A stretch of DNA of 64,000 bases from Pyxidicoccus trucidator (lineage in GTDB: Bacteria > Myxococcota > Myxococcia > Myxococcales > Myxococcaceae). Below are positions 1 to 64,000 of the stretch, piece by piece (position 1 is the first letter of the stretch; each line of letters starts with the position of its first letter). Made by a program: the position numbers and the translations under genes. The stretch is from positions 186,001-250,000 of the forward strand of contig NZ_JAAIXZ010000008.1 in assembly GCF_010894435.1 (NCBI RefSeq). The letters are read 5' to 3'. The notes under the pieces were generated by a model. The model saw only the letters and a list, made by a program, of their open reading frames with translations, searched no databases and was not told where the DNA came from.

Positions 1-526
1 GAAGTTGCCGAAGCTGCCAGGGGCCGCGCAGGCGACGGTGCGGGCCGAGGCGCAGGCCGGACTCGTCTACGGAGCGGTGGGGCAGGTGGAGACGGTGGCG
101 GTGACGGCTGAAGGCGTCACGCTGGGGCTGGCGCCGGGTGCCGTGGCGATGGCTGCCCGTGGGACGCGGGGCGGGGGCACATCGGCTTCGTCCCAGCCGC
201 CTGGAGTCAGGGCCTGGAAGTCGCACAGCGGCTTCAAGAAGGCGATGGGCAAGGCGGGCCCAGGGAAGGAGTGGCACCACATTGTCGAGCAGACGCCGGG
301 GAACGTGCAGCGGTTCGGGCCCGAGTCCATCCACAACACGCGGAACGTCATCCCCCTGGACGAGGCGCTTCACACCCGAGTCAGCGCGCTCTACTCATCC
401 ATCCGACGAGGTATTACCAGTTCGCGCAGTCTGACCGTGCGACAATGGCTGAGGACGAAGTCGTACGAGGTGCAGCGCGACTTCGGGTTGCTCGCCATCG
501 AGAATGTCAGGAAGGGCATCTGGTGA
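1..526 (+). CDS. SitA5-like polymorphic toxin, C-terminal part (5' end outside window)
   Basis: The reading frame is open from the window edge, so this is the 3' part of a longer gene; the first in-frame start-like codon (TTG at 5) is unlikely to be the true start. The last ~95 residues carry WHHIVEQTPGNVQRFGPE, then IHNTRNVIPLDEALH, and end in LLAIENVRKGIW. This layout (paired His, then Asn and His downstream) matches my memory of the SitA5 toxin family of myxobacteria, which are lipoprotein toxins passed between cells by outer membrane exchange; the HH/N/H spacing suggests an HNH/AHH-type nuclease fold. The preceding Ala/Gly-rich stretch looks like a linker. The stop codon overlaps the ATG of a DUF2019 gene (TGATG), as expected for a toxin coupled to its immunity gene. 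The N-terminal lipoprotein signal and any sitB partner lie upstream and cannot be seen. Confidence 0.75.
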   Translation, partial: KLPKLPGAAQATVRAEAQAGLVYGAVGQVETVAVTAEGVTLGLAPGAVAMAARGTRGGGTSASSQPPGVRAWKSHSGFKKAMGKAGPGKEWHHIVEQTPGNVQRFGPESIHNTRNVIPLDEALHTRVSALYSSIRRGITSSRSLTVRQWLRTKSYEVQRDFGLLAIENVRKGIW

Positions 527-876
527 TGACTCTCGAGAAACTTGTGGAGCAGTTCGCGGAGCATGTTGCCGAGCAGACCGATGCCATCTGGCGAGGTGAT
601 GCCAGGACCGGTAACAAGCACGCTAGAAAGTATGGTGCCGCTGTCGACAAGCTTCTCGCTCAAGGCGACGCAGGTCGTGACGCGCTATGCGTACTACTCA
701 AGCACCCGCGCATGGATGTGCGCGTCATGGCCGCAGCGCATTTGCTCCGTTACCGGACGGCTGAAGCCAAGGCCGTGTTGGAAGATGCGGCCAAGGGGGA
801 AGGGTTGGTGCCCTTCGAGGCCGGCCAGGCCCTGAAGCGGTGGGAAGAGGGCACATGGGCGCTTGACCCAGAGTAG
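526..876 (+). CDS. DUF2019 protein, likely immunity protein (copy 1)
   Basis: This 116-residue protein starts at an ATG sharing its A with the toxin stop codon, implying translational coupling. It has the DUF2019 layout: an N-terminal helix (KLVEQFAEHVAEQTDAIW), a DARTGNKHARKY stretch, a LLKHPRMDVRVMAAAHLLR motif resembling a HEAT-like helix pair, and a C-terminal ALKRWEEGTWALDPE. The function of DUF2019 is not established biochemically; the immunity role is inferred from the position directly after a Sit toxin. No signal peptide or membrane segment is visible, so it should be cytoplasmic, where a nuclease toxin would have to be neutralised. Confidence 0.8.
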   Translation: MTLEKLVEQFAEHVAEQTDAIWRGDARTGNKHARKYGAAVDKLLAQGDAGRDALCVLLKHPRMDVRVMAAAHLLRYRTAEAKAVLEDAAKGEGLVPFEAGQALKRWEEGTWALDPE

Positions 877-919
877 CGACGCAGGATGGAGGGCTTCGCT
901 GTTTGCAGGAACTCTGGAG

Positions 920-1270
920 ATGAAACTGGAAGACCTCGCAGAAGAGTTTGCGGCAGGCGTGGCCGCACAAACTGATGCGCTCTGGAACGGGGATGCCAGG
1001 ACAGGGAATCGGCATGCCAGGAAGTACATCGCCGTGTTCAAGAAGCTCCGCGAACATGGTGAGGATGGGATGGATGCTCTCTCCACGTTGTTCGCCCACC
1101 CCCGGATGGATGTCCGGGTCAAGGCCGCAATCTACCTGCTCAGCGAAAGACCTGAGCAGGCCAGGCCCGTGCTGGAAGATGCAGCGAAGAGCGAAGGGAT
1201 GATTCCATTCGAGGCTGCCCAAGCCTTGAAGTACTGGAGCGAAGGTACGTGGACCCTGGACGTGGACTGA
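920..1270 (+). CDS. DUF2019 protein, likely immunity paralogue (copy 2)
   Basis: A second DUF2019 protein of 116 residues, exactly the length of copy 1. The ATG at 920 is chosen because it gives the same N-terminus as the other copies and has AGGA/GGAG upstream; a longer frame back to 863 overlaps copy 1 and has no family similarity. It keeps the DARTGN(R/K)HARKY, HPRMDVRVKAA and EGTWTLD elements but is the most divergent of the three (LSERPEQARPVLEDAAKSE, ALKYWSE). It is probably co-transcribed with copies 1 and 3. It may recognise a different toxin variant; this is inference. Confidence 0.75.
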   Translation: MKLEDLAEEFAAGVAAQTDALWNGDARTGNRHARKYIAVFKKLREHGEDGMDALSTLFAHPRMDVRVKAAIYLLSERPEQARPVLEDAAKSEGMIPFEAAQALKYWSEGTWTLDVD

Positions 1271-1285
1271 CTCTTGCTGCCTGCG

Positions 1286-1654
1286 ATGGATGACCCATTG
1301 GAAGCCGCGCTCACCGAACTCGTGGAAGAGTTCGCCCGCCATGCGGCCGCGCAGACCGATGCCATCTGGCAGGGGGATGCCAGGACCGGTAACAAGTACG
1401 CCAGGCAGGTCAACATCGCGTTCGACAAGTTGTGCGCGCATGGGAACGCCGGAAGGGACGCGCTTGCGGCATTGCTCACCCATCCCCGAATGGACGTACG
1501 GGTCAAAGCGGCGGCCTTCCTACTCCGCCACCGAACTGATGAAGCGAAGGCGGTGCTCTCTGAAGCCGCAGGGGGCGAAGGAATGGTTTCCTTCGCGGCC
1601 TCCGAGGCCCTGAAGCGGTGGGAGGAGGGTACCTGGGCCCTCGACCCTGAGTAG
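1286..1654 (+). CDS. DUF2019 protein, likely immunity paralogue (copy 3)
   Basis: The third tandem DUF2019 protein, 122 residues from the ATG at 1286; a TTG at 1274 would add four residues. It resembles copy 1 strongly at the end (ALKRWEEGTWALDPE is shared) and in DARTGNKYAR, yet differs elsewhere, so the copies arose by duplication and have diverged. It ends the array; a decarboxylase unrelated to toxins follows after 61 bases. Reading all three as immunity genes is based on position and family, not on tested function. Confidence 0.75.
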   Translation: MDDPLEAALTELVEEFARHAAAQTDAIWQGDARTGNKYARQVNIAFDKLCAHGNAGRDALAALLTHPRMDVRVKAAAFLLRHRTDEAKAVLSEAAGGEGMVSFAASEALKRWEEGTWALDPE

Positions 1655-1715
1655 CACTCCGCCTCCGCACCCATGCGCTTGAAGCCTTGCGCCACCCGTG
1701 GGAGGAACCGCGCCC

Positions 1716-3239
1716 ATGAGCCACGACGCGCGTGACGCTGACGGAGCGGTGCCCCACCTGAGCCCGGAGGAGTTTCGGAAGCTCGGGCACCGGATGGTCG
1801 ACTGGATTGCCGACTACTGGTCCCGCCTGGAGTCCTTCCCCGTCCGCTCCCAGGTCGCCCCGGGCGGCGTCGCATCGAAGCTCCCCATTCATCCTCCCGA
1901 AGAGGGCCTCGACGGTGAGCAGGGCTGGGACGCTGTCTTCCGAGACCTCGAGGACGTGGTGCTGCCCGGCCTGACGCACTGGCAGTCCCCCTCCTTCTTC
2001 GCCTACTTCCCCGCCAATGCCTCCGGCCCCGCCGTGCTCGGCGAGCTGCTGTCCGCGGGCCTCGGCGTGCAGGGCATGCTCTGGTCCACCAGCCCCGCCG
2101 CCACGGAGATGGAGACGCGGGTGCTCGACTGGCTCGCCGAGCTGACGGGCCTGCCCGCGTCCTTTTACTCCACCTCCGCCACCGGCGGCTGTGTCATCCA
2201 GGGTACCGCCAGTGAGGCCACCCTCGTCGCCATGGTGGCTGCCCGCGAGCGCGTCCGCCGCCACGGCGCACCCGCTGACACCGAGTGGGTCGCGTACTCC
2301 TCCACGCAGGCCCACTCGTCCGTGCTCAAGGCCGCCATGCTGTGCGGAGTCGCCCGGGGCGCCGATGACACGGTGCACGTGCGGCAGCTCGAAACCGACG
2401 CCCACTATGCGCTTCGCCCGGACGTGCTGGAGCGCGCCATCCGCGAGGACCTGGCGGCGGGCCGGCGCCCCTTCTTTGTCTGCGCCACCCTGGGCTCCAC
2501 TTCCTCCGGAGCGTTCGACCCGGTCCGCGCCGTGGGCGCGGTGCTGGAGCGCACGGGCGTCACCGCGGCGGGTGGCTGGCTGCACGTGGACGCCGCATGG
2601 GCGGGTGCCGCGCTCGTCTGCCCCGAGCACCGGGGCCTGCTGGACGGCGTGGAGGTCGCGGACTCGTTCGCCTTCAACCCGCACAAGTGGCTGCTCACCA
2701 ACTTCGACTGCAACTCCTTCTACACGCGAGACCGCCGTGCCCTCCTCGACGCACTGAGCGTGACGCCCGAGTACCTTCGCAACGCGGCGAGCGCGAGCGG
2801 CGCCGTCATCGACTACCGCGACTGGCAGGTACCCCTCGGCCGCCGCTTCCGCGCGCTGAAGCTCTGGTTCGTGCTGCGCCACTACGGTGCGCGCGGCCTG
2901 CGCGCCCATGTGCGGGGCCACATCCGGATGGCCGAGCAGTTCGAGTCCTGGGCGTCCCACGACGCCCGCTTCGAAATCGCCGCGCCCCGCTCGCTCTCCC
3001 TGGTGTGCTTCCGCCTGAAGCCCGAGCCGGGCGAGACGCCCGAGGCCACCGACGCGCGCAACCGCGCCCTGCTGGAGCGGGTGAACGCCTCGGGGAAGCT
3101 GTTCCTCACGCACACGGTGCTGCCCTCCGTGGAGGGACGGCCGGCCCGCTACGTGCTCCGCATGGCCATTGGGGGCACGTACACGGAGGAGCGCCACGTG
3201 CGCGCCGCCTGGGAGGCGCTCGCCGCCGCCTCGGGCTGA
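1716..3239 (+). CDS. Pyridoxal-dependent group II decarboxylase (aromatic L-amino-acid decarboxylase family)
   Basis: A 507-residue cytoplasmic enzyme of the PLP fold-type I decarboxylase family (DDC/TDC/glutamate decarboxylase-like). The cofactor lysine sits in FAFNPHKWLLTNFDC near residue 324, with HVDAAWAG about 32 residues before it supplying the Asp that pairs with the pyridine nitrogen. The N-terminal SPEEFRKLGHRMVDWIADYW and the PAT-like THWQSPSFFAYFPANAS stretch are typical of the aromatic decarboxylases. The ATG at 1716 is preferred over the GTG at 1698 because GGAGG lies about ten bases before it. The substrate (DOPA, tryptophan, tyrosine or another) cannot be decided from sequence. 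A radical SAM gene follows after 87 bases. Confidence 0.9.
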   Translation: MSHDARDADGAVPHLSPEEFRKLGHRMVDWIADYWSRLESFPVRSQVAPGGVASKLPIHPPEEGLDGEQGWDAVFRDLEDVVLPGLTHWQSPSFFAYFPANASGPAVLGELLSAGLGVQGMLWSTSPAATEMETRVLDWLAELTGLPASFYSTSATGGCVIQGTASEATLVAMVAARERVRRHGAPADTEWVAYSSTQAHSSVLKAAMLCGVARGADDTVHVRQLETDAHYALRPDVLERAIREDLAAGRRPFFVCATLGSTSSGAFDPVRAVGAVLERTGVTAAGGWLHVDAAWAGAALVCPEHRGLLDGVEVADSFAFNPHKWLLTNFDCNSFYTRDRRALLDALSVTPEYLRNAASASGAVIDYRDWQVPLGRRFRALKLWFVLRHYGARGLRAHVRGHIRMAEQFESWASHDARFEIAAPRSLSLVCFRLKPEPGETPEATDARNRALLERVNASGKLFLTHTVLPSVEGRPARYVLRMAIGGTYTEERHVRAAWEALAAASG

Positions 3240-3326
3240 ACCCCGGTCGAGCGGCGGCGGTGCGCCTGCCCGCCCGCTCACTGAAAGCGTTGCGGCGCGG
3301 CCCGTGTGGCATCATGCCCTCCCTGT

Positions 3327-4625
3327 ATGGAGCCCCACCGCCGCGTCGCGCTCGTCCTCAGCTACCAATACCCGGGCAAGTACGCCTTCACCGTGCTGGC
3401 CGGCGCCGTGGAGTCGGACCCGGCGCTCGCGGACGTGTCGCTCCACTTCCCACGAGACCGCGAGACGCTCCTCGCCACCGTGCGCGAGCGCGCCGACGCC
3501 GGGGACACCGTGGTGGCCGCGTGGTCCTTCTACTCGGCCAGCTTCGGCCCCGCGGTGGAGGAGCTCGCCTGGGTCCGTGAGCGGCTGGACGGGCGGAGCG
3601 TGCTCTGCATCGCTGGCGGCGTCCATGCCACCGCCGAGCCCCTCCAGACGCTCCAGGCCGGCTTCGACGTGATTGCCGTGGGCGAGGGCGAGCACTCCCT
3701 GCGCGAGTTGCTCGGCCGCGTGCTGCGCGGTGAAGACCCGCGCGCCACGCACGGCGTCGCGTACCTCAAGGACGGGAAGCTGGCGCAGAACGGCCGGGGC
3801 GAGGGCGTCCAGCTCGACGACTTCCCTCCCTTCGCCGCGCGCAACGCCATGTACGGCGCCATCGAAATCACGCGCGGCTGCATCTACGCCTGCCGCTTCT
3901 GCCAGACGCCCTTCATGAGCAAGGCGCGCTTCCGCCACCGCTCCGTGGCCAACGTGGCGCACTGGGCGCGCGAGCTGCGGCGCTCGGGCCGGCGCGACAT
4001 CCGCTTCATCACCCCCACGTCCATGTCCTACGGCACCGCGGACGAGTCCGTGAATCTGTCCGCCGTGGAGGAGTTGCTCGCGGCGGTGCGCGAGGCCATG
4101 GCTCCCGACGGGCGCATCTACTACGGCACCTTCCCCTCCGAGGTGCGCCCCGAGCACGTCACCCCCGAGGCGCTGGCGCTGCTCAAGCGCTACGTGCACA
4201 ACGACAACCTCATCATCGGCGGGCAGTCCGGCTCCGAGCGCATCCTCCAGAGCACCCGCCGGGGCCACGACGTGGAGACGGTGGTGCGCGCCACCCGCCT
4301 CGCGGTGGAGGGAGGCTTCGTGCCCAACGTGGACTTCATCCTCGGGCTGCCCGGCGAGGAGCCCGCGGACGTGGACGCCACCGTGGCCCTCATGGAGCGG
4401 CTGGCCGCGCTGGGCGCCCGCGTGCACGGGCACACCTTCATGCCGCTGCCCGGCACGCCCTACCGCGACGCCCCCGCCGGCCGGGTGGACGGGGAGACGC
4501 AGCGCAAGCTGGATCGGCTCGCCTCGCAGGGCCGGCTGTATGGCCACTGGAAGCACCAGGCCGTGCTGGCCGAGGGCATCGTCTCGCGCCGCAAGCCCCG
4601 GGCGAATCGGGCCTCCACCCCCTGA
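3327..4625 (+). CDS. B12-binding domain/radical SAM protein (TIGR04013-like)
   Basis: This 432-residue protein has an N-terminal cobalamin-binding-like domain (residues ~1-150, with IAGGVHATAEP and GEGEHSLRELL) followed by a radical SAM domain. The cluster motif is TRGCIYACRFCQTP, a C-x3-C-x2-C set at about residues 185, 189 and 192, which binds the [4Fe-4S] cluster that cleaves S-adenosylmethionine. Further on are IIGGQSGSERIL and VDFILGLPGEEPADV, usual in this superfamily. Such enzymes perform methyl transfers or other radical reactions; the substrate is unknown. The ATG at 3327 gives the expected N-terminus; a GTG at 3306 would add seven residues. Confidence 0.85.
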   Translation: MEPHRRVALVLSYQYPGKYAFTVLAGAVESDPALADVSLHFPRDRETLLATVRERADAGDTVVAAWSFYSASFGPAVEELAWVRERLDGRSVLCIAGGVHATAEPLQTLQAGFDVIAVGEGEHSLRELLGRVLRGEDPRATHGVAYLKDGKLAQNGRGEGVQLDDFPPFAARNAMYGAIEITRGCIYACRFCQTPFMSKARFRHRSVANVAHWARELRRSGRRDIRFITPTSMSYGTADESVNLSAVEELLAAVREAMAPDGRIYYGTFPSEVRPEHVTPEALALLKRYVHNDNLIIGGQSGSERILQSTRRGHDVETVVRATRLAVEGGFVPNVDFILGLPGEEPADVDATVALMERLAALGARVHGHTFMPLPGTPYRDAPAGRVDGETQRKLDRLASQGRLYGHWKHQAVLAEGIVSRRKPRANRASTP

Positions 4626-4678
4626 GCCCGGCACTTCCTCGGGCCCGCGTCCCCCGAGGCGTTTAGGATGGGAGCGCG

Positions 4679-5017
4679 ATGTCTTCCGACCAGGCTCCTC
4701 CCTATTGGGTCCTCATCTCCGTCCTGTTCAGCTCCCAGCCGCTGACGCCGGCGCTGGCGATGACGCTGCACCAGGCCGCCTACGAGCTGCACCAGCGCGG
4801 TGACGGGATGAAGGAGGTGGCGGGCGACATGCTGAGCGGCCGGGTGGTGAACCTGCGCAAGGACGTGTCGCTGGGTGGCATCTACGGCCCGGCCTTCGAG
4901 GCGGAAATCGACACCGAGCGGGGCTCGGGCGTGGTGCGCTTCGTCCTCACCCGCCAGGGGCTGGAGATGATGAAGCAGCAGCCCGCCGAGCCGCCCCGGC
5001 CGAAGTACCTCAACTAG
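4679..5017 (+). CDS. Hypothetical protein
   Basis: A 112-residue protein I do not recognise. It starts at an ATG with GGGAG ahead of it, has no signal peptide or membrane helix, and ends in a Pro-rich tail (EPPRPKYLN). The frame has the strong GC3 bias of its neighbours, which supports it being real. It follows the radical SAM gene by 53 bases and may share its transcript. Confidence 0.65.
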   Translation: MSSDQAPPYWVLISVLFSSQPLTPALAMTLHQAAYELHQRGDGMKEVAGDMLSGRVVNLRKDVSLGGIYGPAFEAEIDTERGSGVVRFVLTRQGLEMMKQQPAEPPRPKYLN

Positions 5018-5119
5018 TCCAGCGGGGGCTCGTCAGGCGGCTCGCTCCCTGCGCGGGGTGGGCGTCCGTCCCCACCTTCGAGGCAAGGCGTCAACGTCCC
5101 CTTCCCGAAGGAGCCCCGC

Positions 5120-5365
5120 ATGGACCCGAAGGACGAATACCTCAAGCGCAGCGTCGGCATCCCCCTGGACCCCGCGAAGCAGAAGGACCCGGAGGCGGCG
5201 GGGGACGAGGTGCCCGCCGAGGGCCGCGCCGAGTACCTCAACGACATCTCCGAGCAGCACGGCGGTCAGCGCACCGAAGCCAGCCTGCCGTGGAACGGCA
5301 CCTCCGAGATTCATGAGGAGTACCGGAAGAAGTACGACAAGAGCAGCAACAAGAAGAAGGGCTAG
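5120..5365 (+). CDS. Small hydrophilic hypothetical protein
   Basis: An 81-residue, highly charged protein beginning MDPKDEYLKRSVGIPLDP and ending in a Lys-rich tail (KSSNKKKG). No membrane segment, signal or known domain is visible. GGAG lies seven bases before the ATG. A strong hairpin follows the stop. It reads like a disordered or hydrophilin-like protein; function unknown. Confidence 0.6.
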   Translation: MDPKDEYLKRSVGIPLDPAKQKDPEAAGDEVPAEGRAEYLNDISEQHGGQRTEASLPWNGTSEIHEEYRKKYDKSSNKKKG

Positions 5366-5385
5366 CCAGGGCCCCTGTAAATCGA

Positions 5386-5425
5386 AAGGGCGGGGCCACC
5401 ACTCGCGTGGTGCGCTCCCGCCCTT
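5386..5425. terminator. Bidirectional hairpin terminator
   Basis: The outer arms AAGGGCGGG and CCCGCCCTT pair perfectly, and the inner CCACCAC pairs with GTGGTG around a short TCGC loop. It lies between two convergent genes (ending at 5365 and 5450), so it can serve both strands. Confidence 0.75.
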
Positions 5426-5449
5426 CAGACCTTCGACTCGAGGAACAGC

Positions 5450-5872
5450 TCAGGTGTCGAGGCTGATCTTGTTCTTGTTGCCCATGTGGATGATGGAGTT
5501 GCCCAGCGTCGCGGCGGAGAGCGCGGCCAGGTCCATCATGGCCTGCTCCTGCTTCGCCTGCTCCGAGCCCGGCTGCGCGGTGGTGGCACCCTGAGTCTGC
5601 GCCGCGGCGCCCTCCGGGGCGATGGGCTTGCGGCCCACGGCCGACAGGTAGGAGTTCATCAGCCCGCTGTGCGGCGAGCTGCCCACCGACGCCAGCGCCG
5701 AGGACACCACGGCGCCACCGGACATCATCAGCGGGTCGCCCGGCCGGTTGGCCGCCGCCGACATCCCGCCCTGCTGCACCAGCGAGCCGAAGCCCGTGCG
5801 GGAAGGGCCGCTGCTGGCCTGGGTGGCGGGCGTCTGGACCCGGGGACTCGTGAAGGAGTTGATGCGGCTCAT
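5450..5872 (-). CDS. Hypothetical protein, Ala/Ser/Gln-rich
   Basis: A 140-residue protein starting at the ATG at 5872 (MSRINSFTSPRVQ). It is rich in Ala, Ser, Gly and Gln, with a stretch PEGAAAQTQGATTAQPGSEQ and a C-terminal helix-like EQAMMDLAALSAATLGNSII. There is no signal peptide and no recognised domain. It converges with the small protein at 5120-5365 across a terminator. Function unknown. Confidence 0.6.
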   Translation of the reverse strand: MSRINSFTSPRVQTPATQASSGPSRTGFGSLVQQGGMSAAANRPGDPLMMSGGAVVSSALASVGSSPHSGLMNSYLSAVGRKPIAPEGAAAQTQGATTAQPGSEQAKQEQAMMDLAALSAATLGNSIIHMGNKNKISLDT

Positions 5873-6035
5873 GGCGGCTCCGTCGCGGCCCGGGGAGCGC
5901 ACACCTCGCGCGCTTCAGGCCTCTGATCCACATTATCGCCCGGACCGGCCGGAAGTTGCGTCCCCCCGAAAAAGGCCGAAGGCCGCGGACTTACGGGCGT
6001 GCTGCCCGCCGTCCACGGCCTCCGGGTGTGGCTTT

Positions 6036-6057
6036 CCGGGGCCCTTCAGGCCCCCGG
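6036..6057 (-). terminator. Hairpin downstream of aceA
   Basis: CCGGGGCC pairs with GGCCCCCGG with one bulged base around a 5-nt loop. It begins six bases after the aceA stop on the minus strand. No U-run is evident, as is common in very GC-rich genomes. Confidence 0.5.
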
Positions 6058-6062
6058 GAGTC

Positions 6063-7349
<1,287 letters not shown>

Positions 7350-7399
7350 CGCAGGCTCCTCGCTACAGTTTGAAGTGGTTGACTGAAGGTGCTGCTGGG

Positions 7400-9025
7400 T
7401 CATCCCCGCGAGTCCAGGGCCTCGTAGGCCGGCAGGGTCAGGAAGTCCTCGAAGGTGGACGCGGTGGACAGCTGCTCGAAGAGGACGCGGGCGCGCTCCA
7501 GGTGGGCGGCGCCGTAGCGCTCCCTCGCGCCCTCCTTGTCGATGCGAGCCATCTCCTCGACGAGCAGCGTGCGGAACAGCTCCGCCGTCACCTTGCGGCC
7601 GTCGTCCAGCGAGGCGTCGTGGTGAATCCACTGCCACACCTGGGCGCGGGAGATTTCCGCGGTGGCCGCGTCCTCCATCAGGTTGTAGAGCGGCACGCAG
7701 CCCAGGCCCCCCAGCCACGCGGCGGTGTACTGGATGCCGACGCGGATGTTGTGGCGCAGGCCGTCCTCGGTGCGCGTGCCGGACGGCACCTTGAGCAGCT
7801 CCGCCTCGCCGATGCGCACGTCCTCGCGCTTGTTGGCGAGCTGATTGGCGCCCTTCATGTGCTCGTCGAAGATGGCCTTCGCCACCGGCACGAGGCCCGG
7901 GTGGGCCACCCAGGTGCCGTCGTGGCCGTTCTTCACCTCGCGCAGTTTGTCGGTGCGGACCTTCTCCAGCACCGCCTCGTTGGCCGCCGCGTCACCCTTG
8001 ATGGGGATGAAGGCCGCCATGCCGCCCATGGCGTGCACGTTGCGGCGGTGGCAGGTCTGGATGAGCAGCTGCGAGTAGGCGTTGAGGAACGCCTTGTCCA
8101 TCGTCACCTGCCCGCGGTCGGGCAGGACGACGCCGGTGTCCGACTGGAGCGTCTTGATGAAGCTGAAGATGTAGTCCCAGCGGCCGCAGTTGAGGCCGGC
8201 CGAGTGCTCGCGCAGCTCGTAGAGGATTTCGTCCATCTCGAACGCGGCGGGCAGCGTCTCGATGAGGACGGTGGCCTTGATGGTGCCGCGCGGGATGTTC
8301 AGCTCCGACTGGGCCAGGTGGAACACGTCGTTCCAGAGCCGGGCCTCCAGGTGGCTCTGCATCTTCGGCAGGTAGAAGTACGGGCCGGTGCCGCGCGCGA
8401 GCTGCTCGCGGGCGTTGTGGAAGAAGAAGAGGGCGAAGTCGAAGAGGGAGCCGGAGATGGGCTTGCCGTCGATTTCGACGTGGCGCTCGGGCAGGTGCCA
8501 GCCGCGGGGACGCACGAAGAGGACGGCCGGCTTCGGGTTGAGGGCGTAGTGCTTGCCCCCCTCGGCGGTGAAGCTGATGGTGCGGCGGACGGCGTCGCGC
8601 AGGTTGAGCTGCCCGCGCACCACGTTGTCCCAGGTGGGGCTGTTGGCGTCCTCGAAGTCCGCCATGAAGACATTCGCGCCCGAGTTGAGCGCGTTGATGA
8701 TCATCTTCCGCTCCACCGGGCCGGTGATTTCCACCCGGCGGTCCTGGAGGTCCTCGGGCAGCGGAGCCACCGTCCAGTTCCCCTCACGGATGGCTTTCGT
8801 CTCCGGCAGGAAGTGGGGCCGCTCGCCCTTGCGCCACGCCTGCTGCACCACCTTGCGGCGCTCCAGCAGGGCCTCGCGGCGCTCTCCGAAGGTGCGCACC
8901 AGCTTCGCGACGAACTCCATCGCCTCGGGGGTGAGCACCTCGGCGTAGTCGGGGTGCCAGGGCCCCTTCACCACCACGCCCGCGCCGAAGGCCGGGGTCT
9001 GCTTCGAAGGGGCTGCGGGGCTCAT
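7400..9025 (-). CDS. aceB: Malate synthase A
   Basis: This 541-residue enzyme condenses glyoxylate with acetyl-CoA to give malate, completing the glyoxylate bypass with the downstream isocitrate lyase. The active-site arginine region [12 protein letters not shown], the Mg-binding Glu stretch [17 protein letters not shown] and the C-terminal [15 protein letters not shown] are all present. The start MSPAAPSKQ at 9025 is chosen because AAGGAGT lies just before it and the conserved part begins soon after. Size fits the A isoform (~530) rather than the larger G isoform. The 270-base upstream region probably holds the operon promoter. Confidence 0.97.
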
Positions 9026-9040
9026 CCGGACTCCTTGGCT

Positions 9041-9175
9041 TGGTGCGTTGTAAATCGGTTCGACGGTTCGGAAAATGGATCTTCCGAGGGAGGAATGGAA
9101 GTGCTGGTGAAGTTCTGCCTGCTTGCCTGTAATCCTGTCAACAGGGATGGGATTAAATCTGTAAATCAACAAACG
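9041..9175 (-). promoter_or_regulatory. Candidate aceBA promoter/operator region
   Basis: This AT-richer stretch lies between aceB and the divergent PspC gene. It contains two direct copies of TGTAAATC (near 9049 and 9160) about 110 bases apart and a short inverted repeat CCTGT-CA-ACAGG near 9134. On the minus strand this includes a TTGACA that could serve as a -35 box, though no convincing -10 is seen at the right distance. The repeats may bind a regulator of acetate or fatty acid growth. Confidence 0.35.
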
Positions 9176-9295
9176 CGCTGTGGGCAACCCACCCACCCGG
9201 AGGGGGCGAGCGGGGGCGCAATCGGGAGCGCCAGCCTCCGTAGGTAGGAATGCGGGCCGCTGACGCCAAGGGGGCCCGCAGAGGAGTGACGCACC

Positions 9296-9646
9296 ATGGA
9301 CGCAATGAAGCGCTGCACGGCTTGCGCGGAGGAGATGAGGGTGGAGGCCCGGAAGTGCCCGCACTGCGGCTCGCGCACGGAGCCACTGCACCGGGACGTC
9401 GAGGGGCGGAAGCTGTTCGGAGTGTGCGCCGCGCTCGGCCACCACTTCGACGTGGACCCGGCCCTGGTGCGCGTGGGCTTCGTCGTGGCGCTGGCCGTGT
9501 CCTTCGGTACCGCGATGCTCGTGTACCTGCTGCTGTGGGCCTTCACGCCGCCTTCCCTCCACGGGACGGCCCCCTTGCAGCGCACCGTGGACTGGCTCGG
9601 CGGCCTCGGCAACGCCGACTCCCCCGAGGTCGAGAAGCGCGTCTAG
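9296..9646 (+). CDS. Zinc-ribbon PspC-domain membrane protein
   Basis: A 116-residue protein. Residues ~7-24 hold [18 protein letters not shown], a double CxxC zinc ribbon. Residues ~34-85 form a PspC domain ([27 protein letters not shown]) leading into one long membrane helix ([20 protein letters not shown]). PspC proteins take part in envelope stress responses in enterobacteria; in other phyla they are widespread with unclear roles. The ATG follows GGAG by eight bases. It is transcribed away from aceB. Confidence 0.85.
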
Positions 9647-9766
9647 GCGCTCCGGTTGTGGTGGGAGTGCTCACGGGACAACGGTAGTCAGGCGGGGCTC
9701 GTGGTCGCGAGCCCGGCCTGTTATTCGCTGACGCCCCGCCTTCCACCCTTTCGAGGAGTCCCGCGC

Positions 9767-11167
9767 GTGAGCACGAAGAACGTTCGCATCGAGAAGGACA
9801 CCTTCGGCCCCATCGAGGTGCCCGCCGAGCGCCTCTGGGGCGCGCAGACGCAGCGCAGCCTCCAGAACTTCGCCATCTCCACCGAGCGCATGCCGCCCGC
9901 GCTCATCCGCTCGCTCGTGCTGGTGAAGAAGGCCGCCGCGCTGGTCAACATGGAGAACGGCTCCCTGTCGCGCGAGAAGGGCGAGGTCATCGTCAAGGCC
10001 GCCGACGAGGTCCTCGCCGGCCAGCACGACGGCGAGTTCCCCCTGAGCATCTGGCAGACGGGCAGCGGCACCCAGACGAACATGAACTGCAACGAGGTGC
10101 TGGCCAACCGCGCCTCGGAGCTGCTCGGCGGCGAGCGCGGCGAGGCCCGCAAGGTCCACCCCAACGACGACGTCAACAAGGGGCAGAGCTCCAACGACGT
10201 CTTCCCCACCGCGATGAGCGTGGCCGCCGCCACCGCCCTCGTCGAGCACGTGCTCCCCGAGCTGAAGTCGCTCCGCGAGGTGCTCGCGGAGAAGTCCCGC
10301 GCCTTCAAGGACATCGTCAAGATTGGCCGCACCCACCTCCAGGACGCGACGCCGCTCACCCTGGGGCAGGAGCTCAGCGGCTACGTGGCCCAGTTGGAGC
10401 ACGCGCGGGGACACCTGGAGCGGACCCTGCCGCACCTGTACGAGCTGGCCCTGGGCGGCACCGCCGTGGGCACCGGCCTCAATGCGCCCAGGGGCTACGC
10501 CGAGCGTGTCGCGAAGGAGATTGCCCGCCTCACCGGCCACCCCTTCGTCACCGCGCCCAACAAGTTCGAGGCGCTCGCCGCCAACGACGCGCTCGTCCAG
10601 GCGCACGGCGCCCTGAAGGGCCTGGCCGCGGTGCTCTTCAAGGTGGCCAATGACGTGCGCTGGCTGGCCTCCGGGCCCCGCTCCGGCCTGGGAGAAATCA
10701 CCATTCCGGAGAACGAGCCGGGCAGCTCCATCATGCCGGGCAAGGTGAACCCCACCCAGAGCGAGGCGCTCACCATGCTGTGCGCCCAGGTGATGGGGAA
10801 CGACGTCGCCGTCACCGTGGGCGGCGCGTCCGGCAACTTCGAGCTGAACGTCTTCAAGCCCCTCATCATCCACAACACCCTGCAGACCTGCCGGCTGCTG
10901 GCGGACGGCATGCGCAGCTTCCGCCTCAACTGCGCCGTGGGACTCGAGCCCAACATGCCGCGCATCCGGGAGAACCTGGAGCGCAGCCTGATGCTCGTCA
11001 CCGCCCTCAACCCGCACATCGGCTACGACAACGCGGCGAAAATCGCGAAGAAGGCCCACAAGGAGGGCAAGACGCTCAAGGAGGTCGCCGTCGAGCTGGG
11101 CCTGCTCACCGCGGAGCAGTTCGACCAGTGGGTCCGCCCGGAGGCGATGACGGGGCAGAAGGACTGA
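9767..11167 (+). CDS. fumC: Fumarate hydratase class II
   Basis: This 466-residue enzyme interconverts fumarate and malate in the TCA cycle without an iron-sulfur cluster. It shows the superfamily signature [13 protein letters not shown], the substrate-binding [13 protein letters not shown] and the ASNDVFPT-like [11 protein letters not shown] stretch. The GTG at 9767 is taken as start because GAGGAG sits nine bases before it and the conserved [21 protein letters not shown] follows at once. It acts as a cytoplasmic homotetramer in known relatives. Confidence 0.96.
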
Positions 11168-11343
11168 TTCTCGCGCGCTCCCGCTTCACCGCGCCGGGGC
11201 GTGTGCGGGAAGGTGGGCCTGACCTCCAGGCCTCGAAGGCCTCGCCCTCCTTCCGGGGAGGCAGGCCCCAAGCGTGGTGCAGCGCACGCTCCGGGAAGAA
11301 GGGACGGGCGCGTCGGGGGGAGGGAGATTAGGGTACTGAGGCC

Positions 11344-11949
<606 letters not shown>

Positions 11950-11958
11950 GCTCCCGCC

Positions 11959-11983
11959 GCCCCCGCTCCAGCCGAGCGGGGGC
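11959..11983 (+). terminator. Hairpin terminator after clpP
   Basis: A perfect 10-bp stem, GCCCCCGCTC with GAGCGGGGGC around a CAGCC loop, begins ten bases after the clpP stop codon. Confidence 0.75.
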
Positions 11984-12204
11984 CGGGCCGACCGGGTTCG
12001 CTCCAGGCAGGGCGAGGCCGCCCGCCCCCGGTCATACGTAGCTTGAGGCGTGGCCGTGGTGGTGCACCTGCCCGGCGCCTCGCATTCCCGCCATTTTCGT
12101 GGCGCAGGCTCCGCGCTGGAGGCCCTGGCAGGCGCAGGTTCTGCGCGGTCCGCGCGCCCGCTCCCTCGGCTGCGCGTGGCATGGCGCATGCTCAAGCTTC
12201 AGGC

Positions 12205-12612
12205 ATGCCCCCGCCCCGCATACTCCTGTCCTTCGCTTCGCTCGTGCCCGCGCTCGTGGCCGGCCTCGCGTGCGGTACGACGCCCACGGGCCGCCCGCCC
12301 GAGCCGCCCTCGGCGTACACCATCCAGCAGGAGCTCGGACAGCGGGACGTCATCCAGGCGGGGCAGGAATACGCCCGGCACAACAGCCTCCTGGTGGCCG
12401 AGGCCAGTGAGGCCATCGAGATACGCCCCAACTACTGGCGGCTGCGCTTCGGGCTCCCGGACCAGCCTGGCCGCCTGCTGGAGCTGGAGTTCGACGAGCT
12501 GGCCCGCCGCGTGACGCGCGCCCAGGAGATTGAAGTCATCCCGCGTGACCTGCCCAGCGACGCGGCTGTGGGCGGGAGCGGAGACCCGGGCAGCAGGGGC
12601 CCCATTCCCTGA
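12205..12612 (+). CDS. Putative lipoprotein, unknown function
   Basis: About 135 residues from the ATG at 12205 (an ATG at 12181 would add eight). The N-terminus MPPPRILLSFASLVPALVAG followed by LACG looks like a lipoprotein signal, although the residue at -3 is not classic. The mature part contains a charged helical stretch (IQQELGQRDVIQAGQEYARH) and a segment around NYWRLRFGL. The C-terminus is Gly/Pro-rich. No family recognised. It converges with the PNPOx-like gene two bases later, with no room for a terminator. Confidence 0.6.
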   Translation: MPPPRILLSFASLVPALVAGLACGTTPTGRPPEPPSAYTIQQELGQRDVIQAGQEYARHNSLLVAEASEAIEIRPNYWRLRFGLPDQPGRLLELEFDELARRVTRAQEIEVIPRDLPSDAAVGGSGDPGSRGPIP

Positions 12613-12614
12613 CG

Positions 12615-13199
12615 TCAGGTGGCCGGGCTCTCGTGGCCGGTGTCTTCCGCTTCAACGAGGCCGGTCGGCAGGCCATCGATGCTGAGCAGGTTCTTCTGGT
12701 GCCGGTAGGTCTTCAGCCCCTCCGGGCCCTTGGCCTCGGCCCACTTCGTGAGCGTGGGACGCTCGCCGCCGTACTCGTAGAGCGGGACGCCATAGCCGCA
12801 GGAGGTCTGCACGAGCTCGAGGTCGAGCCACACCATCTGCCGGGCGCCCACGGGCTCCACGCCGCCGAAGTCGGAGGCCAGCAGGCGGGTGTACTCGGGG
12901 CCGCCACGAGGAAGCACGCGGCCGCGTCCGTAGAGGCGCAGAATCAGGGGCGGCCCCTCGAAGGCGCAGAACATGAGGGTGAGGCGCCCGTCCGCCAGCA
13001 GGTGCGCCGCCGTCTCGTTGCCGCTGCCGGTGCGGTCGAGGTAGGCGACCGCCGTGTCACTGAGGATGCGGAGCGCGTCGAGCCCCTTGGGCGAGAGGTT
13101 CACATGCCCGGTGGACGCGGCGGAGGCGGTGAAGAACAGCCGCTGGCGCTGGATGAACTCACGGTGGGTGGGCTCGAGGTGCGGGAACTGTTTCGCCAC
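12615..13199 (-). CDS. Pyridoxamine 5'-phosphate oxidase family protein
   Basis: A 194-residue split-barrel flavoprotein-like protein. The N-terminal region FIQRQRLFFTASAASTGHVNLSPKG and the following LADGRLTLMFCAFEGPPLILRLYGRG are typical of the general-stress/PNPOx-like branch rather than true PdxH. The GTG at 13199 is chosen because AGGAGG lies about eight bases before it; the ATG at 13250 lacks such a site. Members bind FMN, F420 or heme; the cofactor and substrate here are unknown. It lies downstream of the reductase gene in the same direction, with an 83-base gap. Confidence 0.8.
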   Translation of the reverse strand: MAKQFPHLEPTHREFIQRQRLFFTASAASTGHVNLSPKGLDALRILSDTAVAYLDRTGSGNETAAHLLADGRLTLMFCAFEGPPLILRLYGRGRVLPRGGPEYTRLLASDFGGVEPVGARQMVWLDLELVQTSCGYGVPLYEYGGERPTLTKWAEAKGPEGLKTYRHQKNLLSIDGLPTGLVEAEDTGHESPAT

Positions 13200-13282
13200 G
13201 ACTGCGTTCCTCCTGCCGCGAGCGAGGTGCCACGCCGCGGTCGTGGGCATGCTAACGGCCGCGTCGTCCGCCCCGCCAGACT

Positions 13283-14341
13283 TCAGGGGATGACGCGGCG
13301 CCGCCGGAAGTCGTCGAAGATGCGCAGGAACATCGCCTCGGTGTCCACGTACTCGTGGAAGCCGAACCGGCGGGCCTTGGTGCCGTCGGCAATCACGTCG
13401 TAGTCCCAGGCGAAGACGAAGTCGCCGAAGCGCCAGGACGACACGTCCTTGTAGGGGTGCCGCTCCAGCCCGTGCTTCTCCTGCATGGCCTTCCACAGCG
13501 GCTCCTTGTCGGCCATGACCACGTCGAGCGACATCGGCAGCGGTGGGGCCACCTCCAGCTCGAAGTAGCGGGCGATTTTCGGCCACAGCTCGCTCCACCG
13601 GAACAGGTCGCCGTTGTTGATGTTGAAGGCCTGGTTGGCGCAGCGCTCGTCGGTCGCCGCCCACACGGTGGCCTTCGCCAGCAGGTCCGCGTCCGTCATC
13701 TCCAGCAGCTTGTCGTAGGCGCCCGGCTTGCCCGGGAAGCGCAGCGGCAGCCCCAGCTCCTTCGAGATGGCCGCGTACACGGCAATCACCATCGTCAGGT
13801 TCATCGGGTTGCCCAGTCCGAAGCCGCACACCACGGACGGGCGGATGGCGGACCAGCTCCACGCCTTGCCCCGCTGCCGTGACTCCAGGAAGGCCTGCTG
13901 GTCCACGTTGAACTCGGGCGGCATGTGGTGCGCGTCCGTCTCGCGGGCCGGCGTCTTGAACGGGCCCAGGTGCGCGCCGTAGACCTTGTAGCCCTGCATC
14001 AGGCTGACGTGCCGCAGGCCGGGGGCGATGGGCTCGAGGGCGTCCACCACGTTGACGAGCATGCCCAGGTTCGGCGGCACCAGCTCCGCCCAGGTGGGTC
14101 GGTCCTGGTACGCGGCGTAGAAGATGTGCGTGACGTGGGAGAGCGCGCCCAGCTTCTCGCGGGTGTCGTTCCGGTCGAGCAGGTCCACCGCGAGGTACCG
14201 GACGCGGCCCTCGGACGCGCCGCCCCGGCGCGACACGCCGATGACGTCCCAGTCGCCGAGCGCCGCGAGGTGGGTGACGAGGTTGCGGCCGATGACTCCC
14301 TGGGCTCCGACGACCAGGGCGACCTTGCGCTGCGTGCTCAT
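13283..14341 (-). CDS. SDR-family NAD(P)-dependent oxidoreductase, PRISE-like
   Basis: A 352-residue reductase. The Rossmann motif is VVGAQGVIGRNL near residues 10-21. YKVYGAHLGPFKTPA contains the modified Tyr region, and NVDQQAF with PSVVCGFGLGNPMNL resembles the progesterone 5-beta-reductase/iridoid synthase (PRISE) branch, which reduces activated C=C bonds with NADPH. The usual YxxxK is replaced in this branch, as it appears to be here. GGAGTG lies just before the ATG. It diverges from a LysR regulator 173 bases away, which probably controls it. The natural substrate is unknown. Confidence 0.85.
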   Translation of the reverse strand: MSTQRKVALVVGAQGVIGRNLVTHLAALGDWDVIGVSRRGGASEGRVRYLAVDLLDRNDTREKLGALSHVTHIFYAAYQDRPTWAELVPPNLGMLVNVVDALEPIAPGLRHVSLMQGYKVYGAHLGPFKTPARETDAHHMPPEFNVDQQAFLESRQRGKAWSWSAIRPSVVCGFGLGNPMNLTMVIAVYAAISKELGLPLRFPGKPGAYDKLLEMTDADLLAKATVWAATDERCANQAFNINNGDLFRWSELWPKIARYFELEVAPPLPMSLDVVMADKEPLWKAMQEKHGLERHPYKDVSSWRFGDFVFAWDYDVIADGTKARRFGFHEYVDTEAMFLRIFDDFRRRRVIP

Positions 14342-14366
14342 GACTCACTCCTGTGGGAAGGGCGCC

Positions 14367-14490
14367 TGCCGTGCGGCGGTGGCGGAGGGGCCACGCACGG
14401 CGGGCGGGGAAGGCTGGCCTCGCGGCGACAACCGCGAACGCACCTGATAATGGGCGCGGCATCGCTCGTGGGCCATGCCGCCGCACGGCA
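14367..14490. repeat. 13-bp inverted repeat in the SDR/LysR divergent region
   Basis: TGCCGTGCGGCGG at 14367-14379 is the exact reverse complement of CCGCCGCACGGCA at 14478-14490, with about 98 bases between. The arms lie close to the two divergent gene starts. This would suit two half-sites bridged by a LysR tetramer, but the arms lack an obvious T-N11-A core. Confidence 0.5.
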
Positions 14491-14514
14491 CAGGACTTGT
14501 GAGGTGAACTCACG

Positions 14515-15420
14515 ATGGCGCGTCTGGACGTCAACCGCTCTGGGGAGATGGAGGTGTTCGTCCGGGTCGTCGAGCTCGGCGGCTTCTCCGCCGCGGCGCG
14601 CGCGTTCCGGATGACGCCTTCCGCGGTCAGCAAGCTCGTGGCACGGCTCGAAGGCCGGCTGGGCGCCCGGCTCATCAATCGCTCGACGCGGCGACTCCAG
14701 CTCACCCCCGAGGGCGTCACCTTCTACGAGCGGAGCGTCCGCGTCCTCGCCGACCTGGAGGAGGCCGAGCGTGGGGCCGCCACGAGCGCCGCGCCGCAAG
14801 GCCGCCTGCGGGTCAACGCCAGCGTGCCCTTCGGCACACACTTCCTGCTGCCGCTCGTTCCGGAGTTCCTCTCACTCCACCCCGCCATCACCCTGGACCT
14901 CGTCCTGACCGACGAGGTGGTCAACCTCCTGGAGGAGCGCACGGACGTGGCGATTCGCAGCGGGCCGCTCAAGAGCTCGGACCTCGTCGCGCGCAAGCTG
15001 GGCGAGACGCGGATGGTCGTCGTCGGGGCGCCCGCCTACCTGAAGCGCGTGGGGACTCCGGCGACTCCGAGGGAGCTGGAGCGGCACAACCTGCTCCGGT
15101 TCGGCTATGCGCGCGCGGTGGAGGGGTGGCCCTTCGTGCACCGTGGCGCCGAGGTGGTGATTTCCCCCGTCGGGAACGCGCAGGCGAGCAATGGCGAGGC
15201 GCTGCGGCAGCTCGCGCTCGGGGGGCTCGGCCTCGCGCGGCTCGCGGCCTTCCAGGTGAAGGACGACGTCGCCGCCGGGCGACTGGTGCTGGTGCTGGAG
15301 GACCACAACCCCGGGGACACCGAGGCGATTCATGCGGTGTTCCTCGGCGCGGGAGGGCCGCTGCCTCCCCGCGTGCGGGCCTTCCTGGACTACCTGTCCG
15401 CGAAGGTGCGGCTGGACTGA
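14515..15420 (+). CDS. LysR-family transcriptional regulator
   Basis: A 301-residue regulator. The N-terminal winged helix-turn-helix (residues ~8-65) contains FVRVVELGGFSAAARAFRM and SAVSKLVARLEGRLGARLINRSTRRL. Residues ~95-295 form the periplasmic-binding-protein-like effector domain (GRLRVNASVPFGTHFLLPLV). The sequence is closest in style to the branch that controls oxidoreductases and efflux genes. It is divergent from the PRISE-like reductase and likely regulates it and itself. The ligand is unknown. Confidence 0.92.
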   Translation: MARLDVNRSGEMEVFVRVVELGGFSAAARAFRMTPSAVSKLVARLEGRLGARLINRSTRRLQLTPEGVTFYERSVRVLADLEEAERGAATSAAPQGRLRVNASVPFGTHFLLPLVPEFLSLHPAITLDLVLTDEVVNLLEERTDVAIRSGPLKSSDLVARKLGETRMVVVGAPAYLKRVGTPATPRELERHNLLRFGYARAVEGWPFVHRGAEVVISPVGNAQASNGEALRQLALGGLGLARLAAFQVKDDVAAGRLVLVLEDHNPGDTEAIHAVFLGAGGPLPPRVRAFLDYLSAKVRLD

Positions 15421-15752
15421 CGGGCCCGGCGCACGCGGCGAATTCTTTCGCCCGCGCCTGAGACAATTTCCCGGTCATTACGTTTCCTGGATGTCCGCAC
15501 CTGGAGACCCCGGACACGGGGCCCGGGCGGGGACGCCGCTGAAGTCCCTCGCTCAGCGGAGTCAGGAGCCCACGCCAGCGCCGCGCACGCGCTGTCTGGC
15601 GTTACGAGCCAGGTGACCGGGCACTCGTGTGCGCGCGAAGTCCCGGACGGCTGGCTCTCGTGGGGCTCCGCAAGAAACACCTCTCACGGCTGCACCCACC
15701 CCAGCGCCTGCCGGTTGGCGGATGCCTGGACCTCGTTTGTCAGGAGATGGCA
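15421..15752. other. Gene-free stretch (332 bases)
   Basis: No convincing gene or RNA is seen here. Frames in this stretch lack family similarity and Shine-Dalgarno support. It ends with an AGGAG ribosome binding site (15742-15746) for the following lipoprotein and must contain that gene's promoter. Confidence 0.5.
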
Positions 15753-16667
15753 ATGAACATCAGACGCATGCTGCTTGTGATTGCAACGGTGGCGGTTTCC
15801 TCTCTCAGTGCCTGCGGCACGGACGGCTCCGAGACGGCCGCGGATGGCGCGACGTCCGTCGTCGACCCGGCCACCGGCGAGCCCGTGGCGACCAACTACC
15901 CCACGGACGCGAAGTTCGTCGACGTGTCCATGGAGACGGCCAGCTCCCCGCTGGTGTCGAGAATCTGCCCGGTGGATGACCCCTTCTGTGTGCCCCGCGA
16001 GTGCTTCCCCTGGGACCCGGACTGCATCTGCGACCCGGTGAACGACTTCGGCTGCGAGCCCTGCGACCCGACCAATGAGCTGGCGTGGTGCTACGAGCCG
16101 CCGCCCCCTCCTCCCTGCACGGCCGCGGACGGGCTCATCAGCCAGTACCGCGTGCAGCGCACGGGCCGTGAGGCGAGCGAGCAGGCCGAGGTCACCATCT
16201 TCGGGGGCAGCCGCTGCAACCGCTTCGTCGTCACCGGTATCGGTGGTGCCATCGTCTCCGACAGCAACTACGAGACGCTGCACATCGAGTACCGGCAGCT
16301 CTACGCGGACGGCACCATGGGGCCGCGCACCATCCACCGCACGGGCAGCAACCCCAACCGCATCCCGGAGGCCTGGGTGCAGGCGCCGGACGGCTACGCC
16401 ATCGTGGGCGTGGCGGCGGGCCAGCAGAGCTCGCATGACCTGAAGACCCTCATCGGCTACTCCCGCCAGGTCGTGGTGACCTCGGCCGGCGTGCGCATGA
16501 GCGGCCCGTACCAGCCCATCCATGGCGGCGTGAACCCCTACGGCACGCTCGACTCCCTCGCCGTCAACCAGACGCCGAATGACAACGAGGTCTTCGTCGG
16601 CCTGGGCCTGCGGTCGGCCGTCCAGCAGACCAAGACCCTCGTCGCGTTCATCGGCACGCTCCCGTAG
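15753..16667 (+). CDS. Cys-rich putative lipoprotein
   Basis: A 304-residue protein exported as a lipoprotein: a positively charged start, a hydrophobic core and the lipobox LSAC near residue 21. After a linker comes a Cys-rich segment (residues ~70-125) with many Cys separated by Asp/Pro and a PPPPPP run. The C-terminal ~170 residues start with ISQYRVQRTG, alternate short hydrophobic strands and contain FVVTGIGGAIV and YAIVGVAAG, suggesting a beta-rich, possibly lectin-like domain. The ATG at 15753 is preferred to that at 15747, which overlaps the AGGAG site. Function unknown; surface location is inferred. Confidence 0.7.
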   Translation: MNIRRMLLVIATVAVSSLSACGTDGSETAADGATSVVDPATGEPVATNYPTDAKFVDVSMETASSPLVSRICPVDDPFCVPRECFPWDPDCICDPVNDFGCEPCDPTNELAWCYEPPPPPPCTAADGLISQYRVQRTGREASEQAEVTIFGGSRCNRFVVTGIGGAIVSDSNYETLHIEYRQLYADGTMGPRTIHRTGSNPNRIPEAWVQAPDGYAIVGVAAGQQSSHDLKTLIGYSRQVVVTSAGVRMSGPYQPIHGGVNPYGTLDSLAVNQTPNDNEVFVGLGLRSAVQQTKTLVAFIGTLP

Positions 16668-16693
16668 TCCGCACGCTCTCGGAGCGCTGACAG

Positions 16694-16724
16694 GGACCCG
16701 CGGCGGCGGTGTGGCCGCGGGTCC
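16694..16724 (+). terminator. Hairpin terminator after the Cys-rich lipoprotein
   Basis: Perfect 11-bp arms GGACCCGCGGC and GCCGCGGGTCC enclose a 9-base loop, 26 bases after the stop codon at 16667. Confidence 0.75.
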
Positions 16725-16750
16725 TCGTGGCGTACCCCTCCGCGGGTGGC

Positions 16751-16776
16751 CCTGAAGGGGGTGACGGCCCTTCAGG
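16751..16776 (-). terminator. Hairpin terminator at the end of the DUF3293 gene
   Basis: CCTGAAGGG pairs perfectly with CCCTTCAGG across an 8-base loop. It overlaps the last codons of the minus-strand gene that ends at 16772. Confidence 0.6.
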
Positions 16777-17230
16777 AGCCGTAGCGCTCAGCTGGGATGT
16801 CGCAGAAGAGCAGCTCCGCCGGAGCGCCCGTGCGGCCCACCAGCACCGCCACCTGTCCGTAGGCGCAGCCGAAGCGCTCGGCCTCCGCGCGAGGCAGGCC
16901 GGGGACGAAGAGGCTCTGCTCGGACCAGCTCCCGTCCTCCGCCTCGCCGATGGCCGCGGCCACCACCCAGCCTCCGGCCACCAACTGGGAGACGAGGCGC
17001 TCCTGCGCGCGGCGGTTCTCGTCCTCGCCGCGTGGGCGCGAGCCCGGGTTCCACGCCGTCAGGAAGCTCCACTCCCGGTGGCCGCGCGCCGCGAGCGCCG
17101 CGTCCAGTGCGGGGTGGAGCGCCCCCACCCGCAGGAGCAGCTCGTGCCCCCCGGTGGACGCATGGGGACGGACGACGTAGCGCGTCGTCCGGTAGGCCTC
17201 CATCAACCGCGTTCTCTCGGGATGGCTCAT
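16772..17230 (-). CDS. DUF3293 domain-containing protein
   Basis: A 152-residue protein with the DUF3293 layout: RLMEAYRTTRYVV at the start, FLTAWNPGSRPRGEDEN in the middle and SWSEQSLFVPG then AYGQVAVLV near the end. No function is known for the family. The ATG at 17230 has GCGGGA upstream and gives a family-like N-terminus. An alternative start at 17314 would overlap the M48 stop codon as ATGA and give 180 residues; that extra part has weaker GC3 bias, so I favour the shorter form. It is likely co-transcribed with the metalloprotease gene. Confidence 0.75.
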   Translation of the reverse strand: MSHPERTRLMEAYRTTRYVVRPHASTGGHELLLRVGALHPALDAALAARGHREWSFLTAWNPGSRPRGEDENRRAQERLVSQLVAGGWVVAAAIGEAEDGSWSEQSLFVPGLPRAEAERFGCAYGQVAVLVGRTGAPAELLFCDIPAERYGS

Positions 17231-17310
17231 TCCCGCATTGTCGCGCCCGCACGGTGTCGCTGTCAGCCCGGGGGGCTCCGAAAGTGTGGGCTCCATCACG
17301 GGAGCGCGCG

Positions 17311-18747
17311 TCATCGTGAGGGCTTCACCCCGCCAGTGACGCGCTTCACCGTGTGTCCCGCGGGCAGCGAGTCCCCGGGCTGCACGCCGTTGATGAGGGC
17401 CACCTCCTCCAGGGGAATGGTGGAGGGGTAGCGCTGGTGGAACTCGCGCACCGTCATGGGCGCGTCCAGCTTCACCAGCTCGATTCGCGCCGGCTGCATG
17501 TTCAGCGCGGCCGGGTCGGTCAGCTCGCCGAAGCTGGTGAAGGTGGCGCGGAAGGCGTCGTCATACGCCGGGAGCTGTTCCGCCACCGTGTAGCCCAGCA
17601 ACTGCAGCGTGGCGCCCGCGTGCCTGAAGAAGGTGGTGACGCCGCGGATGACGCCCTGCTCGGTCTGCGCCTGGAAGTACGCCGAGCCTCGGGGGTAGCC
17701 CTCGGCGGCCGCGCTCAGCGGCTGGATGCCCTGCTGCGAGAGGAAGGTCCGGAGGGCCTCCTCGGGTGCGATGTCGCCGGCCGGCGCGAGGCCGAGGATG
17801 GCGTCCTCCTTCGGGCTGACGGCGAGCACCGCCTGCGTCTGGTTCGCCGTCTTCCACCCCTGCGGGAAGGTGAGCTGGAAGCGAAGCCCTGGGTGGAGGA
17901 AGCGGCTGCCCTGGAAGAAGCCCTGGCGCGGGTCCTCTCCGTAGGCCATGCCCTGGAGCATCGCGAGGTACTCCTCGCGGCCCTGCTTCAGGCGGCTGAA
18001 GTCCACGTTGGCCTTCGCGGCGCGCGCTCGCGCGGTCTCCACCCGGTCCTCCGGGTTGGGGTGCGTGGCCAGCCAGGAAGGGAGGGAGCCGCCGCCCGAG
18101 GACTCACCCACGCGGCCCAGCGTGACGAAGACGTCCGCCGCCTCGCGCACGTCGTAGCCGGCCTCCAGCATGTAGCGGAAGCCCAGCTCGTCCGCCTGGC
18201 GCTCGTCGTCCCGGCCGTGCTTGAGGAAGAGGAGCTGGAGGCCCACGGTGGCCAGGCCTCCGAACTTCGCGACGTCCTCACTGAGGACGCTGCCCACCAC
18301 GAGGCCGACCTGCGCGAGCTGCGCCTTGGAGAGCTGCTCCACCGAGTGCCGCGCGGTGATGTGGCCGATTTCGTGTCCCAGCACCGATGCCAGCTCCGCC
18401 TCCGAGTTGAGGTGGGTGAGCAGCCCGCGCGTGACGAAGACGGGGCCGCCCGGCAGGGCGAAGGCATTCACCACCGGGTCTTCCACTGCCTGCACGCTCC
18501 AGGGCAGCTCCGGCCGCTCGGAGCGCTTCGCCATGGGCAGGCCCACCGCCGACACGTACTGCTGCACCTTCGCGTCGTCGACCAGGCCGATGGACTGCCG
18601 CACGTCCTGGGCGCCCTGCTTGCCGAGGGAAATCTCGTCGTTCTGGGAGACGAGGGACAGCATGCGCTTGCCCGTGGCGGGGTTGCGCACACAGGCGCTC
18701 ATCGCGAGCAGGAGCAGTGGCAGCAGCACCCGGAGTCGTGGGGCCAT
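17311..18747 (-). CDS. M48-family metalloprotease lipoprotein (BepA/YfgC-like)
   Basis: A 478-residue zinc peptidase. The N-terminus has a lipoprotein signal with Cys at residue 19 (LLLAMSAC), placing it in the periplasm. The zinc motif HEIGH is at residues 125-129 and the third ligand E182 with D186 in ERQADELGF. Relatives such as BepA assist or clear outer-membrane proteins. After the protease domain come ~200 residues without clear identity and a LysM-like tail (EEVALINGVQPGDSLPAGHT) that may touch peptidoglycan. The following DUF3293 gene is in the same direction. Confidence 0.9.
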   Translation of the reverse strand: MAPRLRVLLPLLLLAMSACVRNPATGKRMLSLVSQNDEISLGKQGAQDVRQSIGLVDDAKVQQYVSAVGLPMAKRSERPELPWSVQAVEDPVVNAFALPGGPVFVTRGLLTHLNSEAELASVLGHEIGHITARHSVEQLSKAQLAQVGLVVGSVLSEDVAKFGGLATVGLQLLFLKHGRDDERQADELGFRYMLEAGYDVREAADVFVTLGRVGESSGGGSLPSWLATHPNPEDRVETARARAAKANVDFSRLKQGREEYLAMLQGMAYGEDPRQGFFQGSRFLHPGLRFQLTFPQGWKTANQTQAVLAVSPKEDAILGLAPAGDIAPEEALRTFLSQQGIQPLSAAAEGYPRGSAYFQAQTEQGVIRGVTTFFRHAGATLQLLGYTVAEQLPAYDDAFRATFTSFGELTDPAALNMQPARIELVKLDAPMTVREFHQRYPSTIPLEEVALINGVQPGDSLPAGHTVKRVTGGVKPSR

Positions 18748-18947
18748 GAGACCTCCTGAGAGGGTGGACGCGCCCCGGGAGGGCCGGGCCCGGGGTGGGG
18801 TCCGACTTAGGGCAGCGGCGCCGGGACGGCCACGGGCGGTGTGGGCGCGGTGTCACTGCCGGACAGTCGGGCGCGCGGGCGGGCTGGACTTTCGTTAGCT
18901 TCTCCTCGTCCCGGGGCGGGGTTGCACGGGCAGGAGGTGGCTCGAGG

Positions 18948-19571
18948 ATGGATACGCTCGACGCACGGCTGGAGCGGCTGGAGCGCCGCTGCCGGCAATG
19001 GCAGGGGCTGACCTTCGCGGCGCTCGCGCTGGCCGGAGTGGGGCTGGGCGTGGCGGCGATGCGGGACACGCCGACGCCGTCCGGGGAGCTGGTGGCCTCG
19101 CGGCTGGTGCTCACCGATGCCCAGGGGCGCACCCGCGCCACCCTGGGGGCCGACGAGGAGGGCCTGTCGGGGCTGGTGCTGCGCGACGTCGAGGGGCGGC
19201 CTCGCGCGCTGCTGGGCGTGGGCGAGGACGGCTCGCCCCGGCTGCGCTTCTCCACCGCGGGCGGCGAGTCGCTGGCGGAGCTGACCGTGTACTCGGACGA
19301 GGCGCCGCGCCTGACGCTGTCCACGCCCGGTGGCGCGGACCTGTTCTCCGTGGGCCTCCAGGTGGATGGCTCTTCGCGGCTGGAGCTGGCGGACGCGGAT
19401 GGCCGGCCCCGCGCGATTCTGGGCGCGGACGAGCATGGCTCTCCGGGCCTGGTGCTGGTGGACCGGCGCGGGCAGACGCGCGCGGCCCTGCGGGTGACGC
19501 CGGCGGACGGCGCCAGCCTCGTGGTTGAAGGGCGCGACGGCGAGGTGTTCCGCGCGCCCGGAGTGCAGTGA
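18948..19571 (+). CDS. Membrane-anchored protein with beta repeats
   Basis: A 207-residue protein. The N-terminus (MDTLDARLERLERRCRQWQ) is a short coiled coil followed by one membrane helix (LTFAALALAGVGLGVAA). The rest consists of a degenerate repeat of about 27 residues with the pattern LVLxDxxGRxRAxLGxxEDGSPxL, seen at least three times (for example GLVLRDVEGRPRALLGVGED and LELADADGRPRAILGADE). Such repeats should form a beta sheet or helix outside the membrane. The ATG at 18948 follows CAGGAGG. No known family or function recognised. A REP-like element starts 25 bases after the stop. Confidence 0.75.
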   Translation: MDTLDARLERLERRCRQWQGLTFAALALAGVGLGVAAMRDTPTPSGELVASRLVLTDAQGRTRATLGADEEGLSGLVLRDVEGRPRALLGVGEDGSPRLRFSTAGGESLAELTVYSDEAPRLTLSTPGGADLFSVGLQVDGSSRLELADADGRPRAILGADEHGSPGLVLVDRRGQTRAALRVTPADGASLVVEGRDGEVFRAPGVQ

Positions 19572-20635
19572 GTCGGGGGCCTCCGGGCGGCAGCCTCGAC
19601 TTCCGCCATTCTGGACCGACGCCCTCGGGTTTCCCTCTGGGAAACCGCCACTGCAGCGGCTCGGCCTCCCGCGGGGACGCCCCAGCCTGGCGAGAGTCGA
19701 GGCTGCCGCTGGAGACGTTGGGGAGAGAGCCTGGAAAGCAGCCAGCGCCGCCGACACGGCCCGTGCCTGAGCGAAGCGCGAGTCGCGCCATCTGGCGGGC
19801 GCGAGTCGGCCCGTGGCGACTCAGCCACCTCTGTCGATGGCGCCGCCGCGAGCCTGCCAGGTGTGGCGGGTGACGGCACGTCGCTCCCTGGGGCAGGCGT
19901 GGCCGTGCCTCGGGGGACGGAGTCTTCGCCGGGGCAATCCGTGCCTGCGCCTTGGGGTCCTGAGCCCTCGCCTGAAGGCGCGCCGGTTCCTCGTGGGCCG
20001 GAGTCTCCTTCGCGCGCCAGGGCACGCCAGAGGGCGCGGGCTGGGGCGAGCACTTCGGCTTCCTCCACCTTCTCGCGCTGCTGAGCCGCGCGTGCCAGCT
20101 CCAGCAACGCGCCCCACACCAGCCCCTCGCCCAGTTGGGCGCAGCCGGGCGCCAGCGCCCCCTCACGCTCGCCCTTCTCCAGCACCTCGCGGACCAGGGC
20201 CCGTGTAGCGCCTCCATTCGACTGCCGCGGGATGAGCGCCCCGGCCACTCGTGGCGCGGGAGCAGGGGGCGAGTGCGGCCCGTACTCGTGCGCGTGCCAG
20301 TGCAGGAAGGTGAAGTTGAAGAGACCCGGCTGCCTCAGCGCCCACCAGGCCAGCTCCCACCAGAAGGTGAGGAAGGCCTGGGCGAAGTCCACCCCCGGCC
20401 TGCCGTGCTTCAACAGGAAGGCCACCTCCACGTGGTAGCTCAGTTGCTTCTCGGTGAAGTCGCGCACCGCCAGAGCCAGGCCCAGCTTGCTGCCGTAGCG
20501 CCGGTACACCGAGCCCACTGACATTCGCATGGCCTCGGCCAGCCCCGCGGCCTGCACGTTGTCGTAGCCCCGCCGCGCCAACAGCGCCGCCGCGTCGCGC
20601 ATGGACTCGGCGTGCATCATCTCCAGGAAATCCAT
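19572..20635 (-). CDS. TetR/AcrR-family regulator with unresolved C-terminus
   Basis: The start MDFLEMMHAESMRDAAALLA at 20635 leads into a TetR-type helix-turn-helix (GLAEAMRMSVGSVYRRYGSK, residues ~30-50) and a helical ligand domain to about residue 200 (near 20036). After ALWRALARE the sequence becomes Gly/Pro/Ser-rich (PRGTGAPSGEGSGPQGAGT). The frame has no stop until 18278, running antisense through a repeat element and the whole 18948-19571 gene. I give 19572 only as a practical boundary; the true end is uncertain and may have been lost by insertion of the repeat or a frameshift. A perfect 18-bp palindrome lies 89 bases upstream. Confidence 0.6.
19596..19701 (+). repeat. REP-like element, copy A
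   Basis: About 105 bases beginning near CGACTTCCGCC and containing CATTCTGGACCGACGCCCTC, CAGCGGCTCGGCCTCCC and CGAGAGTCGAG. It matches copy B (21148-21255, opposite strand) at most positions. It starts 25 bases after the stop codon of the upstream gene and points the same way as that gene. Confidence 0.8.
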
Positions 20636-21147
20636 CCCCCTCCCCCTTCCCGCCCCTCGGGCGACTGGCTGTCGCGAACGAGACGTCCTTCCGCTTCGCT
20701 CCCCCCGGGGGAGGAACCTCCGCGGAAGGAACGTTCCTTCCACCGGCACCTGTCTACCGGGTGGGTCCGACATGGGGTGTCGCCCCTGCAACGCCCCGGG
20801 TTGTGGACCCAGCATGCGGTGACGCTCTCAACAAGGCCCGGGTCATAGGCCCTTGCGGCTCGCCTGCAGGCGGGTGTGTTTCGTACGGGGCCACGGATGG
20901 CCTGACAAAGCCCTCCGGGGGCGGCGCGCTTTGACGTGCCACGCGGAAGGTGCGTCCCGGCGCAGGGGCTTCGGGCCCGACTCCTGTCGGACAGGCCGCC
21001 CGGCAGGCATTCCCTGAGACTGCCTCGGAGCCTGCCGCGTTTCGCGCTCCCAGCCTGGAGCGCGGACTCCGGGCGACTCAGACGGATGACCGACACGCTC
21101 CGCACTTGCCCTCTGGAAAGTCGGGCCCTTGGCGACGCGGCCTGGCG
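20636..21147. other. Gene-free stretch upstream of the TetR gene
   Basis: I see no supported gene here. It holds the TetR promoter region, a perfect 18-bp palindrome (20724-20741), a looser inverted repeat with GGGTCC/GGACCC arms (near 20764-20811) and a short palindrome CCTGTCGGACAGG (20983-20995). The frames that cross it lack ribosome binding sites and family similarity. Confidence 0.5.
20724..20741. promoter_or_regulatory. Perfect 18-bp palindrome, likely TetR operator
   Basis: GGAAGGAACGTTCCTTCC is its own reverse complement. It lies about 90 bases upstream of the TetR start codon, the usual place for an autoregulatory site of that family. Confidence 0.6.
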
Positions 21148-21255
21148 TCTGGCTCGACTCTCGGCAGGTTGACGCGTCCCAGAGGGAGGCCGAGCCGCTG
21201 AAGTGGTGGCCTCCCAGCGGAAACCCGAGGGCGTCGGTCCAGAATGGTGAACGTC
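21148..21255 (-). repeat. REP-like element, copy B
   Basis: Reverse-complement match to copy A over about 105 bases with roughly 20 differences judged by eye. On the minus strand it begins directly after the stop codon of the SnoaL-like gene (ends 21259). Both copies therefore sit at the 3' end of a gene and point in that gene's direction. Confidence 0.8.
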
Positions 21256-21258
21256 GAG

Positions 21259-21771
21259 TCAGGGCTTCGGGGGCACCACCTTGTAGCCGCGCTGGAGGAG
21301 TGGGGAGAGCCGGTCCGAGATGTCCCAGGCCTCCACCACCTTGCCCTCGCGCATCCGATACAGGGAGTGGCCGTCGAGCGTGAGGGCCTTGGGCTTGCCG
21401 GCCGCGTCGAGGTTCTTCGGGTCCGTGCCCGTGGCCTTCCAGTGCACCACCACCAGGTCGCCGTCCGCGACGAGGTGGAGGATGTCGAACTTGAGGTCGG
21501 GGAGCTGCTGGAAGCTGGCCTCGGCCTGCTGGCGCACGAGGGCCGGGCCCACCACGTTCGCCGGGGCGCCCTGGGAGTGGTCCACGAAGTCCTGGGCGAT
21601 GTACTCGGGGATGCGGTCGAGCTTGCGCAGGTTGTAGAGCTCCTCGGTGAGCTGCCTCGCGCGCTCCTTGTTCTGGGCTTCCAGCGCGGCGGCGTGCTCC
21701 ACCGGGGACACGGTGGCGCAGCCCGACAGCCACCCCAGGGCACACAGCAACATCGTCACGTGTCGTGTCAT
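21259..21771 (-). CDS. SnoaL-like (NTF2-fold) lipoprotein
   Basis: A 170-residue protein with a lipoprotein signal (MLLCALGWLSGCATV, Cys near residue 18). The mature part has the NTF2-like/SnoaL pattern: a helical start (LTEELYNLRKLDRIPEYIAQ), DFVDHSQG, then strands with VVVHWKATGTDP and KVVEAWDISD. Soluble relatives include polyketide and ester cyclases; the exported forms have no set function. The ATG at 21771 gives a proper signal; longer frames upstream are not supported. Confidence 0.8.
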   Translation of the reverse strand: MTRHVTMLLCALGWLSGCATVSPVEHAAALEAQNKERARQLTEELYNLRKLDRIPEYIAQDFVDHSQGAPANVVGPALVRQQAEASFQQLPDLKFDILHLVADGDLVVVHWKATGTDPKNLDAAGKPKALTLDGHSLYRMREGKVVEAWDISDRLSPLLQRGYKVVPPKP

Positions 21772-21835
21772 GGCGCGGGGAGTCTGCCCGGGCCACCGCA
21801 AGCCCGTCAGCGCTCCCCGGCCCGTAACGTTCACC

Positions 21836-24175
21836 TCAGGGCGCCAGCCGGCCCAGGGCGATGGGTGCGGCGATGCAGGTGTCCGGAATCCCAAACGCGT
21901 CCACCAGCGCCACCGCGTCCGGCCGCACCTCCGCGCACAGCCGCTCCACCTCCTTGCGGATGGCCCTCGCCTTGGCGCCCTCCAGCAGCCCGTGCTCCAG
22001 GAACCAGCCGCTCGCCGACTCCAGGCAGGACAGGCCGTAGAGGTCGCAGAGCCGCCCGAGCACCGTCTTCAGCCCTGGCTCCTTCACCGCCGCCACGCCG
22101 TGGAGGAACTGCTCCAGCACCAGCCGCTCCACGTGCGCGTGCGCCAGCGCGAGCAGGTGCTCCTGACACTGGTTGAAGGCCTCGAACGCCTCCACCCCCG
22201 CGCCCAGCCGCTTGCGCAGCCGGCGTGACACGGAGGCCATCAGGTCCTCCTCGCGGTAGCGCAGCGCCCGGAGCTGGAAGTCGCCGTCGCGCAGGTGCTC
22301 GCTCTCCGTGCGGCGCGTGGTGAAGGGGTTGCGCTCCATCACCCCCGTCGCCCGGTCCGCCAGCAGCTTCAGCACCGCGAAGACGCGGTCGTCCTCGAAG
22401 CGCTGCCGGTAGCCCGTCAGCAGGCCCTTGGACACGAGCTGCATCAGCACCGTGTTGTCGCCCTCGAACGTGGTGAACACGTCCGTGTCCGCCTTCAGCG
22501 CCGGCACCCGGTTGGCCTCCAGGTAGCCCTGCCCGCCGCACGCCTCGCGCGCCTCCTGGAGCACCGCCGTGGTGTGCCACGTCGTGTACGCCTTCAGCCC
22601 TGCCGCCAGCGCCTCCACCTCGCGCGCGTCCTCCTCCGTGCGCTTCACGTACCGCTCCACCAGGTGCTCCAGCGCGAAGTCCAGCGCGTACGTCTTCGCC
22701 AGCGGCTTCAGCAGCCGGAGCTGGTGCGTCTGGTGGTCCAGCAGCCGCACCTCCTGCGCACCCACCGGGCCGAACTGGCGCCGCATGTCGCCGTAGCGGA
22801 TGGCAATCGTCAGCCCGCTCTTCGCCGCGCTCAGCCCCGCGCACGCCACGCTCACCCGGCCCGCCACCAGCGTGCCCAGCATGGTGAAGAAGCGCTTCGA
22901 GTCCCCGGGAATCGAGCTGTGGTACTGGCCCTTCGCGTCCACCTGGCCGAAGCGGTCCAGAAGGTTCTCTCGCGGGACGCGCACGTGGTCGAACCAGATG
23001 CGGCCGTTGTCCACGCCGTTGAGGCCCATCTTCTCGCCGCAGTCTTCAATGCGAATCCCGGGCAGCACCTTCCCCTGCGCGTCGCGCAGCGGCACCAGCA
23101 GCGCGTGGACGCCCAGGGCCTTGCCGTCCACCTCCAGCTGCGCGAACACCGTGGCGATGCGCCCGTGCCGGGCGGCGTTGCCAATCCACTCCTTGCGCGC
23201 GCCGTCCTCGGGCGTGTGCACCACGAACTCGCCGGCCTTCGCGTCGTAGCGCGCCGTCGTCTCCACGTCGCGCACGTTGGAGCCGTGGCGCAGCTCACTC
23301 ATCGCGAAGCAGCCGGGCAGCTCCAGCGAGGCCACCTTCGGCAGGTACTCGCGGTGGTGCCGCTCCGTGCCGAGGAAGAGGATGCTCGCGCCGAACAGGC
23401 CGAAGTGCACGCCCGCCTTCACCACGAGGCTCATGTCGAAGAAGGCCAGCGTCTCGAACGCGGCGATGAAGGCGCCCAGGTCCGCGCTCGTCTCGTTCCC
23501 CTCGGGGAAGGCGATGCGCCCCAGCCCCTGGTCCGCCATCGACTTCAGCCAGGAGAACACCTGGTCGCGGTAGGCGTCCGTGTCGCGCGTGGACCCGTAG
23601 CGGAAGGCCGGGTCCGCCAGCCAGTCGCGCACCTTCTGGCGGGCCTCCGGGTACTTGCGGTCCAGCACCGCGCGCAGCGCCTCCGGGTCGAAGGAGGTGG
23701 TCTCCGTGGGCCCGTGGGTCGGCGGCGCGGGCGCGGCGGCGGGCACCAGGGAGCGCACTGCCTCCCGGCCGGAGATGCCCAGCGACTCCTCCAGCGCCGT
23801 CAGCGCTCGCGCCAGCTCCGGCATGGGCGCGGGAAGCCCGTCCGTGCCGTTGGCCACCTCCGCGAGCCGTGCGCCCAGCTCCGCGAGGTTCTGGTGACTG
23901 CTATGGGACAGTTGCTCGGCGGTGCGGCGGATGTGCTCCTTCACCGCCGAGAGCTCCCCGGCGCTCGGCGGGAACACCGGGTCCAGCCAGCGCGCCAGCA
24001 CCACGTTGGAGCGCAGGTCCAACCAGGGCTGCTGGCGGGCCGCGTCGGCGAGCGCCCGAATCTCCTGGTGGGTCAGCTCTCCGTCCGTCCACGCGACGTA
24101 CAGCATGGGCACCAGCGGCGCGAGGCGGGGCAGCGAGAGCAGTTCGTGCGCCGTCGGACGGCTGTCTTCCACCAT
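21836..24175 (-). CDS. Acyl-CoA dehydrogenase/oxidase with N-terminal extension
   Basis: A 779-residue flavoenzyme, far longer than the ~380 of a simple acyl-CoA dehydrogenase. Residues ~1-170 form an added helical domain; MLYVAWTDGELTHQEIRALA resembles TerB-type folds. From ~200 the FAD/acyl-CoA fold follows, with CFAMSELRHGSNVRDVET (the usual substrate-binding strand) and a C-terminal FEGDNTVLMQLVSKGLL typical of peroxisomal-type acyl-CoA oxidases. It should oxidise acyl-CoA to enoyl-CoA; whether oxygen or an electron-transfer flavoprotein is the acceptor is uncertain. The ATG at 24175 is the first good start, with GGAGAG before it. It diverges from the cardiolipin synthase gene. Confidence 0.88.
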   Translation of the reverse strand: MVEDSRPTAHELLSLPRLAPLVPMLYVAWTDGELTHQEIRALADAARQQPWLDLRSNVVLARWLDPVFPPSAGELSAVKEHIRRTAEQLSHSSHQNLAELGARLAEVANGTDGLPAPMPELARALTALEESLGISGREAVRSLVPAAAPAPPTHGPTETTSFDPEALRAVLDRKYPEARQKVRDWLADPAFRYGSTRDTDAYRDQVFSWLKSMADQGLGRIAFPEGNETSADLGAFIAAFETLAFFDMSLVVKAGVHFGLFGASILFLGTERHHREYLPKVASLELPGCFAMSELRHGSNVRDVETTARYDAKAGEFVVHTPEDGARKEWIGNAARHGRIATVFAQLEVDGKALGVHALLVPLRDAQGKVLPGIRIEDCGEKMGLNGVDNGRIWFDHVRVPRENLLDRFGQVDAKGQYHSSIPGDSKRFFTMLGTLVAGRVSVACAGLSAAKSGLTIAIRYGDMRRQFGPVGAQEVRLLDHQTHQLRLLKPLAKTYALDFALEHLVERYVKRTEEDAREVEALAAGLKAYTTWHTTAVLQEAREACGGQGYLEANRVPALKADTDVFTTFEGDNTVLMQLVSKGLLTGYRQRFEDDRVFAVLKLLADRATGVMERNPFTTRRTESEHLRDGDFQLRALRYREEDLMASVSRRLRKRLGAGVEAFEAFNQCQEHLLALAHAHVERLVLEQFLHGVAAVKEPGLKTVLGRLCDLYGLSCLESASGWFLEHGLLEGAKARAIRKEVERLCAEVRPDAVALVDAFGIPDTCIAAPIALGRLAP

Positions 24176-24317
24176 GGTTGGCTCTCCAGGAGGCGAGGGA
24201 ACGGGCGCAGTCTGGCCAGCCCGGCCCCTGGCGGCAATGGGAGAAGACGCTCCTTCGTGGGGCAGGCGAGAGAGCACGCCATGGCGGGGGCAGGGAAGCG
24301 TCCCCACGTTGCCGCGC

Positions 24318-25601
24318 ATGGACGAGATGCAGCAGCTGGAAGACCTCCTGCCCCAGGCCGGGGCCCACTTCCTCGAGAGCGACCGCGAGCGGGCCCGCCA
24401 CGAGATGCAGGGCCCCTTCATGCTTCCACCCGGGCCCACGGGCTTCTCCTTCGCGCTGTACCAGTCCGTCGGCGTGGGGCTGATTCCGGGCCACCGGCTG
24501 GAGCTGCTGGAGAACGGCACCGTCTTCGACCGCATGGTGGAGGACATCCGCAACGCGAAGCAGAGCGTTCACATCCTCGTCTACATCTGGCGTCCCTGCG
24601 ACGTGTCGGACCGCATCATCGAGGCGCTGGTGGACCGGGCCCGCGCGGGCGTGCAGTGCCGCGTGGTGGTGGACCCGGTGGGCAGCGAGGAGCTGCGCGG
24701 CAGCAAGGACTTCGACCTCAAGGTGGAGAAGGTCCTCACCGACGCGGGCGTGGAGGTGCACTACTACCGGCTGCTCGCGGGCAAGGTGATGGGCCGGCTG
24801 CTGGGGCGCACCCACAACAAGATTGTCGTGGTGGATGGACGCATCGGCTACACGGGCGGCTTCGGCATCTGGAAGGTGTGGGAGGGCGACGGGCTGAAGG
24901 AGGAGGAGTGGCGCGACACCAACGTGCGCGTCGAGGGGCCCGAGGTGCGCCGCATGCAGCTGTCCTTCTCGCGCCACTGGCAGGAGTCCGGTGGCGGGCT
25001 GCTTCCTCCGAGCGCCTTCCCCGAGGTGGAGGAACAGGAGACGGACGGCCCGGCGAGCGCGGGCTTCGTCGACAGCGCGGGCAAGCTGGGTGTCACCGAC
25101 GCCGAGCGCATGGTCCGCCTGGTCATCGCCGCCGCGCGCGAGCGCCTGTGGATTGCCAACGCGTACTTCACTCCGCCCAACGCGATGCTGGAGCAGCTCG
25201 AGGAGAAGCTTCGCCAGGGCGTGGAGGTCCGCATCCTGGGGCCGGGCCCCGTCCACGACGTGCCCATCATCCGCGCGTCCCAGCGCTCCACCTACGAGCG
25301 GCTGCTGTCCGCGGGCGCGCGCATCTACGAGTACCAGCCGTCGATGATGCACGCGAAGACGATTCTCGTGGACGACTGGCTCGCGGTGGTGGGCTCCACC
25401 AACCTGGACGTGCTGTCGCTCAACAAGCTGGGTGAGGGCTCGCTCCTGATGAACGACCCGGAGTTCGTCCGCAAGCTGGAGCGGTGCTGGGCGAAGGACC
25501 TGCGGCACTCGAAGGAAATCACCCTGGAGAACGGGGGCCGCACCAACCCGTGGCGCCGCGTGGCCCGGCGTGCCACGCAGTTGGTGGGGCGGGACAGGTA
25601 G
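24318..25601 (+). CDS. Phospholipase D-family protein (cardiolipin synthase-like)
   Basis: A 427-residue protein with two HKD motifs: HNKIVVVDG at about residue 166 and HAKTILVDDW at about 345, each followed by GGFG or GSTNLD. These form one active site that transfers phosphatidyl groups; bacterial relatives join two phosphatidylglycerols to make cardiolipin. Unlike typical Cls enzymes it lacks the two N-terminal membrane helices, so it resembles the ClsB-type branch and may associate peripherally. The ATG at 24318 opens MDEMQQLEDLLPQAG. Confidence 0.88.
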   Translation: MDEMQQLEDLLPQAGAHFLESDRERARHEMQGPFMLPPGPTGFSFALYQSVGVGLIPGHRLELLENGTVFDRMVEDIRNAKQSVHILVYIWRPCDVSDRIIEALVDRARAGVQCRVVVDPVGSEELRGSKDFDLKVEKVLTDAGVEVHYYRLLAGKVMGRLLGRTHNKIVVVDGRIGYTGGFGIWKVWEGDGLKEEEWRDTNVRVEGPEVRRMQLSFSRHWQESGGGLLPPSAFPEVEEQETDGPASAGFVDSAGKLGVTDAERMVRLVIAAARERLWIANAYFTPPNAMLEQLEEKLRQGVEVRILGPGPVHDVPIIRASQRSTYERLLSAGARIYEYQPSMMHAKTILVDDWLAVVGSTNLDVLSLNKLGEGSLLMNDPEFVRKLERCWAKDLRHSKEITLENGGRTNPWRRVARRATQLVGRDR

Positions 25602-25627
25602 GCCACCGCGGCGGGGCGGCACTTGCT

Positions 25628-26425
25628 TCAGCGATGGTCCGTCACGCCGACCTGGCGGCAGTACCGGAGCACCGGGCACGTGGTGCACTTGGGCCTCGTG
25701 CCCGTGCACACGTGCTTGCCGAAGGGCACCAGCAGTCGGTTGATTTCCACCCAGTACGCGCGTGGGAGCTGGGTCTCCAGGGCTGCCAGCGTGGCCTCCG
25801 GCGAGCGCGCCCGCACATAGCCCCAGCGGTTCGTCACCCGGTGCACGTGGATGTCCACGCTGATGGCCTCGTGCCCGCAGGCGATGCCGAGCGCCAGGTG
25901 CGCGCACTTGGGGCCCACGCCCTTGAAGGACTGGAGCACCTCCGCGTCACACGGGAGCTTCCCGCCGAACTCGTCCCGCGTCCTCACGGCGATGGCGTGG
26001 AGCTGCCGGGCTTTCGGCTCGTGGAAGGTGACGGGGCTGATGATTTCGTCAATCTCGTCCGGCGTCAGCCGGGCCAGGGCCTCCGGTGTGGACGCTCGGC
26101 CGAGCAGCGCGAGCGACACCGGCAGGCTCACCTCGTCCCTCGTGCGGATGGAGAGGATGCAGGCCACGAGCTGCTCGAAGAGTGAGTCATGGCCATTCGC
26201 CGCCAGCGCGAACATCGCGGCGTCCGCGAAGTGGCGGACCTCCTCGCGGATGCGGCCGAGCACCTCGTCGATGTCGAAGGGGGCCTTGTCCGGGCGGGGC
26301 GGAGGCTCGGCCACCACCCCCGGCGCCGGAGGCTGCTCCGGTTCCGGGGGCTGGCGGGCCGTCCTCGCGCTCACTCGCGCGGGGGCTCGCCGGCTAGCTG
26401 TCCTGGGTTTCCGAGCCGACGTCAT
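25628..26425 (-). CDS. Endonuclease III-like DNA glycosylase (HhH-GPD)
   Basis: About 265 residues. The helix-hairpin-helix has the catalytic Lys in FKGVGPKCAHLAL and the catalytic Asp in SVDIHVHRVTNRW. The C-terminal Cys set C-x6-C-x2-C-x5-C (VCTGTRPKCTTCPVLRYC) binds a [4Fe-4S] cluster. The family removes oxidised pyrimidines from DNA and nicks the abasic site. The first ~50 residues are a basic Ala/Arg/Pro-rich extension absent from E. coli Nth, so the start is uncertain; 26425 (MTSARKPRTA) overlaps the end of the next gene by 32 bases, and a GTG at 26371 is an alternative. Confidence 0.88.
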   Translation of the reverse strand: MTSARKPRTASRRAPARVSARTARQPPEPEQPPAPGVVAEPPPRPDKAPFDIDEVLGRIREEVRHFADAAMFALAANGHDSLFEQLVACILSIRTRDEVSLPVSLALLGRASTPEALARLTPDEIDEIISPVTFHEPKARQLHAIAVRTRDEFGGKLPCDAEVLQSFKGVGPKCAHLALGIACGHEAISVDIHVHRVTNRWGYVRARSPEATLAALETQLPRAYWVEINRLLVPFGKHVCTGTRPKCTTCPVLRYCRQVGVTDHR

Positions 26426-26612
26426 CCGAGCGCTTCTCGACGTTCTTGTTCGGGCCGCCGTGCGTGCCGAAGTCACCCGCGTTGCGGCTGGCGGGGTAGA
26501 CGTCCGTGTCGTCCCGGCGCTCGCGGCCCTGGCCCGACACGTCTCCGGAGTTCGCCTTGCGGGTCTGGCTCTCCGGCTCGCCCATCCGTCCCTTGTCCTG
26601 CTTCTTCGCCAT
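26394..26612 (-). CDS. Small hydrophilic protein
   Basis: A 72-residue protein (MAKKQDKGRMGEPESQTRKA) rich in Asp, Gly, Asn and Lys with no hydrophobic core. AGGAGG lies seven bases before the ATG, a strong sign that it is translated. It resembles disordered stress or spore proteins only in composition. It lies directly upstream of the glycosylase gene and overlaps its probable start. Confidence 0.7.
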   Translation of the reverse strand: MAKKQDKGRMGEPESQTRKANSGDVSGQGRERRDDTDVYPASRNAGDFGTHGGPNKNVEKRSDDVGSETQDS

Positions 26613-26732
26613 GGTTCGCCTCCTGGTCTCCCAAAGGTGGCGACGGCGGCGAGACATGGCTCGGGCTCGCTCCCGGGCCCGCAGGGAGGGCAGGGGGGCG
26701 AGGGTTCTCTGGCGGGCGGGTGACCTGGAAGG

Positions 26733-27245
26733 TCAGGCAGGCGGCTTCGTCAGGTCCAGCGTGTACCAGTTGTCGCAGCCGAAGTGCCCCGTGTTGCCCA
26801 TGGGCCCGTCGAGCGGCTCGAAGCCGAGGCGGCGGTAGAGCTTCTGGGCCTGCTTCATCCCGGTGGTGGTCTCCAGGTAGCAGAGTCGGAAGCCCGCCTC
26901 GCGCGCGAAGTCCAGGCAGCGGCGCAGCAGCCGCTCGCCCATGCCGTGGCCGCGTGCCTCCTTCAGGAAGTACATCTTGCGCAGCTCGCACACGCCCGGG
27001 TCTCCGCCCTCCAGCGGCGCGATGCCGCCTCCACCGACGATGCGGCCTCCCCGCTCCGCGACGAAGTAGGCGTGGCGCGGCTTCGAGTACGCCGCGCTCA
27101 TCGTCGACACCTCGGGGTCCTGCATGGCGAAGCCGGGGCCGTCCATGCCGAACTCCGGCATCACCGTGCGGATGACGGAGGCCACCGCCGCGTCGTCCCG
27201 GGGCTCGATGGGACGGAGGACCCAGGGTTCCGTGCTCGTGCTCAT
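26733..27245 (-). CDS. GNAT-family N-acetyltransferase
   Basis: A 170-residue acetyl-CoA-dependent transferase. GGGGIAPLEG forms the central strand, and ELRKMYFLKEARGHGMGERLL is the acetyl-CoA pyrophosphate loop (Q/RxxGxG/A type). LCYLETTTGMKQAQKLYRRLGF is the usual C-terminal strand-helix. The substrate, a small molecule or a protein amine, is unknown. Confidence 0.88.
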   Translation of the reverse strand: MSTSTEPWVLRPIEPRDDAAVASVIRTVMPEFGMDGPGFAMQDPEVSTMSAAYSKPRHAYFVAERGGRIVGGGGIAPLEGGDPGVCELRKMYFLKEARGHGMGERLLRRCLDFAREAGFRLCYLETTTGMKQAQKLYRRLGFEPLDGPMGNTGHFGCDNWYTLDLTKPPA

Positions 27246-27447
27246 GGGAGCAGCAACGTTCCACAGTCCGCGCCCGGGGGCCAGGGGCGCCCGGGTGCGT
27301 CAGGGTCCTCGCACCCGCTGTGCACCCGGATGCACAGGTGACACCGGGGCGACGCACCCGTGGAGGCGTTTCGGAGGGGGTGGGTTTCCCTCTCGCCCGG
27401 GTTCCGGGGCATTCTGGGTGGCATGTCCGTTGTAGAGGGGGGAAGGC

Positions 27448-30400
27448 ATGTACTGCCCTGACTGCCGGCAGGAACGGCTCGGTAACGCCCAGCAATGCGC
27501 GCTTTGTGGCAAGGCGATGCACGCGCGCACGCGCAACGTCGTGGAGGCGGAGCTCGCGCATGTGCACTTCCTCCTGGATGAGCTGAAGCGCTGGGACACC
27601 TCCGAGGTGCCGCGCAACGTCTCCCGGTTCATCTCCGAGAGGTACGAGCGACAGGTCCGCATCCTCCTCTCCGTGCTCACCGAGCTGCCTCCGGTCTCGG
27701 TGGAGCAGGGCGCGACGGTGGTGGCTCCGGCCGCGCTTCCGGTGGAGCAGGTGGCTTCCGGGGTTGCGCCTCCGGTGATGGGCGAGTCCGCGTTGGCGCT
27801 GGGGACGCAGGCGTGGGTTGCGGCGGCTGACTCCGCGCAGGTGATGGCGGTGGGCGCCCCGGTGGCGGCGGTCTCCGCGCAGCAGGTGGACTCGGCCGCC
27901 GTGGAGTCACTGGCGCAGGCCGCTGCGTCCGTTCAGACAGGCTCGGAGGAGGGGACCGAAGCGCTTCCGTCGCAGGTGGCAGCGGTAGCGCAGGCGAAGG
28001 TGGAGGGGAGTGCCGAGGCGCTTGCGTCGAATGGGGTGACGGCCTCGCAGGTGGCAGCGGAAGGTGCCGCCGGAGAACTTCCGGCGCAGGCGACGGATGC
28101 GGTGTCCATGCCGGCGGAGGAGTCCGCCAGGCGCGAGGAGGCAGAGTCCTCGCAGGCCGCGGCTTCCGCCAGCGTTGCTGGGGAGGAAGAGGCTCAAGGC
28201 GCTTCGGAAGAGCCTGCTCGCGAGCGGACGTCCCGCGCTCGGGGCCTGCCTCGCCCTCAGCTCCCGCTGCCCCCGAATCCCGCGGAGGCGTATGCCGAGC
28301 CTCCGCAGCCGCGCAACCTCACCGCGCGCCTCGTCGAGGAGACCTCCACCTGGAACCGGGTGTGGAGGCCCTTCCTCTACGAGAGCATCATGTGGTTCAT
28401 CGGTGCCTTCCTCATCCTCTCGGGCACCCTCTACTTCGTCTTCGAGAGCTGGGCGGGGATGTCCTCCAGCGTCCGCTCGCTCACCGTGTTCGGGATGACG
28501 GCGGGCTACTCGGCCGGCTTCTCCATCTGGGGCGCGTTCCTCGCCCGCCGTGAGGCGCTGCGCAACCCTGGCAACATCCTCGGGCTCATCGGCTCGGCCG
28601 TGGCTCCGCTCGCGGGCATCGCGCTGGGGCCGCTCGACCTGGGCGAGGCGCTTCAAATCGGCGGTGTGGGCCCCGTGCTGCTCATCCCCATGTTGCTCGG
28701 GTGGGCCGCCGTGTCCGCCGTCCTCGTCCGCAAGCCGGCGGAGGCCCTCGACGCTGCTTCCCGCCCGCTCGTGCAGGCCGCGCTCGCCGCCAGCACGTTG
28801 ATGATGGGGCTGGCGCCGCTCGCCGTGAAGCTCGGCACCTTCGCGCCCTGGCTCAACGTCCTGCCGTGTGCGCTCTTCTTCGTCCTCTCTTCCCGGCCCA
28901 CGGCCGAGCCGCGCAAGGGCCCCGCGCTGTTCTTCGCCGTGACTGCGCCGCTCTACCTCTTCGTCCTCTACGCGGTGCGCCTGCACGTGGGGCTGGCGGA
29001 GGTGGACCTGGAGCCCGTGCCGGGCACCTACGCCCCGTTCGTCGCCTTCCTGTTCGCCACCGCCCTTCGCTTCCGCACGCTGGAGCCGGAGCGCGCCGCC
29101 GACCCGCTCGTGCTTGGCGTGGTGCCGCTCCAGGTGGCCTGCCTCATCGCCGCCGCGACGGCCCCCGCGCCTGGCTTCTTCGCCACCGCCGCCGTCCTCA
29201 CCTGGACGCTGGTGTCGCTGGCGCGCGGCGGGCTCGCCCGGCTGCCCTGGGTGTACGGCGCCTATGCGAGCACGTACTTCGCCTACGCCTCCAGCGCGCA
29301 GCTCATCCCCGGTCCGGTGCGGCGCTTCATCGACGCGCTCAAGGCCGCGCTCGGCTACCCCGTCACGGGCGACCTGCCCCTTCAGTACGGTGCCCTGTCC
29401 GCGCTGCCCTTCGTCGCCGCTGGCGCGGTGCTCGCGGTGTCGCGGCTGTGGCGTGGTGAGCGCACGGGCAACGCGCGGGACCTCGCCTTCGCGGAGGTGC
29501 TGCTGCGTGCCACCGCCGTGGCCAGCCCGCTGTTCGCGCTCTACGGCACGTCCGGCCCCGACTCGCGCCCGGCGTTCTGGAGCGCGCTGGGGCTGTCGCT
29601 GGTGTGCCTCGTCGTGGGCCTGTTGGTGGAGCGCTTCTACCTGGCCGCCGTGGGCGCCGGGGTGGCGATGTTCCTGCCCTTCCAGGCGCTCGCCATGCAG
29701 GGGGCTCCGGCCGCGTCCGTCACGTCCGGAGTCATGGCGCTGGTGCTCGCGGGCGTGTGCCTGCTGTGCACTTCGCGCACGCGGTGGCTGCTCGGCTCCG
29801 TCGTGGCGGTGATGGCTTCCGCCGGCTTCCTCATGGGCCTCTTCGGGGGCGGCACCCTGGCGTTGACGGGCGTGGTGCTGTGCGGCGCCGCCGCGCTCAT
29901 TACCGCCTGGGCGCTCCAGAGTCCGGCGGCCATGGCGGTCGCCGCCTTCCTCGCCGCGGCGGCCCTGCCGAAGTTCGCCAGCCAGGTGTCTTCGGACGCG
30001 GTGGCGCCCGCGCTCGCCCTCGTCGCGCTCGGCCTCGCGCTGCTGGGGGAGCGCGGGAGGATGGCGCGGCTGCTCGGCGTGCCCGCCGTCTTCTACGCCG
30101 TGCTCGCGCTGCCCTGGGGCATGGTGTCCCAGGTGCCGGGGCTGGGTCTGGTGGTGCTCACCGCCGCGGCCGCCGTCGCCGTGACGTCGCGCACGTTCCG
30201 TCTCGTGCGGCCGCTGGCGGTCGTCATCGCCGCCCTCGCGCTGCTGCCGGACGTGCGCGGCGTGTACATGCCGTGGGGCGGGTGGATGTCGCCGGGCCTG
30301 TCCATGGTGCTGTTCGTCCTCGGCTCCCTGGGCACTTCGCTCACCGCCGTGCGCTCGGGGCGGAGCGCGAGCACCACCACCGCCGCGATGGTGGCGCTCC

Positions 30401-33210
30401 TCTTCCCCCTGCTGACTGTCACGGTGGCGGGCGCCCAGACGGGCCGGTTCGTGCCGCTGATGCTGGGTGCCGCGCTCGCGGCCCTGCTCACCGCGCGCGC
30501 CCTGCCCGCGGGATTCAGCGTCGCCATCGCCTCGCTGTACGCGGCCGTCGCTCTCGCCAGTGTGGGCCCCGTGGCGCTGCTGGGGCTGGCCGCGGTGCTG
30601 GGCGTCCTGGCCGTGCTGGAGGAAGTGTCCGCCGTGCTCCGCGTCGGCGCGGGAGGCGAGCGCTTCGCCCTGGTCGCCACCCTGGCCTCCGTCATCACCC
30701 TGGGCATCGCCGTGGTGGACTGGGACGATGCGGGCCTGCCGTTGCTCGTGGCGGCCACGCTGACGCTGCCGCTGCTGTGGACGCGCGCCAGCCGGCTGCC
30801 CTTCTTCGCCGCCCTCATGGTGCCCTACACGCTGGTGGGCATCGCCGTGGTGGGCGGGACGCGGCCTGCCTGGGTGCAGGTGCTGCCCCTCTTCGTGCTG
30901 GTCGTGGTGCGCGCCGTGGAGCACTTCCCGGCCGTGGCCTCGCTGCTGCTGCGCTCGCAGGAGGAGAAGCCCCGGCGGGACTTGTCCCTGTGGATGCAGG
31001 GCGCGCTCGCGGTGGTGGCGCCGCTGCTGTTGCTGTCGTCCTGGGTGGAGCCCGGGCCCCTGTACTTCCTCACGGCCTCGCTGGCGCTGATGCCAGGGCC
31101 GCGTCCCTTCCTGCGCGTCTGCGGCGCCGCGCTGTTCCTCCTCTTCGTGCCGGAGGCGCGGCCCGTCGTCACCGGCCTGCTGCTGGCGCTCGCCCTGGTC
31201 GAGCACCACCGGCCCCAGGCGCTGTGGGCCTTCTTCCGGAGCCCGCCGGACGCGACGCTGCGCCCCGCCGCTGTCTTCACGGCGCTCGCCTTCGCCGCGC
31301 TGCCCGTGCTGGGACTTCCCACGCCGTCGAGCCTGGCCGGGCTGGCGGGCGTGTTGGCCGCCGCCGCGTTCCTGCTGTCGCGACGCTGGCTGCTCACCCC
31401 CGCCGTGTGGGCCCTGGCGCTGGCGCCCGTGGGGCAGGTGGACGGTGCCAGCTTCCTGGAGTGGCGGCCCGAGGCGGGGCTGCCCATCATCGCCGTGGCG
31501 CTCGGCGCCGCGCTGCTGTCCGCCGCGTGCCAGTCCGGCCGCGTGCAGCGGGCGCTCGCCGCCGCGTCCGCCCGCGTGCTGCCGGGACTCGAAGGCACCT
31601 GGAGCGAGCCGCTGTGGGTGGGCGGCGCGGGGGCCCTGGGCCTGTTGCTCGTGGGGCGACTGCTGGACTCGGGGCCGGGCTCGCTGACGCTGGTGGTGGC
31701 GCTGGGCGCGGGGCTGACGGCGTGCGTGCTGATGGTGGCGCGCAGCCGGTGGATGGCCAATGTGGCCACGGTGTTGCTCGGCATGGCGCTCATCGCGGCG
31801 GTGCCCCCGGCGTGGGCGCCCGCGGTGGTCAGCGGGGCGGGGCTGCTGCTGTGCCTGCTGGGCATGTGGCTGGACGGGCGCGGCGTGCACGTGGGCGCGG
31901 CGCTGCACCATGGCGGCTGGGTGCTGGCGCTGCTGTCGCTGTCGGGCCTTCGCGACCTGGAGCACACGGCGACGCCGCTGAGCATCCTCTTCGCGTTGGG
32001 CGCCGCATGGGCCGTGGTGCTGCGGCGCCGCGAGCGTGAGGTGGTGGGCTGGCTGGCCTCGCTCGCCGCCGTGCACGGCTGGCTCATGCACCTGGGCGCG
32101 GTGTACTCGTCCGGCCGGGGCTCGGAGTTCATCCTCCCGCACTTCGGCGCTGCCAGCGCGCTGCTCGCCACCCTGGCGCTGTTCGTGGCGGGGAAGAAGT
32201 GGCGCAGGGGCGTGGGGCATGGCTTCGCCGTCGTCGCCCTCGTCGAGGTGCTGCTGGGCCTGTCGCTGCTGGGGGCCCACGGGGACGCGCTGCGCGAGGC
32301 GCTCGTCGCCTCCGTCTCGCTGGGCGTGCTGCTGTTCGCGCTGGTGCGCCGCGCCGCCGTGGAGGCGGACGAGACCTCCGCCTTCCTCGCGCAAGGGGTG
32401 CTCGCACTGGGCTATCTGTCGGTGCGCATGCTGGGCATGGGCGTGAGCCCGGGCCCCGCCGACAGCCTCGCCGCGCTGGTGGGCGGTGCCGTCTTCACCG
32501 GCCTCTACTTCTTCGTCCAGCGCGAGGGCTCGGGGCTGGAGGCGTTCCGTCGGCCCGCGCTGGTGGGCGCGTTCCTCTTCCCGCTGGCCGGTCTGCTGTC
32601 CGCGCCGTGGGGCGAGCCGCTCCAGGTGGCGGCCCTGCTGGTGGGCCACGCCGCGCACTTCGCCGCCCTGGGTACGCACCCGACACGCCGGGGGATGGCC
32701 TCGATGGCGTCGGTGGTGGCCTTCAACGCGGCGCTGCTCCTGGTGTGGCAGGGCACCGGCGCTGGGGAGCCGCAGTACTACGTCATCCCCGCGGGCCTCT
32801 CGCTGCTCGCGCTGCTGCGGGTGTTCCGCGCCTCCATCGAGGAGGACACGTATGCGCGGCTGCGAGCGATTGCTGTCACCGGCATCTACGTGGCCGGCGC
32901 GTGGAAGCCGCTCATGTTCAGCGACGGCGGCTCCATGCTCCTGTGCGTGGTGCTCTGCGTGGTGGGCGTGGGCTTCGGCATCGCCCTGCGCATCCGCTCG
33001 TACGTGTACCTGGGCACCGCGTTCCTGGTGACGTGCATCGCCGCCAACCTCGTGCGCTTCGGCATGCGAGACCACCGCATCGCCGCCGCGTCGCTGTTCA
33101 TGCTGGGCCTGCTCGTCATCGGCTCCATGGTGATGCTCAGCGCCTACCGCGCCGCCCTGCTCCAGAGGTACGCGCGGGTGCGAGAGCTGCTCTCCACCTG
33201 GGAGGGGTGA
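27448..33210 (+). CDS. Giant polytopic membrane protein with N-terminal zinc ribbon
   Basis: A 1920-residue protein. Residues 1-25 hold two CxxC pairs (CPDC, CALC) as a zinc ribbon, followed by a helical segment (VVEAELAHVHFLLDELKRW). Residues ~85-280 are a low-complexity Ala/Val/Glu/Gln-rich linker with loosely repeated AQA and ASQVAAEG units. From ~310 to the end there is an almost unbroken run of hydrophobic helices, several dozen by eye, with short loops. The ATG follows GAGGGGGGAAGG. No transporter, polymerase or glycosyltransferase motif stands out, and I do not recognise a function. Long polytopic proteins with a zinc ribbon recall DUF2157/DUF2339-like families, which is only a guess. 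Confidence 0.85.
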   Translation: MYCPDCRQERLGNAQQCALCGKAMHARTRNVVEAELAHVHFLLDELKRWDTSEVPRNVSRFISERYERQVRILLSVLTELPPVSVEQGATVVAPAALPVEQVASGVAPPVMGESALALGTQAWVAAADSAQVMAVGAPVAAVSAQQVDSAAVESLAQAAASVQTGSEEGTEALPSQVAAVAQAKVEGSAEALASNGVTASQVAAEGAAGELPAQATDAVSMPAEESARREEAESSQAAASASVAGEEEAQGASEEPARERTSRARGLPRPQLPLPPNPAEAYAEPPQPRNLTARLVEETSTWNRVWRPFLYESIMWFIGAFLILSGTLYFVFESWAGMSSSVRSLTVFGMTAGYSAGFSIWGAFLARREALRNPGNILGLIGSAVAPLAGIALGPLDLGEALQIGGVGPVLLIPMLLGWAAVSAVLVRKPAEALDAASRPLVQAALAASTLMMGLAPLAVKLGTFAPWLNVLPCALFFVLSSRPTAEPRKGPALFFAVTAPLYLFVLYAVRLHVGLAEVDLEPVPGTYAPFVAFLFATALRFRTLEPERAADPLVLGVVPLQVACLIAAATAPAPGFFATAAVLTWTLVSLARGGLARLPWVYGAYASTYFAYASSAQLIPGPVRRFIDALKAALGYPVTGDLPLQYGALSALPFVAAGAVLAVSRLWRGERTGNARDLAFAEVLLRATAVASPLFALYGTSGPDSRPAFWSALGLSLVCLVVGLLVERFYLAAVGAGVAMFLPFQALAMQGAPAASVTSGVMALVLAGVCLLCTSRTRWLLGSVVAVMASAGFLMGLFGGGTLALTGVVLCGAAALITAWALQSPAAMAVAAFLAAAALPKFASQVSSDAVAPALALVALGLALLGERGRMARLLGVPAVFYAVLALPWGMVSQVPGLGLVVLTAAAAVAVTSRTFRLVRPLAVVIAALALLPDVRGVYMPWGGWMSPGLSMVLFVLGSLGTSLTAVRSGRSASTTTAAMVALLFPLLTVTVAGAQTGRFVPLMLGAALAALLTARALPAGFSVAIASLYAAVALASVGPVALLGLAAVLGVLAVLEEVSAVLRVGAGGERFALVATLASVITLGIAVVDWDDAGLPLLVAATLTLPLLWTRASRLPFFAALMVPYTLVGIAVVGGTRPAWVQVLPLFVLVVVRAVEHFPAVASLLLRSQEEKPRRDLSLWMQGALAVVAPLLLLSSWVEPGPLYFLTASLALMPGPRPFLRVCGAALFLLFVPEARPVVTGLLLALALVEHHRPQALWAFFRSPPDATLRPAAVFTALAFAALPVLGLPTPSSLAGLAGVLAAAAFLLSRRWLLTPAVWALALAPVGQVDGASFLEWRPEAGLPIIAVALGAALLSAACQSGRVQRALAAASARVLPGLEGTWSEPLWVGGAGALGLLLVGRLLDSGPGSLTLVVALGAGLTACVLMVARSRWMANVATVLLGMALIAAVPPAWAPAVVSGAGLLLCLLGMWLDGRGVHVGAALHHGGWVLALLSLSGLRDLEHTATPLSILFALGAAWAVVLRRREREVVGWLASLAAVHGWLMHLGAVYSSGRGSEFILPHFGAASALLATLALFVAGKKWRRGVGHGFAVVALVEVLLGLSLLGAHGDALREALVASVSLGVLLFALVRRAAVEADETSAFLAQGVLALGYLSVRMLGMGVSPGPADSLAALVGGAVFTGLYFFVQREGSGLEAFRRPALVGAFLFPLAGLLSAPWGEPLQVAALLVGHAAHFAALGTHPTRRGMASMASVVAFNAALLLVWQGTGAGEPQYYVIPAGLSLLALLRVFRASIEEDTYARLRAIAVTGIYVAGAWKPLMFSDGGSMLLCVVLCVVGVGFGIALRIRSYVYLGTAFLVTCIAANLVRFGMRDHRIAAASLFMLGLLVIGSMVMLSAYRAALLQRYARVRELLSTWEG

Positions 33211-33251
33211 CACGGTCAGTTCTTGGCTCGGACCCCGGGAGGTGGCATTGA

Positions 33252-34103
33252 ATGCAGCCCCAACCATCCCCGGGAGGACCGCTGTTGCTTCGCCTGCTCG
33301 CCGCCATTCCCCTGTGTGCTCTCGTCGGCTGTGCCACCGTGAAGACCCGCGCCTCGGCGTCCGAGCCCCCGGTGGTGATGGCGACAGCACCCGTGGAGAA
33401 CAGCGTGGCGCTTGCCGACCCTCACTCAGAGGCAGGGCAGGCAGGCACGGTGGAGGGGGCCGCGCAGGACAAGATGCGGCTGGTGACGGCGGGCGTGATT
33501 GCCGCCGCGCTGCAGGCCGCGGCCATGGTGACGGGGCCCGCCAGCACCTCGGGCCGCTTCTGGGATGAGCTGCTGTCTCCGACGGAGCTGAGCCGCTCCA
33601 TCGTCCAGCGCTCCATCCAGCTCGTCGGCGCGCGCACCCTCGGCAAGAGCGTGCCCAATGACTGCTCGGGCTTCGTGCGGCTCGCGTACCTCGCGGGCGG
33701 CATCGACCTGGTGAACCACGGCTTCCTCGCGGGGGAGAACGCCGTCTCCGCCATCTTCCGCCGCGCCCTGGACGTGGGCACCGTCCACCACCAGGCTCCG
33801 CGCCCCGGCGACCTCGTCTTCTTCCGCGAGACGTATGACCGCAACCGCGACGGCCGGCGCAACGACGGGATGACCCACATCGGCGTCGTGGAGGGCGTGG
33901 ACGGCGAAGGCACCGTCACCTTCATCCACCGGGGCGGCAAGGGCGTGGCGCGCGGGCGGCTCAACCTGGCGGCCCCCGCGAAGCACCAGCTCGGCCAGGG
34001 CGGGCCGGTGCTGAATGACTACATCCGCCCCGCCGCCAAGGGCTCCCGGGCGTACCTCGCGGGAGAGCTGTTCGCCGCGTTCGCTTCGCCTGAGGGCCTG
34101 TAA
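33252..34103 (+). CDS. NlpC/P60- or CHAP-like cell-wall peptidase lipoprotein
   Basis: A 283-residue exported protein with lipobox LVGC (Cys27). The catalytic Cys138 lies in PNDCSGFVRLAY, His209 in MTHIGVVEG and a third polar site in FIHRGGK (His226), the papain-like arrangement of NlpC/P60 or CHAP amidases that cleave peptidoglycan stems. The segment DLVFFRETYDRNRDGRRNDG resembles a Ca-binding-like loop. The stop codon overlaps a perfect palindrome. Confidence 0.82.
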   Translation: MQPQPSPGGPLLLRLLAAIPLCALVGCATVKTRASASEPPVVMATAPVENSVALADPHSEAGQAGTVEGAAQDKMRLVTAGVIAAALQAAAMVTGPASTSGRFWDELLSPTELSRSIVQRSIQLVGARTLGKSVPNDCSGFVRLAYLAGGIDLVNHGFLAGENAVSAIFRRALDVGTVHHQAPRPGDLVFFRETYDRNRDGRRNDGMTHIGVVEGVDGEGTVTFIHRGGKGVARGRLNLAAPAKHQLGQGGPVLNDYIRPAAKGSRAYLAGELFAAFASPEGL

Positions 34104-34111
34104 CGTTACAG
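34098..34111. promoter_or_regulatory. Perfect 14-bp palindrome CTGTAACGTTACAG
   Basis: The site is its own reverse complement and overlaps the stop codon of the peptidase gene, 61 bases before the next start. It could be an operator for the downstream lipoprotein gene. Confidence 0.4.
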
Positions 34112-34171
34112 TGGCGCACCCGTACCCGGCGTGGCTTTGAAGAGTCGCCGCGCTGGGGCGTCATACGCGGC

Positions 34172-34609
34172 ATGCGAATCGCCCTGCTGCTCGTTGGGGG
34201 TCTGCTTCTTGCCCCGGGCTGTGTCCTCCACACGCGGCCCCTGCCGCGCCCGGCGCCGCGCCCCCAGCCTTCTCCTCCTCCGCCCCCACGTCCGTCGGCC
34301 ATGTCCTACAACGAGGCCGTGGACCTGGGCTTCGGCCAGTGCCGCTCGCGCGGCTACGAGTGCCGGCTGAAGGAGGCCCACCGCAAAGGCAATGACGTGT
34401 GGAAGGTGAAGTTCCACGCCTTCGCTGACGGCGCGAAGGGCCACCTCCATCTGGAGTACGACGCCTGGTCTCGCAACCTCCTCAAGGTGGACGAGAAGGT
34501 GAAGGCCCGCCGCGACGACAGGGACGATGACGACGACTGGGATGACGACGACCATCGCCACGGCCACGGTAGGGGCAAGAAGAAGGGCCACGCGAGGCAC
34601 GACGACTGA
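34172..34609 (+). CDS. Putative lipoprotein with Asp/His-rich tail
   Basis: A 145-residue protein: signal MRIALLLVGGLLLAPGC with Cys17 as lipidation site, a Pro-rich linker (residues ~22-42), a small domain (SYNEAVDLGFGQCRSRGYEC) and a tail with a DDDDDWDDDDHRHGHGRG segment. The acidic/His tail should bind divalent metal ions. Function unknown. A hairpin terminator follows. Confidence 0.7.
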   Translation: MRIALLLVGGLLLAPGCVLHTRPLPRPAPRPQPSPPPPPRPSAMSYNEAVDLGFGQCRSRGYECRLKEAHRKGNDVWKVKFHAFADGAKGHLHLEYDAWSRNLLKVDEKVKARRDDRDDDDDWDDDDHRHGHGRGKKKGHARHDD

Positions 34610-34634
34610 CGCGCTGCTCCCGTCCTGGCATCCG

Positions 34635-34669
34635 CCTGTGGGGCTGGCCCTCCCACGCCGCCCCACAGG
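34635..34669 (+). terminator. Hairpin terminator
   Basis: Perfect 10-bp arms CCTGTGGGGC and GCCCCACAGG with a 15-base spacer, 25 bases after the lipoprotein stop and before the sigma-factor operon. Confidence 0.6.
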
Positions 34670-34747
34670 GGCCGGAGGCCGGGCGGTGCCTTTCTTCCCG
34701 ACGGGTGTCCGCGGATTCGCGCCCGGGTGTCTCCAGGGTGCCGCGTC

Positions 34748-35263
34748 ATGACTCCCACTCCCCAGGTCGACATCTCCACGCTGTACCGGCGCCACGTGGC
34801 GCTGGTGCGCGGCTGTGCGCTGCGCATCCTGGGTGAGCCCGCCGCCGCCGAGGACGTCGCGCAGGAGGTGTTCATCCGCTTCCTGCAGCATCGGGACCGC
34901 AGCGGCAGCGAGCAGGACACCGCCGCCTTCCTCTACCGCACCAGCACCAACCTCGCCCTCAACCGGCTGCGCGACGCTCGCCGCCGCAAGGGCCTGCATG
35001 ACGCGCACCTGCCGGACGGGGAGCCGCACAGCCCCCACTCCCCGGAGGACGGGCTGGCGCTGCGCAAGGTGCTGGCGGAGGCGGACCCGGAGCAGGCGCA
35101 GATTGCCGCCTGCTACTTCATCCACGGCATGGAGCACGAGGAGATTGCCGGGATGCTCGGCGTCCCGCGCCGCACCGTGGGCCGCCGGCTGGAGAAGTTC
35201 CGCGCCCACGCCGAGCACATGCTGCAAGGCGTACGGAGAAAGGAAGCAGGCCATGGTGGCTGA
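34748..35263 (+). CDS. ECF-like sigma-70 family RNA polymerase sigma factor
   Basis: A 171-residue sigma factor with only regions 2 and 4. Region 2 contains LGEPAAAEDVAQEVFIRFLQ and FLYRTSTNLALNRLRDARRR; region 4 (residues ~110-155) contains GMEHEEIAGMLGVPRRTVGRRL, the -35 recognition helix. The start may be the ATG at 34748 or a GTG at 34727. The end overlaps the start of the anti-sigma gene by 11 bases, so synthesis is coupled. It probably directs transcription of its own operon, including the caspase-like gene. Confidence 0.88.
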   Translation: MTPTPQVDISTLYRRHVALVRGCALRILGEPAAAEDVAQEVFIRFLQHRDRSGSEQDTAAFLYRTSTNLALNRLRDARRRKGLHDAHLPDGEPHSPHSPEDGLALRKVLAEADPEQAQIAACYFIHGMEHEEIAGMLGVPRRTVGRRLEKFRAHAEHMLQGVRRKEAGHGG

Positions 35264-35972
35264 GCCGTTCCCCAGGTCCAAGGCGTCCGCTGACTGCCTG
35301 TCCGGATGGTGTGTCTCGCAAGTCGTGCTCGGACTGCTGTCCCCCGAGGAGCGCGCGCCGGCCGAGGCGCACCTCACCTCCTGCGCGTCTTGCCGGCAGC
35401 GGGTGGACGTGGAGCATGCCCAGGCTCGCGCGGCGGCCTTCGAGAAGGTGCCGGAGGCGCTGCTCGCGGCAGCGGCGGCCGTGCCCCCGCGTCCGGAGCG
35501 GCAGGGGTGGCTTCCGTGGAGGTGGGTGCCCGCCTTCGCCGTCCCCGCGCTGGCGGTGGGCGTGTTCCTCGCGGTGCGGCCTCCCTCCGGGGTGGAGCGT
35601 CCCGGCGTGCAATTGAAGGGCAGCGCGTCACTGGACGTGGCGGTTGCGCGAGAGGGGACGCTCGTGGTCAACGGCATCCCCGCGGAAGAGGTTGCGGGGC
35701 TGAGGGCGGGAGACCGGCTGCGCCTGCGCGTGCAGGGGGCGGAGTCGTCCGCGTGGCTCATCCTCCAGGGAGACGAGGAAGGACAATGGACCCCGTACTT
35801 CGAGGGCCTCGCGCCCCAGGGCGGCTGGCTGCCCATGGGCATCACCGTCACGCCGGACGGGCGCACGCGGATGCGGCTGCTGACGTGCGCGGCGAAGCCT
35901 CCGCCTGGAGTGCCGGTGGAGGACGTGTGCCGCGTGCGCGTCTACGACTGGGGCATGGCTGGGACGCCGTGA
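35253..35972 (+). CDS. Zinc-binding anti-sigma factor with C-terminal DUF4384-like domain
   Basis: A 239-residue single-pass membrane protein. The cytoplasmic N-terminus has the zinc anti-sigma motif H-x3-C-x2-C in AEAHLTSCASCRQRV, which should bind the partner sigma factor. A membrane helix follows (WVPAFAVPALAVGVFLAV, near residue 97). The periplasmic part (residues ~120-239) is beta-rich with VQGAESSAWLILQGDEEGQW, resembling the DUF4384-type sensor domain often linked to caspase-like proteins. Its stop overlaps the GTG of the next gene (GTGA). Confidence 0.8.
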   Translation: MVAEPFPRSKASADCLSGWCVSQVVLGLLSPEERAPAEAHLTSCASCRQRVDVEHAQARAAAFEKVPEALLAAAAAVPPRPERQGWLPWRWVPAFAVPALAVGVFLAVRPPSGVERPGVQLKGSASLDVAVAREGTLVVNGIPAEEVAGLRAGDRLRLRVQGAESSAWLILQGDEEGQWTPYFEGLAPQGGWLPMGITVTPDGRTRMRLLTCAAKPPPGVPVEDVCRVRVYDWGMAGTP

Positions 35973-37534
35973 GCCGCGTGGCGGCGCTGTGGCTGGGCGT
36001 GCTGCTGGCCGTGGTGCCCATGGCCGTGCAGGCGGGAGAGGCCCGCTACGCGCTGCTGGTGGGCGCGCACAAGGGCAACGCGGACGAGCCCCGGCTCCAC
36101 TTCGCCGGACGCGATGCGGAGCGCCTGCGCGAGGTGCTCGTCACCCTGGGCGACTTCCCGCAGGAGAACGTCACCGTGCTCGCGGACCCGAGCGCGGACC
36201 GGATGCGCACCGCGCTGGCGCGGATGAACGCGCGCATCCGCGAGGAGGTGGCGCATGACCGCTCCAGCGTGCTGCTCGTCTTCTACTCGGGCCATGCGGA
36301 CGCGGAGTCGCTGCACCTGGGCGGCACGCTGCTGCCGTGGGAGGAGCTGCGCAACCTCACCTCCGGCTCGGCGGCGGCGGCGCGTCTGCTGGTGGTGGAT
36401 GCGTGTCGTTCCGGGCAGGCCACGCGCGTGAAGGGCACGAAGCTGGCGGCGCCCTTCGCGCTGCCTCCGGACGTGGAATCGCACGGACTGCCGGAGGGCT
36501 TCGCGATTCTCTCCTCATCGGCGGCAGGGGAGAGCGCTCAGGAGTCGGACTCGCTGCAGGGTTCCTTCTTCACGCACCACCTGGTGGCCGCGCTGCGCGG
36601 CGTGGCGGATACCAGCTCGGATGGGCTCGTCAGCCTGGCGGAGGCGTACCAGTACGCCGCGGACCGCACGGTGGCGAGCACCGTGGCCACGGTGGGCGGC
36701 GTGCAGCACCCCACGTACCTCTACGAGTTGAAGGGGCGCTCGGAGCTGGTGCTCACGCGGCCGGGGCGCAGCCAGGGACTTGCGGCGGTGCGGCTGGAGG
36801 GGGCGGGGCAGTACTTCTTCCGGCAGGGCGGGCGTGATGGCCCGGTGGTGCTGGAGGCGGGCATCTCTCGCGAGGCTCGCACCGCGCGGTTGGTGCCTGG
36901 GAGTTACTTCGTCCAGCACCGCCTGCCGGACCGGCTGCGCGAGGCGCGCGTGGTGGCGGAGGAGGGCCGCCCGCTGGAGCTGGCCGAGGCGGCGTGGAGC
37001 GTGGTGGAGCTGGACCAGCTCGTGCGCAAGGGCGGCGGTGGACGGCCCACCTGGGCACTGAGCGGGTGGGGCGGTGGGACGGCGAGCCTCCTGGACGGCT
37101 ATCCGTTCTCTCCGTCTGGCGCGGTGCAGGCGTCGCTGGACACGGCGGCGCTCACGCTGGATGCGCAAGTGGAGCTGGCCCTGGCGGGCTTCGTCCAGGC
37201 TGGCTTCGAGCGGCGGCTCACCTCCGGGGCGCTGCGGGTGGGGGCTCGCAAGGTGTTCGACATGGGGCGGTTCTCCCTGTCGGGAGGCGTGCGGGTGGGG
37301 GCGTCGTACGTGGACCAGCGCTTCTTTGGGCGGACGGCGCCGCGCCACTGGCAGGTGGTGCCGCAGTTGGACACGGTGCTGCGCGCGGACCTGCACCTGC
37401 CCCGGGGCCTCTTCGTGGGCGCGGAGGCGGGGCTGCGTGCGTCGCGGGTGCGCGTGCTGTCGTCGCTGGGACGCGAGGAGGTGCGCACGCCGGTGACGCC
37501 GATGCTCGCGGCAGGGACGGGGCTTCGCTGGTGA
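35969..37534 (+). CDS. Exported caspase-family protein with C-terminal beta-barrel-like domain
   Basis: A 521-residue protein beginning at GTG 35969, coupled to the anti-sigma gene. Residues ~1-22 are a signal peptide ending MAVQAG. Residues ~25-255 are a caspase (peptidase C14) fold with the catalytic His109 in VFYSGHAD and Cys146 in LLVVDACRSG, so it should be active. Residues ~260-370 form a beta-rich linker. The last ~150 residues alternate polar and hydrophobic residues, with strands such as GGVRVGASYV and GLFVGAEAGLRA, and end in Trp, the pattern of an outer-membrane barrel. The peptidase would then face the periplasm. Target unknown. Confidence 0.82.
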   Translation: MSRVAALWLGVLLAVVPMAVQAGEARYALLVGAHKGNADEPRLHFAGRDAERLREVLVTLGDFPQENVTVLADPSADRMRTALARMNARIREEVAHDRSSVLLVFYSGHADAESLHLGGTLLPWEELRNLTSGSAAAARLLVVDACRSGQATRVKGTKLAAPFALPPDVESHGLPEGFAILSSSAAGESAQESDSLQGSFFTHHLVAALRGVADTSSDGLVSLAEAYQYAADRTVASTVATVGGVQHPTYLYELKGRSELVLTRPGRSQGLAAVRLEGAGQYFFRQGGRDGPVVLEAGISREARTARLVPGSYFVQHRLPDRLREARVVAEEGRPLELAEAAWSVVELDQLVRKGGGGRPTWALSGWGGGTASLLDGYPFSPSGAVQASLDTAALTLDAQVELALAGFVQAGFERRLTSGALRVGARKVFDMGRFSLSGGVRVGASYVDQRFFGRTAPRHWQVVPQLDTVLRADLHLPRGLFVGAEAGLRASRVRVLSSLGREEVRTPVTPMLAAGTGLRW

Positions 37535-37631
37535 GGTTGTCCGTGGCGTGGGGCTCGCGGGTCTCTTCCGTGTCTCTGGCGCGCGGCGGTGGCCGGGCGG
37601 TATGCGCGCTTCACGTGGATGGAGTCCTGTC

Positions 37632-38285
37632 ATGAAGCTGAAGCGGTTCGTGGAGTCGCTGGCCCTGTCGCTTGCGTTGGGGAGCACCGCCGGGTGCGGG
37701 GATGCGCTGATGGATGGCTCGTATGCCGGCGAGCCCCGCTACGTGGTGCAGGGCGAGGTGAAGTCGTTGGCGCCCTCCTCGGAGAAGGGGACGACGCGCG
37801 TCACCCTGGCCTGGGACAACTGGGCGCGGGAGGGGGACATCACCACCTACCAGAGCGTGGAGCTGACCAGCATGAATCCCCCGTTCGACTACCAGTTGCG
37901 CGTCGTCGACAACCCTCCCGACGAAGTGCTCAACGACTTCAATCCGGGCCTCATCGGGTTCGCCTACCTCATCGTCTACGAGGACCTGGATGGGAATGGC
38001 GTGCCCAACGGCGAGGAGGCCAATCGCTGGAGCAACCTGCGCGGCATGGCGCGCAACCACGTGGTCCTCTTCGCGCCCGAGCTCACCGGGGCGCTGAAGG
38101 CGTCACTTCGCGAGTGGGGCCGCATCGTCAACGTGGACGACTTGAAGCCGGGCTTCAACCTGGCGCGCGGCGTCTGCGTGGGGACGGACTCCAGCTTCGA
38201 TGACCTGGAAATCGTCCCCAACGAGCCCGTGGCCGTGGCGGATCCGCAGGACGACAGCGTGAGGTCCTGCATCAACTACCACTGA
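37632..38285 (+). CDS. Putative lipoprotein
   Basis: A 217-residue protein with a lipoprotein signal (LALSLALGSTAGC, Cys22). The mature part contains LIVYEDLDGNGVPNGEEAN, a loop rich in Asp/Asn/Gly that may bind calcium, and two Cys near the C-terminus (ARGVCVGTDS, VRSCINYH). It follows the caspase gene by 97 bases in the same direction and may belong to the same transcript. No family recognised. Confidence 0.7.
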   Translation: MKLKRFVESLALSLALGSTAGCGDALMDGSYAGEPRYVVQGEVKSLAPSSEKGTTRVTLAWDNWAREGDITTYQSVELTSMNPPFDYQLRVVDNPPDEVLNDFNPGLIGFAYLIVYEDLDGNGVPNGEEANRWSNLRGMARNHVVLFAPELTGALKASLREWGRIVNVDDLKPGFNLARGVCVGTDSSFDDLEIVPNEPVAVADPQDDSVRSCINYH

Positions 38286-38294
38286 GGCGCCGGA

Positions 38295-38311
38295 GCCGGA
38301 CCTGTTCCGGC
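38295..38311. terminator. Short hairpin between convergent genes
   Basis: GCCGGA and TCCGGC arms with a 5-base loop lie between the stop codons at 38285 and 38333. Confidence 0.4.
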
Positions 38312-38332
38312 CCTGCATCCGGTGGACGTAGT

Positions 38333-38929
38333 TCACTGCCGCTTCACGTAACGCAGGAGGAGTGTCACCAGTTCCTCCTGGAGCACGCCCTGGGACAGGG
38401 CCTCGGGGCGCTCCACCACCGCGCGGTGGATGACCGCGTGGGCCACCGTGTCGATGAGCCAATGGGCCAGTTCCGGATCCGGGACGTCGGTGGCGTATTC
38501 GCGGAACGCCTCCAGCATCGGCGCGTCCTCCGGCCCCAGGGACCGGGCTCGGCGCGTGGGCAGCTCCTCCGTCAACGCATGGTGCAGCTTCGGGTTCACC
38601 GCGTGGGCCGCGAAGCCCATGGACACCAGCGTCCGGATGAGGTCCTCCAGCCCTTGGAACTTCCGCGTCGCCATCACCTCCCGCACCGCCTTGCGCTGCT
38701 CCTTCACGTGCCGGCGCGACACCTCCGCCACCAGCGCCTCCTTGCCGGGAAAGAACTGGTACAGCGAGGCCACGTTGACGCCAGCGCGCTCCGCGATGCG
38801 GTTGGTCGTCAGCTTCGCGTACCCGTCGCGCACCAGAATGTCAGCAGTCGCCTGCACCAGCGCATCCACCGTCGCGCGCGAGCGCTCCTGCAGAGGCGTC
38901 TTCCGAGGGGAAAGCTTCGCGCGCGGCAT
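38333..38929 (-). CDS. TetR/AcrR-family transcriptional regulator
   Basis: A 198-residue regulator beginning MPRAKLSPRKTPLQERSRAT. The helix-turn-helix is at residues ~20-65 (ILVRDGYAKLTTNRIAERAG, then VNVASLYQFFPGKEALVAEV). The C-terminal helical domain binds an unknown ligand. It diverges from a flavin monooxygenase 106 bases away and likely represses it. Confidence 0.9.
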   Translation of the reverse strand: MPRAKLSPRKTPLQERSRATVDALVQATADILVRDGYAKLTTNRIAERAGVNVASLYQFFPGKEALVAEVSRRHVKEQRKAVREVMATRKFQGLEDLIRTLVSMGFAAHAVNPKLHHALTEELPTRRARSLGPEDAPMLEAFREYATDVPDPELAHWLIDTVAHAVIHRAVVERPEALSQGVLQEELVTLLLRYVKRQ

Positions 38930-38965
38930 GCCGGACTCCTGGGACGGGAACGCAAGCTGACAACA

Positions 38966-38979
38966 TAAGCACTTCCTTA
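38966..38979. promoter_or_regulatory. Candidate operator, TAAG-N6-CTTA
   Basis: A short inverted repeat lies midway between the divergent TetR and monooxygenase starts. The arms are only four bases, so this is tentative. Confidence 0.3.
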
Positions 38980-39035
38980 CATTCTCCACTCCATCGCATC
39001 CGGGGCGCCAGGGCCTCTCGCGACAGGAGACAGCC

Positions 39036-40646
39036 ATGACTCGGGTAGCGACTCAGGTGCTGATTGTCGGCGCCGGTCCCACGGGCCTCACGCTCGCTTG
39101 CGACCTTGCACGCCGGGGGAGCGCCTTCCGCATCGTGGACGCGGCACCCGGGCCCTTCGTGGGCTCGCGTGGAAAGGGACTGCAGCCCCGCACGCTGGAG
39201 GTGCTGGAGGACCTGGGCGTGCTCGACGCGGTGCTCGCGGCCGGCACGGCATATCCCCGCCTCCGCATCCACTGGCGGGGCTTCGTCGTGGGCCGCTGGA
39301 CGATGATTCCCCGCCATGCCGCGACACCAGACGTGCCCCATCCCGACCCGTGGCTCGTGCCGCAGGCTCGCACCGAAGGCATCCTGCGCGAGCGACTCAC
39401 CGCGCTCGGCCATGCGGTGGAGTTCGGAACCGCGCTCACCGACTTCACCCAGGACGACACCGGTGTCAGCGCCACCCTCACCCGTGGCGGCGCTTCGGAG
39501 GTCGTGCGTGCGGAGTACCTGGTGGGCGCGGATGGCGGCCACAGTCGCGTGCGCAAGGCCCTGGGTGTGGGCTTCCACGGAACGACGCACGAGGAGGAGC
39601 GCATGGTCGTGGGAGATGTGCGCGTGGACGGCCTGGGCCGCGACCACTGGCACGTGTGGCCCTTCGCGAAGGGCGGCATGGTGGCGCTGTGTCCCCTGCC
39701 TGGCACGGAGCGCTTCCAGCTCACCCTCCAGGTGAAGCCCGGTGGCACCGTGCTGGAGCTCACCGAAGCCGCCCTGAACCAGCGCCTCCAGGACGCCGCC
39801 CGTCCCGGCCCCCGGCTCCGATTGCACGACGCGAGCTGGCTGTCCGTGTACCGCCCCAACGTGCGCATGGTGGACCGCTATCGCGTGGGCCGCGTCATGC
39901 TCGCGGGCGACGCCGCGCACGTCCACCCTCCCGCCGGAGGCCAGGGGCTCAACACCGGCGTCCAGGATGCCTACAACCTGGGCTGGAAGCTGGGCCACGT
40001 CCTCGCCGGGGCCTCACCGGACCTGCTCGATACCTACGAAGCGGAGCGGCTGCCCATCGCCGCGCACGTGCTCGGCCTGTCCACGAAGCTCTACCAGGGC
40101 ATGCGCCAGAACAGCCTGGGCTCCCAGCGGCGTGGAGCCGAGACACGGCAACTGGGGTTGCACTATCGCGGCGGTCCGCTCGCGCCCCAGACGGACGGCG
40201 ACACGTCCCGCCTGCGCGCGGGAGACCGGGCCCCCGATGCGCCGTGCGTGGATGCGACAGGCAAGCCCTCACGTCTGTTCGAGGCCTTTCGGGGTTCCCA
40301 CTGGACGCTGCTCGCCTTCGGGCCGGCGCACGAGGACGCACCCGCGTGGGCCCGCTCGCGCTTCGGTGACTTCGTACGCGCCATCCACGTCCGCGCGGGG
40401 GGAACGTCCGCCGATTCAGAGTCCCTGCTCGACCTCGGAGGACACGCGCACCGGGCCTACGACGCGGGCACAGGTGCGTTGGTGCTGGTGCGCCCGGACG
40501 GCTACGTGGGGCACGTTTCCCGGCCCGGGACGCGCGTGGCGCTGGAACGGTTCCTGGCGCCGCTCGTGCCACCTGCCCCCTCTGGACAGGCAAGTCATGG
40601 TGGCCGCGGCTCAAGTCCAGGACTCCCGTCCAGGGAAGCTTCGTGA
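39036..40646 (+). CDS. FAD-dependent aromatic monooxygenase
   Basis: A 536-residue group A flavoprotein hydroxylase. The FAD-binding GxGxxG is in LIVGAGPTGLTLACDLARRG (residues ~9-28), the DG motif in LVGADGGHSRVRKALG, and the GD motif in MLAGDAAHVHPPAGGQGLN. The C-terminal ~150 residues form a thioredoxin-like domain, as in phenol hydroxylase and PgaE-type enzymes. It uses NAD(P)H and oxygen to hydroxylate an aromatic or polyketide substrate. The last ~20 residues run into what appears to be a decayed kinase fragment, so the native end may have been altered. Probably controlled by the divergent TetR. Confidence 0.9.
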   Translation: MTRVATQVLIVGAGPTGLTLACDLARRGSAFRIVDAAPGPFVGSRGKGLQPRTLEVLEDLGVLDAVLAAGTAYPRLRIHWRGFVVGRWTMIPRHAATPDVPHPDPWLVPQARTEGILRERLTALGHAVEFGTALTDFTQDDTGVSATLTRGGASEVVRAEYLVGADGGHSRVRKALGVGFHGTTHEEERMVVGDVRVDGLGRDHWHVWPFAKGGMVALCPLPGTERFQLTLQVKPGGTVLELTEAALNQRLQDAARPGPRLRLHDASWLSVYRPNVRMVDRYRVGRVMLAGDAAHVHPPAGGQGLNTGVQDAYNLGWKLGHVLAGASPDLLDTYEAERLPIAAHVLGLSTKLYQGMRQNSLGSQRRGAETRQLGLHYRGGPLAPQTDGDTSRLRAGDRAPDAPCVDATGKPSRLFEAFRGSHWTLLAFGPAHEDAPAWARSRFGDFVRAIHVRAGGTSADSESLLDLGGHAHRAYDAGTGALVLVRPDGYVGHVSRPGTRVALERFLAPLVPPAPSGQASHGGRGSSPGLPSREAS

Positions 40647-40725
40647 CACGGGGGAAGGCGGGGCTGGCCGTCCGGGCCGCCCAGGCCTTCCAGTCGCACC
40701 GCCGGGGCTTCCAAGCGCGGTAGGC
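40597..40725 (-). pseudogene. Relic of a Ser/Thr kinase gene 3' end
   Basis: The sequence from GTGGCCGCGGCTCAAGTCCA through CAGGACTCCCGTCC and on to CCGCCCAGGCC resembles the 3' end of the kinase gene at 49777-49890, with many identical runs (for example AGGACTCCCGTCC and GCCCAGGCC). On the minus strand it once encoded a HEAT-like tail similar to AGLGNPDALPALTRATQLP. The frame is now broken. The monooxygenase gene ends inside it. Confidence 0.55.
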
Positions 40726-40757
40726 TCGCCGCTCCTCTCTCACCGGAGCCCTGCCCC

Positions 40758-41912
40758 GTGCGCGTCCCCGCCCTGCTGGTGGCCTCGCTGGTCCTCGTCC
40801 CGCTGCACCCGCACGCCGCCCCGGCGCCTGCCCGGCGCGCCGCCGACGGTGCGCCCGGGAGTGCTGCGCAGCGGGTCGAGCCCACCGTGGCGCTCGACCG
40901 CAAGCTCGAGCGGCGCGTGGACGCCATCCTCGACGAGGAGATGCAGCGGCAGGAGCTGCCCGGCGCCATCGTCGCGGTGGTGCGTGGCGGGACTGTCGTC
41001 GTGAAGAAGGGATACGGCGAGAAGCGCCGGGGCGGCGGCGAGCGGCCTGACTCCGCCACCGTCTTCCACATCGGCTCGTTCTCCAAAGCGCTGGCCGCGG
41101 TGGGCGCGCTGACGCTCGTGCAGCGCGGCCAGCTCGGCCTGGACGTGCCGGCCGCGCGCTACCTGCCCGAGCTTCCCCCGGCCTGGCGCGCCATTACGGT
41201 GCGCCAGGTCCTGGCGCACGCGAGCGGCATCGGGGACAAGGTCGGCCAGCCGGCCACCTGGGAGGAGGCAATCGCGGGCTACGCGGGCGCGCCGCTCACC
41301 TTCGCCCCGGGCACGCGCACCGACTACACCAACTTCAACTACGCGGTGGTCGGCAGGCTGGTGGAGTCGGCCAGCGGCCGGCCCTTCGTCACCTTCATGC
41401 GCGAGGACGTCTGGCGTCCCGTGGGCATGGTGGACACGGGCTACCCGGCCACCGCGCGAAACCTCGCCACCGGCCACGAGCGGAAGAAGGGCGGCTGGCG
41501 GGAGATGCTCCCCGAGCCCCAGGGCTCCTACGGCGTGCCCTCCGGGTTCCTCTCCACGACGCTGGACGACCTGGTGCGGTTGCACGCAGCCCTCGAGCGC
41601 AACGTCGCGCTCGACGCTGCCACGCGCGAGGAGATGCTCACGCCCTACCCGGCGGGGAAGAAGCGCGGCGCTGGCATGGTGCTCGGTTGGAGCGCGAGCC
41701 GCGTGGGTGGGCGCAACGGTGCGCTCGTCGTCAGCAAGAACGGCGCGGCGGATGGATTCTCCAGCCTCTTCACCTGGCTGCCCGGCCGCGGCGACGCGGT
41801 CATCGTGGTGGTCAACCGCAAGGGCGAGGGCGTGGAGACGGCGCGCATCGTGGCGAGGCTGGCCGAGGCGGCCTTCGGGCTCGAGCTGCGCGCGCTGGAG
41901 AAGGAGGGCTGA
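40758..41912 (+). CDS. Serine hydrolase of the beta-lactamase/DD-peptidase family
   Basis: A 384-residue protein beginning with GTG and a probable signal peptide (LLVASLVLVPLHPHA). The catalytic Ser107-x-x-Lys110 lies in HIGSFSKAL, and the Tyr motif in TDYTNFNYAVVGRL. These place it in the class C beta-lactamase-like (PF00144) family, which includes esterases, DD-peptidases and D-aminopeptidases. The substrate cannot be set from sequence. It is probably periplasmic. Confidence 0.9.
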   Translation: MRVPALLVASLVLVPLHPHAAPAPARRAADGAPGSAAQRVEPTVALDRKLERRVDAILDEEMQRQELPGAIVAVVRGGTVVVKKGYGEKRRGGGERPDSATVFHIGSFSKALAAVGALTLVQRGQLGLDVPAARYLPELPPAWRAITVRQVLAHASGIGDKVGQPATWEEAIAGYAGAPLTFAPGTRTDYTNFNYAVVGRLVESASGRPFVTFMREDVWRPVGMVDTGYPATARNLATGHERKKGGWREMLPEPQGSYGVPSGFLSTTLDDLVRLHAALERNVALDAATREEMLTPYPAGKKRGAGMVLGWSASRVGGRNGALVVSKNGAADGFSSLFTWLPGRGDAVIVVVNRKGEGVETARIVARLAEAAFGLELRALEKEG

Positions 41913-41929
41913 GGCCCGGCTCCCGCGCT

Positions 41930-41950
41930 CACGGCCACGCAGTTGCCGTG
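41930..41950. terminator. Hairpin between convergent genes
   Basis: CACGGC and GCCGTG arms around a 9-base loop, between the stop codons at 41912 and 41970. Confidence 0.4.
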
Positions 41951-41969
41951 CGGCGGCTTGCCGCAGGCG

Positions 41970-42629
41970 TCACCCCGCTTTCCGCATCCGTTCCAGCCCG
42001 TCGAGCAGGATGTCGAGCCCCAGTTCGAGGTGCTGCACGCCGTCGTGCCTGCCGGCGACGACCTCCTGCGACATCCCGTTGAGGTACGGAAAGCGCTCTG
42101 GCGGAATCATGGGCAGGAACTTCGACGCGGCGGCGGCGTACTGGTCGGGGTCCAGCGGGAAGTTCAGCCGCTGCAGCGTGAACCCGTAGATGTATGCGTC
42201 CAGCGCGTTCCACGCGTAGTCAGCCTGGGGGTACGTGAAGCCCCCTGCTCGCAGACAGCCGATGGTGGCGTCGACGTAACGCAGCATGTTCGGCCCGATG
42301 TTGAGCCGCGACACGAATAGCAGGGTCGCCCACGGATGCCGCATGAGGACGCCGTGCGCGGACTGTGCTCGCTCGCGCATCGCTGCCTTCCAGTCGCCGC
42401 CCGGCCGGGGGACGGCAATCTCACCAGCGACGAGGTCCACGATTCCGTCGAGGATGTGCTCCTTGCTCGGGACATGGTTGTAGAGCGACATCGCCTCGAC
42501 CTTGAGCGCCTGGGCCAGGTTGCGCATCGACAACCAGTCCAGGCCCTTCTTGTCCGCGAGCTTGAGTGCGGTCTCGAGCACCCGCGCTGGCGTCAGCGGC
42601 GTCCGCCCCGCACGCTTCTTCGTCGCCAT
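41970..42629 (-). CDS. TetR-family regulator with TetR_C-type ligand domain
   Basis: A 219-residue regulator. The helix-turn-helix spans residues ~10-57 (GLDWLSMRNLAQALKVEAMS, then LYNHVPSKEHILDGIVDLV). The C-terminal part (WATLLFVSRLNIGPNMLRYV) resembles the TetR_C domain of the classic tetracycline repressor branch. GGAGGAG lies just before the ATG. It diverges from an MDR oxidoreductase; two palindromes in the shared promoter region are its likely operators. Confidence 0.9.
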   Translation of the reverse strand: MATKKRAGRTPLTPARVLETALKLADKKGLDWLSMRNLAQALKVEAMSLYNHVPSKEHILDGIVDLVAGEIAVPRPGGDWKAAMRERAQSAHGVLMRHPWATLLFVSRLNIGPNMLRYVDATIGCLRAGGFTYPQADYAWNALDAYIYGFTLQRLNFPLDPDQYAAAASKFLPMIPPERFPYLNGMSQEVVAGRHDGVQHLELGLDILLDGLERMRKAG

Positions 42630-42652
42630 CACTCCTCCAGCAGAAGACGCTT

Positions 42653-42667
42653 ACTTACGCCGTAAGT
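42653..42667. promoter_or_regulatory. TetR operator site 1
   Basis: ACTTACG-C-CGTAAGT, a perfect 7-1-7 inverted repeat located 24 bases upstream of the TetR start codon. Confidence 0.75.
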
Positions 42668-42696
42668 CAATATTGACAGTCGGTGAAATCGATTGC

Positions 42697-42713
42697 TACT
42701 TACGCCGTAAGTA
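42697..42713. promoter_or_regulatory. TetR operator site 2
   Basis: TACTTACG-C-CGTAAGTA, a perfect 8-1-8 inverted repeat with the same core as site 1, about 45 bases away centre to centre and 44 bases before the oxidoreductase start. A TTGACA at 42673-42678 could be the -35 box, putting the -10 region inside this operator. A separate 12-bp palindrome GTCAATATTGAC lies between the sites at 42666-42677. Confidence 0.75.
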
Positions 42714-42756
42714 CCACGACGGGCATCACCCACGTAGCCCGAAAGAGGGGGACATC

Positions 42757-43800
42757 ATGCAGGCAGCCCACCAGACCACCGCGGCGCTCACCGCCGCATC
42801 CACCGGGGACGCAGCCGGGGCCATGCGCGCGGTCGTCCATCGCCGGTACGGCACGCCGGACGTGCTGGAGCTCGGGGAGACGGAGCGTCCCGTCCCCGGC
42901 GACGAAGACGTCCTCGTCCACGTGCACGCGGCCGCGGTGACCATCGGCGACCATCACATGGTGACGGGGAAGCCGTACCTGGTCCGGCTCAGCCCGTACG
43001 GCGGCCTGCCAGGCCCCCGCAACAAGGTGCCGGGTGGGGCGCTCGCGGGCCGCGTCCACGCGGTCGGCGCGAAGGTCACGGGCTTCCGCGCGGGCGACGA
43101 GGTCTTCGGTCAGGCCATGGCGGGCGCGTTCGCGGAGTACGCGGTGGTGCCTGCGGCGGCGCTCGTGCTCAAGCCCCACAACCTCTCGATGGAAGAGGCC
43201 GCGACCGTTCCCTGGGCGGCCACCGCGCTGCAGGGGCTCCGTGAAGCAGGCCAGGTCACCGCGGGGCAGCGCGTTCTCATCAATGGTGCGTCCGGCGGCG
43301 TGGGGACGTGGGCGGTGCAAATCGCGCGCGCACTTGGCGCTGAGGTGACGGCTGTCTGCAGCGCGCGCAATGCGGAGCTGGTGCGCTCGCTCGGCGCGGC
43401 CGAAGTGATTGACTACGCGAAGGAGGACTTCGTCGGGGGCGGTGCCCGCTTCGACGTGATGCTGGACCTCGTCGGCAACCGAGCGCTGTCGGACTGCCTG
43501 CGCGTGTTGAACCCGAAGGGCGTCTACGTCGCGTGCGGGGGTGGCGGCGGCGATTGGCTCGGGCCACTGCCCCGGTTCGCGGGCATGGGACTCCGGTCTC
43601 TCTTCTCCAGCCAGCGGCTCAGGACGTTCTTCTCTGACCCGAAGCAGAAGGAGCTGCTGTTCCTCAAGGAACTGGTGGAGGCCGGCAAGGCCAGGCCCGT
43701 CATCGAGCGTTCGTGGGCGCTGAGTGAAATCGCCGAAGCGCTGCGCCATGTGGGCGAAGGACACAGCCGCGGCCAGTCGGTCGTCCGCGTCGCGGGTTGA
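42757..43800 (+). CDS. Medium-chain NAD(P)-dependent alcohol dehydrogenase/quinone reductase
   Basis: A 347-residue MDR enzyme of the quinone oxidoreductase type. Residues ~28-150 form the GroES-like domain (HVHAAAVTIGDHHMVTGKP). The Rossmann motif is INGASGGVGTWAVQIARALG near residue 170. The zinc-ligand Cys set of true alcohol dehydrogenases is absent, pointing to a zinc-free reductase using NADPH. The ATG at 42757 has AGAGGGGG before it. It is divergent from and probably repressed by the TetR protein. The 3' half is duplicated at 46255-46857. Confidence 0.9.
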   Translation: MQAAHQTTAALTAASTGDAAGAMRAVVHRRYGTPDVLELGETERPVPGDEDVLVHVHAAAVTIGDHHMVTGKPYLVRLSPYGGLPGPRNKVPGGALAGRVHAVGAKVTGFRAGDEVFGQAMAGAFAEYAVVPAAALVLKPHNLSMEEAATVPWAATALQGLREAGQVTAGQRVLINGASGGVGTWAVQIARALGAEVTAVCSARNAELVRSLGAAEVIDYAKEDFVGGGARFDVMLDLVGNRALSDCLRVLNPKGVYVACGGGGGDWLGPLPRFAGMGLRSLFSSQRLRTFFSDPKQKELLFLKELVEAGKARPVIERSWALSEIAEALRHVGEGHSRGQSVVRVAG

Positions 43801-43918
43801 CCCGCGGCCTCTCCGGCAACGCGCTGCTCAGCGCCTGGGCACGTGCGACGCCACGCCCGTGAAGCACCGGCGGATGTAACGGCCCTGTAACCGCGCCTCC
43901 TTTCGCCCGACCCGACAG
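43311..43918 (+). repeat. Direct repeat, copy 1 (3' half of the MDR gene plus flank)
   Basis: About 608 bases from GGCGGTGCAA inside the MDR gene to CCCGACAG in the downstream flank match 46255-46857 at a constant offset of 2944 bases through the coding part, with only a 5-base deletion in the flank of copy 2. Confidence 0.88.
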
Positions 43919-44179
43919 TGAGGGGCCGAGACGGACGGGGCCCTCGGGCGTCCAGTTGCGCGTGTAGCGACTCCAGCGCTCGGGTGACGGGCTCGGGCGC
44001 GCTGGAGGCCAGCTTGCTGCGGCAGACCGAGCTGCTCGGCAAGATGCGCTCCCAGGTGGCCGTTGTGACGTCCGAGGCGCACTTCCAGGCGCAGGAGCTG
44101 CGGGTGGTGAACGTAACCGTCCGGGTTTGGGCGTCTTGCCGGCAGACGTGGCCGTCCCGGTCGCGAGTGCCAGCCCTGA
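43919..44179. other. Gene-free remnant sequence
   Basis: No supported gene. One plus-strand frame reads a short coiled-coil-like stretch (LEASLLRQTELLGKMRSQ) without start or stop that fit a gene, suggesting a decayed fragment. Confidence 0.4.
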
Positions 44180-44428
44180 GCCGCTGCGGGTTGCACCGCC
44201 CTTCCCTCCGACAACGTGACGGCGCTGGCGGCCACCGACGGCGGAGCCGTCTACGTGGGCACCGACGACGAAGGACTGTGGCGCATCGAGAAGGACGGCG
44301 AGACGCTCACCCGCGTGGAGACGGTGAAGGGAACGCAGGTGCTCCGGCTCGTGTATGACCCCACCGTGACGCCTGCCATGCTGTATGTCCTGACCGATAC
44401 GGGCCTTACCGTGCTGCGGGAGGAGTAG
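44180..44428 (+). pseudogene. C-terminal fragment of a beta-propeller-like protein
   Basis: The frame opens just after a stop and encodes ALPSDNVTALAATDGGAVYV followed by GTDDEGLWRIEKDGE and ends LTDTGLTVLREE. LPSxNVTALA...VYVGTxxGL is the blade repeat of two-component-regulator-type propellers, so this is the last blade or two of a larger gene now lost. A GTG at 44216 might still allow a 70-residue product. Confidence 0.5.
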
Positions 44429-44657
44429 GCACCTGCCAGCCGAGCTTGAGGGGGATCTTCTGGACGAGGGACTCGAAGCCCCGACGGGCTTTGTCCGGTG
44501 GAATCCCCATCTGCTCCTCGATTTCCTTCAGCCGGGCATCATCGACCGTGGCACTCGGATCCATGTAGCTGATGTCACGGTACTCATGGACGAGCAACAG
44601 CCGCACATCCAGCTCTCCCTCCGGATACAGGCCTGCGAGGAGCTCCAGGGCCCCCAT
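44406..44657 (-). CDS. Small hypothetical protein, possibly a gene fragment
   Basis: An 83-residue frame beginning MGALELLAGLYPEGELDVRL, with a helical KEIEEQMGIPPDKARRGFES segment. There is no clear ribosome binding site, and the same frame is open upstream to a stop near 44755 without another start. It overlaps the propeller fragment tail to tail by 23 bases. It may be the C-terminus of a lost gene. Confidence 0.35.
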   Translation of the reverse strand: MGALELLAGLYPEGELDVRLLLVHEYRDISYMDPSATVDDARLKEIEEQMGIPPDKARRGFESLVQKIPLKLGWQVPTPPAAR

Positions 44658-44766
44658 TCGTGCCGCGTGGGACTCCGACGCGAGTTGCTGGAGAGGGAGT
44701 GGATGCGCTGGGGCACCTGTCGCTGAGGCTCGAGGCTCACTTCCGGCTCAGCTCGAAAGCGCCGGA

Positions 44767-46074
44767 CTATTCCCCCGCGAAGCCCGGAGCGGGGAGCACC
44801 GTCAACGGACGCTCTCGGGACGCTTCGGGAACACCCTGGACCGTCTGGCTCCGGGGCCCAGACACCGTGAGCGACGCCGGTTTGGAATCCTGGGCCCGGA
44901 CCCCGGACGTGAATGCGGGCATGGGGAGCACGTTGAGGAGGTAGTCCTCGGTTTCGCCGTAGTTGTAGATGCCGCAGGAAGAAACGTCGGACGGGTCGAC
45001 CACCGTGGTTCCGTCGTAGACGGCGGTGACGAAGCGAACCCGCTTGTTGCCTGGGAGCACCGACGCCGGGATGTTGAACGTGATGGTGTAGGTGACGTCG
45101 CTGGAAACAGAGGGGGCGTCGATGATGAGCTCCCCCGCATCCGTGAAGTCATTGTCCGCATTCCAGTCAACGTACATCTTGAAGAGCTTCTCGTAGTTCG
45201 CCCCCCCGCAGGAGCCGAAGGCGATGTCGATCTGCTTGCCAACCTGTCCCGCGGTGGCGGACGTCACGAGCTGCGTGTTCCTGGTATAGACGGGGCAGGT
45301 TGAACCCCCACGCGTGTCGTTGACGAACTCGGACGTGGCCACGTAATCAATGGCGCCATAGGCCAGATAGTCCGCAGTGGACTGGCAATAGGGGTCGACC
45401 TCGAAGTTCGTGGTGGAGGCCTGCTGCACGTTGCAGATGCGCAGATTGGGCGTGCTCGTGTGCCCGACCCGGATGACGCCCGAGGCCGCGCCAGCGGGCA
45501 CCTGGGCAATCATTGACGTTGGACTCAGGATGGCTCTCGCGGCGCTCACCCCGTTGAAGGTGACGAAGGTCTGGGCGGTGAAGTTGGTGCCCGTGAGGGT
45601 GACGATGCCGCCCACTGGAGCCGACGGTGGAGAGAAACTGGTGAGGGTCGGCTGGTTCCCCGCGGTGACGGCCAACAGGACCGACATGGTGTCGGTTCCC
45701 GCCTTTGCGACGACGTAATAGTTGCCCACCGCGAAGCAGGAGCCATTCGTCGTCGAAGGCAGGGTGAGGTATTCCTGGACGATCTCCGAGCAATAGGGCC
45801 CGGGCTGGTAGATGTAGGCTTGGTAGTTGGTCTTCAGATAGATGCTGGAGGTTGTCAGCGTCGGGGTCGTCGACAGATAGAACTCGACGGGAATGTAGCC
45901 AGACGCTGTGCGAAGCGCGCCCGCGGAAAAGGAGATGTTGTGGGTCGTTCCCAGGGGCCAGGTCGACGTCGAGCCCATTGAGCAGACATCTTCATCGTAT
46001 ATATATGCCTGGGCTGAACCACCCAACGACAGGAGCCCCAAGGCAAGAGCGGCGGCAATGGACTGCTTTCGCAT
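44767..46074 (-). CDS. Secreted IPT/TIG- and GEVED-domain protein
   Basis: A 435-residue exported protein: signal peptide MRKQSIAAALALGLLSLGGS cleaved near AQA; residues ~140-230 an IPT/TIG immunoglobulin-like domain (SFSPPSAPVGGIVTLTGTNF); residues ~250-390 a GEVED domain (MYVDWNADNDFTDAGELI, IYNYGETEDYLLNV), a Ca-binding beta module of adhesins and extracellular enzymes. AGGGA precedes the ATG. Codons here use A/T third positions far more than the neighbours, consistent with transfer. It sits in the block between the two MDR repeat copies. Likely a surface or matrix protein. Confidence 0.85.
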   Translation of the reverse strand: MRKQSIAAALALGLLSLGGSAQAYIYDEDVCSMGSTSTWPLGTTHNISFSAGALRTASGYIPVEFYLSTTPTLTTSSIYLKTNYQAYIYQPGPYCSEIVQEYLTLPSTTNGSCFAVGNYYVVAKAGTDTMSVLLAVTAGNQPTLTSFSPPSAPVGGIVTLTGTNFTAQTFVTFNGVSAARAILSPTSMIAQVPAGAASGVIRVGHTSTPNLRICNVQQASTTNFEVDPYCQSTADYLAYGAIDYVATSEFVNDTRGGSTCPVYTRNTQLVTSATAGQVGKQIDIAFGSCGGANYEKLFKMYVDWNADNDFTDAGELIIDAPSVSSDVTYTITFNIPASVLPGNKRVRFVTAVYDGTTVVDPSDVSSCGIYNYGETEDYLLNVLPMPAFTSGVRAQDSKPASLTVSGPRSQTVQGVPEASRERPLTVLPAPGFAGE

Positions 46075-46254
46075 GTGAAATCCCTTTCCGAATGCAGGCG
46101 GACAATTGGCTTTGCCTTTTGCTATCGCTCAAGTCAAGCTGAAGTCGGGTTTGGGAAGTGATTGGGAGATTGGAAATGACCCGCCAGGGCTGTGGAGCGA
46201 ACCTGGGCGCCGGGTGAGCTGACAGGCTAGGGAGCCGCCGGGTGCCTGGTGGTC

Positions 46255-46857
46255 GGCGGTGCAGCTCGCGCGCGCACCTGGCGCTGAAGTGACTGCTGTC
46301 TGTGGCGCGCGCAATGCGGAGTGGGTGCGCTCGCTCGGCGCGGCCGAAGTCATCGACTATGCGAAGGAGGACTTCGTCGGGGGCGGTGCCCGCTTCGATG
46401 TGATGCTAGACCTCGGCGGCAACCGAGCGCTGTCGGACTGCCTGCGCGTGTTGAACCCGAAGGGTGTCTACGTCGCGTGCGCGGGCGACGGCGGCGATTG
46501 GTTCGGGCCGCTGGCCCGGCTCGCAGGCATGGCACTCCGGTCTCTCTTCTCCAGCCAGCGGCTCTGGACGTTCGTCGCGGCCCCGAAGCAGAAGGACCTG
46601 TTGTTCCCCAAGGTGCTGGTGGAGGTCGGCAAGGCCAGGCCCGTCATCGAGCGTTCGTGGGCGCTGAGCGAAATCGCCGAAGCGCTGCGCCACGTGGGCG
46701 AGGGACACAGCCGCGGCCAGTCGGTCGTCCGCGTCGCGGGCTGACCCGCGGCCTCTCCGGCAACGTGCCGTTCAGCGACCGGGCACGTGCGACGCCTGTG
46801 ATGCACCGGCGGATGTAACGGCCCTGTAACCGCGCCTCCTTCCGCACGACCCGACAG
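46255..46857 (+). repeat. Direct repeat, copy 2
   Basis: Second copy of the 0.6-kb unit, including the region after the stop codon (CCCGCGGCCTCTCCGGCAAC and GGATGTAACGGCCCTGTAAC are shared). See copy 1 at 43311-43918. Confidence 0.88.
46259..46744 (+). pseudogene. Truncated MDR oxidoreductase (lacks N-terminal half)
   Basis: The frame encodes the last ~160 residues of a protein like that at 42757-43800, from AEVTAVCGARNAEWVRSLGA to the shared end GEGHSRGQSVVRVAG. The GroES-like half and the glycine-rich nucleotide loop are missing, so it cannot be a working enzyme. No ribosome binding site precedes the first GTG. Substitutions relative to copy 1 keep the frame open, so the loss is fairly recent or the copy was once functional. 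Confidence 0.8.
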
Positions 46858-46878
46858 ACCTTTTCGCGCGTCCATGCG

Positions 46879-46899
46879 TTCGTGTCTTTAGAACACGAA
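46879..46899 (+). promoter_or_regulatory. Inverted repeat next to the ribosome binding site
   Basis: TTCGTGT and ACACGAA are perfect 7-bp arms around CTTTAGA. The 3' arm overlaps the first two bases of the AAGGAGG ribosome binding site (46898-46904), so a hairpin in the mRNA could limit translation of the next gene; it could also be an operator. Confidence 0.45.
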
Positions 46900-46910
46900 G
46901 GAGGATGGCC

Positions 46911-47927
46911 ATGGACGAGCTGTTGCGGTTGGGCCTGCGGGTGTTGGAAGGCTCGCACCTGGGAGGGGAGGCGGCCGCTCTCGAGCAGGAGATCGCGCGC
47001 AACCCGCGCGTGTTCCGGGAGCTGTGGCAGGAGTCGGAAGAGGTGCTGGAGCGACGCAGGGAGCTGGCGCGCCAGCTTCGGGAGCTGCGCCGTCACATCC
47101 GGAGGTTGCCCCCGGGGGACGCCTCGCGAGCGGGGAACCTGCTCCGCCGCGCGGGGGGAATGCGCCGGGTTGCGGGTGGGGCTCGACCTCCCCTGTCCTG
47201 GCGCCTCGCCGGCCAGGCCGAGCGCGTGGTCCGGTTTGCCAGCCAGGGCGCGCGCGGGGTGGCCTCGCGGCTGGGCCTCGTGGGCCAGTGGCTGGCCCGG
47301 GCGGGCTCGGTGTCCATGCGAGCCGCGACGCGGGTGGGGAATCTGGCGCTCCGGCTGCCGGGGGCCCGTTCGGTGGTGGCCATGGGGACGCGCGTGGTCG
47401 GAGCGGCGGGCCCCGTCCTGAGGCCGGCCGCCGCGGTGGCGGGCCGGGCCCTGGGCGCGGCGGGGACCCTGCTGCGACCCGTTGGCGCGCTGCTGGGCCG
47501 GGCCGTGGCGGCGGTGCTCCCCCGGGCCCTGCTCGCGGCGGCGGTGGCCAGCCCGGCGGTGCTCATCGCAGGGGCGCTCGTGCTCGCCATCGGACTGGGG
47601 CTGCTGTTCGCGGCGGCTCGCGGCGGCGGCGAGGTCGCTCGCGGGCCCGACTGCGACTGCAGCCGCATCAACTTTGGGCTCCTCACGAAGCCCTACCAGG
47701 ACCACTGCCGGGGCGTGGAGGCAAAGCTTCGGACCCTGGACGCCGAGGACAAGCTGGGGCTGAAGACCGGTCCGGCAGGCACCTTCGTGGGCGGAGCATT
47801 CTGCGACTCCGTCGCGATGGGACCCTACGCGTGGCCCGTCTCGGGAGGCCCCCGGACGCCCCCGCCTCGCCCTGCGCCGCCCAAGGCCTGCACGTCCACG
47901 TCGGGCCTGGCACAGCGGTGTGGTTGA
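46911..47927 (+). CDS. Hypothetical membrane protein
   Basis: A 338-residue protein. Residues ~1-70 are helical and charged (ELWQESEEVLERRRELARQL). Residues ~75-215 are a long Ala/Gly/Arg/Val-rich amphipathic stretch with repeated RxVGAAG/RPVGALLGRA units. Residues ~218-240 form a membrane helix (AVLIAGALVLAIGLGLLF). The C-terminal ~95 residues contain several Cys (DCDCSRINFG, QDHCRGVEAK) and a Pro-rich end. AAGGAGG six bases before the ATG supports the start. The layout, a variable Cys-containing tail after a membrane or linker part, recalls polymorphic toxins, but no toxin domain is recognised. Confidence 0.65.
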   Translation: MDELLRLGLRVLEGSHLGGEAAALEQEIARNPRVFRELWQESEEVLERRRELARQLRELRRHIRRLPPGDASRAGNLLRRAGGMRRVAGGARPPLSWRLAGQAERVVRFASQGARGVASRLGLVGQWLARAGSVSMRAATRVGNLALRLPGARSVVAMGTRVVGAAGPVLRPAAAVAGRALGAAGTLLRPVGALLGRAVAAVLPRALLAAAVASPAVLIAGALVLAIGLGLLFAAARGGGEVARGPDCDCSRINFGLLTKPYQDHCRGVEAKLRTLDAEDKLGLKTGPAGTFVGGAFCDSVAMGPYAWPVSGGPRTPPPRPAPPKACTSTSGLAQRCG

Positions 47928-48139
47928 TGGGGGCCGCTCGCGGGCCGGTGTGAGCCATCCACCGGCCCCGTTGGGTGAGCGGGTGGCCCACCGACGGAAG
48001 GGGCGATTTACGCAATTCACGAAATAACCCATGATTCTGCGGAATGAACGTGGGCGTGAAGGCCATGGCGCGGTGCTCCCCAGCGACCGTGGCTCATGGC
48101 CGGTGCCAGGCCCCTCGAACTGGGGAACCGAGATACCGG

Positions 48140-48718
48140 GTGTTGATGGCCAGCCTGTTGCTGGTCGCGTGCGGCGCCCCGCGCGCCAACAGGCACGGCG
48201 GGCCACGCCACTATGCGCAGTCGATGGACTCGGCGACGAGCGCCTGCCTGCGCACCCCCGCCTGCTACACGGCTACGGGCGAGGACGCCATCCTCCCGTG
48301 GCTGTCACGCGCGGCGAGCGCGGCGCGCACCACCGCCGCGGTGATGCGCCTGCTGGAGGAGGCGGACCTCAAGCGCGCCGAAGCCATCCTGATGGAGTGC
48401 GCCTCGGAAGCGAACGGCCAGGTCAATGAACAGCGCTACGGGAAGGGGAAATGAGCCACTCCCGAGCAATGCCAGGAGCGGGTGTCGACCCCTCGGGACA
48501 GCAGGAGACGCGTGCGGAGGAAATGGGCCGGGTGAAACACGCGGTGGCGCTGGAGTGCGCGCGCCAGAATTAGCAATACTCCCCAATGGAATGGATACCA
48601 TCGCAAGCATCCCTTCTACGGGAAGAACCAAGGCCAGGTGTACTACGAGTCATTGGGAGGCAGGACGCCTGCCGTGGTGGTGCCCCATGCTGGAATCAAA
48701 CCACCATGGCAGCCTTGA
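48140..48718 (+). pseudogene. Decayed Sit-type polymorphic toxin gene
   Basis: The first frame begins with a short lipoprotein-like signal (MASLLLVAC) and continues SACLRTPACYTATGEDAILP to a stop at 48454. Homologous-looking text then continues in other frames: DPSGQQETRAEEMGRVKHAV with ALECARQN to a stop near 48571, and lastly NGYHRKHPFYGKNQGQVYYE ending PPWQP at 48718. The last piece matches my memory of the C-terminus of SitA-type nuclease toxins. Thus at least two frameshifts and an internal deletion have inactivated it. The final stop lies 13 bases inside the next gene, as toxin and immunity genes often overlap. Confidence 0.6.
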
Positions 48719-49665
48719 ATCCAAAGCTTCGCGTCCACGAGACCTACCCTGCATGTCCGCCAGAAATCCCCGAGCCAAGACGATGTCTGGCCATTCGGGA
48801 CAGCCTGAACATCACCTTCTACATGCGGCGTCCCCACAGTGAGGTGAGGCATGACATCACGCATGCCTTGGAGGTCTACTGCCAGGCTGTAGGCCGTCAT
48901 AGACTGTCAACCTATGGGGGCTACTCGGAACACTGGCAGGCTCTCGACGACGAGGGCTGGGCGGCGGTCCGGGAGGACTTGCTCGATCCGGAAGGCGGCG
49001 GCAGCGTCGTCCTGCGTGAGTGGGCGACGGTGACGCCAGGGCACGCGTTCACCTATTTCGGCCGACTCTACGACTTCCCTGGATACAGGACCTGGCCCGA
49101 CGAGTCTTCCACCGTCTCCTTCTGGCTGCCGACCGAATACCTGGAGGAACGTGGTCCCGACTGGGTGCGGGAGCTGGCGCTGGAACTTGCCTCCCGGCTT
49201 CCCTTCAACTCCGGCCATGCGGGCCTGTTCCTACAGTCGTACTTCGACCCGATGACGCACGCTGAGGTCCGCGCAGCCTGCTTCGCCTACCCAGGCATGG
49301 ACATAGTGAGGGAGAACGAGCTGGCCAATCACATCGGCACCCGGGTGAAGGGCGCACACTGGCTGACCTTCCTCGGCCAGCCGGTGCTCGGAGAGCTGGG
49401 CGGCGCGACAGGCCTCCGCTCCCGGCTGCACTCGCCCAACACCGCCGTGCAGGGCCTGGGACAAGACCGCGTCGTGGTGACACTGGGCAAGCAGCCCGAA
49501 TTCGGAGACGTGGAACCCGAGCGCACCCTGGCCCCGTACCGCGAGCTGGCCCGCGTGTGGAGCCCTGGCTCTACCGCGAGCGCGCGCCGTGGACCGGCTT
49601 CACCGAGGATGACATGCGCCGCTGGGAGCGCCGCCTCCTCGATTAGCGGCGCGCTGGGGTGTTGA
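48706..49665 (+). CDS. DUF3396-type immunity protein, frameshifted near the C-terminus
   Basis: The frame begins MAALNPKLRVHETYPACPPE and encodes a type VI-immunity/DUF3396-like protein: ITFYMRRPHSEV near residue 40, then FSTEY-like SFWLPTEYLEERGPDWVREL and FNSGHAGLFLQSYFD, and TRVKGAHWLTFLGQPVLGEL. Up to about 49556 it looks intact. After RELARVW the frame changes to low-quality sequence; the +1 frame instead reads EPWLYRERAPWTGFTEDDMR to a stop at 49646. One missing C in GTG(C)TGGAGCCC would explain this. The protein may be non-functional. It overlaps the decayed toxin gene and was probably its antidote. Confidence 0.75.
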   Translation: MAALNPKLRVHETYPACPPEIPEPRRCLAIRDSLNITFYMRRPHSEVRHDITHALEVYCQAVGRHRLSTYGGYSEHWQALDDEGWAAVREDLLDPEGGGSVVLREWATVTPGHAFTYFGRLYDFPGYRTWPDESSTVSFWLPTEYLEERGPDWVRELALELASRLPFNSGHAGLFLQSYFDPMTHAEVRAACFAYPGMDIVRENELANHIGTRVKGAHWLTFLGQPVLGELGGATGLRSRLHSPNTAVQGLGQDRVVVTLGKQPEFGDVEPERTLAPYRELARVWSPGSTASARRGPASPRMTCAAGSAASSISGALGC

Positions 49666-49718
49666 GCCCGCGGCGGGGATTGTCAGAATGCCCAGGCCCC
49701 CAGCCTCGCTCATCACCC

Positions 49719-52334
49719 TCAGTCGCGCTTGTTCGAGAGCTTCTTGATGGCGGCGCCGGCCTCGTTGTGGCCGCAGCTCAAGTTCAGGACTCCCGTCCTG
49801 GGAAGCTGCGTGGCACGGGTGAGGGCGGGGAGGGCATCCGGGTTGCCCAGGCCCGCCAGCCGCACTGCCGCCTGCGCGCGGATGTCGCAGTCCTCCGACT
49901 CCAGCGCCCGGCTGTACGCGTCCACCAGGTCCACGCTGGCCGTGGCCTTGACGTACTCCAGGTAGCGCAGCGCGCCCCACTGTCGCAGCGAGTACTCCTC
50001 TTCGGCGAGGTCCTCGAAGTGCCCAAGCACGGACTCCTTGGGGAACTTGTCGAGCAGGGCCTCCATCGTGGCGCCACCGCCCCGGCCGTAGTCCTCCGCG
50101 AGCCCGTCGAGGACTGGTGCTTCCACCTGCGCGCGCCCCTCGTCATCCAGCTTGGAGAGCAGGAAGTACTCGCTCTTGTGGGTACCTTTCGCGTGGTACA
50201 CCGCCGCGCGCGCCCGCCGCCAGGAAGGCTCCTTCTGCGCTTCCTCCGGCACCGCTTCCAGCTGCTCCTGGGCGTCGTCCTTCTTTCCCTCTTCCAGCAG
50301 GGCGTAGGCGCGCACGACCGGGTCGTTCAGGTGCACCAGCCACGCCGCGCCGGCGCCCAGCAGCGCCAGGGCGCCCACGAGCACCACCAGCTGCGCGCGC
50401 CGATTCGTGCGCAGCACCGTCAGCGCCGAGCGCAGCCACTCCGTCAGGCGCCGCGAGGCTCCGCTCAGTCGGGCCATTCCTGGCAGGGCGGCCACGCGTG
50501 CTCCGAGCGGGGAGAATGCTCCGCTCACCCGGCCCAGCAACGACGCCAGCTTCGCACCCATGCCGCTCGCGGGGACGAAGCGGTCACCGAAAGGTGGGCC
50601 CTCCGCCGCGCGCTGGCAGCGGTAGAGCTGGAGCTGCTCCTCGCGGCCGGGCAGGGTGATGGTGCCGCACGGCTCGGCGGTGGCTTCGGCGCGGTTGCGC
50701 GCGAGGTTCACCGCCTCGGTGAACGTCACTTCGCCCGCGGCGGCCACGTGCTCCACCGACGCCACGACCTCCATGGGCTCGCCCAGCACGGTGTCGCTCG
50801 TGAGGAGCACCTCGCCCGCGTGCAGGCACACCCGCACGTGGAACTGCTCCTCCGGCGGCACCGTCTGGTTGTGGCGCCACAGCCGGTCCTGCATGGCCAT
50901 GCCGCACAGCACGCCCGCCGTGGGAGAGCGGAACACCGCCAGCAGCGCGTCGCCGCGCTTCTGCACCAGCCGGCCCTCGTGCTCCTTCACCAGGGGCGTC
51001 AGCAGCCGGTCGTGTGTCTCCAGCATCCGCGCGTTCTCTTCGTGCGTCTGCCGGCTGGTGCGCTCGGCGAAGCCCTGGATGTCGGTGAGCATCACCGTCA
51101 GGTTCTGCGGCTTCACCAACGAAGCGCCGCCCGTCACCGTCGCCACGCTGCCCGACGGCTTCGTCCCGAAGGCCGCCGTCCCCGTGCGCATCGCCACGGG
51201 TGCCATGGGGCCAGAGCCCACGGGACCGGTGCCGTACGCACCGGCGCCCGCGCCGAATGCAGCCGTGCCGCTGCTCTGTGGCGGCGCCGCGCCTCCCGCG
51301 AAGACGGCCGTGCCGCTCGGGCCCGCCGACACCACGGCGGACTCACCCGTGCCGAAGACGGAGGTGCCGGAGGACGGCCCGCCGCCCTGGGGCACATAGA
51401 CGGGCGTGCCCAGGCCGGGCGTGAAGGCGGAGAGCGCGGAGTGCGCCGCCGCCAGCGCGTCCGCCAGCTCGTGCGCGCTCTGCGGTCGCTTCAGCGGGTC
51501 CTTCTCCAGCAGGCGCATCACCAGCGACAGCAGGCCGATGAAGCGCGACAGCGACGGGGCCGCCCTGTCGAGAGGCAGCGGCGCATGGGAGGCGTGCTGC
51601 GCGAGGAAGTTGCGCGGCGCGGGCCCGTCGAAGGGCAGCCGCCCGGCCAGCACGCGGTACATCAGCACGCCGAAGGAGTAGAGGTCGCTGCGCGTGTCCA
51701 CCTTCGCGCCCACGGCCTGCTCCGGGGACAGGTACTCCGGCGTGCCCAGCACCACGCCCACCTGGCTGACGGCGCTGCCAGCCTCCGGCTCCACCAGCCG
51801 GGCGATGCCGAAGTCCAGGAGCCGGGCCTGCTCCCCGCGCGCTCCCGGGGAGATGAAGACGTTCTCCGGCTTCAAGTCCCGGTGGATGATGCCCTTGTCG
51901 TGGATGGCGGCCAGCCCCTCCGCCAGCTGATGGAGCAGCGGCAGCGCGCGGCCCGGGTGCATGGGGCCGGGGATGAGCACGTCGTAGAGGCTCTGACCCT
52001 CCACGAACTCCATGACGAGGCAGGCGTGGTCTCCGGACTCGCCGAAGTCGACGATGTGCACCACCGCCGGGTGCTCCACGGCGGACAGGAGGCGGGCCTC
52101 CCGCTTGAAGCGCTCGGCCATGCCGGCCTGGGCGTGCAGGTCCTGGTGGAGGACCTTGATGGCCACCTTGCGCCCCAGGGACACCTGCTCACCCAGGTAC
52201 ACCTCTCCCATCCCACCCGAGCCCAGGGGGCGGAGCACCCGGAAGCGACCTTCGAGGACGAGGGAGTCGGGAGCCAACACGTCTGACGCATATAGTCCGA
52301 CTTCCGTCCGGGGTGCATGTCGTTCCTCCGGCAC
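49719..52334 (-). CDS. Ser/Thr protein kinase fused to a cyclase-like domain, membrane helix and HEAT-like tail
   Basis: An 871-residue protein starting at GTG 52334. Kinase (residues ~28-300): GSGGMGEVYLGE, VAIKVLH, the catalytic HRDLKPENVF and DFGIARLV, all intact. A Gly/Ala/Ser-rich linker (~310-400) follows. Residues ~405-560 resemble a class III nucleotide cyclase (VMLTDIQGFAERTS with one metal Asp, KRGDALLAVF with the other), but the Asn and Arg that stabilise the transition state are replaced (GEPMEVVAS). A membrane helix (LVVLVGALALLGAGAAWLV) is near 650, then a periplasmic part with HEAT-like repeats (IRAQAAVRLAGLGNPDALPA). It diverges from the giant TPR gene and likely signals from the envelope to the cytoplasm. 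Confidence 0.88.
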   Translation of the reverse strand: MPEERHAPRTEVGLYASDVLAPDSLVLEGRFRVLRPLGSGGMGEVYLGEQVSLGRKVAIKVLHQDLHAQAGMAERFKREARLLSAVEHPAVVHIVDFGESGDHACLVMEFVEGQSLYDVLIPGPMHPGRALPLLHQLAEGLAAIHDKGIIHRDLKPENVFISPGARGEQARLLDFGIARLVEPEAGSAVSQVGVVLGTPEYLSPEQAVGAKVDTRSDLYSFGVLMYRVLAGRLPFDGPAPRNFLAQHASHAPLPLDRAAPSLSRFIGLLSLVMRLLEKDPLKRPQSAHELADALAAAHSALSAFTPGLGTPVYVPQGGGPSSGTSVFGTGESAVVSAGPSGTAVFAGGAAPPQSSGTAAFGAGAGAYGTGPVGSGPMAPVAMRTGTAAFGTKPSGSVATVTGGASLVKPQNLTVMLTDIQGFAERTSRQTHEENARMLETHDRLLTPLVKEHEGRLVQKRGDALLAVFRSPTAGVLCGMAMQDRLWRHNQTVPPEEQFHVRVCLHAGEVLLTSDTVLGEPMEVVASVEHVAAAGEVTFTEAVNLARNRAEATAEPCGTITLPGREEQLQLYRCQRAAEGPPFGDRFVPASGMGAKLASLLGRVSGAFSPLGARVAALPGMARLSGASRRLTEWLRSALTVLRTNRRAQLVVLVGALALLGAGAAWLVHLNDPVVRAYALLEEGKKDDAQEQLEAVPEEAQKEPSWRRARAAVYHAKGTHKSEYFLLSKLDDEGRAQVEAPVLDGLAEDYGRGGGATMEALLDKFPKESVLGHFEDLAEEEYSLRQWGALRYLEYVKATASVDLVDAYSRALESEDCDIRAQAAVRLAGLGNPDALPALTRATQLPRTGVLNLSCGHNEAGAAIKKLSNKRD

Positions 52335-52435
52335 GTCGTGCGCCAGTCATCACGCCTCGTTGCCTGCTCCACAAGCGGGGGGATTGTCAGAAATTTCGGG
52401 GGCTTGGGTGGCGTGGTACCCTCCCCGCTTCTGCG

Positions 52436-55400
52436 ATGGCTACTGATAGCGACTCTTCCAAGCCCGCCGCGGCGCAGGATGCGCGCGCCGCCGCCCCCGA
52501 GCTGCGCCTGCTGGACCGCAGGGCGTTCGTGGGCTTCCCGGCATTGGAGGTGCTGCCGGGCGTGCGCGTCTCCGACTTCGCGCTGCAGATTCCGGACGTC
52601 AGCTTCCCCTTCAACGTCAGCGCCGGCGCCACGCGCTACCAGCGCAAGAAGCTGCTCTTCGGCTTCCTGGAGCTGTCCGTCGACGCGGACGTCGTCACGC
52701 GCCGGGTGGCGGAGCTGGCCGGGCGACTGGCCGGCATCGAAGAGCTGCGCCTCCACTTCCGCCCCGGCTACCTGGAAGGCCAGGGGCGGCTGCCGGCCCC
52801 GGAGCGCACGCCCTTCACCTTCAAGGTGGCGTTCGACGCGGACGGGGAGAAGCTCGCCGTCTACCTGTACGACGTGCGCCTGTACGGCTTCTCCTCCACG
52901 CCCTCGGTGCAGGTGCCCGGGATTCTGGCCACCGCCGTGGGCGCGCTGGGACTGGTGCCCGACGTGGAGGTGCGCGGGGCCACCGGCTTCTCCACGCGCG
53001 TGCTGCCGGCGCTGTGCCAGCTCGCGGCGGTGAGCCGGGGCTACAAGATGCCCTCGCTGGACACCGCGCGCCTGTCCGCCGCCGAAGTCTCCGGCACCGG
53101 CCTGCGCCTGCGCTTCGCCGCCGGGGGCCTGCCTCCGCCGGCCGCGCCGGACGAGGAGCTGATGCTCGCGCTGGAGGGCGCTCGCGCCTTCGCGGACGCG
53201 GAAGGACTCATTGCCCAGGGCCGGCTGGCCGAGGCGCGCCAGGCGTACCTCCAGGCCGGGGACGCGCAGGACGCGCACCCCTTCGCCGCCGAGCGGCTGC
53301 TGTCGCTCATGGTGGCGGACCCGCAGGCACACGACCTGGCGCTGGATATCGCGGCCACCCTGCAGCGCCGGAGGGACCGCAGCCCCGCGTCCCTCTGGGG
53401 CGAGGCGGTGGTGCGCGAGCGCCGGGGCGAGGGTGCCCGCGCCGCCGAGCGCTACCTGGCCCTGTGCGCGCTGGCCCGCCGCACCTCGGAGGAGGCCGCG
53501 GCCTTCTTCGCCGCCGAGGCCGCCGCCCGCTGCTCGCGCGACACCGCGCCGCAGGTGGCGGTGAAGGCGCTGCACGAGCTGCTCGGCCTCAAGCCGGACC
53601 ACCTGCCTTCCCTCAAGGCGCTGGCGCGCGCCTCCGACCAGGCCCGCGACAGGGCCGGCGCGGTGCGGGCCTACCGCCGGCTGGCGGCGCTCGCGAGAGA
53701 CCCGGCCGAGGCCGCGGACGCTCACGTCCACCTCGCCCGGCTGTGCGCGCAGACGGAGGACGATGTCGCCGGAGCCCGGCTGCACTGCGAGGCCGCGCTG
53801 CGGCTGGCGCCGGACCACCCGGACGCGCTGCTGCTGCTGGGTGAGCTGTGCCACCGGGGCGGAGAGCACCTGCGCGCGCTGAAGGCGCTGGACCGCCTGC
53901 GCGAAGTCGCCATGGCCCGGCACGAGCTGGACCGGGTGGGCCATGCGGACCTGCTCGCCGGCCGCGTGTGGGAAGAGGGACTGAAGCAGCCGGACAACGC
54001 GCTGCTGCGCTACCGCGAGGCCGTGTCGCTGCTGCCCGGCGAGCCGGAGCCGCTGTTCGCCGCCGCCCGCGTGGCGGAGGGACTGGGGCGCTTGCAGGAG
54101 GCGCTCGCGGGCTACCAGCAGGCGCTGGAGCTGGCGGGGCCGGCGCCGCGCTCGGAAGGGGTGCGCCAGGCCGCGCACGCCAGCCACCACGCGCTGGCGC
54201 GGCTGTACCGCACGCGGCTGGGAGACCCGGCGCGCTCGCGCGAGCACCTGGAGTCCGCGCTGTCGCTGGACCCGCGCGACGCGGTGGCGCTCGAGGAGCT
54301 GATTCCGTACTTCCGCGCCACCGGCCGCTCGCAGGAATTGGCCGAGGCGGTGGAGAAGGCCGCCGCGCTCCAGGAGGAGTCCGGCAAGCGCGCCGCGCTG
54401 TGGGCCGAGGCCGGTGAGCTGTACCGAGGCAAGCTCCAGCAGCCGGAGAAGGCCGAGCGCCTCCTCCTGCTGGCCCTGGAAGCCGACGGCGACCACCGGC
54501 CCGCGCTGGAGTCGCTGCTGGCGCTCGCCGAGTCACGGCGTGACGGCGCGCTGCTGACGCGCTGCCTGTCCTCGCTGGCGCGGCTGTCCACGGACCTGAA
54601 GGACCGCGCGCAGAAGTACCGCCGCCTCGCGGTGGCCGCGCGCGACCTGGCCTTCGACCTGGACCTCGCGGTGCACGCGCTCCAGGAAGTGCTGCGCGCG
54701 GAGCCGGACGATTTGCCCGCGCTGGGCGAGCTGTGCGCCCTGCAGCGCAAGCGCGCGGACATGGCGGGGCTGGCGACGGCGCTGGAAGTCCGCGCGCGGG
54801 TGGCGGAGACGCAGAACGACAAGCGGCTCGCGGCCGCGGCGCTGCGCGAGTTGGCCGGAGTGTTGGAGGCCCGCCTGGGCCGCGTGGGCGACGCGCTGGT
54901 GGCGCTGGAGAAGGCCGCGCGGCTGGCGCCGGACGCCGCCGTGCTGCTGGACCTCGCCGACCTGTCGCTGCGCTGCGAGCGCCCCGAGCACGCCCGCCGC
55001 GCGCTGGAGACGCTGCTGTCCACGCTGCCCCGCACGGCGGCGCCGGAGAAGCTGGCGGACGTGCGCGCCCGGCTGGGCCGCGCGTGCGAGATGCTGGGCG
55101 ACCGCGACGGCGCCATCGCCGCCTACGCGCAGGCCTTCCCGCTGCGCCGGCTGGACGATGCGCTGGCCGCGCGCCTGGAGGCCCTCTACACGGAGGCCGG
55201 TGAGACGCAGGCCCTGGCCGAGCTGTGGGCCAGCCGCGCGCAGGCGCTGATGGGCGCCGACCGCGCCGAGGAGGCCGCGCCCCTCTTCCTCCAGAGCGCC
55301 CGCGCGCTGCTGGACCGGGGCGAGAAGGCCGCCGCGCTGCTGCGCCTGACGGCGGCCCTGGAGGCGAGCCCCCAGGGCCCGCTGGCCGCCGAGGTGCTGG

Positions 55401-58400
55401 AGTCGCTGGCCGAGCTGGAGCTGGAGCGCGGCGAGAAGCTGGAGGCCGCGAGGCTGTACGCGCGCCGCGCCGCGCTGGTACTGGACGCGCGCACCGGGGC
55501 GAAGCTGCTCTACCGCGCCTCGCTGCTGGCGGCGGGCACCAGCCGGGAAGAGGCCTTCCTCGCCGAGGCGCTGGAGCGCGACGCTTCCTTCGCCCCCGCG
55601 CGGCAGCGTCGGGGCGAGCTGCGCCTGCCGACGGACGCCCGCGCCGCGCTGGAGGACTTCGAGGCCGTGCTGGCGCTGCCGCCGGTGGACGCGGACGCGC
55701 CTCGTGAGCAGGAGCGCGTGGCCCTCACGCGCAAGGCCGCCACCGCCGCGGTGCGCGCGGGCCGCACGGACGCCGCGCGCCGCCTGCTGGCCGAGTACTG
55801 CGCCCGCGCGCCGGAGGACCTGGACGCCCGGCTGGAGCTGGCCGCGCTGCACCGCAAGGCCGGCGCCCGCGAGGCCCTGGCGGACCTGCTGGTGGAGCTG
55901 TGGCCGCGCCTCTCGGGCGACCCGCGCCGTGCCGCCCGCCGCGAGCTGGCGGAGCTGTCGCTGGGGCTGGGCCGTGCGAGCGCCGCCGTGGACTCGCTGC
56001 GCAGCCTGCGGCTGGAGGAGCCCCACGACACCTGGGCCGCGCAGGCCCTGCTGGATTTGCTGCCCCCGCCGGGCACGGGCACGACGGAGGAGGAGGCCGA
56101 GCGGCTGGAGCTGCTGGGCACCCTCGTGGCCGCCGCCGCGGGCGAGGCCCGTGCGGAGCTGCTCGCCCGTCGCGCCGTGCTCCACCGCGCCGCGGGCCGC
56201 ATGGCCGCCGCGCGCGACGACTTCTCCGAGGCCGCGAAGCTCTCCCGCCGCCCCGCGCCGCTGCTGCTGGCGCTGGCCGAGCTGGCCCGCGAGTCGGGCG
56301 ACGAGACGGCGGAGCTGGAGGTGTGGCGCAGCGCCGTCGCCGCCGACGCCAACCTCTCCACGCGCGCCCGGGAGCGCCTGCTGGCCCTGGCCGCCGTGCT
56401 GGTGGAGAAGGACGTGCGCGGCGCCGCCCGCGACGCCCTCCGCGCCGCGATTGCGCTGGAGCCGCCCGCCGCCGAGCGCTGTGACGCCTTCTTCGCCCTG
56501 GCCGAGCTGGCCCACCGCGACGCGCAGCCGGACGACGAGGCCGCCGCGCTCGCCGAGGCCGCCCGCCAGGGCCCGACGCCCCGCCGCGTGGAGGCGCTGC
56601 TGGCGCGCGCCACGCTGCTCGAGGCGCGAGGACATATAAAGGATGCGGGGCAGAGCCTGGAGGCCGCGCTCGCCCTGGCGCCCCGCCACGCGCAGGCCAC
56701 CATCGCCCTCCAGCGCGTGCTGCGCGCCCAGCAGGACTGGGCCGCCCTGGCGGAGCTGCTCTCCTCCGAGGCGGCGCACACGCCGCCCGCCGAGGCCACC
56801 GCGATGTACGCGGAGCTGGCGGACCTCTACCTGGACCGCCTGGAGCAGCCCATCCCCGCCGAGGCGGCGCTGCGACAGGCCCTGCGCCTGTCTCCCGCCG
56901 ACGCGGCCGTGCGCCGCCGTCTGGTGACGCTGGTGGCGGGCCGGGGCGAGCCGAGGGAGGCCGCCGCGCTGCTGGAGACGGCCGCCGAGAGCGCCTCCGC
57001 CTCCGAGGCCGCCGTGCTGCTTCGCGAGGGCGCCGGGTATGCCCGGAGCGCTCAGGATTTGGAGCGAGCGCTGAAGCTGGCGCGCAAGGCCCACTCGCTG
57101 GTGCCCGCGCAGGGCGCGGAGCTGGCGTCGCTGGCCGAGCTGCTCTACCTGCGCGGCGCGGTGCTGGAAGCGCTGCCGCTCCAGGACACGCTCGCCGCCG
57201 GGGCGGACTTCCGCGCCGCGCCGGACGCCGCCGAGGCCACGTGGCTGCGGCTGGGCGAGCTGGCCGAGCAGGCCGGAGAGACGAAGCGCGCGGTGGGCGC
57301 GTACCGGAAGCTGCTCTCCGAGCGCCCCCTGTGCGAGGCCGCGGTGCAGCGGCTCGCCGCGCTGCTGGAGAAGGATGACCCGCGCGGCGCGTTCGACGTG
57401 CTCGTCGCCCACGCTCGCGCCCTGGCGCCCTCCGAGGACACGGTGCGGAGGCTCGTCGCGCTGGCGGAGCGTGCCCGCGCGGCGCTGGCGGACGCGGGCG
57501 TGGCGGCGTCGCTGCTGTCGCGCGCGGCGGAGCTGTCGAAGGAACCGCTGCCGCTGCGGCGCCGGCTGGCTGCTCTCTACCGAGACACGGGACGCTCGCT
57601 GGAGCTGCTCACCGAGCTGCGCCAGGTGGCCACCCTCAGCCTCCAGGCCGGAGACGTGGCCGAGGCGCTCGCCGCGTACACGGAAGAGGCCCGGCTCGCC
57701 GAGGACGTGGGCCGCGCGGACGACGCGCTGCGGGCCCTGGCGGACGCGCGCGACGTGCTGGAGTCGAAGGGGCAGGCCGCCGAGGCCGCCGCCTGCGAGC
57801 GCCGGCGCGCGGAGCTGCTGCGCGACGTGAAGCTGGACCCCACCGCCGCGGAAGCGGCGCTGGAGCGGGCCTTCGCGCTGGCGGAGGACCTGGGCACGGC
57901 GCGGCTGGGCGCGGCGCTGGCCGAGCGGCGTGACGACTCGGAAGCCGAGGCCCGCTGGCTGGAGCGCGCGCTGCCGCTGCTGCGGGACGCGAAGGAGGCG
58001 GCGACGCTGCGGCTGCGGCTGGCGCGGCTGCACCTGGGCGTGCTGTCGGACGTGGCGAAGGCCGAGGACTTCCTGCGCGAGGCGCTGCGCGGGGACCGCT
58101 CGCTGGCGGAGGCCGAGGCGCTGCTGGCGAAGCTGCTGGAGAGCGACGGGCGGCTGGCGGAGCTGGCGGCCTGGTACGAGGAGTGCGCCGAGGGAGAGAC
58201 GGACTCGGAGCGTCGCGCGGACCTGCTCCAGCGCGCCGCGGTGCTTTACCGCGACAGGGCGGGGCGCCCGGATGCCGCCGCCGCCGCGTTCATCGCCGCC
58301 CGCGCCGCGCGCCCGGATGACCTGGAGCTGACGGCCCAGGCCGCGGAGTTGCTGCACGAGGTGAAGCGCCACGCGGACGCCGCCGAGTTCGACGCGGTGC

Positions 58401-61400
58401 TGCTGGAGGCGGACCCGTTCCGCGAGCCCATCTTCACGCGTCACCTCGCCTTCCTGGAGGAGACGGAGGACCACCAGGCGCTCGCCGAGCTGATGCTGCG
58501 CCGGGCCCAGCGCCAGGAGGCCACCGACGCCGCGGAGAGCTACCTCGCCGCCGCCCGGGCCTTCCGCGCGGGTGGTGCCCGGGAGCGCGCGCTGCTGTGC
58601 GAGGACCAGGCCTTCGACCTGAGCCCCGCCAGCGAGGAGGCCTTCGAGCGCGTGCGCGAGCGCGCCGCCGGAGACGTGCGCCGGCTCTCGGAGTTGCTGG
58701 CCCTGCGCGCCGAGGCGCTGCCCGCGCCCCATGCCCTGCCGCTGCTGCGCGAGCGCGCCAACGGCCTGCTGGAGGCGGGCGAGGTGTTGCTGGCCGCCGA
58801 GGCCTTCGACGAGTACCTCTCCCGCGCCGGAGACGACGTGGAGGCGCTGTCCGCGCGCGCCGAGCTGGCCGCGAAGGGCGGCGGGCCCATCGCCGCGCGT
58901 CCGTATGACCGCCGCCTGCTGTCGGCCGGTGGGGACGCGCTGCCGGTGCCGGTGCGCGCGCGCACATGGCTGCGGCTGGGGCACGCCTCGCTCGGCGCGG
59001 GCGCGTACCACGACGCGGCGGATGCCTTCGAGGCGGTGGTGTCGCTGGAGCTCGAGGGCGAGCGCGGCCGTGAGGCCCTGTCGCTGCTGGCCGAGGTGCA
59101 CTCGCGCACGGGCAACGGGCCGGGGCTCTACCGGGCCTCGCTCCAGCTCGCGCGCCGCGCGGACGACGCGGCCACGGCCGAGGTGCTCTACCGCCGCGCG
59201 GCGGACCTCTTCGACGACCCGAAGGACGCCATCGACGCGCTGCTGCCCCTGGCGCGGCTGCGGCCCGCGGACGCCGCCGTCATCGACCGGGCGGTGGCGG
59301 GCCTGCGCGCCCTCGGCCGGCACGGTGACTTGCTGGAGGTGTACGCGTCCGGCGCCGAGGCCGCGGGAGGAAAGCGCGCCGCCGAGCTGCTGCTGGCCGC
59401 CGCCTCCGTCGCCACCGAGTCCCTGGCGGACGAGGACGCGGCCTGGTCGCTCACCCAGCGTGCGGCCGAGGCCGCCCCGGAAGACCTGACGGCGCTCCGC
59501 GCGCTGGTGGACGGCCTGCGCAAGCGCGACGAGTCCACGCGGCTGCTGGAGGCGCTGGAGCGGCTCGTGCCCCGCCTGGAGGACGCGGACGAGGCGTCCG
59601 TGCTGCGGCTGGAGCTGGCCGCGCTCGCTCGTGGCGCCGCCCGTGAGGACGCGGCCCGCGAGGCGCTGGAGGCGGTGGTGTCACGCGGGGCCTCGGGCGC
59701 CGGCTACGCCGACGCGCTGGAGGCGCTGGAGAAGCTGCTGGGCGACGCCCCCGGGCGCAGGGCCGAGGTGCAGGTGGCTCGCGCGGAGCTGGTGTCCGGC
59801 CGTGAGCGCCAGGTGCTGTTGATGGCGGCGGCGCGGGCCTTCGAGTCCGCCGGCCGGCTGCCGGATGCGCTGAAGGCCGCGAAGGCCGCGGCGTCGGTGG
59901 AGCCGGACGTGGAGGCCACCCTGCGCGTGGCCCACCTGTACCGCGCCTCTGGAGACTCCCCGGGCGCGGCGCGGGCGCTGATGCAGGCGGCCCGGCAGGC
60001 GGCGCCGGAGGAGCGTCCGCCGCTGCTGCTGGAGGCGGTGGGCCTGTGGGAGAAGGCCGGCGAGCATGGCGAGGCGCTGGAGGTCATCGAGCGCATCGCC
60101 ACCGAGGCGCCGGACATGCTGCCCCCGTCGGAGCTGGCGGAGCGCTTCGGCCGGCTCGGCGCCTTCACCCGCGCACTGGACGTGGGCTTCGCGCCCGCCA
60201 TGGCCGCGGGCGACTACACGGACGCGCTGGCCATGGCCGCGCAGGCCGGAGACGCGGCGCGCTCGCGCGAGGCGCTGTGGGCGCTGGCCGCGCTGCCGGA
60301 CGTGGACTCCGCCCATGCCTCCGCCCTGGCGGACGGCCTGCGCGCGGAAGGCGAGACGGAGGGGCTGCTGGAGCTGGCGGGCCTGTCCGCCTCCCGTGAC
60401 GCCGCCTTCGCGGTGTCGCTGCTCGACGAGGTGCTCCGCTCGGTGGAGGCGCCCGTGCGGGCCCGCCTGCGCGCGCTGGAGGAGCTGTCGACGGACGCGG
60501 GCTTCGCCACCCGCCTCACGCTGCTGCTGCCCGTGCTGGAGAAGCTGCCGGTGGAGCTGGCCGAGGCGGTGCTGGCGAAGGTGCGCGCCCAGCCCGAGGC
60601 CGCGCGGGTGGAAGCGCTGGCCATGGCGGCGGACGGCTGGCCCTCCCGTCGCAAGGCGCTGCTGCGCGAGCGCCACGCGCTGGAGTTCGAGCTGGGCCGC
60701 TTCGACGCCGCGGCGCAGACGCTGGTCCGCCTCATCGACGCCGAGGAGGACGCACACGTCCGCGCCGCCCTGCACCACGAGCACGGCGAGCTGCTGCTCA
60801 GCCCGCTCGACCTGCCGGACGCGGCGCGCGCTGCGTTCGAGAAGGCGCTGGCCGACGACGGCGCGCACCTGCCCGCGCTGCGAAACCTGCTGGCGCTGGT
60901 GGACGTGACGGCCGAGCCCGCCGTCTTCGTGGCGCTGGCGCAGCGGCTGTCGGTGGAGGAGGGCCCCGACGCGAGCGCTCCCTACCGCGAGCGGCTGGCG
61001 GACGCCTACGAGGCGCTGGGCATGGTGGTGGACGCCGCCGTGCAGTTGGAGGCCCTGCCGGAGACGGAGGAGCGGCTGGCCCGCCGCGCCCGGCTCGCCG
61101 AGGAGCGCGGCCTCGTGGGTGAAGCGCTGCGCCTGCGCGAGCGGCTCACCGACGAGCCCGCCGTGCTGGAGTCCATCCTCCGCGGCTACCTGGACGCGCA
61201 GCTCGTGTCGCCCGCGGCCCGGCTCGCCGAGCGCCTCTTCGACGCGGGCGTGCTGTCCGCCGAAGTCACCCGGATGTCGGCGGAGCGGCTCTCCCCGGCG
61301 CCCGAGGGCGCGACGCTCGCGGCCCGCATCTGGCCGGAGCTGCTGCGCGCGCAGCCGCTGGACGTGGATGGGTGGACGCTCTACGCGGAGGCCCTGCGCG

Positions 61401-61984
61401 GGCTGGGCCGGGTGGAGGCCGCGGAGCGCGCCGACGGCATTGGCGCGGCGCTGGACTCCAGCAGCGCGGCGGCGCGCATGGCGCCCGTCACCGTGCTGCC
61501 GGTGCCCGCCGGCTTCCAGCACCCGGTGTCCCCGGACGCGGTGCCGGTGACGTCGGAGCGCTTCCCCCGCCTGGCCGCCGCGCTGCGCCCGCTGCTGTCG
61601 TCACTGGGCGCGGGCGGGCTGCGCGTGGTGGTGGACCCGGTGGGCGGGGTGGAGGCGTACCTGGCGAACTCCGAGGCGCTGGTGCTGGGCGCGGGCGCGC
61701 TGTCCTGCTTCGGAGCGACGGAGCTGGGCTACCTGTGCGCGCTGGCGCTGGCGCTGGGCGAGGCCGGCGTGAAGCTGGCGCGGCCCGGCCCGGTGCCCGA
61801 GCTGGAGGCCGCGGCGGTGGCGGCCTTCCGCGCGATGCCGTCCTCGCTGGCGGCCGGGCGTGTGCTGGCGCGGCTCGACCCGGAGGTGCGCGGAGGAGAT
61901 CCGGCGAAGGTGGAGGTAGGACCCGTGCTCGCTCGGGGCGGGGTCTTCCGGGCGTTGGCCCTTTCCGTGCTCGAAGGCACATAG
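52436..61984 (+). CDS. Giant tetratricopeptide-repeat protein
   Basis: A 3182-residue protein, the largest in the window. Residues ~20-230 form a non-repeat domain (VRVSDFALQIPDVSFPFNVS) of unknown type. From ~250 to ~2950 there are many TPR-like helix pairs of 34-36 residues with the A/G-L/Y-A-P pattern, for example EDALVALEKAARLAPDAAVL-like units and ALRYREAVSLLPGEPEPL. The last ~200 residues (FPRLAAALRPLLSSLGAGGL) lack TPR character. No signal peptide or membrane helix is evident. TPR solenoids are protein scaffolds; partners are unknown. The ATG at 52436 begins MATDSDSSKPAAAQD. It is divergent from the kinase with 101 bases between them. Confidence 0.88.
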   Translation: MATDSDSSKPAAAQDARAAAPELRLLDRRAFVGFPALEVLPGVRVSDFALQIPDVSFPFNVSAGATRYQRKKLLFGFLELSVDADVVTRRVAELAGRLAGIEELRLHFRPGYLEGQGRLPAPERTPFTFKVAFDADGEKLAVYLYDVRLYGFSSTPSVQVPGILATAVGALGLVPDVEVRGATGFSTRVLPALCQLAAVSRGYKMPSLDTARLSAAEVSGTGLRLRFAAGGLPPPAAPDEELMLALEGARAFADAEGLIAQGRLAEARQAYLQAGDAQDAHPFAAERLLSLMVADPQAHDLALDIAATLQRRRDRSPASLWGEAVVRERRGEGARAAERYLALCALARRTSEEAAAFFAAEAAARCSRDTAPQVAVKALHELLGLKPDHLPSLKALARASDQARDRAGAVRAYRRLAALARDPAEAADAHVHLARLCAQTEDDVAGARLHCEAALRLAPDHPDALLLLGELCHRGGEHLRALKALDRLREVAMARHELDRVGHADLLAGRVWEEGLKQPDNALLRYREAVSLLPGEPEPLFAAARVAEGLGRLQEALAGYQQALELAGPAPRSEGVRQAAHASHHALARLYRTRLGDPARSREHLESALSLDPRDAVALEELIPYFRATGRSQELAEAVEKAAALQEESGKRAALWAEAGELYRGKLQQPEKAERLLLLALEADGDHRPALESLLALAESRRDGALLTRCLSSLARLSTDLKDRAQKYRRLAVAARDLAFDLDLAVHALQEVLRAEPDDLPALGELCALQRKRADMAGLATALEVRARVAETQNDKRLAAAALRELAGVLEARLGRVGDALVALEKAARLAPDAAVLLDLADLSLRCERPEHARRALETLLSTLPRTAAPEKLADVRARLGRACEMLGDRDGAIAAYAQAFPLRRLDDALAARLEALYTEAGETQALAELWASRAQALMGADRAEEAAPLFLQSARALLDRGEKAAALLRLTAALEASPQGPLAAEVLESLAELELERGEKLEAARLYARRAALVLDARTGAKLLYRASLLAAGTSREEAFLAEALERDASFAPARQRRGELRLPTDARAALEDFEAVLALPPVDADAPREQERVALTRKAATAAVRAGRTDAARRLLAEYCARAPEDLDARLELAALHRKAGAREALADLLVELWPRLSGDPRRAARRELAELSLGLGRASAAVDSLRSLRLEEPHDTWAAQALLDLLPPPGTGTTEEEAERLELLGTLVAAAAGEARAELLARRAVLHRAAGRMAAARDDFSEAAKLSRRPAPLLLALAELARESGDETAELEVWRSAVAADANLSTRARERLLALAAVLVEKDVRGAARDALRAAIALEPPAAERCDAFFALAELAHRDAQPDDEAAALAEAARQGPTPRRVEALLARATLLEARGHIKDAGQSLEAALALAPRHAQATIALQRVLRAQQDWAALAELLSSEAAHTPPAEATAMYAELADLYLDRLEQPIPAEAALRQALRLSPADAAVRRRLVTLVAGRGEPREAAALLETAAESASASEAAVLLREGAGYARSAQDLERALKLARKAHSLVPAQGAELASLAELLYLRGAVLEALPLQDTLAAGADFRAAPDAAEATWLRLGELAEQAGETKRAVGAYRKLLSERPLCEAAVQRLAALLEKDDPRGAFDVLVAHARALAPSEDTVRRLVALAERARAALADAGVAASLLSRAAELSKEPLPLRRRLAALYRDTGRSLELLTELRQVATLSLQAGDVAEALAAYTEEARLAEDVGRADDALRALADARDVLESKGQAAEAAACERRRAELLRDVKLDPTAAEAALERAFALAEDLGTARLGAALAERRDDSEAEARWLERALPLLRDAKEAATLRLRLARLHLGVLSDVAKAEDFLREALRGDRSLAEAEALLAKLLESDGRLAELAAWYEECAEGETDSERRADLLQRAAVLYRDRAGRPDAAAAAFIAARAARPDDLELTAQAAELLHEVKRHADAAEFDAVLLEADPFREPIFTRHLAFLEETEDHQALAELMLRRAQRQEATDAAESYLAAARAFRAGGARERALLCEDQAFDLSPASEEAFERVRERAAGDVRRLSELLALRAEALPAPHALPLLRERANGLLEAGEVLLAAEAFDEYLSRAGDDVEALSARAELAAKGGGPIAARPYDRRLLSAGGDALPVPVRARTWLRLGHASLGAGAYHDAADAFEAVVSLELEGERGREALSLLAEVHSRTGNGPGLYRASLQLARRADDAATAEVLYRRAADLFDDPKDAIDALLPLARLRPADAAVIDRAVAGLRALGRHGDLLEVYASGAEAAGGKRAAELLLAAASVATESLADEDAAWSLTQRAAEAAPEDLTALRALVDGLRKRDESTRLLEALERLVPRLEDADEASVLRLELAALARGAAREDAAREALEAVVSRGASGAGYADALEALEKLLGDAPGRRAEVQVARAELVSGRERQVLLMAAARAFESAGRLPDALKAAKAAASVEPDVEATLRVAHLYRASGDSPGAARALMQAARQAAPEERPPLLLEAVGLWEKAGEHGEALEVIERIATEAPDMLPPSELAERFGRLGAFTRALDVGFAPAMAAGDYTDALAMAAQAGDAARSREALWALAALPDVDSAHASALADGLRAEGETEGLLELAGLSASRDAAFAVSLLDEVLRSVEAPVRARLRALEELSTDAGFATRLTLLLPVLEKLPVELAEAVLAKVRAQPEAARVEALAMAADGWPSRRKALLRERHALEFELGRFDAAAQTLVRLIDAEEDAHVRAALHHEHGELLLSPLDLPDAARAAFEKALADDGAHLPALRNLLALVDVTAEPAVFVALAQRLSVEEGPDASAPYRERLADAYEALGMVVDAAVQLEALPETEERLARRARLAEERGLVGEALRLRERLTDEPAVLESILRGYLDAQLVSPAARLAERLFDAGVLSAEVTRMSAERLSPAPEGATLAARIWPELLRAQPLDVDGWTLYAEALRGLGRVEAAERADGIGAALDSSSAAARMAPVTVLPVPAGFQHPVSPDAVPVTSERFPRLAAALRPLLSSLGAGGLRVVVDPVGGVEAYLANSEALVLGAGALSCFGATELGYLCALALALGEAGVKLARPGPVPELEAAAVAAFRAMPSSLAAGRVLARLDPEVRGGDPAKVEVGPVLARGGVFRALALSVLEGT

Positions 61985-62004
61985 CCGTGTAGCCTTCCCG
62001 GCGC

Positions 62005-62610
62005 ATGTTCCTGAAGCGCCTTGCTCTTTCCGTCCTCCCCGTCGCGGCCGTCGCCGCGGCAATGGCCTGTTATTCGGACCCGGTGTACCCGGGCAACCAG
62101 GTGCTCGGCACCTTCCGCTTCGAGGCGCGATTGGACCCCGCGCGCACCACGTGCGACGCCTCCGTGCGGGACTTCGCGCAGCTGGACGACGCGGGCCTCT
62201 TCCGCTTCGAAGGCACCTTCTCCCGCGACACGGACGCGGGCACCGGCTACCTCACGGTGCAGGGCTTCTCGCGCGACGCCGGCTATGAAGGGCAGGGAGT
62301 CACCTCCACCCTCCGGGCCACCGCGCCTCGCGCCTCTTGCGGCTCGGGCTGCGAGGACTCGGCGATTGAAGAGACGCTGAAGGTGACGCTCTTCAGCGAC
62401 AGCCAGGCGCGCACCCTCAACCGCGACTGCAAGCTGCACGACGGCGGCATCCCCGAGGGCACGCCGCCCGCCCCCACGGAGAATGGCTACGACGTGTCGC
62501 TGGCGTGCGGCTCGCTGACGGACGTCTTCCTGCCGGGCACGCGCAACTGCAACTGCCAGCCGTCGACCTGCACCACGGCCTACACCATCCAGGGCGCGCG
62601 GAGGGACTGA
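62005..62610 (+). CDS. Cys-containing putative lipoprotein
   Basis: A 201-residue protein with an export signal ([17 protein letters not shown], Cys22 the likely lipid site). The mature part is beta-rich ([12 protein letters not shown]) with several Cys in pairs ([19 protein letters not shown]) that may form disulfides. No family recognised. Its stop overlaps the ATG of queC (TGATG), so the genes are coupled. Confidence 0.7.
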
Positions 62611-63302
62611 TGGCACGGCGCGCGGTGGTGTTGATTTCGGGCGGCCTGGACTCGACGACGTGTCTGGCCATGGCGAAGGCGAAGGGCTTCGAGCCGGTGT
62701 GCCTCGCGGTGGCCTACGGCCAGCGGCACGCGGTGGAGCTGGAGCAGGCGCGCAAGGTGTCCTCGGCCATGGGCGTGAAGGACTTCCGCATCGTCAGCAT
62801 CGACCTGCGGCAGGTCGGCGGCTCGGCGCTCACCGCGGACATCGACGTGCCCAAGGACCGGCCGGCGGACGAGATGAGCCACGGCATCCCGGTGACGTAC
62901 GTGCCGGCGCGCAACGCGCTCTTCCTCTCGCTGGCGCTGGGGCTGGCGGAGGTGGTGGACGCCACGGACATCTACATCGGCGTCAACGCGGTGGACTACA
63001 GCGGCTATCCGGACTGCCGGCCGGAGTTCATCCGCTCGTTCGAGCAGATGGCGAACCTGGCCACCAAGGCCGGCGTGGAGGGCGCGCGCTTCACGGTGCA
63101 CGCGCCGCTGTCCGGCCTGACGAAGGCGGACATCATCCGCGAGGGCGTGAAGCTGGGCGTGGACTACGGGTTGACGCACTCCTGCTACGACCCGGACCCC
63201 CAGGGTCGCGCGTGTGGCCGGTGTGACAGCTGCGTGCTGCGCAAGAAGGGCTTCGAGGAAGCCGGCGTGCCGGACCCGACCCGCTACATGGAGACGACAT
63301 GA
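62610..63302 (+). CDS. queC: 7-cyano-7-deazaguanine synthase
   Basis: A 230-residue ATP-dependent enzyme that converts 7-carboxy-7-deazaguanine to preQ0 in the queuosine pathway. The PP-loop [11 protein letters not shown] is at residues 10-20. [29 protein letters not shown] and [11 protein letters not shown] are family hallmarks. The C-terminal Cys set ([19 protein letters not shown]) binds zinc. Length fits the usual ~225. No queD, queE or queF is visible here. It is translationally coupled to its neighbours on both sides. Confidence 0.96.
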
Positions 63303-63970
63303 CGATGCGGACCTGGACGGTGGGCGCGGTGGGGCTGGGGCTCTGCGTGAGCGGCCTCGGGCTGGCGCAGGACGCTGGTACGCCGAAGCCCGCGAAGGCC
63401 CCCAAGGCCAAGGCGAAGAAGGCCCCGCTGGTCCAGGCCAACACGGTGGTGACGGACCTGGTGGAGGACCTGCGCTATGCGACGGCGGACAACTTCCTCA
63501 AGAAGAAGGTGTACCCGGACTCGGCGCGCTGCCTGCTGCTGCCCGAGTCGGCGGAGCGACTGAAGAAGGCGGCCGACGTGCTGCGGCCCCAGGGCTACCG
63601 GCTGAAGGTGTACGACTGCTACCGGCCCCGGGCGGTGCAGTACCAGATGTGGGAAATCATGCCGGTGCCCGGCTACGTGGCGGACCCGCGCAAGGGCTCC
63701 AACCACAACCGGGGCGGTGCGGTGGACCTGACGCTGGTGACGCTGGACGGCCAGGAGGTGGAGATGCCCACCGCCTTCGACTCGTTCACCAAGGAAGCGC
63801 ACCACGGCTACGAGGGCGGCACCGAGGCCTCGCGCAAGCACCGTGAAATCCTGCGTGAGGCGATGGAGGGCGCCGGCTTCACGCCCAACCGCATGGAGTG
63901 GTGGCACTACGACCTGCCGGACGCGAAGACGCGCCCCGTGCTGGACGTGCCCTTCGACGCGAAGAAGTAG
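63299..63970 (+). CDS. D-Ala-D-Ala dipeptidase (VanX/DdpX-like, M15D)
   Basis: A 223-residue exported zinc peptidase. The N-terminus is a signal peptide ([18 protein letters not shown]) followed by a Lys/Ala/Pro linker. The zinc and catalytic sites are [13 protein letters not shown] (His136, Asp143) and EWWHYDLPD, the SxHxxGxAxD and ExxH signatures of the family. It cleaves D-alanyl-D-alanine; in most bacteria this serves peptidoglycan recycling, not vancomycin resistance, and no vanH or vanA is present. The ATG overlaps the queC stop by four bases. Confidence 0.93.
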
Positions 63971-63987
63971 CAAGCCCGGAGACCACG

Positions 63988-64000
63988 ATGCTGACCATCC
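63988..64000 (+). CDS. Start of a further gene (partial)
   Basis: An ATG preceded by CGGAGACC opens a frame MLTI at the window edge, 17 bases after the dipeptidase stop. Too short to identify; probably the next gene of the operon. Confidence 0.45.

Follow-up and report, generated by a model that had tools for sequence, protein, structure and literature searches.

Release of an ECF sigma factor by regulated intramembrane proteolysis is known from RseA: DegS cuts first, on the periplasmic side and close to the membrane, and RseP follows. Cell-surface signalling of the FecI-FecR-FecA type combines a sigma factor, an anti-sigma factor and an outer-membrane barrel, and bacterial caspase homologues have mostly been discussed as death or immunity proteases. 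In FoxI-FoxR-FoxA, the outer-membrane protein has a periplasmic N-terminal domain, and passages of a 2024 paper call the site-1 protease unknown (PMC11637429). Sigma-70 operons hold four of the five M. xanthus metacaspases and are also found in Anaeromyxobacter, Haliangium, Sorangium, Ralstonia and Fibrobacter, and OmpA domains occur in 14 metacaspase operons (passages of Asplund-Samuelsson et al. 2012, PMC3501461). The neighbourhoods of EACC2-caspases include ECF sigma factors, with autopeptidase activation having been proposed (passages of PMC8195603), and for ECF54, proteases including caspase-like CHAT proteins were put forward as controllers of the sigma factor (passages of PMC8999054).

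Here, we describe an operon in a stretch of 64,000 nucleotides from Pyxidicoccus trucidator (hereafter the window, whose numbering is used throughout), in which three genes encode an ECF sigma factor, a membrane-bound anti-sigma factor and an exported caspase with an outer-membrane barrel predicted at its C-terminus. Based on its anatomy, the gene order, two matching motifs, their conservation and a family that has lost motif and caspase together, we put the probability at roughly 45 % that the three genes form a signalling module complete in itself, with the caspase dedicated to the first (site-1) cut of the anti-sigma factor encoded beside it. If this reading is right, release of an ECF sigma factor would begin, as in RseA/DegS/RseP, with a cut on the periplasmic side close to the membrane; the first cutter, however, would be a caspase, i.e. 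a clan CD cysteine protease encoded with the anti-sigma factor, instead of the shared PDZ serine protease DegS. A new enzyme class would thereby enter anti-sigma proteolysis, and caspases would gain a non-lethal role in a multicellular bacterium.

With FecIRA and FoxIRA, the locus shares a sigma factor, an anti-sigma factor and an outer-membrane barrel with a periplasmic N-terminal part, but its predicted barrel has eight strands and neither a plug nor a TonB-dependent-receptor or STN domain, and the periplasmic part is the caspase. Neither the window protein nor any of its 46 aligned homologues, which together match 10 families, gave a match to Plug, TonB-dependent-receptor or STN, and with the eight-stranded model a FecA-type receptor was set aside.

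The association of caspase and sigma genes is common to the window operon and the metacaspase/sigma-70 operons of 2012 (PMC3501461). Its section 13 does not, however, include an anti-sigma factor, a shared motif, a mechanism or a caspase-fused barrel (PMC3501461). Nevertheless, the earlier note on this DNA went too far in ranking the operon as its strongest candidate for an undescribed system, as the passages of the same paper already report the sigma-metacaspase operon of M. xanthus, Anaeromyxobacter, Haliangium and Sorangium. The linkage itself is thus known, while no described mechanism was found: among the papers listed by our literature search, none was recognised as reporting that a caspase cuts an anti-sigma factor, a mention in supplements or in work on ECF reclassification being possible. 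The EACC2-caspase neighbourhoods likewise have a caspase near an ECF sigma factor, but the word anti-sigma is absent from that paper, the domain partners are others and no exported, barrel-borne caspase appears in its passages (PMC8195603). Control of an ECF sigma factor by caspase-like proteins is also what the ECF54/CHAT proposal has in common with ours; in its passages it concerns sigma factors without an anti-sigma factor, unlike the window operon (PMC8999054).

Operon organization and gene order

All three genes lie on the plus strand at the places claimed for them in the earlier note, overlap each other and have domain matches that agree with the set of sigma factor, zinc anti-sigma factor and caspase. 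The sigma gene (34748..35263, 171 aa) and the anti-sigma gene (35253..35972, 239 aa) share 11 bases, and the latter shares four bases (GTGA) with the caspase gene (35969..37534, 521 aa), which has a GTG start. The order sigma/anti-sigma/caspase recurs across Myxococcota, so that the lack of conservation by which the note's idea could have been refuted was not seen.

A block reading GTGTCC...GTGTCT (34705..34747, plus strand), 5' of the sigma start, is the putative operon promoter. Compared among orthologous loci only, it is kept in the window and in 8/8 of these, even in the two from another genus whose DNA diverges farther upstream; its core has one match with up to two mismatches within the window. 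A lipoprotein-like gene (37632..38285, plus strand), starting 97 bases 3' of the caspase gene and without a Pfam match in the profile search, is a possible fourth member. It is found 3' of the module in all eight orthologous regions (about 2.4 kb off in L175), and the upstream neighbours of the module in five of the eight.

As the caspase gene closes a run of three overlapping genes, it should be co-expressed with the sigma factor. This would also suit a reading with the caspase as pathway output: another protease would free the sigma factor, which would then raise the level of a periplasmic caspase tethered to the outer membrane, and this caspase would break down proteins of the envelope, kill the cell or attack prey. 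For metacaspases, a part in developmental autolysis was suggested (passages of PMC3501461), and an NlpC/P60- or CHAP-like gene, possibly encoding a wall hydrolase, lies 5' of the operon in the window and in 5/8 orthologous regions. We nevertheless regard an output role as quite unlikely, since it leaves unexplained both the copy of the caspase linker motif in the anti-sigma stalk and the loss of this copy along with the caspase in one family (see below), and since 3 to 14 caspase-like matches per genome (E<=1e-10; 27/27 genus members) are many for killers. For programmed lysis, which had been suggested before, the NlpC/P60-like gene is the sole hint, with no direct support.

Sigma factor and anti-sigma factor

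The sigma protein has a sigma-2 and a sigma-4 domain (Sigma70_r2, E 2.2e-16; Sigma70_r4_2, E 7.3e-6; TIGR02937 above cut-off), and the adjoining membrane protein carries an Hx3Cx2C motif and one transmembrane segment; read from the sequence, the two are an ECF sigma factor and its ZAS-type partner. The latter (zf-HC2, E 8.6e-6) comprises an N-terminal zinc-type domain, a single hydrophobic segment at about residues 90-108, a disordered stalk and a C-terminal all-beta DUF4384-like domain. Its zinc motif is HLTSCASC (residues 40-47; 35370..35393, plus strand), and HxxxCxxC is present in 134 of the 145 anti-sigma loci read. In the AlphaFold2 model (pLDDT 82.8), residues 126-235 are mostly above 90 and residues 100-120 below 50, and a fold search with this model gave no match at E <= 0.001. 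The DUF4384-like outer domain proposed earlier holds for the family, with 28 of 48 aligned homologues matching DUF4384 (best E 2.1e-7); the window copy itself had no DUF4384 match in the profile search.

Caspase domain

The third protein matches Peptidase_C14 over residues 26-225 (E 1.3e-14). By VIA-align, the match list of which was taken up by the caspase domain and has no bearing on the barrel, this domain (residues 24-265; 36038..36763, plus strand) resembles procaspase-7 (4jr2; Z 22.7, rmsd 2.3 over 199 residues) and Arabidopsis metacaspase 4 (Z 22.6). The His-Cys dyad is intact as previously read: His109 (36293-36295) and Cys146 (36404-36406), like the S1 candidates Asp49 and Asp144, are invariant in the 46 homologues aligned out of 60 loci. 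With the p20 fold and this dyad, the window caspase fits clan CD family C14B. Mapped by position, Asp49 in helix 1 and Asp144, two residues before Cys146, occupy the places of the acidic pairs of TbMCA2 and MALT1; in TbMCA2 the S1 pair is Asp95/Asp211, and C14B enzymes with such a pair cut after Arg or Lys (passages of PMC4357240).

An EF-hand-like loop, D214..D218-G..E225 (36608..36643, plus strand), is a possible calcium site, of which D214, D218 and E225 are invariant in the 46 homologues; EF-hand_5 gave weak matches in two related caspases and none in the window caspase in the profile search. Identity with the EACC1 system was dropped, as the window protein scores 71.8 bits against the EACC1-associated caspase NF047832, below the NCBIfam cut-off of 140.

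Export and outer-membrane barrel

Residues 361-521 (37049..37531, plus strand) are predicted to form an eight-stranded outer-membrane barrel. The AlphaFold2 model, in which the barrel was modelled within the whole chain (mean pLDDT 84.5, pTM 0.63), has eight long strands over residues 361-520, and hydropathy alternates (difference >1.4) in six of these eight. The Foldseek matches of the barrel include OmpA (9fzc; E 1.1e-6, TMt 0.72), OmpX (1qj9; TMt 0.71) and NspA (1p4t; TMt 0.68). By a simple hand-made rule, 46/46 caspase homologues have both a hydrophobic N-terminus and an AxA-like site. By strands, fold and predicted export signal, the C-terminal domain is thus predicted to be an OmpA/OmpX-like outer-membrane beta-barrel, in agreement with the barrel on a secreted caspase that the earlier note had proposed, and a soluble C-terminal domain, by which the note's idea could also have been refuted, was rejected on the model and the barrel matches. 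The window copy ends in Trp; among the 46 homologues, the last residue is Trp in 14, Phe in five and L, P, R, Q or D in the rest.

A shared motif in the caspase linker and the anti-sigma stalk

The caspase linker reads TRVKG (residues 152-156; 36422..36436, plus strand), with K155-G156 invariant in the 46 homologues, and is a candidate self-processing site. The anti-sigma stalk carries K122-G123 (35616..35621, plus strand), the sole fully invariant columns in 48 anti-sigma homologues; the proposed cut would fall here, on the outer side of the inner membrane and close to it. K155-G156 opens a low-confidence loop (155-171) of the AlphaFold2 model, and Lys155 lies 10 residues past the strand preceding Cys146, compared with about 14 for caspase processing sites. 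K122-G123 follows the low-confidence residues 100-120 and directly precedes the first strand of the folded domain; in nine window orthologues, 8 % of stalk residues 109-121 are invariant vs 100 % for K-G.

KG is present in the linker of 145/145 caspase loci and the stalk of 139/145 anti-sigma loci read, three of the six misses being genes cut by a contig end. In this count some places were entered twice, and L157 enters via a KG farther on, its actual site being RG. Elsewhere among the loci read, L256/L290 and L259/L277 are one place each. The linker KG is also found in caspases without a nearby sigma or anti-sigma gene (L160 and L162). Divergent clades have R-G in the linker and R-G in the stalk alike (the script misreads the stalks of L257, L281, L301 and L306; L281 was taken as REKG by eye). 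In 8/220 modules, linker and stalk have different P1 residues, one being K and the other R. Nine of 229 modules were dropped because a motif was unreadable; these include real breaks, namely the stalks of two clade-A loci, L114 (KSG) and L127 (MG), and the R-S stalks of L445 and L449. Several divergent modules have R-S. For Arg at P3 (n=100), linker and stalk are concordant in 62 and 20 modules and discordant in 14 and four, counts which, like their Fisher test, include the script-misread stalks L123 and L326.

The match between the two sites would equally suit an inhibitory pseudosubstrate, i.e. a stalk that sits as bait in the caspase active site and keeps the protease off until an envelope signal parts them, with control running from anti-sigma factor to caspase. 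However, a basic-Gly pair in a flexible stalk resembles a substrate, and the zinc domain and the sigma factor would probably be left without a role in such a switch, which makes this the least probable of the readings weighed here, and very unlikely.

Instead, the presence of one motif in both proteins, and its disappearance from caspase-less relatives in one family, point to the anti-sigma factor as the target of the protease, which would thus work upstream of the sigma factor and not as the pathway output that the earlier note had assumed. In the proposed site-1 reading, the caspase would be exported and, in the window copy, hang in the outer membrane by its C-terminal barrel with the protease predicted to face the periplasm. 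Once activated by a signal sensed through the barrel or within the periplasm (calcium is one possibility), it would cut its own linker after Lys155; it would then cut the anti-sigma stalk after Lys122 within the same [R-x-]K-G motif and free the DUF4384-like domain. A site-2 protease would clear the remaining stub, and the sigma factor would transcribe its targets, probably including its own operon. Against this, a protease anchored in the outer membrane would have to reach a site near the inner membrane.

Motif and caspase across genomes

In Anaeromyxobacteraceae, 7/7 relatives of the anti-sigma factor with a downstream caspase carry the stalk motif vs 1/10 without one (Fisher P 4e-4, uncorrected). 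Three of these ten (L378-L380) have no sigma gene within the 3.5 kb examined and may not be anti-sigma factors, in which case the motif is found in 1/7 of the caspase-less. In four orthologous caspase-less anti-sigma factors the stalk segment is gone, and in others AAQG or GATG stands at this place. Outside this family, however, the motif is retained in 7/7 caspase-less anti-sigma genes read, i.e. L210 (TRIKG), L211 (TVKG) and L212 (RVRG) in the window's genome and L419, L423, L424 and L432 in others, with no caspase in the 5.9 to 9.0 kb of DNA examined for each. The motif may therefore be structural or serve another protease, the caspase being co-inherited for an unrelated task, and its place immediately ahead of the folded domain's first strand fits such a role. 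The segment loss and the AAQG and GATG variants speak against this reading, as does the comparison of DUF4384 proteins (locus L323 left out), in which the motif is present in 18/18 anti-sigma genes with an adjoining sigma and caspase gene but in 0/10 proteins without a preceding sigma at that position; on balance we hold it to be unlikely.

Corrected for ancestry, five independent pairs for caspase and motif on the anti-sigma tree gave 1.8 the same way, 0.0 opposite and 3.1 without difference, eight rows being omitted: L397 and L442 (caspase on the opposite strand, 3 to 4 kb away), L436, L438 and L441 (stalk unreadable), L389 (contig end), and L391 and L402 (duplicates). For P3 on the caspase tree, with L123 corrected and L326 dropped, six pairs gave 2.4, 0.5 and 3.0, respectively, and P1 (K or R) yielded a single independent pair. 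These tests are underpowered, as there are too few independent changes.

It is tempting to speculate, at somewhat less than even odds, that throughout Myxococcota every periplasmic caspase of this kind is the site-1 protease of a partner anti-sigma factor of its own, the same short motif being recognised in both, so that outer-membrane or periplasmic signals reach transcription through several relays side by side per cell, with the anchor (barrel, membrane hairpin or none) exchanged between modules. The barrel is not universal, as related caspases of other modules have C-terminal hydrophobic segments or lack an anchor. Should caspases free sigma factors, a large family (3 to 14 per genome in the genus members searched) would gain a concrete, testable job.

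In a survey of 12 genomes, 64 of 70 anti-sigma genes of the window family examined (of 71 matches, G162:C16 being left out) have a caspase in the surrounding DNA read. In the genome of the window, 12 caspase loci were seen, the window locus among them. Sigma and anti-sigma genes adjoin 7/11 caspase-like matches there, whereas 0.25 would be expected with 58 Sigma70_r2 places spread over 12.67 Mb, and chance neighbours were therefore rejected.

The sigma/anti-sigma/caspase module and its spread

The three-gene observation of the earlier note stands, i.e. an ECF sigma factor gene (34748-35263), a zinc anti-sigma gene (35253-35972) and an exported caspase-barrel gene (35969-37534) are found at these positions with overlapping ends, and the ECF sigma, the zinc-finger anti-sigma and the caspase domain are named by Pfam and NCBIfam. 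The accompanying view that this is an undescribed system is not supported, as a sigma-metacaspase operon is prior art (PMC3501461, accessible text of section 13). Near in idea, as far as the accessible text of these papers goes, are also the neighbourhoods of EACC2-caspases with ECF sigma factors (PMC8195603) and ECF54 with CHAT proteins (PMC8999054).

In this genome (GCF_010894435.1; 12.67 Mb, 136 contigs), a search with the window protein gave 11 caspase-like matches at E<=10, and a twelfth caspase locus, L213 (L numbers denote the homologous loci compared), was reached via its anti-sigma. Using wide flanks, a sigma and an anti-sigma gene adjoined seven of the 11 matches, with the gene order kept in six and a divergent arrangement at L163, the remaining four being L161, with an anti-sigma only, and L160, L162 and L165, with neither; adding L213, the pair lies beside 8 of 12 caspases. 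Sigma adjacency by chance would be expected for 0.25 of the 11, based on the 58 Sigma70_r2 places in the genome.

Matches at E<=1e-10 were present in all 27 genomes of the genus searched (this one included), with 3 to 14 per genome, and six of the other 26 had an orthologue of the window copy over nearly its full length, at 86-91 % identity. At the family level 92 of 96 genomes had matches, as did 100 of 117 in an order-wide draw. Among named genomes, a scan gave 460 relatives; the best 80 loci were kept and came chiefly from Myxococcota and 'Deltaproteobacteria' records, with the genera Pyxidicoccus, Archangium, Sorangium, Polyangium, Minicystis and Nannocystis among them. Among 159 caspase loci, a count in which some places were entered twice and 7 of the 20 incomplete cases have fewer than 600 upstream bases, 139 had both sigma and anti-sigma upstream, 6 an anti-sigma only, 1 a sigma only and 13 neither. 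The reverse search with an anti-sigma profile against 12 chosen genomes gave 71 matches, with a caspase in the fetched stretch of 64 of the 70 examined. The trio is thus a real module that has been duplicated many times.

Around the window copy, a lipoprotein-like gene (37632-38285) was present in 8/8 orthologous regions, and two upstream genes, encoding an exported NlpC/P60- or CHAP-like protein (33252-34103) and a small, Asp-rich, exported protein (34172-34609), in 5/8. A block directly ahead of the sigma start was conserved in 9/9 sequences (window and orthologues), and may be a promoter.

A putative cleavage motif common to caspase and anti-sigma

While the operon itself is known, the new element is the evidence of a putative cut-site motif common to the protease and the anti-sigma. 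The anti-sigma alignment (48 of 145 proteins) had only two invariant columns, K122 and G123, located in the stalk outside the membrane, three residues ahead of the folded domain's first strand in the model. In the caspase alignment (46 proteins), K155-G156 was likewise invariant, in the loop behind the catalytic cysteine (the linker), with the lysine 10 residues past the strand that precedes Cys146, against about 14 for the processing sites of caspases. Over all loci, the linker read KG in 145/145, and in 139/145 a stalk KG lay no more than 60 residues from the membrane segment, L157 being scored through a KG farther on, its site itself reading R-G. The six misses were three contig-end cuts (L044, L085 and L138), an R-G (L122), a KSG (L114) and an MG (L127). 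In divergent modules, which have other caspase types, both places mostly read R-G and in three cases (L259, L260 and L281) K-G, the exceptions being R-S stalks and L256, whose linker has R and whose stalk has K. For the residue before the proposed cut (P1), 220 modules, in which R clades are under-represented, gave linker/stalk combinations of K/K 207, R/R 5, K/R 5 and R/K 3.

Among nine window orthologues, invariance was 8 % for stalk residues 109-121, 100 % for K-G and 53 % for the folded domain. The motif lies outside the DUF4384 model, since the Pfam match begins 24 residues past the KG in L005. According to the accessible text of the respective papers, C14B enzymes cleave after basic residues (PMC6426788) and acids of the S1 pocket are described in TbMCA2 and MALT1 (PMC4357240); by position, window-type caspases have invariant acidic counterparts of the latter. 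Two residues before P1 (P3), Arg covaried between linker and stalk in 100 K-linker modules (75 % caspase identity), with 62 + 20 concordant and 14 + 4 discordant, giving p = 1e-8 with ancestry not taken into account.

We therefore propose that the caspase would act as a site-1 protease that cuts its own anti-sigma at the stalk motif. No such proposal was found in the accessible passages of the papers cited here, nor among the papers listed by literature searches. The proposal is specific and could be tested cheaply in M. xanthus.

Motif and presence of the caspase

Phylum-wide, 35 DUF4384 places from 117 genomes were read. With a sigma upstream and a caspase downstream, [K/R]G preceded the domain by 25 to 33 residues in 18/18, versus 1/6 for places with a sigma and no caspase within about 4 to 5 kb each side, all six from Anaeromyxobacteraceae, and 0/10 for DUF4384 proteins without a preceding sigma, four of which had a caspase-like match somewhere in the stretch. 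At L348 the motif was present and a caspase lay 3.3 kb off on the opposite strand. The 24 genomes of what is probably the Anaeromyxobacteraceae gave 17 anti-sigma matches, in 11 genomes, with the motif in 7/7 with a downstream caspase versus 1/10 without, the absence covering wide flanks in six cases and about 1.5 kb each side in four, three of which (L378-L380) showed no sigma. The uncorrected p of 4e-4 overstates this association because the ten caspase-less cases represent four lineages on the tree.

On a tree of 82 anti-sigmas, the motif was absent in nine caspase-less rows and in two caspase-bearing rows reading R-S (L445 and L449). Against a caspase site, it was kept in 8 of 17 caspase-less rows, i.e. 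L369 of the Anaeromyxobacteraceae and all seven from elsewhere: L210, L419 and L424, which are of one type with a lone barrel-like protein as third gene, and L211, L212, L423 and L432. Since L423 pairs with the caspase-bearing L426, it may have lost its caspase recently, and this genome has orphan caspases (L160 and L162); invoking either for the kept motifs is an excuse rather than evidence. Independent-pair tests reached significance neither for motif against caspase nor for P3 in linker against stalk (2.4 pairs for versus 0.5 against, of 6).

Structure and anchoring

For the caspase protein, an AF2 model was built from the 46-row alignment, which was drawn from 60 loci after removing near copies, one sequence with a long start and those of other architecture. 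In the model, the caspase domain is joined by a beta-sandwich and by a barrel of eight strands, six of which show clear hydropathy alternation. Foldseek matches were to metacaspases, legumains and caspase-3, with OmpA, Ail, NspA and OmpX matching the barrel part, and VIA-align gave Z 22.7 against procaspase-7. In the anti-sigma model, a helical domain at the N-terminus is followed by a stretch of low confidence and then by an all-beta domain (126-235). An EF-hand-like loop in the caspase domain (36608-36643) has D214, D218 and E225 invariant in 46 homologues, and EF-hand_5 matched weakly in two related caspases; as a guess from this loop, calcium could trigger or control the caspase.

The anchor differs by caspase type, the C-terminus being barrel-like in the window type, containing hydrophobic segments in the L261 type and plain in the L163 type. 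Therefore, the conserved core consists of the periplasmic caspase and the stalk of the anti-sigma, and the barrel may serve for sensing or tethering. The question of how a caspase at the outer membrane would reach the inner membrane resembles one raised for FoxA (PMC11637429, accessible text). Barrel-less caspases inside sigma/anti-sigma modules were seen at L258, L261 and L263 and at L163 and L251-L255; the hydrophobic segments of the L261 type resemble an inner-membrane hairpin, and the L163-type caspase is transcribed divergently from its sigma/anti-sigma pair. On contig C3 of this genome, L210 (1867-3940) holds a sigma/anti-sigma pair whose third gene encodes a caspase-less, barrel-like exported protein resembling the C-termini of the caspase-barrel proteins of L161 (E 1.8e-16) and L162 (E 1.8e-8).

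Elsewhere in the window, 48586-49662 encodes a TsiV-type immunity protein (PF11876, E 9e-48), a relative of type VI secretion immunity proteins. Two very large ORFs encode a 1920-aa hydrophobic membrane-type protein with no Pfam match at E<=1e-5 (27448-33210) and a protein of 3223 aa that gave TPR-like matches (52313-61984).
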